From positions 1 through 30,224 of the IMG/VR virus record IMGVR_UViG_3300029982_000049: a DNA stretch of 30,224 nucleotides, one strand, 5' to 3'. Position numbers and translations under genes: made by a program. Below the pieces are notes generated by a model that was not told the origin of the DNA, did not search any database, and was given only the letters and a program-made list of their open reading frames with translations. Of this stretch, positions 1-30,224 are shown piece by piece (the first letter of the stretch is position 1; each line of letters begins with the position of its first letter). The stretch is from a virus.

Positions 1-33
1 GAAAAAGCGTGGCGGAAGAAGTATAAAAAGTAG
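1..33 (+). CDS. 3' end of an upstream gene (partial)
   Basis: Frame 1 is open from the window edge and reads EKAWRKKYKK before a TAG stop. The tail is very basic. A Shine-Dalgarno for the next gene (AAAGGAGAG, 38-46) follows closely, so this looks like the end of a co-transcribed gene. The fragment is too short to name. Confidence 0.5.
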   Translation, partial: EKAWRKKYKK

Positions 34-51
34 CTCCAAAGGAGAGTTTAC

Positions 52-312
52 GTGTTTACATCCATGAATTGCCTGTCTAAGAAGCAGTTACGCCTGGCCG
101 TCCAGCAAGGCATGCCCATCATTGCTTACTCGCCCGTTATGACTATGCCGGCAGTAACTGGCCGAGTGCGCGTAGAAGGCCCTTGGCCCGGTACGCACGT
201 GCCTGTGGAAGAGATTCGCGGCAAGCATGGGCGTATGAAGCCGCGTGAGATCGTCAAGCCTTGGCACGCTGACGTTATAGTATGCGACATGGCAATTGTG
301 GAGGTGTGCTGA
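52..312 (+). CDS. Hypothetical protein, 86 aa
   Basis: I do not recognise this protein. A GTG start is chosen because AAAGGAGAG (38-46) lies at good spacing in front of it; an ATG at 64 is a less well placed alternative. The product is basic and soluble, with no membrane segment. Its TGA stop overlaps the next start codon by one base (TGATG), showing translational coupling in the early operon. Confidence 0.65.
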   Translation: MFTSMNCLSKKQLRLAVQQGMPIIAYSPVMTMPAVTGRVRVEGPWPGTHVPVEEIRGKHGRMKPREIVKPWHADVIVCDMAIVEVC

Positions 313-470
313 TGCCACAGATTATCGTGCAGCTTTTGGTGAGCACAAATGTGCCAGCACTAGTAGACTCTGACGACAAGATGTGGCTAGATACGGCGTA
401 TAAGTCTCTTGAGATGGCAAAGTCAGACTGGCCATTAGAAACGTATCGTGTGGTGGAGGTGAAGGAGTGA
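312..470 (+). CDS. Hypothetical protein, 52 aa
   Basis: I start this gene at the ATG at 312 and not at the in-frame ATG at 282. The 312 site has a good GGAGGTG at 300-306 and overlaps the preceding stop. The product is a small acidic protein of unknown role (MPQIIVQLLV at the N terminus). Its stop overlaps the GTG start of the DNA ligase, so it is part of the same polycistron. Confidence 0.65.
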   Translation: MPQIIVQLLVSTNVPALVDSDDKMWLDTAYKSLEMAKSDWPLETYRVVEVKE

Positions 471-1396
471 GTTTACTTTGGCTTCCTTTGTTGGCGGCTA
501 GCTTGCCCATGAAAGACGGAGACTTTGACTATTCCTTAGTACCGTTTCCAGTTTACGCAAGCCCCAAGATCGACGGGTTTCGTGCCATGGGGCAGAACAA
601 CACTTTGATGAGTCGTGGCGGCCTTGCGCTACGCAATGCGCAGTTGCAAGCTCGTGTACGGACAATTCACTTTGAAGGCCTAGATATTGAGTTGACTGAT
701 GGTCCAGCAAATGGTGTAGATGTGTTTAATCGCACTAGTCATATTGTGAATAACGCAAAGGCTGATGCAAGCAATATTTTTTTGAATGTATTTGACCGGG
801 CGGCATATCGTAGTGTAGACTTCCGACAGCGATACGAAGACCTGCTAGACGGCTATAGTAGCAAAAAGGCTATGAAAGCAGGTGTGCGCATTGTTGAGCA
901 GACACTTGTCGATAACATAGCGCAGCTGAAAGAGTACGAGACAGCTCGTTTAGCCGAGTGCTATGAAGGGACAATGCTACGTCGTGCAGACCAAGGGCCT
1001 TACCCACAGAAGACCGGTAAAGTGAATCGGTCTACGCTCAGAGAGTTTAACTTAATACGCATGAAGCGGTTTGAATACGAGTTTGCTACACTGACTGCTG
1101 TGCATCCATTAGAGCACAATATTAATGAAGAGCGTACTGCTACAGGCAAGCGTAGCACTAAGAAGTCAGGGCGTGTAGTAGATGCTGGCGGTTTGAAAGG
1201 CAGTGCTACACTGCGTGACGTAAAGACTGGTGTAGAGTTCAATACTACAATTGGTCGAGCTGCATTGCGTGCTTGGGCTGGTTGGGCCGATGAAAAGAAG
1301 TGGAAGGGCATTAAAGTCCGCTATAAGTATCAAGTCTGTGGCACAGTTGACAAACCACGAATTAATACTGCAGACTTGAAGGAGCTACTGCCATGA
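467..1396 (+). CDS. ATP-dependent DNA ligase (phage T7-like)
   Basis: The enzyme seals nicks in duplex DNA through a lysyl-AMP intermediate, for example between lagging-strand fragments. The adenylation motif I is SPKIDGFR, with the nucleophile at about Lys34 and Arg39 following. GLALRN (about 52-57) fits the next conserved Arg region, GLDIEL (71-76, Glu75) is motif III, EGTMLRR (169-175) is motif IV, and LIRMKRF (198-204) fits motif V. Residues from about 205 to 309 fit the C-terminal OB domain. The 309-residue length is typical of small phage ligases. The start is GTG, overlapping the previous stop, with GGAGG at 454-458. It lies upstream of the ssDNA-binding candidate and DNA polymerase in one replication cluster. 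Confidence 0.93.
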   Translation: MSLLWLPLLAASLPMKDGDFDYSLVPFPVYASPKIDGFRAMGQNNTLMSRGGLALRNAQLQARVRTIHFEGLDIELTDGPANGVDVFNRTSHIVNNAKADASNIFLNVFDRAAYRSVDFRQRYEDLLDGYSSKKAMKAGVRIVEQTLVDNIAQLKEYETARLAECYEGTMLRRADQGPYPQKTGKVNRSTLREFNLIRMKRFEYEFATLTAVHPLEHNINEERTATGKRSTKKSGRVVDAGGLKGSATLRDVKTGVEFNTTIGRAALRAWAGWADEKKWKGIKVRYKYQVCGTVDKPRINTADLKELLP

Positions 1397-1659
1397 GAAT
1401 GTGCAGGTTTATGGTCGAGGTTCTGGTTCCAGAAAGCGAAGATACTTTTGACGAATCAGCTACTTTGGAAAAGGCTATCGAGTTCGGAATTGAGCAACAG
1501 GCACTATATATTAATGCTGCGCACATTGATGCTTTAGTACTGAGTTGCAAAGTAGTTGATCTAGATATGCAAGAAGTGAAGCGATTAAAGAAACTTGATA
1601 TTGAGCACCGAAAGTATGGCTGTGATGATTCTAAGTGTGGCGTGAAAGGCTGTCTATGA
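1393..1659 (+). CDS. Hypothetical protein, 88 aa
   Basis: The ATG overlaps the ligase stop (ATGA), so translation is coupled. The protein is acidic in the first half and basic near the end (KRLKKLDIEHRKYG), with two cysteines in the last residues (CDDSKCGVKGCL has three in all). The clustered C-terminal cysteines could bind a metal, but that is only a suggestion. I recognise no family. Confidence 0.65.
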   Translation: MRMCRFMVEVLVPESEDTFDESATLEKAIEFGIEQQALYINAAHIDALVLSCKVVDLDMQEVKRLKKLDIEHRKYGCDDSKCGVKGCL

Positions 1660-1877
1660 AAGTTCTGCGTATCAGCATTGAAGTGGAAGTTCCTTATGGC
1701 GATGATCTGCCACTAATTCGCAGCCTGAACGAAACTGTAAAAGCTTGTCTCACTAGTAATCTTCCGACTTTTGTACCTAGGCAGCACCAGATATGGGAGA
1801 GCATTAGTCCTAACAATCACATTGGAGTTGTGACAGAATGGCCACCAAGAAGTGCTGCAAGTGTAGAAAAGTCTTAG
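1656..1877 (+). CDS. Hypothetical protein, 73 aa
   Basis: Start at the ATG at 1656, which overlaps the previous TGA (ATGA); an upstream in-frame codon at 1635 would run into the preceding gene. The N terminus, MKVLRISIEVEVPYGDD, resembles the start of the preceding gene (MRMCRFMVEVLVPESED), so the two may be distant duplicates. The 3' end overlaps the next small gene by 40 bases. Function unknown. Confidence 0.6.
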   Translation: MKVLRISIEVEVPYGDDLPLIRSLNETVKACLTSNLPTFVPRQHQIWESISPNNHIGVVTEWPPRSAASVEKS

Positions 1878-1987
1878 AAACTGCTGTAGTATGCCGCAGT
1901 TGTGGGCACCTTGTTTGTGGGTGTAAAGTCTGCAGAGATTGCGCCCACGAACGATGTGTGAGCGCTACTTGTACTAAGAAGAGGTGA
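1838..1987 (+). CDS. Cysteine-rich zinc-binding microprotein, 49 aa
   Basis: A 50-codon frame runs from ATG to TGA and holds 11 cysteines in 49 residues: C6, C7, C9, C19, C22, C27, C29, C32, C35, C40 and C45, plus His24 and His37. Pairs such as CxxC (19/22, 32/35) and CxC (27/29) point to one or two zinc knuckles. GGAG at 1823-1826 may serve as its ribosome site. It ends just before the next gene's AGAGGTG. A role in nucleic-acid or protein binding is inferred from composition only; no family is recognised. Confidence 0.6.
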   Translation: MATKKCCKCRKVLETAVVCRSCGHLVCGCKVCRDCAHERCVSATCTKKR

Positions 1988-1990
1988 ACT

Positions 1991-2251
1991 ATGATCATTC
2001 GATGGAAGATGGTCGGAGCTACAGAGTACGTAGCTGTGTGGCAAGCGAAGTCCTTGTCGGTTCGATATACTGTCGAAGCAAAATGGCGCGTGTATGTTGA
2101 TGAAGAGCGAGTCAAGGGCACATGGTTCACGCCACAGTCAGCTATGGAAGCTGTGGACGTTGCAGCTTGCAAGGTCATCAAGGTACTGGGCAGGTCAGTA
2201 CAGGCGACACAGCGCGCTTACGCAATGAGAAGGGTGGTATCCAATGCCTAA
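1991..2251 (+). CDS. Hypothetical protein, 86 aa
   Basis: The start is supported by AGAGGTG just upstream. The product is basic, rich in aromatic residues and beta-prone in the first half (VAVWQAKSLSVRYTVEAKW), with a likely helix near 50-70. It has no membrane segment and no recognised motif. The end overlaps the next start by 8 bases. Confidence 0.6.
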   Translation: MIIRWKMVGATEYVAVWQAKSLSVRYTVEAKWRVYVDEERVKGTWFTPQSAMEAVDVAACKVIKVLGRSVQATQRAYAMRRVVSNA

Positions 2252-2471
2252 GATCGCGGCAAGTATTCACATCACTATAGATGATGTAGGTACAATCGCA
2301 ACGTCGATTGATGGGTCTCAGATGCTGGTGGCGGGGCTTATACGCTGGCTAGATACTTATGATCGCATGCTAGTCACACGGCAGATCGACATGGAGCAAG
2401 TACAGAATACAGTGGCCACAGACGGATGCGTGACAGCTCACTACAGAGAGGCTGACAGTGCCTCCAACTAA
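2244..2471 (+). CDS. Hypothetical protein, 75 aa
   Basis: The ATG at 2244 overlaps the preceding gene's end; the frame is open to 2471 and overlaps the next GTG-started gene. The protein has a mixed beta/alpha look (IHITIDDVGTIATSIDG, then a helix containing RWLDTYDRM). I cannot assign a function. Confidence 0.55.
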   Translation: MPKIAASIHITIDDVGTIATSIDGSQMLVAGLIRWLDTYDRMLVTRQIDMEQVQNTVATDGCVTAHYREADSASN

Positions 2472-2967
2472 ATCTGGGCCTAGTGTTGATATGCTTGCAG
2501 AGTATCAGGCTGCTGCTAAGGCTCTAGCGCCTGCAGTTAAACGGCTAGAAAAGGCTTTGAAGAACTTGGATCCTTCAAAGATTCCAATTGGTGCCGTGTC
2601 AGATACTTTGTACGCATTACGCGCAGCGGCAAAGCTGCCTAAGTTGCTTAATGATCCATTTGAGGATATCTTTGTGCCTGCGATTAAAGCTCTTGAAGAC
2701 TACTTTATTGAGACACTTAAAGTGGGCGAGTCAAGTGGTGTGCAGGGGCATCTGAGTCGTGTGCAGGTTACAGACAGTACTGTGCCTGTTGTGTCCGACT
2801 GGCCAAAGTTCTATGCATATATCAAAAAGAACAGCGCATTTGAGCTGCTCAATCGTGCAGTCAACAAGGCGGCCGTAAGTGAACGCTGGGAGCAAAAGAA
2901 ACAGATTCCTGGCGTTAGTGCATTTAAAGCAAAAAAAGTCAGCTGCACAAAGTTAGGAGGTAAGTGA
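2458..2967 (+). CDS. Hypothetical protein, 169 aa
   Basis: A GTG start within the previous gene's end is preceded by a purine-rich AGAGAGG. The sequence is mostly helical, lysine- and alanine-rich (residues about 10-80), with a basic C terminus (FKAKKVSCTKLGGK). No catalytic motif is visible. The gene lies between small unknowns and the membrane protein upstream of the ssDNA-binding candidate. Its stop overlaps the next GTG start. Confidence 0.65.
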   Translation: MPPTKSGPSVDMLAEYQAAAKALAPAVKRLEKALKNLDPSKIPIGAVSDTLYALRAAAKLPKLLNDPFEDIFVPAIKALEDYFIETLKVGESSGVQGHLSRVQVTDSTVPVVSDWPKFYAYIKKNSAFELLNRAVNKAAVSERWEQKKQIPGVSAFKAKKVSCTKLGGK

Positions 2968-3488
2968 TAGGCTACTATGTGGCAGGTTGTCTCGGCGTGA
3001 TAGTAGGCCTTTTGTTTGTCATTTCTATGCTTGCAGTCGACAAGTCTAAGCTGCTAGGAGAGCTAGAGGAGGAGCGTAAGTGCTACCAGGCCGCACGTTG
3101 GTTGGCACAGTATAACTACGCCTATATGGCAGCTGTGCGTAATGTAGCTGCACGTGATCTCCATTTAACTTACAATGCATTAACCTGTATGGTAGATGAC
3201 GATCTGCGAAGACATGCTTACTATGGGATGGCCGGACAGGTAATACCATTGATGTATGTACCCAAGGAACTACGAGGCGCAGCTGCTGCGTTCAATAGGC
3301 GTGTGTTTGCCAATTGGCCTGCTCGGTATACAGAGAAAGTAGACCGTGGTGAGACTGTTGAGCAGGCACGTATCCGTCAGCTGCAGGATGCAGTAGTACT
3401 ATTGCGAAAGGCAGACTTACCACGCCGTGTGCGCGATGAGCTCGAAAAAGTTTTAGGGCCTCTGAAAAACGATACACCGCACATTTGA
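2964..3488 (+). CDS. Membrane-anchored hypothetical protein, 174 aa
   Basis: The GTG start overlaps the previous TGA and has AGGAGG at 2956-2960 directly upstream. Residues about 3-25 (YYVAGCLGVIVGLLFVISML) form one membrane segment. It is followed by a charged helix (DKSKLLGELEEERKCYQ) and a basic, helical cytoplasmic-looking domain with many Arg. The positive residues after the segment suggest N-out, C-in topology. No family recognised. It is the last gene before a 52-base gap and the ssDNA-binding candidate. Confidence 0.65.
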   Translation: MIGYYVAGCLGVIVGLLFVISMLAVDKSKLLGELEEERKCYQAARWLAQYNYAYMAAVRNVAARDLHLTYNALTCMVDDDLRRHAYYGMAGQVIPLMYVPKELRGAAAAFNRRVFANWPARYTEKVDRGETVEQARIRQLQDAVVLLRKADLPRRVRDELEKVLGPLKNDTPHI

Positions 3489-3540
3489 TAAAGTGCGACA
3501 ATACTGACTAGTAGAACAAACCGCTAAGGAGAAACAGCAA

Positions 3541-4365
3541 ATGGCAGTAGCTAAGAAAACAGCAAGCAAGACGACTACCACCACCATCGTGCCATGGAGC
3601 GAGCGATTCGCAAAGCATGCACAAGCAGCAAAGGAGCAGGAAAAGGGCGTAGGTGGATTCGGTCAGCGCGTAAAGTTTGGACCAGGTGTCATGACAGTGG
3701 CAGGCGGGTCTTTGCCCGGTGGAAAGCTCGAGTGTGTGGTAATTGGATCATGCGCAGCTAATGCTCTGTACGAGGGTGCGTATGACCCAGATGCACCTGA
3801 GACACCTGTGTGCTATGCGTTCAATGTGCTAACGGAGGATATGGCTCCGCACGAAGATGCTCCACAGAAGCAAGCCGGCAATTGTGCAGAGTGTGAGCAG
3901 AACCAGTTTGGTAGCGCAGCTACTGGCAAAGGCAAAGCCTGTGCTAACACGCGCCTTTTGGGTCTGCTCACATCAAAAGACTGTGAGGATGCAGCAGCTA
4001 TTAGTACAGTAGAGCTTGCTGTTGCGCGTATCAGTCCTACCAACCTGAAGGCTTGGGCTGGATATGTGCGCGCAGTTGCTGATGAGCATGGTCGTCCACC
4101 GTGGGGCGTAGTGACAGAGATCAGCTCACACCCCGATCCTAAGACACAGATTCGTCTCGAGTTCAGGATGGTAGAACTGATTGACGACGGCGATACTCTT
4201 GAGGCACTTGAGAAGCGGGCAGGCGATAAGGTGCAGGAAGTTCTGCAGCAGCCGTACACAGCGCTGCCTGAGCGGCCTGCTAAGCCTGCAAAGGCTGTTA
4301 AGCCCGCAATCAAGGGTGTGAAGACGACAGTCGCAAAGTCGTCGAAGTTTGCAGTGAAGCGGTAG
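3541..4365 (+). CDS. Putative ssDNA-binding protein of phage replication
   Basis: The protein has 274 residues. A basic Thr/Lys N-terminal tail is followed by a globular domain with a conserved-looking cysteine block, GNCAECEQNQFGSA then GKGKACANTRLLGLL (about residues 117-145), and a basic Ala/Lys/Pro tail (about 235-274). This layout matches a phage family often found beside DNA polymerase and annotated as a ssDNA-binding or unknown replication protein. I place it there from memory of the motif and from its position directly before the polymerase. CTAAGGAG (3523-3530) sets the start. It appears to have its own terminator (4373-4414), so it may be made in larger amounts than its neighbours. 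Confidence 0.55.
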   Translation: MAVAKKTASKTTTTTIVPWSERFAKHAQAAKEQEKGVGGFGQRVKFGPGVMTVAGGSLPGGKLECVVIGSCAANALYEGAYDPDAPETPVCYAFNVLTEDMAPHEDAPQKQAGNCAECEQNQFGSAATGKGKACANTRLLGLLTSKDCEDAAAISTVELAVARISPTNLKAWAGYVRAVADEHGRPPWGVVTEISSHPDPKTQIRLEFRMVELIDDGDTLEALEKRAGDKVQEVLQQPYTALPERPAKPAKAVKPAIKGVKTTVAKSSKFAVKR

Positions 4366-4372
4366 TAGTTAC

Positions 4373-4414
4373 AGGGCGTGCTTTGAAATAGGCACGCCCT
4401 AAGTTTATTTTAAG
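4373..4414 (+). terminator. Rho-independent terminator or attenuator after the ssDNA-binding candidate
   Basis: AGGGCGTGC (4373-4381) pairs perfectly with GCACGCCCT (4392-4400) across a 10-base loop. A T-rich stretch (TTTATTTT) follows. It sits in the 59-base gap before the DNA polymerase, so it could reduce read-through and keep polymerase levels below those of the upstream gene. Confidence 0.75.
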
Positions 4415-4424
4415 AGGGCAATGC

Positions 4425-6338
4425 ATGGCGACGAAAGTACCTCCAGTTATTGTTGCAGATTTTGAAACACATGGGATAGAGGCACGGCCTAAGTATCCGC
4501 CAAAACCGGTTAGCCTAGCACTAAAGTGGCCAGATCAGCGCGAGTACAGGCTAATGGCTTGGGGCCATGGAGATGGCTCGAAGGCTGCTGGCAATAACTG
4601 CACAGAGAAGGAGGCACGGGGAGAGTATAAGAAAGCACGCGATAGCCGATATCGTATGCTCTTCCAAAATGGTTCATTTGACCAGGATGTCGCCGAGACT
4701 CACTGGGAAATTCCGCTATTGCCCTGGGAGCGCTACGATGAGACTATGTATTTGGCGTTCCTCAACAATCCACACTCGCCTACTTTAGCTTTAAAGCCTT
4801 TGTGTGAATTGCTGTTAGGTATACCACCTGAAGAACAAGATTCTATGTACGCGTGGATTATTGAAAATGTATCAGAGGCAAAGAAAAAGCCGAGCACAGC
4901 TGGTGCATACATTAGTCAATGTCCTTACCAGATTGTTAAGCCTTATCATAAAGGCGATCTGACGCGCACTCTGGCATTGTTCAATTATCTTTATCCACGT
5001 GTAATCGATGCAGGTATGTCTGAGGCATATGATGTAGAGCGCCAACTGATGCCTGTGCTGCTAGAGAATGCGCGCATAGGTATGCGAGTGGATGTTGAAG
5101 GCCTTGGGCGTGATCTGCCAGTTATGAAGGCTGGTATTGAGAAGGCCGATGTTTGGCTGCGCAAGCGGCTAGGCGATATAAACTTCAATAGCGACCGTCA
5201 ACTAGCTGATGCTCTGCTAAGTAAAGGCGTAGTTAGCGAATTATCAAGGACGCCTAAAGGCCAGTTATCTGTCAGTAAGAAGTCACTTACTGTTGATAAG
5301 TTCATTGACAAACGTGTGTGGCAAGTAATGTCTTACCGCAGTAAAATGAGTACTTGCGTTAGTATGTTTGCCGAAGCTTGGCTAGAGCTGGCCGACAGTA
5401 ATAACTATCTGCATCCACAATGGATGCAGGTTCGTAGTCCCAAAGGTGGAGCTGATGATACTAACGGAGCACGCTCAGGCAGGATTATTTGCACAAGACC
5501 TAATTTCTTAAATGTTAGTAAGTCGTTCTCAAAGGATATATCAGCAGGCTATTCGCACCCAAGTTTTTTGAAGGCAATGGAACTGCCTAAGATGCGCACT
5601 TACTGTTTGCCAGATAAAGGTCAGACTTGGATTAAGCGTGACTTTTCTAGCCAGGAGATTAGACTAGTAGCACACGCTGAGGATGGGCCTATGATGCAGG
5701 CCTTTCTGGATAATCCAAAGCATGATATCCATGAGATAGCACGAGTGGAAATTGAGCGAGCACTCATAAATGCAGGATTGCGAGATAGCTTTGATCGCGA
5801 CACTGCAAAGACTGTAGTATTTGGCAGGATTTACGGCATGGGCGTTAGTGGCCTGATGATAGCGCTAAGGCTAGCTGATAATGAGCGGGCAGTTGCTAAA
5901 ATTATTCAACGTGCAATTAATGATGCACTGCCAACACTGAAAGCACTTGATGATGCTATGAAGGCTCTCTTTAAAGCGGGTCAGCCTATTAGAACAATCG
6001 GGGGCCGCATATACTACTGTGAACCGCCTACATATAATGCAAAGTTTGGGCGCGATATGCACTATGAGTTTCGCGCTCTAAATTACTATGCACAGTCAAG
6101 TGGAGCTGACGTTATGAAGCGTACACTTGTAAAGTACAATGCACATCCTAAGCGGCGTGGCAGACTTACAACATCTGTGTATGATGAGGTCGACGCATCT
6201 TGCCCTGCAAAAGCGCAGAAAGAGGAGATGGCAGTACTGAACGACTGTATGCTGAATAGTGTTCAATGCGATGTGCCATTACTGTCAGAGGGAGCTACTG
6301 GGCCTAACTGGGGCGCACTAGTTAAGTGGGTAGATTGA
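4425..6338 (+). CDS. Family A DNA polymerase with 3'-5' exonuclease domain
   Basis: This is the replicative polymerase of the phage, 637 residues, in the size class of T7-like enzymes. Exonuclease motifs: VADFETHG (Asp12, Glu14), FQNGSFD (Asn82, Asp86), and Y174 to D178 in YHKGD. Polymerase motifs: A is DFSSQEIR beginning at Asp406; B is RDTAKTVVFGRIYG with Arg458, Lys462, Phe466 and Tyr470; C is SVYDEVD with Asp587 and Glu588. Two points are unusual or informative. Motif C has Tyr586 where His is usual (HDE). Motif B has Phe at the position that is Tyr in T7. The ATG at 4425 is preceded by AGAGGG; an out-of-frame ATG lies at 4421. The stop overlaps the homing endonuclease start (TGATG). Confidence 0.95.
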   Translation: MATKVPPVIVADFETHGIEARPKYPPKPVSLALKWPDQREYRLMAWGHGDGSKAAGNNCTEKEARGEYKKARDSRYRMLFQNGSFDQDVAETHWEIPLLPWERYDETMYLAFLNNPHSPTLALKPLCELLLGIPPEEQDSMYAWIIENVSEAKKKPSTAGAYISQCPYQIVKPYHKGDLTRTLALFNYLYPRVIDAGMSEAYDVERQLMPVLLENARIGMRVDVEGLGRDLPVMKAGIEKADVWLRKRLGDINFNSDRQLADALLSKGVVSELSRTPKGQLSVSKKSLTVDKFIDKRVWQVMSYRSKMSTCVSMFAEAWLELADSNNYLHPQWMQVRSPKGGADDTNGARSGRIICTRPNFLNVSKSFSKDISAGYSHPSFLKAMELPKMRTYCLPDKGQTWIKRDFSSQEIRLVAHAEDGPMMQAFLDNPKHDIHEIARVEIERALINAGLRDSFDRDTAKTVVFGRIYGMGVSGLMIALRLADNERAVAKIIQRAINDALPTLKALDDAMKALFKAGQPIRTIGGRIYYCEPPTYNAKFGRDMHYEFRALNYYAQSSGADVMKRTLVKYNAHPKRRGRLTTSVYDEVDASCPAKAQKEEMAVLNDCMLNSVQCDVPLLSEGATGPNWGALVKWVD

Positions 6339-6832
6339 TGAAACCTTTGTACGTATACTGGTTACGCGCACCAATGCTTGATAATCAAATAGTGTATGTG
6401 GGATGTGGGGATAACCCAGAAGCGCGCAGAAAGGCTGCTCAGCGGCGTTACCATATGCAACTAACTATGGTGCACTCTGAAGCTTACACTGACTACACCG
6501 AGGCAGGAGCGCATGAGACTTTAGAGATTGGTAAGCATTGGTCAACTGTATTTAACATAGTGCGTAAATCAGCTATCTCGGTAAAGTTTGCTGAACGCAG
6601 TGTAAAGATTAGGGTATCACTTACTGGTATTGTGAGAAGCTCTGAAACTCGGGCGAAGATAAGTGCTTTTAGAACAGGTCAGTCTAATGGGCCACATTCT
6701 ATGGAAGCCCGTAAAAAGATTGGCGATGGAAATCGAGGCAAAGTAGTTACAGAAGCAACTCGTGAACTAATACGCCGGGCAACTACTGGTAAAAAAACAA
6801 TCGGCAGAGACTATTGCGAAACGCACGGCTAA
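6338..6832 (+). CDS. GIY-YIG homing endonuclease with NUMOD3 repeats, frameshifted
   Basis: The start at 6338 overlaps the polymerase stop. The N-terminal domain has YVYW (5-8) and YVG (20-22) for GIY-YIG, Arg30/Arg31 after it as catalytic Arg candidates, and Glu60 or Glu63 in AHETLEIGKHW as the metal-binding acid. From about residue 98 NUMOD3-like DNA-binding repeats follow (SSETRAKISAFRTGQ, SMEARKKIGDGNRGK, TEATRELIRRATTGKK). The frame leaves the family pattern at an A7 run (6791-6797) and stops after 164 residues. Skipping one base there restores about 228 residues. Such free-standing enzymes spread by cutting homologous phage DNA near their own gene, and a place beside a polymerase gene is common. 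Confidence 0.8.
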   Translation: MKPLYVYWLRAPMLDNQIVYVGCGDNPEARRKAAQRRYHMQLTMVHSEAYTDYTEAGAHETLEIGKHWSTVFNIVRKSAISVKFAERSVKIRVSLTGIVRSSETRAKISAFRTGQSNGPHSMEARKKIGDGNRGKVVTEATRELIRRATTGKKTIGRDYCETHG

Positions 6833-7025
6833 GACAACTGACCAGAGAAGAACTGAGGAACAGCGTAAGTGGCTTTCCAAGGCTATGACAGGCAAATCGT
6901 GGTCGCCAGCTATGATTGCGGCAAAGGCTAGGCAGTATGAACGACACAAGCTTAATCAGTCCGGCTACGGCCATCCGTGGCGCGTAAAGAATCTTAGTAA
7001 GGAGATACAGGAGGCAATTGGATGA
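6792..7025 (+). pseudogene. Out-of-frame C-terminal part of the GIY-YIG/NUMOD3 endonuclease
   Basis: In the frame one base ahead of the preceding ORF, 77 codons from 6792 are open and continue the NUMOD3 pattern: KKQSAETIAKRTAKTT, then RRTEEQRKWLSKAMTGKSW. The TGA at 7023-7025 overlaps the next ATG (ATGA), as is normal for real gene ends here. No good start with a ribosome site lies inside. It is therefore best read as the detached tail of the 6338 gene, reached only by +1 frameshifting or slippage, or lost through an extra A (mutation or sequencing error). Confidence 0.8.
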
Positions 7026-7213
7026 CCGACAAGCCACCAAGATACCGCTTTGGTAATGTTGATGGAGCTATGAAGAATGGCACTGCTGTATCAATTGGCT
7101 TCGACAGTGCAGACCAAGTAACTATTGAGTTTAACTATACCGACCAGCAAGACGGCCAGCTTTACCACGTCTATGCTAGAGGACACCGTACCAAGATCAA
7201 TAAGGAGACATAG
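7022..7213 (+). CDS. Hypothetical protein, 63 aa
   Basis: The start overlaps the preceding TGA and follows a purine-rich GGAGATACAGGAGG. The small protein is beta-prone (AVSIGFDSADQVTIEFNY) and contains HVYARGHRTKI near the end. I recognise no family. It sits directly before the Cas4-like nuclease and is probably co-expressed with it. Confidence 0.6.
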   Translation: MTDKPPRYRFGNVDGAMKNGTAVSIGFDSADQVTIEFNYTDQQDGQLYHVYARGHRTKINKET

Positions 7214-7954
7214 TTGGCGATCACATCAGGAATCAGAAAGACCTACGCACAGCTCAAGAGCTGGAGCTACAGTACTTACACGCAATATCTTGGATGCCCG
7301 TATTCTGTGTGCCTTGAAAAGATACAGAAGGTTCGAGTAGTAGAACCAGAGAATCCACACTTTGTCAAAGGCAACAGAGTCCACGGTTCTGCCGAGCAGT
7401 ATATCAGCGCGCCTGGACGGGCGCCTGGAGCACTTGAGCCTGAGTTGACGAAACTCAAACCATTGCTCACTCGTCTGCGCAAAGCAAAGGCGCGCGTAGA
7501 GCAGGAGTGGGCATTTGATAAGCTGTACAATCCAGTCGCATGGTTCTCGCCACAGGCATGGCTGCGTGTTAAGACCGATGTGTGTGCTGATACACTTGCG
7601 CCGCCCGCCGTAGAGATCGTTGATTGGAAGACTGGCCGTCCGCATGATGAGCATAGACAGCAACGTAGTCTCTATGCACTTGGTGGTTTGCAGCTAGTCC
7701 AGCTAGGTGCACTAGCAGGTGGCAGTAAAGATACAACACTGACTGCGCAGCATGTCTACGTCGATTGGCCTGACTCCACAGCTACCGAGTCTTACGCCAT
7801 GAAGCACCTGCCGGCATTGAAGCGTGAATGGGCGGCGCGTATCAAGCCGATGATGGAGGATACACGCTTTCTGGTTAAGCCTGGATCTGCATGCCGCTGG
7901 TGCAAGTTCAATGCCAAGAACGGCCTTGGAGGCCCGTGCCAAGATGGACGTTAA
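7214..7954 (+). CDS. Cas4/RecB-like PD-(D/E)XK exonuclease
   Basis: A 246-residue nuclease of the PD-(D/E)XK superfamily. SYSTYTQYLGCPY (18-30) is the typical RecB-like N-terminal region, GNRVHG (53-58) supplies His57, Asp122 lies in RVKTDV, and VDWKTG (136-141) gives the catalytic D-x-K, followed by Gln149/150 and Tyr154. Cysteines C28 or C33 at the N terminus and C227, C230 and C242 at the C terminus could hold a 4Fe-4S cluster as in Cas4/AddB, although the last spacing is long. The TTG start directly after the previous TAG is chosen because AAGGAG precedes it. It likely processes DNA ends in replication or recombination along with the VRR-NUC and SNF2 proteins downstream. Confidence 0.85.
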   Translation: MAITSGIRKTYAQLKSWSYSTYTQYLGCPYSVCLEKIQKVRVVEPENPHFVKGNRVHGSAEQYISAPGRAPGALEPELTKLKPLLTRLRKAKARVEQEWAFDKLYNPVAWFSPQAWLRVKTDVCADTLAPPAVEIVDWKTGRPHDEHRQQRSLYALGGLQLVQLGALAGGSKDTTLTAQHVYVDWPDSTATESYAMKHLPALKREWAARIKPMMEDTRFLVKPGSACRWCKFNAKNGLGGPCQDGR

Positions 7955-8114
7955 GCCTGTAACTGAAAAAGAGTTACGCAGCTGTCATGTACGAGGAGCT
8001 TTAGGTGTCTGCCTAGAGCTCCAGCTGCCAATTGAGACTGTAACTATGGTCTGTGCAGCATTGAAGATTACACAAGAAGAACTGCAAGAGGTGATCAATG
8101 GCAAGAAAGCTTAA
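7944..8114 (+). CDS. Hypothetical small protein, 56 aa
   Basis: The ATG at 7944 (MDVKPVTEKEL) is preferred over an in-frame codon at 7911 lying deeper in the nuclease gene; GGAGG at 7928-7932 precedes it. The C-terminal half (TVTMVCAALKITQEELQEVI) resembles a helix-turn-helix segment of a small regulator, but it is too short to be sure. Confidence 0.5.
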   Translation: MDVKPVTEKELRSCHVRGALGVCLELQLPIETVTMVCAALKITQEELQEVINGKKA

Positions 8115-8391
8115 GATTGTAAAAGAGACCGACCGTGATGTAGAGTTGCGCAACAAGGTCCGGGTTCTACTCGAGGAAGTTTGCTTTGAGCATGGGCCCC
8201 AGTATGATGTCAGTGTCAAGACGCTTAAACCTGGGCATGTGCGATGCTGCTTTAGAGACACCACAGGCCACTATATGTACATAGAGCTACGTGAGGCAGT
8301 GCTGAGTCGGCCTAAACAAATTGCGCAGGCAGTCAACAGAGAGTGGAGTAGGTGGTTCTTTGGCGAGGCGCGAAACTGTCCTAGAAGCTAG
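8098..8391 (+). CDS. Hypothetical protein, 97 aa
   Basis: The ATG overlaps the previous gene's end by 17 bases. The product is basic, with a helical N-terminal part (RDVELRNKVRVLLEEVCFEHG) and a C-terminal aromatic/basic end (REWSRWFFG). Its 3' end overlaps the VRR-NUC gene by 32 bases. Function unknown; context suggests DNA metabolism. Confidence 0.6.
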   Translation: MARKLKIVKETDRDVELRNKVRVLLEEVCFEHGPQYDVSVKTLKPGHVRCCFRDTTGHYMYIELREAVLSRPKQIAQAVNREWSRWFFGEARNCPRS

Positions 8392-8731
8392 AGCTTGCAA
8401 GTGGGCCCGCTTGAAAGGCTGTGTAGTAGCTAAGATGACGGAGTGTGACGGCGTCCCGGACAGAGTCTTCTTTGTGCCGGGTGGCCGTCCAATTGTCATT
8501 GAGTTTAAACGGAAGGGCGAGGTGCCTGAGGGTCTTCAGCACTGGTACCTTGACAAGCTTCGTGAGCTCGGCTACTACGCTCGTTGGTGCGATACATGGG
8601 AAGGCTTCTTGGAGATAGTCAATGGATTTAGTTCCAAAGTCAGTAGCACTAAAAATGGAAGAAAGCAAACGGACGGCAAAGGCTTGGACACCGTGGCCAT
8701 ACCAAGAGCGCGCTCTAAAGGCCTTGCTTGA
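8360..8731 (+). CDS. VRR-NUC domain nuclease
   Basis: The protein has 123 residues from a TTG start. PD-(D/E)XK motifs of the VRR-NUC family are clear: ETVLEARA (5-12), GVPDR (31-35, Asp34), IEFKRKG with Glu48 and Lys50, and Gln60. VRR-NUC proteins cut branched DNA such as Holliday or flap structures. The TTG at 8360 is preferred over a TTG at 8321 because the family usually begins just before ETVLEARA and AGGTGG is close upstream. The last 36 or so residues run beyond the domain and overlap the helicase gene for 110 bases, a long overlap; the domain itself ends around residue 88. Confidence 0.85.
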   Translation: MARRETVLEARACKWARLKGCVVAKMTECDGVPDRVFFVPGGRPIVIEFKRKGEVPEGLQHWYLDKLRELGYYARWCDTWEGFLEIVNGFSSKVSSTKNGRKQTDGKGLDTVAIPRARSKGLA

Positions 8732-10130
8732 GAACGGCCAGTATGGCCTGTTACTTCAGCCCGGACTTGGGAAAACGTCTGTAACATTGGCTGCAGTAAA
8801 GATTCTACTCGCTAAGAAACTAGTTAAGCGTGTCTTGGTTATAGCACCATTGCGACCTGCCTACGAGGTGTGGCCAGTAGAGGTTGCTGATTGGAAAGAC
8901 TTCAATGCTTTTGGTGTGGCGCTATTGCACGGGCTTGCCAAGGACAAAGTCCTGCGCAGCTTACAGCTAGAGCATCAGGTTGTGATTATCAACCCAGAAG
9001 GGCTAAATTGGCTGTTCAAAGACAAAAAGCGGGCGAAGCTTCTAGGCGCCGACATGCTTGTTATCGATGAGTCAAGCCTGTTTAAGTCTGGCACTTCAGT
9101 CCGCTTCAGAAGACTGCGGTCTGTGCTTGGCCAGTTCAAGCGCCGAGTTATTTTGACTGGATCGCCGCGGCCTAAGAACTATGAAGACCTATGGGCGCAA
9201 GTCTACTTGCTCGATCAAGGTGCCTCTTTGGGCAACTACATCACGCACTATCGCAATCAGTACTTCTTTCCAACAGGATTTCAAATGCGCGAGTGGTCGC
9301 TGCTGCCGGGCGCAGATGAGACGATCAACAAAAAGATTGCGCCGCTTGTTCTGCGAATGGACGCGGAAGACTATCTCAAGTTGCCGAAGCTGACTGATCA
9401 GACCCACTTTATTGAGCTGCCGCCTAAAGCACGTGAGCTTTATGAACAAGTAGAGTCGGGGCTTATGAGCACTTTGTTCACTGCTCCTATGGTGAACAGT
9501 ACAGCCGCGCGAAGTCGCTGTGCACAGATAGCTAACGGCTCAGTGTACTTAGACCCTACTGATCCGGACGACATTGAGTCTTGGAAGTCGTCTAGACGTC
9601 CAGTTCAGGTTGTACACACAGCAAAGGTAGAAGCTTTAATGGAGCTTGTGGGCGAGCTTCAAGGCGAACCACTTCTTTGCTCTATTGGGTACCATCATGA
9701 TGTAACAGCTATTCGTGTGGCGGCTGGCAAGGACACACCTTGTATCAATGGAGCTACTACGCGAACACAGCTGTCAGACTATATCACGCGATGGAACAAA
9801 GGATTGCTTCCATTGCTGATGATTCATCCAGCTGCGGCCGGCCATGGCCTGAATATGCAAAAGTGTAATGGGCGACACATTGCCATATTTGACCTGCCAG
9901 ACAACTATGATACCTACTTTCAGATGTTTCAGAGAGTCTGGCGTCAAGGCAATAAGGCTGACTTCTGTATCCGGCACCATTTCGTGGTCCGGAATACAGT
10001 AGACGTAGCTAAACTACGCAATCTCAGAAAGAAGGGTGACGGCCAGAAGGCTTTTCTCGATGCAATGAAGCAATATGCAGAGGAAAAAGGCCTGAAAATA
10101 AATGCGCCAAAGCCTAGAAAAGCGGTATAA
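8622..10130 (+). CDS. SNF2-family DNA helicase/translocase
   Basis: A 502-residue SF2 ATPase. Walker A is QPGLGKTS (46-53, Lys51), motif II is DESS (149-152), motif III is LTGSP (178-182), and motif VI is QRVWRQGNK starting at about Gln437. A Q-motif-like PYQERAL precedes Walker A. The full set of motifs suggests an active dsDNA translocase. SNF2-like helicases beside a VRR-NUC nuclease are a recurring phage pair, probably in recombination or fork processing. The start at 8622 has GGAG at 8611-8614. The last codons overlap a promoter -10 (10126-10131). Confidence 0.92.
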   Translation: MDLVPKSVALKMEESKRTAKAWTPWPYQERALKALLENGQYGLLLQPGLGKTSVTLAAVKILLAKKLVKRVLVIAPLRPAYEVWPVEVADWKDFNAFGVALLHGLAKDKVLRSLQLEHQVVIINPEGLNWLFKDKKRAKLLGADMLVIDESSLFKSGTSVRFRRLRSVLGQFKRRVILTGSPRPKNYEDLWAQVYLLDQGASLGNYITHYRNQYFFPTGFQMREWSLLPGADETINKKIAPLVLRMDAEDYLKLPKLTDQTHFIELPPKARELYEQVESGLMSTLFTAPMVNSTAARSRCAQIANGSVYLDPTDPDDIESWKSSRRPVQVVHTAKVEALMELVGELQGEPLLCSIGYHHDVTAIRVAAGKDTPCINGATTRTQLSDYITRWNKGLLPLLMIHPAAAGHGLNMQKCNGRHIAIFDLPDNYDTYFQMFQRVWRQGNKADFCIRHHFVVRNTVDVAKLRNLRKKGDGQKAFLDAMKQYAEEKGLKINAPKPRKAV

Positions 10131-10131
10131 T
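10126..10131 (+). promoter_or_regulatory. Promoter -10 element, TATAAT
   Basis: A perfect TATAAT lies at the end of the helicase gene, 33 bases before the DUF3846 start. No good -35 is seen at 16-18 bases. The segment from -10 into the leader (TATAATCATTTCAGCGCA) closely matches those at 15403 and 15801 (TATGATTATTTCAGTGCA and TATGGTTATTTCAATGCA), which supports a real promoter. Confidence 0.7.
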
Positions 10132-10137
10132 CATTTC

Positions 10138-10158
10138 AGCGCACTGGAAAGGGGCGCT
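10138..10158 (+). promoter_or_regulatory. Leader hairpin with the ribosome site in its loop
   Basis: AGCGC (10138-10142) pairs with GCGCT (10154-10158). The 11-base loop contains GGAAAGGG, the likely Shine-Dalgarno of the DUF3846 gene. The hairpin begins where the transcript from the 10126 promoter should start. Confidence 0.55.
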
Positions 10159-10163
10159 AGAAA

Positions 10164-10475
10164 ATGAAGAGAATTGAACAAGGTACTTTGTTTCCAGCTG
10201 ACGGTTCACCTGCCAAGATAGTCACTCCAGCAGATGGAAAAAAGTTTTCACTCGATGAGCTTCAGAAGTTTGTTGGTGGGTATATTGAATCCATTGTCTG
10301 CGTGAAGCCTTACGTCCGCGCTTTTGTCAATGAGGAGGGCGCTATCAAAGGCGATTTGCAAGATAACCCACATACCTGGTCAGTACTAAATCGCAAGGTG
10401 TACGCCTTAAACGGCTACGCAGAAGGCTTTCGTGTATCAGGCGACATCATTGCAGTACAGCTGGTGCAAGCATGA
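10164..10475 (+). CDS. DUF3846 domain protein
   Basis: The protein has 103 residues. LQKFVGGYIESI (33-44), NEEGAIKG and SGDIIAV near the C terminus match the DUF3846 pattern known from many phages and mobile elements, whose role is unknown. It is the first gene after a dedicated promoter and leader hairpin and heads a run of very small coupled genes. The basic N terminus ahead of the domain has no known motif. Confidence 0.75.
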   Translation: MKRIEQGTLFPADGSPAKIVTPADGKKFSLDELQKFVGGYIESIVCVKPYVRAFVNEEGAIKGDLQDNPHTWSVLNRKVYALNGYAEGFRVSGDIIAVQLVQA

Positions 10476-10765
10476 CCAACAAAGCCACAGAGTACCTAAG
10501 CATACCGGAGGGCGACCGCAATGTCGCCCTCCCAATGACGCTTGCAGAAGCTGATGCCAAGGCCAAGGAGCTGTACGGACCGAAAGCTTATGCCTTTGAT
10601 CGGTTATCACTGCTACCGGGCCTTTTAGACGCTAAGCCACTGCATACCTACATTGATGAAATAGGGCGGTACTACATCGGTGTAGGTGAGGCTCTGTACG
10701 GCAACGGCGCCACATGGAAAGAAGCATTCGCGGCGGCTGCAAAGATGGCAGAGGCGAGGCTATGA
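10472..10765 (+). CDS. Hypothetical protein, 97 aa
   Basis: ATGA overlap with the DUF3846 gene. The sequence is soluble and helix-rich (MTLAEADAKAKELYG, and EALYGNGATWKEAFAAAAKM at the end). No family recognised. The next gene overlaps its stop. Confidence 0.6.
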   Translation: MTNKATEYLSIPEGDRNVALPMTLAEADAKAKELYGPKAYAFDRLSLLPGLLDAKPLHTYIDEIGRYYIGVGEALYGNGATWKEAFAAAAKMAEARL

Positions 10766-10848
10766 CCCACCTTATTGATGTCTTACTTGGAGCAGTAGTG
10801 GGCATGGCTGCTATGCTTTATTTGCAGCGGCCTGGAGGTGGCCGGTGA
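10762..10848 (+). CDS. Single-pass membrane microprotein, 28 aa
   Basis: A 29-codon frame starts in an ATGA overlap and ends in a GTGA overlap with the next gene. It reads MTHLIDVLLGAVVGMAAMLY then a basic Gly-rich end (LQRPGGGR). One membrane helix with positive C-terminal charges predicts N-out, C-in topology. The coupling at both ends is the main evidence that it is translated. Confidence 0.55.
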   Translation: MTHLIDVLLGAVVGMAAMLYLQRPGGGR

Positions 10849-11051
10849 CTGACTTGCAGAAGGGTAGTACGTGTGAGTACACGGACTTGGGCGGCCAGAC
10901 ATGGGTTGGCACAGTTGAGTCTGTAGGCCGTAAGTACTGCGAAGTACCCCGCTGCGCAGACAACAGAGTGGAGCGTATGCTTCTGACTTCTGTGCGAGAG
11001 TTCACGTACTCTATCTTTCATGCTCGTGATTTTCTCAGAGGCGGACGATGA
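10845..11051 (+). CDS. Hypothetical protein, 68 aa
   Basis: A GTG start overlaps the previous stop, with GGAGGTGG upstream (10834-10841). The protein has a small beta-barrel look (GSTCEYTDLGGQTWVGTVES) with three cysteines. It could be a small SH3- or KOW-like fold, but that is only an impression. Confidence 0.6.
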   Translation: MTDLQKGSTCEYTDLGGQTWVGTVESVGRKYCEVPRCADNRVERMLLTSVREFTYSIFHARDFLRGGR

Positions 11052-11146
11052 TTCAAATCTGTGTTTATGTCTTTGTGGCCCTGGCTTTGGTACGCCAGAT
11101 CTGTGTTGCTGTTTACGTCATGCGCGGGAAAGGCGGCTTGAAATGA
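11048..11146 (+). CDS. Single-pass membrane microprotein, 32 aa
   Basis: ATGA overlaps at both ends link it to its neighbours. The sequence begins MIQICVYVFVALALVRQICV and ends with a basic RGKGGLK tail, consistent with one membrane helix. It resembles the 28-aa and 30-aa membrane microproteins elsewhere in the early region in size and layout, though not in sequence. Confidence 0.55.
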   Translation: MIQICVYVFVALALVRQICVAVYVMRGKGGLK

Positions 11147-11436
11147 AGATCATCAAGATCTACGAGCCGTCGCCATTTCACAACACAAGAGCACTGAATA
11201 TGCGTCAGCTTCTCAACCCTATCTTCTTTTCAGTAGACTGCCGGCACCCAGACCAGAAGCGACAGCGCTCCTCAAGACGTAGGACGCGAGCGCTACATAA
11301 TGCGCGTAATTTGAAGGCACAGCAGCTTACTTGGGTTCCAGACCTACCGACGACTGATGCTTGGGAGAAGTGGTTTGCGGCCCGTGGCTGGACTAGAATG
11401 GCTAGCGTACTGGGGAGGACTTTCGATGAGTACTAA
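11143..11436 (+). CDS. Hypothetical basic protein, 97 aa
   Basis: I start it at the ATG at 11143, which overlaps the previous stop; an in-frame codon at 11020 would cut across the membrane microprotein. The middle is strongly basic (KRQRSSRRRTRALHNARN) and could bind nucleic acid. The C terminus (WEKWFAARGWTRMASVLG) is amphipathic. No family recognised. Confidence 0.6.
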   Translation: MKIIKIYEPSPFHNTRALNMRQLLNPIFFSVDCRHPDQKRQRSSRRRTRALHNARNLKAQQLTWVPDLPTTDAWEKWFAARGWTRMASVLGRTFDEY

Positions 11437-11554
11437 GAGTCCCACTGGGCGGCTCAAGGGTATTAACGAGTCTGAACTGCAAAGTACTTCACTGTCTGTC
11501 GAGCACAGTGTTTGCGCGCATAAGTACTGGGCGACTGCAGACTTTCAATGCTAG
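11426..11554 (+). CDS. Hypothetical protein, 42 aa
   Basis: The ATG has a good GGGGAGGA at 11412-11419 and overlaps the previous gene by 11 bases. It is a small polar protein with Cys and His in its second half (EHSVCAHKYW). An in-frame codon at 11357 is too far upstream. Function unknown. Confidence 0.5.
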   Translation: MSTKSPTGRLKGINESELQSTSLSVEHSVCAHKYWATADFQC

Positions 11555-11745
11555 AACAACGCATACTAGCTGGTCCATTAGCAGCACAGGAGCCAAAGAA
11601 AGCTTCATTTCCTTATCGCTTTGGGTCAGCTAGTCTCATTGCAGCTTGTTCAGTAGAAGCACGCAGTGAGGACCGTATTCACCGGCTTCTTCTTGAGCTA
11701 GGTTATATCTACGACGTGAACACAGGAGAGTATCATGAAGCCTGA
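11548..11745 (+). CDS. Hypothetical protein, 65 aa
   Basis: The start lies inside the last codons of the preceding gene; no Shine-Dalgarno is visible, so coupling is assumed. The C-terminal half (SEDRIHRLLLELGYIYDVNTG) looks like a compact helix-strand unit. No family recognised. Confidence 0.5.
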   Translation: MLEQRILAGPLAAQEPKKASFPYRFGSASLIAACSVEARSEDRIHRLLLELGYIYDVNTGEYHEA

Positions 11746-11902
11746 AGATCTTACCAAGAAGCAGATGAAAGCATTGTTCAAAGCTCTGCACATGCTGGAT
11801 ATCGTCAACTTGTACGCCACGGGTGATCGGTTACGTAGAGCCTTTGGTGTAGAGCTGGAAGTAGTGAAGGCGCACAAGAAAGACGGGCTGGGCGATGACT
11901 GA
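11735..11902 (+). CDS. Hypothetical protein, 55 aa
   Basis: AGGAGAG (11724-11730) precedes the ATG. The 55-residue product is helical and basic (MKPEDLTKKQMKALFKALHM), with DRLRRAFGVELEVVKAHKK at the end. It overlaps both neighbours. The function is unknown. Confidence 0.6.
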   Translation: MKPEDLTKKQMKALFKALHMLDIVNLYATGDRLRRAFGVELEVVKAHKKDGLGDD

Positions 11903-12071
11903 GCTTAGTGAAGAGCAGCTTAGCAGAATGCGGCGGAATTTGCGTTTAATGGCTGAGTATGCAGCATGGTTTGCCATGAATGCACGTGCACCACAGCCCA
12001 CTACAAAGGTTGAGCAAGGGCACATAGGGTGCAAGAAGTCAAACTTACTGCCGCGTAAGGAGCAGCCATGA
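11895..12071 (+). CDS. Hypothetical protein, 58 aa
   Basis: Starts inside the end of the preceding gene and ends in an ATGA overlap with the DUF6011-like gene. The N-terminal half is an amphipathic helix (LSEEQLSRMRRNLRLMAEYA) and the C-terminal half is basic and disordered. No family recognised. Confidence 0.55.
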   Translation: MTELSEEQLSRMRRNLRLMAEYAAWFAMNARAPQPTTKVEQGHIGCKKSNLLPRKEQP

Positions 12072-12754
12072 CGACTGATCTACGCCTGTTCGGTCACCTG
12101 TTTGGTGTAGGCAAAGAAGAAGCGGATATGCTCAGTCGTCTGGCGGGGCCATGTCCTGCGCTCCACCAGCCTACAGCGCCTTTCATGGGCGGAGCAGCAG
12201 AGGCATTCCAAGCGCTCAATCGGCGGGGCAGAGAATCACTTGCCAAGATAGAAGTACTGACTGCCACCACTGTGAAGCTCCCTAAAGACAAACGGCGGGG
12301 CAAGCTCGATACCTGGCAGACTATTCATGAGTTCATCTATGCTGGCAATGCGCGCTTTACTTTGCTCAGTTTGAAGACTGGCCAGCGCTACACGTACAAG
12401 GTGCAGGTCAAGAAAGCCGACTTGGTACTGCATCCTGAAGATCCGGTGTACTTTGTCAACTTACTACGTGGTCCAGACAATACTGCAGACTATGCCTATA
12501 TGGGAGTAACAAGACGCAATGGGCAGTTCAATCGTACTAGTGCAAGCAAAGTAAGTGACCTTGCACAGAGCTATAAGTCTTGGGTTTGGTTCTTAGAGCG
12601 AATGCGATCAGAGCGCGCTGACGTACTTGGCGCCTTAGTAGAGTTTTGGCACGAGGGCCGGTGCTGCTGCTGTGGCAGAGTGCTAACTGTCCCAAGCTCA
12701 GTGCTAAGCGGCTATGGCGAAGTTTGTAGAAAGGCACGAAATACAGGTGCCTAA
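12068..12754 (+). CDS. DUF6011-like zinc-ribbon protein
   Basis: A 228-residue protein. The central region (YAGNARFTLLSLKTGQRYTY, then LLRGPDNTADYAYMGVT) matches a phage pattern with a beta-rich domain, and the C-terminal end EGRCCCCGRVLT with GYGEVCRK matches the DUF6011 zinc-binding signature. Known homologues are common in phage early regions with no assigned function; binding nucleic acid through the zinc site is a reasonable inference. ATGA overlap at the start. A TATAAT promoter element begins six bases after its stop. Confidence 0.7.
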   Translation: MTTDLRLFGHLFGVGKEEADMLSRLAGPCPALHQPTAPFMGGAAEAFQALNRRGRESLAKIEVLTATTVKLPKDKRRGKLDTWQTIHEFIYAGNARFTLLSLKTGQRYTYKVQVKKADLVLHPEDPVYFVNLLRGPDNTADYAYMGVTRRNGQFNRTSASKVSDLAQSYKSWVWFLERMRSERADVLGALVEFWHEGRCCCCGRVLTVPSSVLSGYGEVCRKARNTGA

Positions 12755-12760
12755 CTGCAG

Positions 12761-12766
12761 TATAAT
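12761..12766 (+). promoter_or_regulatory. Promoter -10 element, TATAAT, for the pyrimidine-dimer glycosylase gene
   Basis: TATAAT is preceded by ACTGCAG, the same context as at 15403 and 15801. The next ATG is only six bases downstream, so a transcript starting at the normal distance would have virtually no leader. No clear -35 is visible. Confidence 0.6.
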
Positions 12767-12772
12767 TAATCT

Positions 12773-13102
12773 ATGCGAATGTGGATGATTGACCCAAAGA
12801 TCCTGTGTCGTAAGCACCTGCTAGGTGAGCACGTTGAAATACATATGCTTGTCGGTAGCCTGCAGCGAAAGCGCTCCATAGCCGGCTTCTTAAACCAAGG
12901 TATTCTCGAGCCTCAAAACGCGCTTAAGCGCCATGCTGCTTTAGTTGCCGAGATGCAATTGCGTGGCTACAAGCATGCTTCGAAGCTCCAGGACGTCCCA
13001 CATGGAGCTCCTAGTGGCCATGTTGACCAGGTAAGCTCACTTACTGCTCTGCTGGCGCGCTGTGAGGCTTGTTCTACGCGCTATAATGATCTTAGGAGCT
13101 AA
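12773..13102 (+). CDS. Pyrimidine-dimer DNA glycosylase (endonuclease V family)
   Basis: The N terminus, MRMWMIDPKILCRKHLLGEH followed by VEIHMLVGSL, is the hallmark of the Pyr_excise family related to T4 DenV. These enzymes excise UV-induced cyclobutane pyrimidine dimers and cut the abasic site. LCRKHLLGEHVEIH corresponds to the conserved core with the active-site Glu (about residues 19-23). The length (109 aa) fits the short phage form. No Shine-Dalgarno precedes the ATG; it may be read from a leaderless transcript or by coupling. A useful enzyme for a phage exposed to light or in a host with weak repair. Confidence 0.88.
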   Translation: MRMWMIDPKILCRKHLLGEHVEIHMLVGSLQRKRSIAGFLNQGILEPQNALKRHAALVAEMQLRGYKHASKLQDVPHGAPSGHVDQVSSLTALLARCEACSTRYNDLRS

Positions 13103-13106
13103 TTGT

Positions 13107-13352
13107 ATGCGAACCTTTGAAGTTGAAGACGCTGTAGTACCAATGCTTGCACTTGCAGTAGCTATGGCTGTTCATGAACGACGGCTTGTTGCAATGGAGA
13201 ATGTTGATTCTTCTAGTCTAGCTTCTCAGCAGGTTCGCAGAGAGATTGCTCAGTTAGAGGACTTTCTCTCGAAGCTGAATGCGCCATTACCGGCTTTGCA
13301 CACCTTATTGGCGCAAGAAGAGCAACGGGCCGTTAGCTCAATTGGTCAGTAG
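13107..13352 (+). CDS. Hypothetical protein, 81 aa, 3' end inside a tRNA gene
   Basis: The ATG at 13107 has TTAGGAG (13093-13099) in front; an in-frame codon at 13062 lacks this. The product is largely helical (LALAVAMAVHERRLVAM, then QQVRREIAQLEDFLSKL) and may form a coiled coil. Its last eight codons lie within the tRNA gene starting at 13327, so the C terminus (AVSSIGQ) is dictated by tRNA sequence. Confidence 0.6.
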   Translation: MRTFEVEDAVVPMLALAVAMAVHERRLVAMENVDSSSLASQQVRREIAQLEDFLSKLNAPLPALHTLLAQEEQRAVSSIGQ

Positions 13353-13404
13353 CACACGACTCATAATCGTTAGGCTGCAGGTTCAAGTCCTGCACGGCCC
13401 ACCA
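13327..13404 (+). tRNA. tRNA with CAT anticodon (Met or Ile2), CCA encoded
   Basis: The acceptor GGGCCGT pairs perfectly with ACGGCCC, followed by discriminator A and an encoded CCA (13402-13404). The T arm GCAGG-TTCAAGT-CCTGC is perfect. The anticodon arm (ACGA CTCATAA TCGT) gives CAT in a seven-base loop, but the base pair next to the D arm is a C-T mismatch. The D stem has only three clear pairs (GCT/AGC). The body resembles tRNA-Ile2(CAT), which needs lysidine at the wobble base, as much as elongator Met, so identity is open. Confidence 0.88.
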
Positions 13405-13461
13405 AGTTTAGTACTTTCATGGATGCATTAATATGGCGATCCAGCAACCTAAACCCTAACC

Positions 13462-13483
13462 GTAGCAAGGAGACTTAAACTAC
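13462..13483 (+). promoter_or_regulatory. Leader hairpin with AAGGAG in its loop
   Basis: GTAG (13462-13465) pairs with CTAC (13480-13483); the 14-base loop carries AAGGAG, the ribosome site of the gene starting at 13485. The stem is short, so it is weak alone but fits a pattern seen at neighbouring genes. Confidence 0.35.
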
Positions 13484-13484
13484 C

Positions 13485-13754
13485 ATGGCTAAAATCAATA
13501 TCGTCCTCAGTCCGAAGCAGCTCGCCAATCTCGTCACTGCTTTGCAGGGCGCACCCAAGCAAAGCAAGACTGTCGAAGTACTCACGGCGAAGTTCACGGC
13601 TGTAGAAGTGCCTGAAAATGCGAAGAAAGTTACACTGACAATCAGTGGCGCAGAGGCACAGAACACAGTCAAGGCTCTCGGAACACTGCCCAAGCAGACT
13701 GCTACTGTGATCGCGCTCTTCGGCAAGATCAGCGCCGCCCTGGGTGCCGAGTAG
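13485..13754 (+). CDS. Hypothetical protein, 89 aa
   Basis: The start has AAGGAG at about 13467-13472. The protein is soluble and contains two similar halves: VTALQGAPKQSKTVEVLTAK and VKALGTLPKQTATVIALFGK. This suggests an internal duplication of a roughly 40-residue unit. It stands alone between a tRNA and a hairpin, so it is probably transcribed separately. No family recognised. Confidence 0.65.
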   Translation: MAKINIVLSPKQLANLVTALQGAPKQSKTVEVLTAKFTAVEVPENAKKVTLTISGAEAQNTVKALGTLPKQTATVIALFGKISAALGAE

Positions 13755-13775
13755 CACTTGTAATTTAGTGTATTA

Positions 13776-13802
13776 TGGTCCATTCACTCCGTGGATGGAC
13801 CA
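13776..13802 (+). terminator. Terminator-like hairpin without a T run
   Basis: TGGTCCATTCAC (13776-13787) and GTGGATGGACCA (13791-13802) form a 12-base stem with one G-T pair and a 3-base loop. The following CATTTGTGTG is only mildly T-rich. It separates the 13485 gene from the next promoter. Confidence 0.5.
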
Positions 13803-13810
13803 CATTTGTG

Positions 13811-13819
13811 TGTTATAAT
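13811..13819 (+). promoter_or_regulatory. Extended -10 promoter
   Basis: TGTTATAAT is an extended -10 (TG-n-TATAAT), 31 bases before the ATG at 13850. No -35 is obvious, as is usual for extended -10 promoters. Confidence 0.65.
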
Positions 13820-13824
13820 ATGCT

Positions 13825-13846
13825 CAGTAGTTTGAAAGGACTGCTG
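13825..13846 (+). promoter_or_regulatory. Leader hairpin with AAAGGA in its loop
   Basis: CAGTAG (13825-13830) pairs with CTGCTG (13841-13846) over six positions, one of them a U-G wobble. The 10-base loop TTTGAAAGGA holds the Shine-Dalgarno. The stem begins at the expected transcript start for the 13811 promoter. Confidence 0.6.
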
Positions 13847-13849
13847 ACT

Positions 13850-14167
13850 ATGAAAAACCTGGATCCTGTAGAGCGGCTTCGGAAAGACTTTGCTCGCATC
13901 CTGGACGCGATAAGTACGTTGCACGGCGTTCACACTCCAGCGCAAAAGAACCGACGCATTTCCCCCAATGATTCGCGTCAAGTAAAACTTCTGGTGCGCA
14001 AAAACCCTCACAAACCGAAGACAAAAGCTTGGGCAGCATTTGAGATTCTGAAGCATTGTCGTACTGCACGCGACTATGTGCGTACTGTGCACAAGACTGC
14101 AGGCGACAAAGTAATTATGGGCTACCTCAACTGGGCCGTTAATCGTGGGTACGCACGACTCATGTGA
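13850..14167 (+). CDS. Hypothetical protein, paralogue A, 105 aa
   Basis: Start at 13850 after the leader hairpin. The C-terminal half, from NPHKPKTKAWAAFEIL to MGYLNWAVNRGYARL, is 31/53 identical by hand alignment to that of the gene at 14295. The layout (basic N-terminal part, N-P-x(4)-T/S-K-x-W/H core, then a W-x-V-x-x-x-Y end) resembles small C-terminal domains common in phage proteins that carry 'GSKS...F...Y' motifs. Function unknown; the basic charge suggests nucleic-acid binding. Confidence 0.7.
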   Translation: MKNLDPVERLRKDFARILDAISTLHGVHTPAQKNRRISPNDSRQVKLLVRKNPHKPKTKAWAAFEILKHCRTARDYVRTVHKTAGDKVIMGYLNWAVNRGYARLM

Positions 14168-14171
14168 GTGC

Positions 14172-14208
14172 TTATTGGGCCGTATGTGCTTTGCGTACGG
14201 CCCAATAA
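14172..14208 (+). terminator. Strong hairpin between paralogues
   Basis: TTATTGGGCCGTA (14172-14184) pairs perfectly with TACGGCCCAATAA (14196-14208). On the plus strand there is no T run after it, but the A/T end pairs might still aid release. It could act as a terminator or as a 3' stabiliser for the transcript. Confidence 0.6.
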
Positions 14209-14271
14209 ATACGACGTCAGTGAGCAAAAGTGAACGCACTTGAAAGACCACTCCGGTAGACAATGTAACTA

Positions 14272-14288
14272 GCGGTCTAAGGAGCCGC
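14272..14288 (+). promoter_or_regulatory. Leader hairpin with AAGGAG in its loop
   Basis: GCGG (14272-14275) pairs with CCGC (14285-14288); the 9-base loop TCTAAGGAG ends in the ribosome site. The same leader, TAGCGG then AAGGA then CCGCCACTCA, recurs at 16025-16050 in front of the 624-residue gene. Confidence 0.55.
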
Positions 14289-14294
14289 CACTCA

Positions 14295-14666
14295 ATGCCA
14301 AATATTCTTGCGAAGATCGGATCGAAGTCAGTACTTCCGCCGTACATGCGCATCAAGGTACTACCAGCTACAAAGGCTTCGTTCAGTAGGCGTGCAAATA
14401 ACCCGCCACAAATATTGCTCAACCGTCGTGCAGACGATATGCAGGCTCATCGTGTGTCTGTTTGTGATACTCGTAATGCGCGTCTTCTGACTCAGACCAA
14501 TCCACACAGAGCGCACACTAAGTCTTGGGTAGCTTTCGAAATCCTGCGTCAATGCAGGACCGTGAAAGAATATGTAAAGTCGGTTCGTGCTGTGACAAGT
14601 GACAAGTCGACTATGGGCTACCTCAATTGGGCTGTGAATCACCAATATGCCAAGTTGACTGCTTAG
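14295..14666 (+). CDS. Hypothetical protein, paralogue B, 123 aa
   Basis: Tandem paralogue of the gene at 13850: the C-terminal region NPHRAHTKSWVAFEIL to MGYLNWAVNHQYAKL aligns without gaps. The N-terminal part (about 1-60) is different, basic and low in hydrophobic residues. The leader is unlike that of paralogue A, so the copies appear to be under separate control. Flanked by hairpins on both sides. Function unknown. Confidence 0.7.
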   Translation: MPNILAKIGSKSVLPPYMRIKVLPATKASFSRRANNPPQILLNRRADDMQAHRVSVCDTRNARLLTQTNPHRAHTKSWVAFEILRQCRTVKEYVKSVRAVTSDKSTMGYLNWAVNHQYAKLTA

Positions 14667-14680
14667 GCAGCAAGTAAAGC

Positions 14681-14706
14681 GCGCCGGCTATCAAGTTTGC
14701 CGGCGC
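14681..14706 (+). terminator. Hairpin after paralogue B
   Basis: GCGCCGGC (14681-14688) pairs with GCCGGCGC (14699-14706) across a 10-base loop. The following CTAAAATAAACTTT has no compact T run, so termination efficiency is uncertain. A new promoter follows directly. Confidence 0.6.
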
Positions 14707-14717
14707 CTAAAATAAAC

Positions 14718-14747
14718 TTTAAAAATGTAGTATTTCCACTGTATAAT
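14718..14747 (+). promoter_or_regulatory. Promoter for the 14769 gene pair
   Basis: TTTAAA (14718-14723) and a perfect TATAAT (14742-14747) are 18 bases apart. Translation starts 21 bases after the -10, with GTGAGG as a moderate ribosome site. Confidence 0.6.
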
Positions 14748-14768
14748 TATTGAAGTGAGGAAATTTAC

Positions 14769-14900
14769 ATGACTGGACACCAGCTCTTCTGGCTGTGCGC
14801 TCTCGTAATTCAGACGATTCCCTTGGCAGTATTCCCGCATGTATTTGCATGGTGGAGAGAATTTGCCGCTGAGAACTTTGTTCAGGAGCGTGACAAATGA
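14769..14900 (+). CDS. Membrane microprotein, 43 aa
   Basis: A 44-codon frame immediately follows a promoter and ends in an ATGA overlap with the next gene. The sequence MTGHQLFWLCALVIQTIPLA then VFPHVFAWW gives one hydrophobic segment of about 25 residues, followed by a charged tail (REFAAENFVQERDK). Function unknown. Confidence 0.6.
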   Translation: MTGHQLFWLCALVIQTIPLAVFPHVFAWWREFAAENFVQERDK

Positions 14901-15097
14901 ACTACGGAATCTTGATTGCGATCAGTAAATCTGGTTTTCAGATCGTGGGCGCTGTGGACACCTTGAACGAGGCGCATGAGTTAGCCGGCGAGTATGTCAG
15001 GTTTGGGCCAGACAGTGGCTACCTTGCGCCTGAGTATTTCGAAGTCCATAGTCGTGGGCAATATGGTGGGTACACCATTGTGCAACGCCTGAAATAG
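14897..15097 (+). CDS. Hypothetical protein, 66 aa
   Basis: ATGA-coupled to the membrane microprotein. The protein is mixed alpha/beta (YGILIAISKSGFQIVGAVDT, then a helix NEAHELAGEYVRF) with a C-terminal strand YGGYTIVQRL. It resembles small stand-alone alpha/beta phage proteins of unknown role. Its last codons are part of a 33-bp direct repeat. Confidence 0.6.
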   Translation: MNYGILIAISKSGFQIVGAVDTLNEAHELAGEYVRFGPDSGYLAPEYFEVHSRGQYGGYTIVQRLK

Positions 15098-15124
15098 TCT
15101 GAATTTTGTCGTTGCAAACTCTAG
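15092..15124 (+). repeat. 33-bp direct repeat, copy 1
   Basis: These 33 bases, starting AAATAGTCTGAATTTTGTCG, recur exactly at 15759-15791. The repeat contains the stop codon of the upstream gene and the -35 TTGCAA of the downstream promoter, so it is a duplicated promoter module. Confidence 0.9.
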
Positions 15125-15139
15125 TTTCTGTAGTATGAT
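15112..15139 (+). promoter_or_regulatory. Promoter of the 15156 gene
   Basis: TTGCAA (15112-15117) and TATGAT (15134-15139) are 16 bases apart. The -35 part lies in the 33-bp repeat. The leader ends in GGAGCACAGACA before the ATG, as at 15435 and 15833. Confidence 0.7.
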
Positions 15140-15155
15140 TTCAGGAGCACAGACA

Positions 15156-15386
15156 ATGACTGAATGCGAGTTTCACACCACTTTCTACGGCCCGCGTAAT
15201 ACGCCCAATCGTGAAAAGCTGTGCAAGCATCTTGGAATTACTGGCTTTGCTGGTTTGAGTTTGAAGCGCATGGGCTGGACCGGTTTTGTCAATGCTCTTG
15301 GCGACTACCACGGGCTTGATGTGCGCAATTTTAGCTGCCAAGCAACCTTTATGGATGCCATCGCAGAAAAAATAAAACTGCTATAA
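15156..15386 (+). CDS. Hypothetical protein, 76 aa
   Basis: The ATG at 15156 is chosen with GGAG at 15143-15146; an upstream in-frame ATG at 15135 falls inside the promoter -10 and would not be transcribed. The protein has FYGPRNTPNREKLCKHLG then ITGFAGLSLKRMGWTGFVNAL; no family recognised. It is the first of three small genes using the same leader cassette. Confidence 0.6.
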   Translation: MTECEFHTTFYGPRNTPNREKLCKHLGITGFAGLSLKRMGWTGFVNALGDYHGLDVRNFSCQATFMDAIAEKIKLL

Positions 15387-15402
15387 AGCGCAGAATCTGC
15401 AG

Positions 15403-15408
15403 TATGAT
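15403..15408 (+). promoter_or_regulatory. Promoter -10, TATGAT, of the 15435 gene
   Basis: TATGAT follows CTGCAG, as at 15801 (TATGGT) and 12761 (TATAAT). No -35 match is found in this copy. The segment CTGCAGTATGATTATTTCAG is nearly identical to the 15795 copy. Confidence 0.6.
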
Positions 15409-15415
15409 TATTTCA

Positions 15416-15429
15416 GTGCAGAGGAGCAC
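15416..15429 (+). promoter_or_regulatory. Leader hairpin with AGAGGA in its loop
   Basis: GTGC (15416-15419) pairs with GCAC (15426-15429) around the 6-base loop AGAGGA. It begins at the expected transcript start. The third copy of the leader (15815-15826) keeps three of these pairs; the first (15143-15150) has lost the 5' arm. Confidence 0.5.
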
Positions 15430-15434
15430 AGACA

Positions 15435-15764
15435 ATGATTGCCAAAATCGAGTGGAAAGTGGCCGAAGCGCCTACCGGAAAGTATCGTTCATTTCAGCGC
15501 CGTGGATGGCCCACTGGCACCATCAATGGTTGTGCTGCTGTGTCGCTCTATGCTGACAATGACTACTCAAAGCAGGCCGCAGAAGGCGGCTCGGTCATTA
15601 CTGTGTGCGTGGCTGACTGGACTGTCGGTCAGACTGCTGAAGGTAAGGCTAAGTATGGCGCATTTACATGGCGCACACTGAAGGCACGCGCAGCCACCCT
15701 GAAGGAGGCTAAAGATCTTGCGGTACGCTTCCACGCAGCTCATCCAGAGTACACCTCAAAATAG
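15435..15764 (+). CDS. Hypothetical protein, 109 aa
   Basis: Begins after the shared GAGGAGCACAGACA leader. The product is beta-rich in the first 70 residues (IEWKVAEAPTGKYRSFQRRG, then INGCAAVSLYAD) and helical at the end (LKEAKDLAVRFHAAHP). No family recognised. Its end lies in the second copy of the 33-bp repeat. Confidence 0.65.
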   Translation: MIAKIEWKVAEAPTGKYRSFQRRGWPTGTINGCAAVSLYADNDYSKQAAEGGSVITVCVADWTVGQTAEGKAKYGAFTWRTLKARAATLKEAKDLAVRFHAAHPEYTSK

Positions 15765-15791
15765 TCTGAATTTTGTCGTTGCAAACTCTAG
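15759..15791 (+). repeat. 33-bp direct repeat, copy 2
   Basis: Exact copy of 15092-15124, 667 bases downstream. Again it spans an upstream stop codon (AAATAG) and the -35 of the next promoter. Confidence 0.9.
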
Positions 15792-15806
15792 AAACTGCAG
15801 TATGGT
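15779..15806 (+). promoter_or_regulatory. Promoter of the 15833 gene
   Basis: TTGCAA (15779-15784) and TATGGT (15801-15806) with 16-base spacing, the same geometry as the 15112 promoter. The -10 departs from consensus at the fifth base, so it may be weaker. Confidence 0.65.
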
Positions 15807-15832
15807 TATTTCAATGCAGAGGAGCACAGACA

Positions 15833-16000
15833 ATGATTTTTACCTGGGCTGATGTTGAAGATTTTCTTACGTATAGGCCTTGGATTTTGGCTCATGTGCG
15901 AGCTATTTATGGCGAGTACGTACTAATTTGTGGCGGCGCAGTAGCGACTGATGATGCTACAGTTGCTATGCGCATGTTGTATGATGCCGCTGGAATTTAG
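15833..16000 (+). CDS. Hypothetical protein, 55 aa
   Basis: The ATG at 15833 follows the third copy of the leader cassette; a longer in-frame start at 15773 would lie upstream of the promoter. The product starts MIFTWADVEDFLTYRPWILA and ends in a small Ala/Met-rich helix. Function unknown. Confidence 0.55.
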   Translation: MIFTWADVEDFLTYRPWILAHVRAIYGEYVLICGGAVATDDATVAMRMLYDAAGI

Positions 16001-16025
16001 CAATTACGTAGTGCAATTGATTGTA

Positions 16026-16044
16026 GCGGCTCAGAAAGGACCGC
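16026..16044 (+). promoter_or_regulatory. Leader hairpin with AAAGGA in its loop
   Basis: GCGG (16026-16029) pairs with CCGC (16041-16044); the 11-base loop CTCAGAAAGGA contains the ribosome site of the 16052 gene. The leader matches that at 14271-14293. Confidence 0.5.
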
Positions 16045-16051
16045 CACTCAC

Positions 16052-17926
16052 ATGACCAAAGCAAAGGCCACGACGACAGCGCCTCTCAAAGGCAAGACGA
16101 AGGCCGCCTCCAAGGCTGTCAAAGCAGCTCCAGTGAAGAAGGCCACAGCGGTTCCAGTGAAGAAACCTGTGCCGGCCAAGAAGACCGCTCCCAAGACTGT
16201 ACCGGCTAAGAAGGCTACAGTCTCCCCAATGTCGGCTAAAAAATCACCGTCTAAGGCCGCCAAGAAGACCAGCGAAAAGACGTCGGCCGCGCCCAAGGGT
16301 GCTGCTTTGACAGCGCCAGTGGCGAAGGCCATGCCTACAGCAGCCGACGCCTGTGTGGCTGCTATTCTTGCCTCTGGTTTTGCCCTGCAGCGCAGTGACA
16401 CTGTCGACAAAGTGGCCGCGTATGGTTATGGTGACGCAAATGGTCGAGCTGTTCTGCTGACTGTGAAGACTGATGGTGATACTACTTGGACACTTGTAGC
16501 TGCAGATGGAGGCAGTAGATGCGGTGGCAAGGACGCTGAAACACTGAAAGTTGCCCTTGAGCGCCGTGCACCAAAAGCAGAGGCGCCCCCGCCTTTGCCC
16601 CATGTGATTCGTGCTATTGAGCAGCTGCGAGTGGCTACCAAGGGCACATATGCAGCGCATGAACTGCGTGGTGACGATAATTACCCTGTACGTCTGCGGA
16701 TCCTTAAAAGTGCTCTCAAAACTGACAAGGTTCTGGTCGAGCAGAGTGGCATCAATGCAGTTGTTAAGACACTATATGGGCTGCTTGATGTGCCGCCGGC
16801 TTCGATTGCTGCGCAGCGTACATGGTTTGCAGCGGCCTGCACCAAGGTTCTTGCGGCATCGCGCAAGGCTGATCGTGAGCACGACAAGGCTGAGAAAGCT
16901 CTCATTGAGAAAGAATTACGCCGTACAGTTTTTGAGCGTATGGTCCCTGGAACTATTTTGCCGCCGCCAACAAAGCACTTGGGCAAGAAAGCCCAGGCCG
17001 AGAAGGACGCTGCCGATAAGCTGGCAATTTACCAGGAAGCTCAGATTGCTGCTATGTGTCCTGAGAGGCCAGCGGAGCAGGTCGCGAAACCCAAGAAATC
17101 TACTGAAAAGGAGGACTACCAGGCCGACCTTGCAGTCATCGATGACGGGTCAGAAGAGCGTGCAGGTGCTCCCCTAGCGGGTTCTACGGCCTACCGTGCA
17201 GAGGACATCTGGCTTATGGAGCACACGATGACTGGTCTGGTGCTGCTAAAGCTCGAAAAAAGTAACTCGCAGGGCGCCATTTGTGTGTATAATAATGGTA
17301 ATAGAGTTGCTTGTGGCGTTGTGCCAATCGAGACACTCTTAAAGTTCAAGCGGATAGAGGATGTGGACATTCTTGAGTCCGTTCGCCAATTATTGAAGCC
17401 GGCTATTCCCGGCGTGATAATCACCCCCGTGGCAGAACGCCACTTAAACGCAGTCTTGCACTGTAAGGAGCTAGCAGCCATGACCTTTGCCAAGAAGTCT
17501 TCCGCCAAGAAGTCCACCGATGTTGTTGAAACCGCCAAGACCAAGAAGTTTGCCGCACCTGAAAAGGCGTCCAAGAAGCCCATCGTCGCCAAGAAGCCTG
17601 TTGTTGTCGAGACTGAAGCAACTGCAAAGCCTTCCAAGGCCAAGAAGGCCGCGAAGGAAACCGCTGAGCCCTCCGCTCGTAAGAGCTCTTTGTTCCGCCT
17701 GAAGAACGACTCAAAGGCCACCTGGAGTGCGTTCAAGGGCCAGAAGGCTGAGCTTGTGCAGGCTTTCATTGACCTCAGTGCAGTGGGCGCAAAAGCTGCC
17801 GGCGTGACGCGTGGCGCTTTGATCGATGCTCTGCCGAACATCGGGCCAAAAAACATAAGCTTTTATTTGAGCACCTGGCAGTCCGGGGACGCCCCGATCG
17901 TCGAGAAGTTGGCAGCTGCAGAGTAA
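16052..17926 (+). CDS. Large basic protein with two histone H1-like tails, 624 aa
   Basis: Residues 1 to about 95 form a Lys/Ala/Pro tail with repeated AKK, PVKK and PAKK units. Two to three folded regions follow (about 95-175; about 180-330, containing a charged helix; about 385-470). A second Lys-rich tail (about 477-550) and a C-terminal domain (from SSLFRLKNDSK to STWQSGDAPI) end the protein. H1-like tails bind DNA without sequence preference, so a role in compacting or guarding phage or host DNA is inferred. An in-frame ATG at 17480 with AAGGAG upstream marks the start of the second tail; the gene may be a fusion or may make a second, 148-residue product. No enzyme motif seen. Confidence 0.75.
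   Translation: MTKAKATTTAPLKGKTKAASKAVKAAPVKKATAVPVKKPVPAKKTAPKTVPAKKATVSPMSAKKSPSKAAKKTSEKTSAAPKGAALTAPVAKAMPTAADACVAAILASGFALQRSDTVDKVAAYGYGDANGRAVLLTVKTDGDTTWTLVAADGGSRCGGKDAETLKVALERRAPKAEAPPPLPHVIRAIEQLRVATKGTYAAHELRGDDNYPVRLRILKSALKTDKVLVEQSGINAVVKTLYGLLDVPPASIAAQRTWFAAACTKVLAASRKADREHDKAEKALIEKELRRTVFERMVPGTILPPPTKHLGKKAQAEKDAADKLAIYQEAQIAAMCPERPAEQVAKPKKSTEKEDYQADLAVIDDGSEERAGAPLAGSTAYRAEDIWLMEHTMTGLVLLKLEKSNSQGAICVYNNGNRVACGVVPIETLLKFKRIEDVDILESVRQLLKPAIPGVIITPVAERHLNAVLHCKELAAMTFAKKSSAKKSTDVVETAKTKKFAAPEKASKKPIVAKKPVVVETEATAKPSKAKKAAKETAEPSARKSSLFRLKNDSKATWSAFKGQKAELVQAFIDLSAVGAKAAGVTRGALIDALPNIGPKNISFYLSTWQSGDAPIVEKLAAAE
17465..17482 (+). promoter_or_regulatory. Internal ribosome site and in-frame ATG
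   Basis: AAGGAG (17465-17470) stands nine bases before the ATG at 17480 in the frame of the 624-residue gene. A TATAAT (near 17289) lies about 190 bases upstream. Translation from here would give the second Lys-rich tail plus the C-terminal domain. Confidence 0.5.
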
Positions 17927-17949
17927 GCAACTACACAATTTGTTTTAAG

Positions 17950-17979
17950 ATGACCCACAGACCATCGTGGGTCATTTCT
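17950..17979 (+). terminator. Rho-independent terminator before thyX
   Basis: ATGACCCAC (17950-17958) pairs perfectly with GTGGGTCAT (17967-17975) across an 8-base loop, followed by TTTCT. It closes the 624-residue gene's transcript. Confidence 0.7.
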
Positions 17980-18012
17980 ACGCCTCTAAAACCAAACAAT
18001 ACGAAGGAGCTT

Positions 18013-18801
18013 ATGGAGTTTATTCAACCACAGGTATTCCATGTTGCGCAGACCACACTTGATCCTGGCGGGCTTCACGACTATCTTACTGCTGTAGGTG
18101 TGCCAACTTGGACCAGCGATGCCCCGAGTCATGCTGAGGCGCTTCAAGAGGTTATGGGGCGAACTTGCTACAATTCTTTCAAGGTCGGTCTCAATCCTAA
18201 TGTGACACGTATTAGGGAAGGTAACTCCACTTATTTAAAGAGTATCGTAGAGTCAGGGCACGGCTCAGTGCTCGAGCATGCGTGTGACTCTTGGATGCTG
18301 TTCAATATTAGTCGTGTTGTTACACACCAAATTGTTCGGGCCCGCGCTGGTACTAGTTTCAGCCAAGCCAGTGGCCACTACATCCGGGTTGACGGCATTA
18401 AGAGCTGGTTCCCACAAGTACTAGAAGACCATCCACGACGTGCTGAATTGTTTGACTTCTATCGTACGCGATTTAAGAGCCTCGAGCAGGCCCAGATTGA
18501 GCTAGCCCAGCTTCTTGATGTGGACAATCAGCCATTCAAGATGAAGAAGAAACTAACGACCGCAATGCGCAGGTTAGTTCCTGACGGCATCGCCACGGTT
18601 CTTGGCTTTACAGTTAATCACCGCCAGCTTCGCTTTATGATCGAGCAACGTACATCAGCAGCCAACGATGAAGAAATCAGAATTGTGTTTTTTAAGATCT
18701 TCGAGCAAGCTATAAAACTTTACCCTAATATGATGTTTGATGCTGATGTAACTATAGTCGAAGGCCTTGAAGAAGTCACATTTGCCAATAAGAAAATCTG
18801 A
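18013..18801 (+). CDS. thyX: Flavin-dependent thymidylate synthase ThyX
   Basis: This enzyme makes dTMP from dUMP with FAD and methylene-tetrahydrofolate. The protein has 262 residues. Family marks are SGHGSVLEHA (81-90), SRVVTHQIVRAR (100-111), and TVNHRQLRFMIEQR with NDEEIR in the C-terminal part. The signature RHR-x7/8-S-x-RY is altered: it reads RARAGTSFSQASGHY (109-123), with Ala110 in place of His, Ala119 where Glu is common, and His122 where Arg is usual. The start at 18013 has AAGGAG (18005-18009 region); an in-frame ATG at 17950 lies within the terminator hairpin. It heads the nucleotide-metabolism block with dCMP deaminase and the pyrophosphohydrolase. Confidence 0.88.
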   Translation: MEFIQPQVFHVAQTTLDPGGLHDYLTAVGVPTWTSDAPSHAEALQEVMGRTCYNSFKVGLNPNVTRIREGNSTYLKSIVESGHGSVLEHACDSWMLFNISRVVTHQIVRARAGTSFSQASGHYIRVDGIKSWFPQVLEDHPRRAELFDFYRTRFKSLEQAQIELAQLLDVDNQPFKMKKKLTTAMRRLVPDGIATVLGFTVNHRQLRFMIEQRTSAANDEEIRIVFFKIFEQAIKLYPNMMFDADVTIVEGLEEVTFANKKI

Positions 18802-18837
18802 TGCGTGGCAAGAAAGATTAAAACCCAAAGGAGAAAC

Positions 18838-19155
18838 ATGGCAACGAAAAAATCTAGCGTACCTACAGCAGATACAATTGACAGTATACTGAAGGCTCGG
18901 CAAACAACCCATGGAACCTTTGCTGTACATGCGGCCATTGCACAGGCACTTAAGCATGCTATGCGCTTTGATAGTGAAGACCAATTACGTGAGTCTTGGC
19001 TGGCGCTTGATGACGACATGGCCGAGGCGCTAGAAATGAACCAGCATAAAGTAGCGCGGATCTTAGCAGGTGACCCAACCGTGATCGATCATTGGGACGA
19101 TATCTGTGGGTATTCTAAGCTTGTGGCTGACCGCCTAAGAAAGGCTGCAAAATGA
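18838..19155 (+). CDS. DUF6378-like phage protein
   Basis: The protein has 105 residues. ILKARQTTHGTFAVHAAIAQ, then EALEMNQHKVARILAGD and DHWDDICGYSKLVADRL match a phage pattern of the DUF6378 type, with the 'R-x-x-THG' opening and the 'DHW-DI-GY' end. Its role is unknown; it often sits beside nucleotide-metabolism genes, as here. AAAGGAG precedes the ATG at 18838, which is preferred over a GTG at 18805. Confidence 0.75.
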   Translation: MATKKSSVPTADTIDSILKARQTTHGTFAVHAAIAQALKHAMRFDSEDQLRESWLALDDDMAEALEMNQHKVARILAGDPTVIDHWDDICGYSKLVADRLRKAAK

Positions 19156-19244
19156 TAGTAGCAAGGGTTTTAATTCTACTGATGGCATGGGCTATTCTGT
19201 TTGCAATTTGCCTACGTCATGCACTGAAGGCATCCCATGAGTAG
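19152..19244 (+). CDS. Single-pass membrane microprotein, 30 aa
   Basis: ATGA overlap with the previous gene and an 8-base overlap with the deaminase gene. The sequence MIVARVLILLMAWAILFAIC then LRHALKASHE is one membrane helix with a basic end. Same design as the microproteins at 10762 and 11048. Confidence 0.55.
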   Translation: MIVARVLILLMAWAILFAICLRHALKASHE

Positions 19245-19701
19245 ACCCTCTCTCGATGAATACTGGCTCTCGATGCTGCCCCTAGTAGCGTCGAGAGCCA
19301 CTTGCCCGCGACGATCTGTCGGTGCCATTCTGATTGACAAAGATGGACGGCTAGTCTCAACTGGTTACAATGGAACTGCATCAGGACTGCCGCACTGCTC
19401 TAACACACCGTGCCCTGGTTCGCCGGCTATTGGAGGCACGCGGGATGAGTGCCAGGCCCTTCATGCGGAGTCCAATGCTCTTATGCAGGCGTTCGGCAGT
19501 CGAAGAGCTCCGTGGACTCTCTACTGTGGCCTGACGCCTTGTTTTGCGTGTTCTAAGTTGCTACTTGCGGCCGGAGTACGTGAGGTGGTAGCAGCAGAAG
19601 CGTATGCCCATGATGACAGAGGCCCGAAGCTTTTAAATAAGGCCGGCGTCCTCGTGTGGGTATGGCGAAACGATGAACGAACGCCTTGGAGTACTGCATG
19701 A
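19237..19701 (+). CDS. Deoxycytidylate (dCMP) deaminase
   Basis: It converts dCMP to dUMP, the substrate of ThyX encoded just upstream. The 154-residue protein has the zinc-dependent deaminase motifs HAE (76-78, Glu78 as the proton shuttle) and PCFAC (101-105, Cys102 and Cys105). CPRRSVGAILIDKDGRLVSTG (23-43) and YNGTASGLPHC (44-54) are typical of the dCMP deaminase N-terminal part, with extra Cys/His for a second zinc. Its length is normal for the family. The stop overlaps the methyltransferase start (ATGA). Confidence 0.92.
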   Translation: MSRPSLDEYWLSMLPLVASRATCPRRSVGAILIDKDGRLVSTGYNGTASGLPHCSNTPCPGSPAIGGTRDECQALHAESNALMQAFGSRRAPWTLYCGLTPCFACSKLLLAAGVREVVAAEAYAHDDRGPKLLNKAGVLVWVWRNDERTPWSTA

Positions 19702-20330
19702 GACATCTGAAGGAAGATGTTAGAACGGCTCTTCAGAAGCTGCCTACTGGCCAATACAAAACACTGTATGCCGATCCACCTTGGAAGTGGATGAAAGGTG
19801 GAACTAAGCGCTATACACCTACACAAGGCGCCAATGTCGGGCGTGAATTTTCTGCAGTTGGCGATACTCCATATGGCGGTCTAAGCACGAAGGAGCTGGT
19901 TACACTTGGCGATCAGGTCAAACGTGTGGTTGCACCAAATGCACATCTTTACCTGTGGACTGTGAACAAGACTGTACCAGATGCCGTAGAGATTATTGCA
20001 GCCTGGGGTTTTAGGTGGGTAACCATGATTACATGGGATAAGGGTCGGCCTGGTATAGCCAAGTATTTCCAAGGTATCACAGAGCACTGTGTATTTGCAG
20101 TTCGCGGAGGTCTGCCGTATAAATTCGTCGATGGTAAGATGGCGCAGGGTCGGACTTTAATCTCAGAAAGAATGACAGCCCACTCACGCAAACCGGCCGC
20201 AATGCGCGAGATGATTGAGCGAGTGTCTTACCCGCCTTATCTAGAACTGTTCGGAAGGACGGTTCCCAAAACATGGGATGCAGTAGGTTTGCAACTCGGT
20301 GAAGATATGAAGGAGATTCCAAAAAGATGA
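19698..20330 (+). CDS. MT-A70 family DNA adenine N6-methyltransferase
   Basis: The protein has 210 residues. YADPPW (24-29) is the catalytic DPPW motif, and the fold pattern of MT-A70 enzymes follows: HLYLWTVNKTV, WGFRWVTMITWDK, then GITEHCVFAVRGG, with SRKPAAMREMIERVS near the end. Such stand-alone phage enzymes methylate adenine in DNA, probably to avoid host restriction; the target site cannot be read from the sequence. The start at 19698 overlaps the deaminase stop. Length and motifs look complete. No specificity domain or paired restriction gene is present nearby. Confidence 0.9.
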   Translation: MRHLKEDVRTALQKLPTGQYKTLYADPPWKWMKGGTKRYTPTQGANVGREFSAVGDTPYGGLSTKELVTLGDQVKRVVAPNAHLYLWTVNKTVPDAVEIIAAWGFRWVTMITWDKGRPGIAKYFQGITEHCVFAVRGGLPYKFVDGKMAQGRTLISERMTAHSRKPAAMREMIERVSYPPYLELFGRTVPKTWDAVGLQLGEDMKEIPKR

Positions 20331-20905
20331 CCTGTAAACAGATGGTGGCCGAATTCCATAAGTTGAACGGTTCAGTAATCAACGGCTTCAACAATGGCCC
20401 TGAAGTGGCTGTTCTTCGCACTAGGTTGATCCTAGAGGAGTTCGCAGAGACGTACGCGGCACTGCATGAGAACAATGTCGTGGAGGCTGCTGATGGACTT
20501 GCAGACTTGCTTTATGTAGTTGTAGGTACAGCAGTTTCATATGGCGTGCCATGCCCTGATGCCTTTGAAGATCCGCAGGGCCAGCCGGCGCTAGAATTTG
20601 AGCGCAATGACATTGTGCGCTTTGCTCGGCTGATGCTACCGCGGCTCCAACGGACTTACTTAGCAATTACTCTAACACCTGCATACTGCGGGGCAGCTTT
20701 GACTGACTTAGCGGCTGAAATTTGTGCCACTGGCTCTAGGACATGGGGCTTCCCAATGAAAGAGCTTTTTGCTGAGGTGCATCGCAGTAATATGACTAAG
20801 ACATTTGCGTCTAATACATCAGGTGGCAAGTATGGCGCAGTCAGTCCCAAGGGTCCTGGATACACGCCACCGGATATTATTGGCGTATTGACAGCAGCGG
20901 CCTAG
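20327..20905 (+). CDS. MazG/PRA-PH-like nucleotide pyrophosphohydrolase with an internal insertion
   Basis: The all-alpha NTP pyrophosphatase core is seen in LILEEFAETYAAL (Glu37, Glu38, Glu41) and EAADGLADLLYVVVGTAV (Glu53, Asp56, Asp60). The usual C-terminal block follows later (FAEVHRSNMTKTF, then GKYGAVSPKGPGYTPPDII). In the family this block normally comes soon after the GVP that ends the core; here about 75 residues (from CPDAFEDPQG to GSRTWGF) are inserted. It would hydrolyse non-canonical or excess nucleotides and fits beside ThyX and dCMP deaminase. ATGA overlap with the methyltransferase. Confidence 0.85.
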   Translation: MTCKQMVAEFHKLNGSVINGFNNGPEVAVLRTRLILEEFAETYAALHENNVVEAADGLADLLYVVVGTAVSYGVPCPDAFEDPQGQPALEFERNDIVRFARLMLPRLQRTYLAITLTPAYCGAALTDLAAEICATGSRTWGFPMKELFAEVHRSNMTKTFASNTSGGKYGAVSPKGPGYTPPDIIGVLTAAA

Positions 20906-21033
20906 TGCAGGCACCAATACTTATTCGTCCAGTAGTGCCCAAGGACGATAATGCACGTAAGGCTGGGTGCTCTTGCAATTATCGTAGCTCACAACGAAGT
21001 AGCCAACATCATACAAAAATGTCTGCTGTATAG
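20905..21033 (+). CDS. Possible small protein, 42 aa
   Basis: A GTG frame begins in the previous stop codon's last base (TAGTG) and runs 42 codons to TAG just before the terminator. It reads MQAPILIRPVVPKDDNARKA then GCSCNYRSS. No ribosome site is visible, so translation would need coupling. It fills the gap between the last plus-strand gene and the terminator. Weakly supported. Confidence 0.35.
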   Translation: MQAPILIRPVVPKDDNARKAGCSCNYRSSQRSSQHHTKMSAV

Positions 21034-21043
21034 CAAATAAAAT

Positions 21044-21092
21044 AAGCCCCGTTGCTCAAGCCTGCTATAGGCTTGAGCAACGGGGCTTTGTA
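21044..21092. terminator. Bidirectional Rho-independent terminator between convergent operons
   Basis: A perfect 20-base stem (21044-21063 with 21069-21088) surrounds a 5-base loop. The plus strand continues with TTTG; the minus strand continues into TTATTTTATTT. It separates the plus-strand early genes from the minus-strand late genes and suits both directions. Confidence 0.92.
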
Positions 21093-21094
21093 CT

Positions 21095-21775
21095 TTAGAA
21101 CAGCGATGGCGTAACGTGACTATGGATCCACAATACTACAGCGCTTACTACGCCTAGCTTAGTCAGCTTCTTTTTGTCAGGATGCAGCAGCTCGTGCTCT
21201 TTCTGCTGCCCCTCAGCAAGCATCTTATCGCCACTAGTGCTCATGCCGTTCAGGTGGCTTACAAGCTGTATTATTTGTTGGTCTGACACACGGTCGTCTA
21301 TATGGTGGAGAATGGCTGTGCTTGCATCTAGCATTGGTGCTACCGTATCTAGTGTAGTATCTACCTTGCTAATAGTGCCTTGTGCCAACTGCATTGTATT
21401 GTGCACGTCATTAAACAGTACAAGCTCTTGTGCATCTAAGGCTGTAAGGTTCTTGTCTTCATGTCTCGCAGCGACCTCCACAGCTCCTACAGTGCCTCGT
21501 ACAGTAGCCAAGGTACGATTGACATCAGCCAGTGTTCCGCACGCCTTATGGGGCACGCAAGGCGCATTAATGGCCGCTAAAGTTGCAACCAGTTGGTCTG
21601 CTACGCTTGCAAACTTATCGGTAAGCACCTGGCTGTCAGTAGCAACCTGCACTGTAAGCTTACCAGACTCCAGTCGCAAGTCATGACTAGCTAGGCCTAC
21701 TTCCCAGACAGCCCAACTTGCTATCAATACAAAAAGGACCCCCGCCGAAGCGAGGGCCCCTAGTATGTAGCGCAT
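21095..21775 (-). CDS. Membrane-anchored helical protein near the lysis genes, 226 aa
   Basis: From the ATG at 21775 the protein begins MRYILGALASAGVLFVLIAS, one N-terminal membrane segment, then a long mostly helical domain (SQVLTDKFASVADQLVATLA and similar) and a second hydrophobic stretch close to the C terminus (KLGVVSAVVLWIHSHV). Two cysteines (CVPHKAC) could form a disulfide if the domain is periplasmic. It is the last gene of the late operon. No good ribosome site is seen; an in-frame TTG at 21808 is an alternative. Position after endolysin and holin candidates suggests a role in lysis or in the envelope; not assigned. Confidence 0.65.
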   Translation of the reverse strand: MRYILGALASAGVLFVLIASWAVWEVGLASHDLRLESGKLTVQVATDSQVLTDKFASVADQLVATLAAINAPCVPHKACGTLADVNRTLATVRGTVGAVEVAARHEDKNLTALDAQELVLFNDVHNTMQLAQGTISKVDTTLDTVAPMLDASTAILHHIDDRVSDQQIIQLVSHLNGMSTSGDKMLAEGQQKEHELLHPDKKKLTKLGVVSAVVLWIHSHVTPSLF

Positions 21776-21779
21776 AGAT

Positions 21780-22373
21780 CTAGGCTGCCACAGTCGGCAC
21801 AGCCTCAAGAGCCGTAGCCAGCAATTGTGTATTGGCGAGGGCCCTGGTAACAGCTGCTACACTGGCAGGATTAGTGACATGACCAGCTGCAAGCACAGCG
21901 CTCAGATTGGTAGTGGCACTAGTCAGTACGCTGGCGACAGATGGATGGGCTCCAAAGTCGTAGAGCAAAGAACCCGCGGCAATTACGCCCGCCTGGGCTT
22001 CAGAGATGGCGGCAGAGACGACAGACCCTGCCGCAGCTCCACCTTCAATAGTGGCCGCGATAGTCAGTGCACCGCCGGCGTACTTGAGAATCGCAGTAGC
22101 GGTCTGCTCGATCTTAGGCTCGGCCTTGACAGCGGCGGCAAGTTCCTTTTCAACCCAGGCGGCAAAAGTGTGCTCAGCATTAGCGAGCGAGGCGAAGATA
22201 GACATTGTGGTATTCTCCTTGGCTTGTACGGCAACGACAGGCGCTGCGGGTTTTACTGCTTGTTCTACTACAATTACGGCTGTAGTAGGTGGTGGTGGTG
22301 GTGGTGGCCAGGGTGCGGGGGCTGTGAGCCTCGAAGCGCCTAGTGGCGGAATCTTCGACCACGGCCAGTTCAT
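21780..22373 (-). CDS. Alanine-rich hydrophobic protein with polyproline N-terminal extension, 197 aa
   Basis: The full frame starts at 22373 in an ATGA overlap with the holin candidate. Residues 1-56 are Pro-rich with a run of seven prolines. Met57 (22205) has AAGGAGAAT in front and begins MSIFASLANAEHTFAAWVEK, a compact 141-residue Ala-rich helical protein with hydrophobic segments (AILKYAGGALTIAATIEGGA and later). That second part resembles phage proteins sometimes labelled holin, but I cannot confirm it. Two products or a recent fusion are both possible. Lies in the lysis cassette. Confidence 0.65.
   Translation of the reverse strand: MNWPWSKIPPLGASRLTAPAPWPPPPPPPTTAVIVVEQAVKPAAPVVAVQAKENTTMSIFASLANAEHTFAAWVEKELAAAVKAEPKIEQTATAILKYAGGALTIAATIEGGAAAGSVVSAAISEAQAGVIAAGSLLYDFGAHPSVASVLTSATTNLSAVLAAGHVTNPASVAAVTRALANTQLLATALEAVPTVAA
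22203..22220 (-). promoter_or_regulatory. Internal ribosome site and in-frame ATG in the 22373 gene
   Basis: On the minus strand AAGGAGAAT (22220-22212) precedes ATG (22205-22203) with good spacing. It is a better initiation site than that of the full-length frame. Confidence 0.65.
22288..22305 (+). repeat. (GGT)6 trinucleotide repeat
   Basis: Six GGT units; on the minus strand they are CCA codons encoding six of the seven consecutive prolines. Copy-number change would alter the proline count without shifting the frame. Confidence 0.9.
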
Positions 22374-22567
22374 TGCTGATCCGTAGGCTTGCTACTGCCG
22401 CGTACTGGCTGCAAAGCCCCGATACCCCCAGCAACAATGGTGCCGGCAATAGCAAGCGCAGACATAGCCACAGTATCTGGCAGTGGATGAAAGATGATTA
22501 CACCTAGCACTGTAAGCACCAGCAAGGCACCAACAATTACCAGGACAGTAGGCTCGTTTATTTTCAT
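22370..22567 (-). CDS. Holin candidate, two membrane segments, 65 aa
   Basis: The ATG at 22567 overlaps the endolysin stop and has GGAGGAG immediately upstream; a start at 22579 is less well placed. The protein has two hydrophobic segments, PTVLVIVGALLVLTVLGVII (6-25) and TVAMSALAIAGTIVAGGIGA (31-50), joined by a short HPLPD turn, and a polar tail. This is the size and topology of small class II holins, which let endolysin reach the cell wall. The coupling to the endolysin supports this, although no sequence family is recognised. Confidence 0.65.
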   Translation of the reverse strand: MKINEPTVLVIVGALLVLTVLGVIIFHPLPDTVAMSALAIAGTIVAGGIGALQPVRGSSKPTDQQ

Positions 22568-23025
22568 ACGCTCCTCCAAATAGCTTGCTCAGCCTGACGG
22601 CGCTTGACTAGGCCAGGCTCGATGACTCCGCCAGCAAATATCCAGCCATGTTGGGCACCTTGCGAGTCAGTGTAGTAAAGCTGAGCGCATGCGGCGTCGA
22701 AGTTGCCTGCATTCACCAGCTGCATCAAGGACGACGCGACTACACGATGCACGCCGTTGTTATACGCCAAGGACACGAGAGCATCGAACACGCCCTGCTT
22801 CACTGGCGCCTTAAGCGCGTGGTTCACGCCCTCTACAGCGTCTTGGGTGTCGTCGGCTAGAAGCACAGTTGCTTGCCCATCTGTAACTCCGTTTGGAAAA
22901 GTATCGCCAGGCATTAGCTTGTGCCCGTAGCCGATAGTGGGCAGTCCGATTCCATCCTTGTACACATGGCTGCGAAAGCCTTCAAACTCCTTGATAAGAG
23001 CGAGGCCTTTTTCTGACAGGTTCAT
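22564..23025 (-). CDS. Endolysin, T4-type lysozyme (GH24 muramidase)
   Basis: It cleaves the beta-1,4 bond between MurNAc and GlcNAc in peptidoglycan. The GH24 triad is intact with the T4 spacing: Glu15 in EFEGFRS, Asp24 in YKDGIG, Thr30 in TIGYGH. DALVSLAYNNG and the C-terminal GLVKRRQAE are also typical. The protein is 153 residues with no signal peptide or SAR segment, so it should need a holin. ATGA overlaps join it to the small acidic protein upstream and the holin candidate downstream. Confidence 0.93.
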   Translation of the reverse strand: MNLSEKGLALIKEFEGFRSHVYKDGIGLPTIGYGHKLMPGDTFPNGVTDGQATVLLADDTQDAVEGVNHALKAPVKQGVFDALVSLAYNNGVHRVVASSLMQLVNAGNFDAACAQLYYTDSQGAQHGWIFAGGVIEPGLVKRRQAEQAIWRSV

Positions 23026-23144
23026 TCGGCCTCTTCTTCTACCGGCTCTTCAGCAGTGTCAAAAGGAAGCTCGGGCTGCTCTTCATCAATGCAAGGAATT
23101 ATGGGCTGTGGCATGGGGTGCCCTGGACGTGGTATTGTCGACAT
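23022..23144 (-). CDS. Small acidic protein, 40 aa
   Basis: A 41-codon frame on the minus strand from the ATG at 23144, with AAGGAG ahead of it, to a stop overlapping the endolysin start. The N-terminal half is Pro-rich (STIPRPGHPMPQPIIPCID) and the C-terminal half is acidic (EEPVEEEAE). Function unknown; it may simply couple endolysin translation. Confidence 0.6.
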   Translation of the reverse strand: MSTIPRPGHPMPQPIIPCIDEEQPELPFDTAEEPVEEEAE

Positions 23145-23155
23145 TGAAAGTCTCC

Positions 23156-23599
23156 TTAGTGCAATGGCGGCATGGATCCGCCGGCATCTTGCTGGTGAGA
23201 GTTAGAAGCATGGGCTGAGCCATCTGAGCTAGAAACCTTAGCCGGAATTTCTGACTTATGCACTGACTCCCATTCTTGCAGCATTTGGTACATATCATCC
23301 GCTGACTTTGCCACCTTTGCGCCTAGCCAACCTGATAGGGCCAGGACAAGCGGAGCCAGGATACTGGCTATGGCAATGCGGTTGGAGCGCGTCTCTCTGC
23401 GTCGTGCAAGACATTTTAGCTCGACTTCTTCTGCGAGTTTTATGGCCTTCTTCTCAGCCTCTTCGCGTTCTTTCCGTACGGCTCTGTACTCGGAAAAGAA
23501 CTCACGTGCTTCCACTTGAAAGTCGCGAAAGTTTGACACGCCCTTCTCTACTATCCTCAGGCGCTCATCGTGGCGGGCTATTTCTGAATCTTGGGACAT
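23156..23599 (-). CDS. Coiled-coil protein with one membrane segment, 147 aa
   Basis: Residues about 5-70 are strongly charged and helical (REFFSEYRAVRKEREEAEKK), likely a coiled coil. One membrane segment follows (RIAIASILAPLVLALSGWLG, about 74-93), then a helical stretch and a polar, low-complexity tail. AGGAAAGG stands before the ATG. It lies just upstream of the endolysin, so a lysis accessory role is possible; an N-terminal coiled coil before the membrane segment is not the usual spanin order. Shares GVSNFR with the small protein upstream. Confidence 0.65.
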   Translation of the reverse strand: MSQDSEIARHDERLRIVEKGVSNFRDFQVEAREFFSEYRAVRKEREEAEKKAIKLAEEVELKCLARRRETRSNRIAIASILAPLVLALSGWLGAKVAKSADDMYQMLQEWESVHKSEIPAKVSSSDGSAHASNSHQQDAGGSMPPLH

Positions 23600-23609
23600 G
23601 GGGCCTTTC

Positions 23610-23705
23610 CTATTGGGCCGTGCGAAAGTTAGAGACGCCCTGCATGAGTTCTTTGATTTGCTCTGTGTGCGTTGCGAGCTGCTCTGCCATCTGTCCGGGC
23701 GTCAT
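23610..23705 (-). CDS. Small protein, 31 aa, apparent truncated copy of the next gene
   Basis: The frame starts at 23705 behind GAAAGGAA and stops at TAG 11 bases before the next gene. Its C-terminal half (TEQIKELMQGVSNFRTAQ) resembles residues 12-28 of the coiled-coil protein downstream (ERLRIVEKGVSNFRDFQ), and the codons are also similar (GGGCGT, then AACTTTCGC). It may be a duplicated, shortened remnant or a coupled leader peptide. Confidence 0.45.
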   Translation of the reverse strand: MTPGQMAEQLATHTEQIKELMQGVSNFRTAQ

Positions 23706-23767
23706 GCGATTCCTTTCATTTGCGTCCTTCGCGTTCAGGTAACGTAGCGGTTATCTAGCTCCGGAGT

Positions 23768-25519
23768 CTATTGCATCCCCGTCATTTTGTACTGGCCCAT
23801 CATGCTTACGGTTGGGTATGTAGTTGTGCAAGATGCGCCGGGAGAATTAATGGCAAGTTTGATGGTGTGCCCAGCCGCAACCACATACGGAGTTGTGGAG
23901 ATAACCTGAGAAGCAACCGAGTTCGAGATGGTTCCAATCGCGGTATACGATCCATTATCAATAACACCGACTGTGACAGCGGTACACCCGACAGCCTGCA
24001 CGTTAAAGCCAACATCTATGCTGAGTATTGTGATGCTCGATGTTGGAGTAAATTGAAAAAATGCAGATTGGGTGCTGGTTGAGTTAGCTGTCGGTGATCC
24101 TCCCCAAAGTGCTAGTCGGACGGGCGTACCAACAGACCCAAAATTGACATTCAATGGGCCGTCGATGGTAAAAGGCTCTACGGAATTTGTAGGTCCTTGT
24201 GTGTAGTAGTAGGCTGGCTCTATGTAGTTCCCCGATGTAGTAGCGTATCCTGTTACATCGTTCTTAACCGCCGGATTTCCTGCGGAGGCACTACACCGTG
24301 CATTCTCCACGGTGATTCCCCTCAACTGACCCGATACGGTTTGACTCAGTTCTATACAAGGCTGGTTTGCAGAAGCTGTGTGGTAAGAAAAGTTTGGATT
24401 ATAAAACGCGACGTTTGCGGCATCTTTAACAAGAATCTCCCCAGTAGTATTACCAGAAAAACCCTCAAATTGAGTCCCAAAAAAAGCGATATTGTACATC
24501 TTGTCACTGTTTCCGGACCCATTGACGTACAGTTCGTTATTACCCGATCCAGCGTGCTCTATCGCCCCTCCGAACCAGCTTACCGCGCTTATTTGACCCG
24601 TACCTGTGTAGTCGATAACTACAGGCTGCGCTCCGGTATTTCCTGATCCGTTCACCCATACGTTGTCAAAAGAAAGAACGTTTAAGCCACCAACTGAGAA
24701 TGCGTCCGAGCGAATATGAAGTCCGACAGATGAGGCGAACCCATAAATAAGATCGTCGCGGAGAGCAGATGGTACATACAGATTATCAAGATCTACGCAT
24801 CCGTTGGTAGGAGAATGACCGTTGCAGTTTATGTTCCACCCTTGCACAAGGAAAAACTCTTGCCCTGTACTGTGTGAAAGATTTGTGAGTAGAGAAACAG
24901 GAGACCCAACTTGAGCTGATACCAAGTTACATCCTCCCACGGAAGACGCATTCCCGACCGAACCAAGACAAATCATGGAAGACCCGCTAGCAATCGTAAC
25001 CCCTGAGTTGCCAGTAACCGTAATAGTAGTTCCAGTACTAGCGAGTAGCGTTACTACTTGGGTAGGGGAGCCTATAGCCAAGGTGGTCAGCGTCTCTGTG
25101 TAGTTTGGGGGAGTCATGACGGTTCCCCCAGATGCCGGGAGGGCCACGATTGCAGATGCGATATTAGGATGCACAACACCATCTACGTAAACTGTAGAAT
25201 TTATACTTGGCCCGCTAAGTGGCCCGCTAAGAGCGCCCCCAGGACTCACGATGTTCGTAAAGGCCCCTGCTTGCGAGTTCGCCCCGGTTCCGCCACTCGA
25301 TACCGGAACCGGAGTCGTTGAGGTGATAGCGCCAGCCGCGACGGTGCCTGAGACGTTGAGGTTGCCGGTGATCGTGCAATTCCCGGGACCCGCGCCGCAG
25401 CCGTTGATGGTAGTGTTAGCGCCAATCAGCACCGAGCCTCCGCTGCCGATCTGCACCTGCGCGGTTAGGGATGTTGCTGCGATCAAGAGTAGAGCAAATG
25501 CGCAAATTCGAAGTTTCAT
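23768..25519 (-). CDS. Tail spike/fibre-like protein with signal peptide, 583 aa
   Basis: The N terminus MKLRICAFALLLIAATSLTA followed by Q is a clear Sec signal peptide. Then come Gly/Ser/Thr-rich turns (GNCTITGNLNVSGT), the tail-fibre motif PVSSGGTGA, a pectate-lyase-like opening (ASAIVALPASGGTVMTPP), and a long beta-helix-like body with repeated short strands. The C-terminal 110 residues look like a separate beta-sandwich. Such proteins bind or cleave surface polysaccharide at the tail tip. A signal peptide on a virion protein is unusual. The distal part appears more AT-rich than the first 250 bases, so recombination is likely. AAAGGTTG precedes the ATG. Confidence 0.75.
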   Translation of the reverse strand: MKLRICAFALLLIAATSLTAQVQIGSGGSVLIGANTTINGCGAGPGNCTITGNLNVSGTVAAGAITSTTPVPVSSGGTGANSQAGAFTNIVSPGGALSGPLSGPSINSTVYVDGVVHPNIASAIVALPASGGTVMTPPNYTETLTTLAIGSPTQVVTLLASTGTTITVTGNSGVTIASGSSMICLGSVGNASSVGGCNLVSAQVGSPVSLLTNLSHSTGQEFFLVQGWNINCNGHSPTNGCVDLDNLYVPSALRDDLIYGFASSVGLHIRSDAFSVGGLNVLSFDNVWVNGSGNTGAQPVVIDYTGTGQISAVSWFGGAIEHAGSGNNELYVNGSGNSDKMYNIAFFGTQFEGFSGNTTGEILVKDAANVAFYNPNFSYHTASANQPCIELSQTVSGQLRGITVENARCSASAGNPAVKNDVTGYATTSGNYIEPAYYYTQGPTNSVEPFTIDGPLNVNFGSVGTPVRLALWGGSPTANSTSTQSAFFQFTPTSSITILSIDVGFNVQAVGCTAVTVGVIDNGSYTAIGTISNSVASQVISTTPYVVAAGHTIKLAINSPGASCTTTYPTVSMMGQYKMTGMQ

Positions 25520-25529
25520 TTTTCAACCT

Positions 25530-26456
25530 TTACTGATAAATGACTTGAATAGTAAGCGTTGAATTTACAACGATCCCCGCTCCAGTCGGATTGTAAATGG
25601 TAGCGTAAGGGCCTCCTAGCGCGGAGATGTATGCGTTGATGATCAACGGGGCATATGTGGCCGAATATCCCTGCCAAGTTGTAATTACAGCCGATGTAGA
25701 TTGCCCCGTGGCGCTTCCGGCACATACTTCAGTACCGGCGGCCGGTATTGTTACCGAAATAGAGCAAGCGTAAAAGGCGGGGAATTGTGCTGAGACAAAC
25801 GCTGTCGTAGCGACCTGTGTGTTGTTGGTGCCAGGCGATGCTGTCGGCGCTGTGGGCGTTCCGGTAAGCGCCGGCGAAGCCGTGAGCGCCAAAACAGTCC
25901 CCGCGCCAGACGTGCTGTAACTCGTGCCCCATGCACTGCCCGTTGAATTCGGAACTCCTGCTCCTGGATACACCATTGATCCGGAAACTGTGCAAGTGCT
26001 TCCTAGTGCGCACGTCTGCCCGTTTACCGTAGTCGAGGGATTCGCTAGTGCGCTGTTCGGTATGGACGATGCCGCAACCGCAAGTGACGGCGCAGTGGTC
26101 GAGTTCGTCACGGTCGGCACCAACCAGGCAGGCCACGAACCGGACGGCGCGGCGAAGGTGGTAACCGTTCCGCCTCCGGTTGAGCACCCAATGCTTGCGC
26201 AGGCGCTAGCCGCTGTCGTGGTGTCAAAGTTCCATGAGGCTGTCATGGTGCTGAGCGGACCGATATGCACCGAGTACGCAGGAGTGGGGCCTACCAAAAG
26301 TCCGCCTGAACCGCTGCTAGAAATACCCGGTAGCATGAGATTAGTAGTAAGAAGAGGGCCGCCGATCTGTGCGTTAGGATTGATCTTGGTGGCCGTTTGT
26401 GCCCATCCCAAGGTGACACACATGAACAAAAGGCTAGCCGTGAAAGTACGTGACAT
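25530..26456 (-). CDS. Tail fibre-like protein with signal peptide, 308 aa
   Basis: MSRTFTASLLFMCVTLGWA followed by Q is a Sec signal peptide. The body is low-complexity Ala/Ser/Thr/Gly, and SPALTGTPTAPTASPGTNNT followed by QVATTAFV (about 190-220) is a classic repeat of phage tail fibres. The C-terminal domain (from CSISVTIPAAGTEV) is beta-rich. It lies between the DUF2612/fibre group and the spike, matching a receptor-binding role. GGAGATC precedes the start. Reads as a hybrid of a secreted bacterial-style leader with a phage fibre body. Confidence 0.75.
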   Translation of the reverse strand: MSRTFTASLLFMCVTLGWAQTATKINPNAQIGGPLLTTNLMLPGISSSGSGGLLVGPTPAYSVHIGPLSTMTASWNFDTTTAASACASIGCSTGGGTVTTFAAPSGSWPAWLVPTVTNSTTAPSLAVAASSIPNSALANPSTTVNGQTCALGSTCTVSGSMVYPGAGVPNSTGSAWGTSYSTSGAGTVLALTASPALTGTPTAPTASPGTNNTQVATTAFVSAQFPAFYACSISVTIPAAGTEVCAGSATGQSTSAVITTWQGYSATYAPLIINAYISALGGPYATIYNPTGAGIVVNSTLTIQVIYQ

Positions 26457-26844
26457 AGATTTGATCTCCTACCACAGTGGGCGTGTTGAAATTGATGCTG
26501 TTCACTACTAGTCGATAATCGGCTGCTGGACCGGGAGTTTGAAACACGCCGTTCTTATACACGCCCAAAACTATAAGTGGGACGTGGCTGGTAATGTATG
26601 CTGATGTGGGAGCCGTGCCTGCGGGTGCCTCCGCGATGTAGGCATTCGCCAGCAGAGCCACAAAGTTAGATACGGCGAAATTACCCACCGTCAGGTTGGT
26701 AACCGATAGGCCGGGAATGGTGAAACTGCCACCGAAGATTAAGTCCAGCAGGCCCAGATCGTATTGAATGGGCACCTGCCAGTTGAATTGTCCATAGCCC
26801 GGGATCTGCAGGCCCACATTGGGTGTTACTGTCTCACTGGCCAT
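26434..26844 (-). CDS. Probable tail fibre-associated structural protein, 136 aa
   Basis: The N-terminal part (NVGLQIPGYGQFNWQVPIQY, then LLDLIFGG) follows the pattern of small phage tail proteins in which conserved Leu/Pro/Trp positions precede a D-x-L-F-G. The central part is Ala-rich and the C terminus is beta-prone (RLVVNSINFNTPTVVGDQIY). TAATG overlap with the upstream fibre gene and a 23-base overlap with the next gene place it in the fibre assembly group. No signal peptide. Exact role unknown. Confidence 0.6.
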   Translation of the reverse strand: MASETVTPNVGLQIPGYGQFNWQVPIQYDLGLLDLIFGGSFTIPGLSVTNLTVGNFAVSNFVALLANAYIAEAPAGTAPTSAYITSHVPLIVLGVYKNGVFQTPGPAADYRLVVNSINFNTPTVVGDQIYVTYFHG

Positions 26845-27413
26845 TAGCTCACCACCATGGGGCCGGTTGCATGCAGGGCCAGGTCAGACAGCACCATAAA
26901 TGTCTGCTGACTGTGCCCGGTGGCACCACCATCTACAGCGCCTAAGCCGTGTAGTGTATTAGTGAACGTCACAGAGTGGCCACCCACGCCATCCTGAGAA
27001 AATGCAAGCGTAATAGGTTGGTAGGCTACAATGCTTATTATCGTAATGGAGGTGTTGGCCGTCAGTACTATCTCCCAACCATTGGCGAGCGAGGCGTCCA
27101 GAATAATGGACGGGCTGAATGGTGCATATGCCATAGCAGGCTTAATGTCTGCTGTAGTCAGCAGACAAGACAGCGCACCAGCCAGCACGGCTAGATTGCT
27201 GTCATTAGTACTGAACCCTTTATTGGCTAACATCTGCATCAGTGCTGCCACACCTGTGGAAGTCTGATAGAACAGCTTGTTAGCACAGTTAGACGGGAAG
27301 ATGGCCCCCACACCTGCACCATTGGACCGGGTACTGTCCGCCGTGTACGCTGCGTCAGACTCTTGATTGGCCTGCGTAGGGTTGAATTGCTGAAAGTTTG
27401 TTGTGCCAGCCAT
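26844..27413 (-). CDS. Tail fibre protein, 189 aa
   Basis: FQQFNPTQANQESDAAYTAD, then GAGVGAIFPSNCANKLFYQT and AALMQMLANKGFSTND are hallmarks of the N-terminal (baseplate-attaching) region of many phage tail fibres. After about residue 100 a beta-rich tip begins (WEIVLTANTSITIISIVAYQ). The total length is short for a fibre, so it may be an adaptor to which the longer proteins downstream attach. It follows the DUF2612 protein directly. Confidence 0.8.
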   Translation of the reverse strand: MAGTTNFQQFNPTQANQESDAAYTADSTRSNGAGVGAIFPSNCANKLFYQTSTGVAALMQMLANKGFSTNDSNLAVLAGALSCLLTTADIKPAMAYAPFSPSIILDASLANGWEIVLTANTSITIISIVAYQPITLAFSQDGVGGHSVTFTNTLHGLGAVDGGATGHSQQTFMVLSDLALHATGPMVVS

Positions 27414-27416
27414 AGC

Positions 27417-28049
27417 CTAAACCCACTTTCCTGTATCAAAGCCTGCGATGAATACATTGTCGAGATCAAAGCCAAACATAGGCAGGGCTCCGAAGAGGTA
27501 TGTGTACTGCACGCCTTCAGGTCTGGGAACTATGTAACCGTTCCTAATCAGGTCCTGCATGATGGAAGTAAACGTACCCGTCATGAAAATGTTGGCTGAC
27601 ATGTTTTGGTTGTCAGCAATGATGATGTTACCAGCCGGAAACAGCTGCTGCCATAGCGGGTACAGACTGTCTAAAGTGCCCGTCCATTGGTTCTGCGCAA
27701 TCTTTGCTTTGATGAGAATACGAAACGTGGTGTCGTCCAACACTGGGCTGACGCCGCCGCTGGGCTGAAACCCAACTGTGCGGTACGCTTGTACTGTTTG
27801 TCCGAGCATGTCAAGCTGTACGCCAGAGGCAGAGTCTAAATCAAAGGCGGTGTCCATCAGCATGATTACGTTCGTCACGTCATCAAACTTGCGTAACAGC
27901 ACATACAGAAGCTTGTTTAGCTTCGGTGAATTGACATACTCACTGGACAGCAGCCCGATGTAGTATCCAAGTGGCAGGGCCTCAAGTGGTTGGTTGCCGT
28001 AGCCACCGAAGCCGAAACCACTAGTGCCAAAATAGGGATTAGTGCTCAT
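27417..28049 (-). CDS. DUF2612-type baseplate/tail protein
   Basis: The protein has 210 residues. YYIGLLSSEYVNSPKLNKLL (29-48), TAFDLDSASGVQLDMLGQTV (67-86), then DTTFRILIKAKIAQNQWTGT (106-125) match DUF2612, a family placed after baseplate J in many myovirus and prophage tail operons, comparable to P2 gpI or Mu gp48. Its ATG overlaps the J-like stop. Role: part of the baseplate rim joining fibres to the J protein. Confidence 0.85.
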   Translation of the reverse strand: MSTNPYFGTSGFGFGGYGNQPLEALPLGYYIGLLSSEYVNSPKLNKLLYVLLRKFDDVTNVIMLMDTAFDLDSASGVQLDMLGQTVQAYRTVGFQPSGGVSPVLDDTTFRILIKAKIAQNQWTGTLDSLYPLWQQLFPAGNIIIADNQNMSANIFMTGTFTSIMQDLIRNGYIVPRPEGVQYTYLFGALPMFGFDLDNVFIAGFDTGKWV

Positions 28050-29278
28050 ACTGTAGTCACCACCACGTTAGCCGCCACACCTTGCGACACATTATAGTAA
28101 TGCGCCATGGCCAGATCCACTGCGCCGGTCGGGCTAGCTGTGAGGCCCATAGTGAGAGCCTGCACACCAAAGGCAGGGCCTAGCAGGCTGGCATTCACAG
28201 CCATGGCCTCGTAATTGATGGCCGAGATAGCCACTGTCTCTCCAATGGCCAATGCGTTCAGGTAGTTGACGATGGCAGTCTGCACAGCAGCCACGACAGC
28301 TGTAGTAGGCGTACCAGTGTAACCGTGGATGCTTACACTGATATAGATGGGGACATACGTAGGCCTGAAGAAACTGATGTTCATGGTGAAACTAGTATTC
28401 GCATCGGTGACCGTTACCGTAGTGGTTCCGTTGGTGAAGCAGCCTATACTCCGTGCACCATAGATGGCCTGCGCCACAGCGGCATCAGTGCCGTTCTCTA
28501 CCACCATGCTGATAGAGTGTGCGGGATTGCCCCAGCTATCAGTAACGCCGGTAGGGTTCTCAATAGAGCTTCCTGGGCCACCTGGAGTTGGTACGCCAGG
28601 ATTGACGCGTGTAACACCCGGCACGGCCAGACATGCGGCCACTGTAGAGGCCAGCGCAGTGACGGATGGTAAGGCCACACTGACGGCCTGCCGTGCACGG
28701 GCTTTGCTGTCTGTTTCAATAGGACTGCCTGGTACGGCTGCCGCTGCATTAGTCACAGTAAACCAGCCGTTAACAGGCGTGTTAATGATCGTAATGCTTC
28801 CCGCAGCTGCCGTTATGCTGCCCGGAGTTGTGCATGAAGCAGCAACGTTGATACTGCCGGTGATGGGTATGATCACAGTGGATGGAAGTACCCACAGATT
28901 ACCGTTGATGTCCTGAGCCGCACCACCTGTTACAGTGGTGGGCGTGATGGTAGAACCGCCCAGTGTCAGTACTGTGGTGGAGTATGTAAACGCGGCGCGC
29001 GCTAGCCCATTCATCTTCAATTGACGGTCTAGCCCTGCACCCACCGCTGTAGCAGGCGAACTCTGGTTGTACACAAGCTGCAAACCAAGGTTACAGTCCG
29101 CGGCTTTCAGTGACAGGATTGAGAGCAGCTGATAGACAGCTGCATTAGGAGTGACGACTTGTGTAGGGCCGTAGATGTTCAAAAATGCCTGTAAGTTATC
29201 GGCCAGAATGGACTGATATGAGGCTACTGTCAGTCCTGCAGGGCCTATAGAAGGAGGGGCGTATGCTGGCACTGACAT
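28046..29278 (-). CDS. Baseplate J-like protein
   Basis: 410 residues, a component of the baseplate wedge of contractile tails (P2 gpJ, Mu gp47). Typical marks: GAGLDRQLKMNGLARAAFTY (80-99), ETDSKARARQAVSVALPSVT (about 189-208), AACLAVPGVTRV and the region after it with a conserved 'EN' (SMVVENGTDAAVAQAIY), then the C-terminal beta domain (YVPIYISVSI). The length fits the family. TAATG overlap with the wedge protein upstream. Confidence 0.9.
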   Translation of the reverse strand: MSVPAYAPPSIGPAGLTVASYQSILADNLQAFLNIYGPTQVVTPNAAVYQLLSILSLKAADCNLGLQLVYNQSSPATAVGAGLDRQLKMNGLARAAFTYSTTVLTLGGSTITPTTVTGGAAQDINGNLWVLPSTVIIPITGSINVAASCTTPGSITAAAGSITIINTPVNGWFTVTNAAAAVPGSPIETDSKARARQAVSVALPSVTALASTVAACLAVPGVTRVNPGVPTPGGPGSSIENPTGVTDSWGNPAHSISMVVENGTDAAVAQAIYGARSIGCFTNGTTTVTVTDANTSFTMNISFFRPTYVPIYISVSIHGYTGTPTTAVVAAVQTAIVNYLNALAIGETVAISAINYEAMAVNASLLGPAFGVQALTMGLTASPTGAVDLAMAHYYNVSQGVAANVVVTTV

Positions 29279-29661
29279 TAGTTCCCCAGACTCGCCGAGT
29301 CACCCGGCGCACTAGAAACGGTTACCTGACCAAAGGTCGTAGTAAATGTGGCTGTAAAAGAAAACTGGCCGTTGGAGAATGACGATTGAATACCGGTGAC
29401 AGATACAACGTAGGGTGTAGCTAGAATGGTCTGCTGGATAATCAGTCGCACGGCATTCTGTGTCTTAGAACTCGCCAGCTGACCGAGCATGCTCTGGAAC
29501 ACAGGCACCCCCAAGTTGAGGTCTTCCCACCACTCGCCCAGAAACAGCTTGAGTCTGGTCAGCACATCTTGAGCCACCGCCTGCGAGTCTGCTAATGCGT
29601 AGGCGGGGTCAAAGATGGGGTCGTAACTAGCATCAAGCTGTAAGTACGTCACGCTGGGCAT
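29278..29661 (-). CDS. Baseplate wedge protein, gp25/Mu gp46-like
   Basis: The protein has 127 residues. VLTRLKLFLGEWWEDLNLGV then PVFQSMLG (33-60) matches the W/gp25/gp46 family, which sits directly upstream of J in contractile tails. The second half (VRLIIQQTILATPYVVSVTG) and a beta-rich end fit. AAAGGAC lies upstream. Synteny with J and DUF2612 strengthens the call. Confidence 0.85.
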   Translation of the reverse strand: MPSVTYLQLDASYDPIFDPAYALADSQAVAQDVLTRLKLFLGEWWEDLNLGVPVFQSMLGQLASSKTQNAVRLIIQQTILATPYVVSVTGIQSSFSNGQFSFTATFTTTFGQVTVSSAPGDSASLGN

Positions 29662-29673
29662 TATGGATGTCCT

Positions 29674-30123
29674 TTACCAAGTGTCATTGATGGCGCCGGG
29701 CAGGAATGTGCTGGCTGCAAAGCTGTCGGTAGCATTACGTAGTGCCGTTAGTGGTCCTGTGTACACCGTATTAGCATTGACTAGTCCTGCCCCTGCAAGT
29801 GTGCCCGATGACACGCTATAGCCACCAGAAGTAATCCAGTATCCAGAAGTAAGATTAAGACATAGAACTAAGTTGGGCGCGCCCTGCAGCACGGTGAAGC
29901 CGGTATCCTGGGAGGCACTCTTTAGTACGGTTCCAAAGCTGTACGTCATACACGCGGTGTTGGCTGTCCAGTCATACATCTTACCTGTAGCTGTGGCATA
30001 CGCCGCCGAGCCACCTGGAGCCACGGCACTCGCTGGCCCCGTGACTCCGTACGCAGTGGTTAGAGTGATTGAAGCGAAGGCCGTGGTGCCGACCAACAAA
30101 ACAGCAATCGCGATCCACTTCAT
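29674..30123 (-). CDS. Secreted-type protein in the baseplate operon, 149 aa
   Basis: The ATG at 30123 has AAGGAG in front; a longer in-frame start at 30156 is not needed. MKWIAIAVLLVGTTAFA then S is a Sec signal peptide. The mature part is beta-rich with a cysteine pair (C79/C109 region, TACMTYSFG and LVLCLNLTSG). No family recognised. It interrupts the structural order just before the wedge protein, so it could be a late-inserted (morons-type) gene or a virion protein; the sequence does not settle this. Confidence 0.65.
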   Translation of the reverse strand: MKWIAIAVLLVGTTAFASITLTTAYGVTGPASAVAPGGSAAYATATGKMYDWTANTACMTYSFGTVLKSASQDTGFTVLQGAPNLVLCLNLTSGYWITSGGYSVSSGTLAGAGLVNANTVYTGPLTALRNATDSFAASTFLPGAINDTW

Positions 30124-30137
30124 GTAGTTCTCCTTAG

Positions 30138-30224
30138 TTACGGAAGCCACGTGCACTCAGTTCCGGGCTCGATCAGAAGGGCGTCAGAAACATTGCTGGT
30201 CTGCCCATACAGTGTCACTGTGTT
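30138..30224 (-). CDS. 3' end of an upstream structural-operon gene (partial)
   Basis: The minus-strand frame is open from the window edge for 28 codons, reading NTVTLYGQTSNVSDALLIEP then GTECTWLP and TAA. It is followed after 14 bases by the next gene's start. The beta-prone end fits a tail protein, but the fragment is too short to name. Confidence 0.55.
   Translation of the reverse strand, partial: NTVTLYGQTSNVSDALLIEPGTECTWLP

Follow-up and report, generated by a model that had tools for sequence, protein, structure and literature searches.

Recurring leader hairpins around the ribosome site at the predicted mRNA 5' ends of an uncultured phage and its relatives

Why should a phage repeatedly place a short hairpin, with the Shine-Dalgarno (SD) sequence in its loop, at the head of its messages? 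The question arises from the window, the stretch of 30,224 nucleotides of IMG/VR virus record IMGVR_UViG_3300029982_000049 analysed here, in which a sequence-only reading had pointed to six such leaders between positions 10,138 and 16,044. The hairpin pattern is largely real. Computation shows that the stem has a fixed place relative to the predicted transcription start, that compensatory change preserves it and that it is present above chance in relatives of the phage.

Hairpin leaders in the window

When window leaders were folded in silico as transcripts of 60-120 nt, five of the six proposed hairpins, all on the + strand, formed as described. Two of these, both predicted to be 5'-terminal, follow exact TATAAT -10 boxes at 10126..10131 and 13814..13819. 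The first hairpin (10138..10158, AGCGC-(11)-GCGCT) carries the SD AAAGG in its loop ahead of the ATG at 10164, and the second (13825..13846, CAGTAGT/ACTGCTG) encloses the SD ahead of the ATG at 13850, its seven pairs being joined by two U-G pairs in which the SD takes part. The hairpin at 15416..15429 (GTGC/GCAC, SD AGAGGA in the loop, ATG at 15435) follows a TATGAT box at 15403..15408, and its stem pair probability is 0.35 in a 60-nt fold at 37 C versus 0.98 in a 120-nt fold. The hairpins at 14272..14288 (ATG at 14295) and 16026..16044 (ATG at 16052) both have GCGG/CCGC stems with the SD in the loop and lie behind weak -10 candidates with two mismatches, GACAAT at 14259..14264 and TGCAAT at 16012..16017, respectively. 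The gene behind the former is a paralogue of the gene at 13850.

Transcription starts were assumed from the positions of the -10 boxes. The proposal that the hairpins at 10138, 13825 and 15416 begin where transcription should begin is borne out on this basis, the first paired base lying at +7, +5 to +7 and +8 after the box, respectively; behind the two weak boxes it lies at +8 (14272) and +9 (16026). The 10138 hairpin also has a positional counterpart in contig L005, near 17401, with the stem AGCGG/CCGCT. The sixth proposed hairpin, at 13462..13483 (+), was rejected as a chance 4-bp match: its pair probability is 0.2-0.5 and a competing fold wins, no TATAAT-like box lies just upstream, and the L005 homologue (36-39% identical) has no stem.

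Two further cassettes on the + strand, which the earlier list had omitted, are paralogues of the 15416 leader. That at 15801..15833 (TATGGT box, ATG at 15833) retains an eroded stem of 3 bp with an A.C mismatch, and that at 15134..15156 (TATGAT box, ATG at 15156) lacks the 5' arm. An Rfam scan of the window yielded, above the gathering score, only a tRNA at 13327-13401 and matched no leader stem; a simple consensus scan of 9900-16200 found seven terminator-like sites, none of which is a leader stem.

Tested singly against shuffles, the leaders at 10138 (z -3.3) and 13825 (z -5.3, with an equally good fold in 0 of 200 shuffles) fold better, and those at 14271, 15416 and 16025 do no better (z -0.9, -1.1 and -0.5). 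A strict anchored test, requiring a score of 12 or more, was applied to the window's phage, comprising the window and its longer contig G001. Two of six exact-TATAAT leaders passed, and at least as many did so in 10/1000 shuffles and in 141/1000 arm swaps; when one box mismatch was allowed, 2 of 27 passed, a count reached by 103/1000 shuffles and 194/1000 arm swaps. Because this test is weak, the pattern in the window's phage is suggestive only and does not by itself prove the hairpin pattern, whereas it is clear in relatives. Three contigs (L001-L003) represent the same phage, with 99.98-100% identity across 16335 nt, and are therefore useless for covariation; they were also all that searches with the small genes at 13850 and 15435 recovered.

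Anchoring and covariation in related phages

The comparison set consists of six contigs, that of the window's phage and five related ones. In three relatives found by their DNA polymerase (P3, P4 and P13), 9 of 21 exact-TATAAT leaders have an anchored stem around the SD at a score of 12 or more. This count was reached by 0 of 1000 shuffles (mean 0.90, maximum 5) and by 0 of 1000 arm swaps (mean 2.0, maximum 6), so that comparison with shuffled leaders, weak in the window's phage, is decisive here. At a score of 11 or more, an anchored stem is found in 16 of the 41 exact-TATAAT leaders of the six contigs and is absent from 25, against a shuffle mean of 2.96, and contigs that are unrelated or distant have it in 1 of 106; such counts are not independent, since many leaders are related cassettes. 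One leader counted in these sets, L052:10266, folds elsewhere and leaves its 5' end unpaired (0.97).

Of 103 TATAAT sites, 17 have a stem that starts at +7 and 20 one that starts at +8, and each of the other 48 offsets accounts for 2-11; in control contigs +7 and +8 account for 69 and 82 of 1493, inside the range of 53-89 at other offsets. By a looser count, a stem starts +5 to +10 after TATAAT at 39/103 sites, compared with 13/103 for an interval moved by 20 nt, 23/103 for one moved by 40 nt and 222/1497 in control contigs. Arm spacing, loop lengths and stem or half-site sequences vary between leaders, and G-U pairs occur in several stems.

The covariation score of the stem bases is 0.314 versus 0.140 when shuffled (0 of 500 as high), and it is at most 0.137 when slid. 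Two weaker measures are less clear, namely pairs changed on both sides (5 versus 3.1 shuffled, 27 of 500 shuffles as high) and the number of pair types (11 versus 8.5, 34 of 500 as high). Two orthologous pairs were compared: the hairpin is identical in L054/L265 (59% protein identity), and in L055/L264 an A-U pair is swapped for G-C. The excess in relatives, the anchoring, the covariation and the orthologues together support the suggestion that selection acts on structure and not on stem sequence.

Possible functions of the start-anchored hairpin

On a slight balance of probability, the leaders are copies or relatives of one compact initiation cassette with a 5'-sealing, mRNA-protecting hairpin. 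In such a cassette, transcription would start at about the seventh or eighth base after the TATAAT -10 box, a hairpin of 4-8 bp whose loop holds the SD would form from the first transcribed nucleotides, and 3-7 nt beyond the stem the start codon would follow. The stem would deny RppH-type pyrophosphohydrolases the single-stranded 5' end and would likewise block 5'-end-dependent RNases (RNase E/G or J); with that end removed, the phage message would be longer-lived. A 5' UTR of no more than about 20-28 nt brings the SD inside the hairpin, where the loop would keep it available. Ribosome binding would open the hairpin, but the bound ribosome probably spans the entire leader, so that the 5' end would stay protected whether the hairpin is closed or open.

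Predicted openness, expressed as the median unpaired probability, was compared between 28 hairpin leaders and 79 controls, the latter being poorer in G+C (41% versus 55% in seven family stretches). The first four bases are unpaired at 0.25 in the leaders and 0.99 in the controls, a low value that arises partly by construction, as the leaders were chosen for their hairpins. The SD (0.80 in the 25 of 28 leaders scored, versus 0.82) and the AUG (0.89, versus 0.88) are about as open as in controls. Spacing between SD and AUG is 7-10 nt with the 3' arm included, an indication that initiation requires an opened stem. In the 28 promoters, a -35 box matching TTGACA occurs with one mismatch in 3 and with two in 8, where shuffles expect 0.5 and 4.7.

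The sequence-only reading had offered mRNA stability, ribosome access or a phage RNA-binding regulator as reasons for the design. Ribosome access is not visibly improved. Protection of the mRNA 5' end fits best, because the constant feature is a stem placed at the first nucleotide of the predicted transcript and two leaders (L260:5322 and L262:11858) keep the start-anchored stem with the SD downstream, outside the hairpin. A protective role would thus be the likeliest for the hairpin.

A translational operator is a rather unlikely explanation. Its hairpin would be bound by host CsrA/RsmA or by a phage protein, which would block or modulate the SD in the loop. According to PMC8346122, CsrA recognises GGA when a hairpin presents it in its loop close to the ribosome-binding site, and the GGA of the SD region can be displayed in this way. 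Counted anywhere in the leader and not in the loop alone, GGA is present in 26/28 leaders and A-N-GGA in 17/28, but the other 11 lack A-N-GGA. Although the host may encode CsrA, the family (PF02599) matched none of the six phage contigs, which may be incomplete, and the phage stem, unlike CsrA/RsmA hairpins, is tied to the transcription start. Variable loop lengths and stem sequences argue against an operator of either kind, including the regulator proposed earlier, as do the two leaders whose hairpin does not contain the SD.

It is unlikely that the hairpin serves as a structural insulator, which before unrelated genes would stop the SD from pairing with downstream coding sequence and make expression predictable. 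The genes do differ, as among the six phages only 5 of 31 queried proteins are matched from their beginning in a second phage, and SD and AUG are predicted to be mostly unpaired; however, SD openness does not exceed that of controls richer in A+T, and leaders with the SD outside still keep the hairpin. Very unlikely is a DNA-level dyad, that is, a repressor or activator operator placed immediately after the -10 box, of which the RNA hairpin would be a by-product. The inverted repeat does occupy roughly positions +1 to +21 of the transcript, where operators are common, but half-sites differ and arm spacing varies between leaders, several stems contain G-U pairs, and covariation preserves pairing, not sequence. 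The least probable and disfavoured explanation is that structure is not selected at all, a few cassettes with an inverted repeat having been duplicated and the rest being chance: related cassettes share arms, the strict test is weak in the window's phage and the stem is not intact in two of the window's copies, but neither shuffles nor arm swaps reach the count in the polymerase-defined relatives, and the +7/+8 anchoring and compensatory change also oppose it.

Known systems, wider searches and significance

The protective reading has counterparts among cellular mRNAs. In the ompA and papA mRNAs of E. coli, a stem at or very near the 5' end is expected to leave RppH and RNase E no single-stranded terminus to act on, and the SD lies downstream of the stem. 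In the aprE leader of Bacillus subtilis, a single host gene is concerned and stem and SD are separate. Titles cited in PMC3997798 name ompA and papA for 5'-terminal stabilising stem-loops and aprE for a 5' stem-loop together with ribosome binding. Like the ompA and papA stems, the phage stem lies within a few nucleotides of the (predicted) mRNA 5' end, as the +7/+8 peak indicates, and its structure is kept by compensatory change. Unlike them, it mostly bears the SD in its loop within the short 5' UTR, and it is found, together with its promoter, in front of many genes of a single phage; the loop-borne SD and the promoter cassette also set it apart from aprE. The promoter early stem-loop cassettes (PeSLs) of T4-like phages (PMC4503421) are likewise recurring composites of promoter and stem-loop in phage genomes, but the cited title describes them as promoter-terminator motifs, whereas the stem considered here coincides with none of the terminator-like sites from the consensus scan and lies between the -10 box and the start codon, in the leader, usually holding the SD. 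Open-licence literature searched by topic phrases did not describe this layout. On the protective reading, the phage cassette would be a new form of the 5' stem-loops already known to protect mRNA, one that recurs as a unit with its promoter.

Searches beyond the six contigs added few leaders. Nine non-identical loci with relatives of the 10164 gene showed no comparable leader, most matches beginning inside the protein, with the true leaders out of view; L010 alone had a match that began at residue 1. When viral contigs were scanned for the pattern, 82 stretches emerged, by eye mostly without a stem, of which L070/L112 were useful and new, and a second scan returned 13, of which L170, L172, L174 and L175 were new. 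Among the rest, an RNA model gave a borderline match at L167:3941-3985 (E 0.042). In a scan of bacterial genomes (82 stretches), some stem was seen in 16 of 80 examined matches and judged by eye to be chance. In L179 and L213 the distance to a start codon is that of a leader, but the model scores are weak (E 1.6 and 3.9). A polymerase scan of genome contigs found no relative. A guess about the host directed the search to an Acidobacteriota MAG and its phylum, where distant polymerases (36-37% identity) occur in 2 of 297 genomes; no such leader was found in three stretches from these genomes, and the RNA model, run with stricter filters and no positive control, found nothing in 60 of the phylum. 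Nor does Stenotrophomonas phage AXL_3, among the nearest named phages (38% polymerase identity), have such a leader.

If the protective reading is true, these phages hold a natural minimal design in which about 40 bases join transcription start, 5'-end protection and ribosome binding. Its repeats with different stems would let evolution reveal the rules of stem position, stability, loop size and SD placement, and start-anchored hairpins with the SD inside or outside offer a direct test of 5'-end protection versus translational control. The design would also aid the annotation of transcription units in uncultured phages and supply compact parts for stable expression. More tentatively, an uncultured phage clade may use a mobile and self-contained start cassette of about 40 nt that fuses promoter, cap-like 5' hairpin and ribosome site; with its 5' end sealed by either the hairpin or the initiating ribosome, each acquired gene would receive a long-lived mRNA whatever its coding sequence.

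Hairpin leaders in the window

The sequence-only reading had proposed six leaders, spread over 10138-16044, in which the Shine-Dalgarno sequence (SD) lies in a hairpin loop near the mRNA 5' end. Folded from the predicted transcription start, the leaders at 10138, 13825, 14271, 15416 and 16025 do form such hairpins, with outer-pair probabilities of at least 0.89 (120-nt transcripts, 37 °C), but the sixth, at 13462, yields no hairpin and a pair probability of 0.22, and is rejected as a hairpin leader. A tRNA-Met gene with a CAT anticodon (13327-13404) lies directly upstream of that rejected leader. Compared singly with shuffled sequences, two leaders stand out, 10138 at z -3.3 and 13825 at z -5.3; the others do not. 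The unit comprising a -10 box (TATAAT), predicted start, short hairpin, SD and start codon is here called a cassette; the 15416 cassette has two sister copies that the earlier list had missed, one with a stem reduced to 3 bp (15801) and one without the 5' arm (15134).

Under a strict test requiring a stem anchored at the predicted start (score at least 12), 2 of 6 exact-TATAAT leaders qualify in the window and G001, a 60.6-kb contig of the same phage (99.98% identity across 16335 nt). This count was matched by 10 of 1000 shuffles and 141 of 1000 arm swaps between leaders; with one box mismatch allowed, the count of 2/27 was matched by 103 and 194, respectively. The window's phage alone therefore leaves the pattern unproven. 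An internal hint comes from the paralogous genes at 13850 and 14295 (54% over 69 residues), whose leader sequences share the layout with quite unlike stems (CAGTAGT/ACTGCTG versus GCGG/CCGC).

The window comprises an entire IMG/VR phage record (30224 bases), in which PHROG matches identify genes for a DNA polymerase at 4425-6338, a helicase at 8622-10130 and a thymidylate synthase at 17950-18801. The gene at 16052-17926, without a PHROG match, encodes 624 residues; by eye, stretches rich in Lys, Ala and Pro and resembling histone tails lie close to the N terminus and recur at about residues 480-560.

Stem excess and position among related phages

Relatives found by polymerase search include the contigs L005 (74%), L004 (62%) and L155 (59%), plus shorter or more distant ones. 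Two more contigs came from a DNA-pattern scan that demanded part of the 5' arm and not the 3' arm: G012 (helicase 65%; polymerase in two segments at 62% and 55%) and the 43.6-kb G006, in which a polymerase match was sought and none found. In L005, the first leader of the layout past the helicase reads TTATAATAATTTC-AGCGG-atcagaaagga-CCGCT-agaa-ATG, its AGCGG/CCGCT stem standing against AGCGC/GCGCT at the post-helicase leader of the window, and a later one reads TTATAATGATTTC-AGTGC-ttagaaagga-GCACT-tcaaa-ATG. At L005 19810-20290, in the open frame that follows this contig's second hairpin leader, an array of an approximately 18-base repeat (seen by eye) encodes a repetitive protein.

Across six contigs (the window's phage and five relatives), 41 leaders have an exact TATAAT together with an SD and, 12-46 nt further along, a start codon. 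A stem at +6 to +9 after the box, enclosing the SD and scoring at least 11, is present in 16 of them, against a mean of 2.96 (maximum 6) in 300 dinucleotide shuffles and 4.0 (maximum 9) in arm swaps. With one box mismatch allowed, 23/140 leaders qualify, against 5.6 in shuffles and 6.2 in swaps. Unrelated or distant contigs gave 1/106 in the exact test and 12/716 with the mismatch, a comparison that favours stems in the family because the controls are poorer in G+C (41% versus 55% in seven family stretches); this difference is accounted for in the shuffles and swaps. With the window's phage and the two pattern-found contigs excluded, a score of at least 12 is reached by 9/21 leaders of the polymerase-found relatives (shuffle mean 0.9, swap mean 2.0), a count attained in none of 1000 shuffles and none of 1000 swaps. 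The two pattern-found contigs gave 5/14, against 0.3 and 0.9.

In bacteria, transcription typically starts 7-8 nt downstream of the -10 box. When downstream context is ignored, 103 TATAAT sites are followed by 17 stem starts at +7 and 20 at +8, compared with 2-11 at the remaining offsets up to +50, whereas at 1493 control sites the counts at +7 and +8 (69 and 82) fall inside the 53-89 range of other offsets. The Fisher value for this anchoring, 2e-10, is a guide only, since a single leader may count at both positions. Besides the leaders it was trained on, a covariance model retrieved L260:5322, which has an AGTGGC/GCCACT stem at +7 and the SD downstream of the hairpin; L262:11858 (GCAGC/GCTGC at +8) resembles it. 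The hairpin position can therefore persist with the SD outside, and the constant feature is a stem starting where the -10 box would begin transcription.

The layout was seen in contigs with polymerases roughly 60% or more identical to that of the window, plus G006. Four short contigs with 64% polymerases (L145-L148, 4.3-10.3 kb) had no leader match. Among 35 other sources, a set that takes in AXL_3, a named phage, and 12 viral contigs whose polymerases are more distant, the lowest covariance-model E value was 0.14, in L068, a source outside those twelve. A possible further leader on a viral contig, L167:3941-3985 (GCGT/ACGC, long loop), is borderline (E 0.042), and its ATG opens no listed ORF of at least 30 codons.

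Among 28 hairpin-leader promoters from the six phages, 21 have a G at -4 before the -10 box, 17 have an A at -31, and TTGACA-like boxes are only moderately enriched; this signature is possibly that of a phage-specific or host-specific promoter type. At 12761-12766 a TATAAT stands 6 nt ahead of the start codon of gene 12773-13102, and the A of this ATG, as the seventh base, occupies the stem-start position of other leaders, so that the mRNA may be leaderless; the L005 homologue (near 18686), by contrast, carries an SD of the GGAGG type. An inverted repeat at 13776-13802 (TGGTCCAT/ATGGACCA), immediately 5' of the 13814 promoter, scored as terminator-like and carries an anti-SD-like CTCC in its loop; such terminator-like sites are no commoner than in shuffles.

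Covariation and inheritance of the cassette

Compensatory change in related phages is borne out by a MAFFT alignment of 26 leaders, picked for their hairpin except for 15801 and L052:10266, which are imperfect. Covariation over the six stem pairs scores 0.314, compared with 0.140 in shuffles (0/500 as high) and at most 0.137 with the partner slid, and cells changed on both sides number 21 versus 7.7 (0/500). Pairs with change on both sides (5 versus 3.1; 27/500) and further pair types (11 versus 8.5; 34/500) are less clear measures. Several leaders are misaligned by eye, which lowers the score, while shuffles overstate independence because the cassettes share ancestry, a bias that the slid control and arm swaps partly address.

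For only 5 of 31 queried proteins was there a match, from the start, in any other of the six phages. Upstream of genes 59% identical, L054:12294 and L265:13436 share a 19-base block containing a 15-base hairpin, beyond which the bases differ. At L055:16168 and L264:12317 (downstream genes 58-65% identical), the stems are AGCGC/GCGCT and GGCG/CGCC, the outer A-U having become G-C. As a counter-case, orthologues of the L260:6452 gene in L056 (76%) and L264 (52%) lack any TATAAT within 60 nt; sequence comparison thus suggests that the cassette may be gained and lost as a unit. Within the window, duplicated promoter-leader cassettes of 90-94% identity (15092-15140/15759-15807 and 15392-15440/15790-15838) precede different small genes, a sign of the cassette moving or being copied as a unit.

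Ribosome access and a proposed protective role

Median predicted openness in 28 hairpin leaders is 0.25 for the first four bases, 0.80 for the SD (25 scored) and 0.89 for the AUG, compared with 0.99, 0.82 and 0.88 in 79 control leaders; the low 5' value arises partly because the leaders were chosen that way, a caveat that does not touch the SD and AUG figures, which resemble those of the controls. The set of 28 includes L052:10266, whose fold is a different one. All 26 SD-in-loop leaders have an SD-AUG distance of 7-10 nt; in 134 other genes this distance varies widely around a median of 7.

The hairpin could possibly act as a translational operator, for instance a CsrA-like one, as an insulator against variable coding sequence, or as a DNA operator. 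Our proposed reading is protection of the 5' end. According to PMC3997798, B. subtilis RppH requires at least two unpaired 5' nucleotides, a requirement that a stem beginning at base 1 or 2 would defeat. Because the leader is only about 20-28 nt long, the SD can hardly escape the hairpin and so lies in its loop. The stem would open on ribosome binding, since its 3' arm sits between SD and AUG, and the bound ribosome would then cover the leader. The hairpin leaders had no Rfam match, and searches of open-licence literature yielded no description of the layout. We class it as a putative protective 5'-terminal stem-loop of the known kind, new in its fusion with the ribosome site and its carriage as a promoter cassette.
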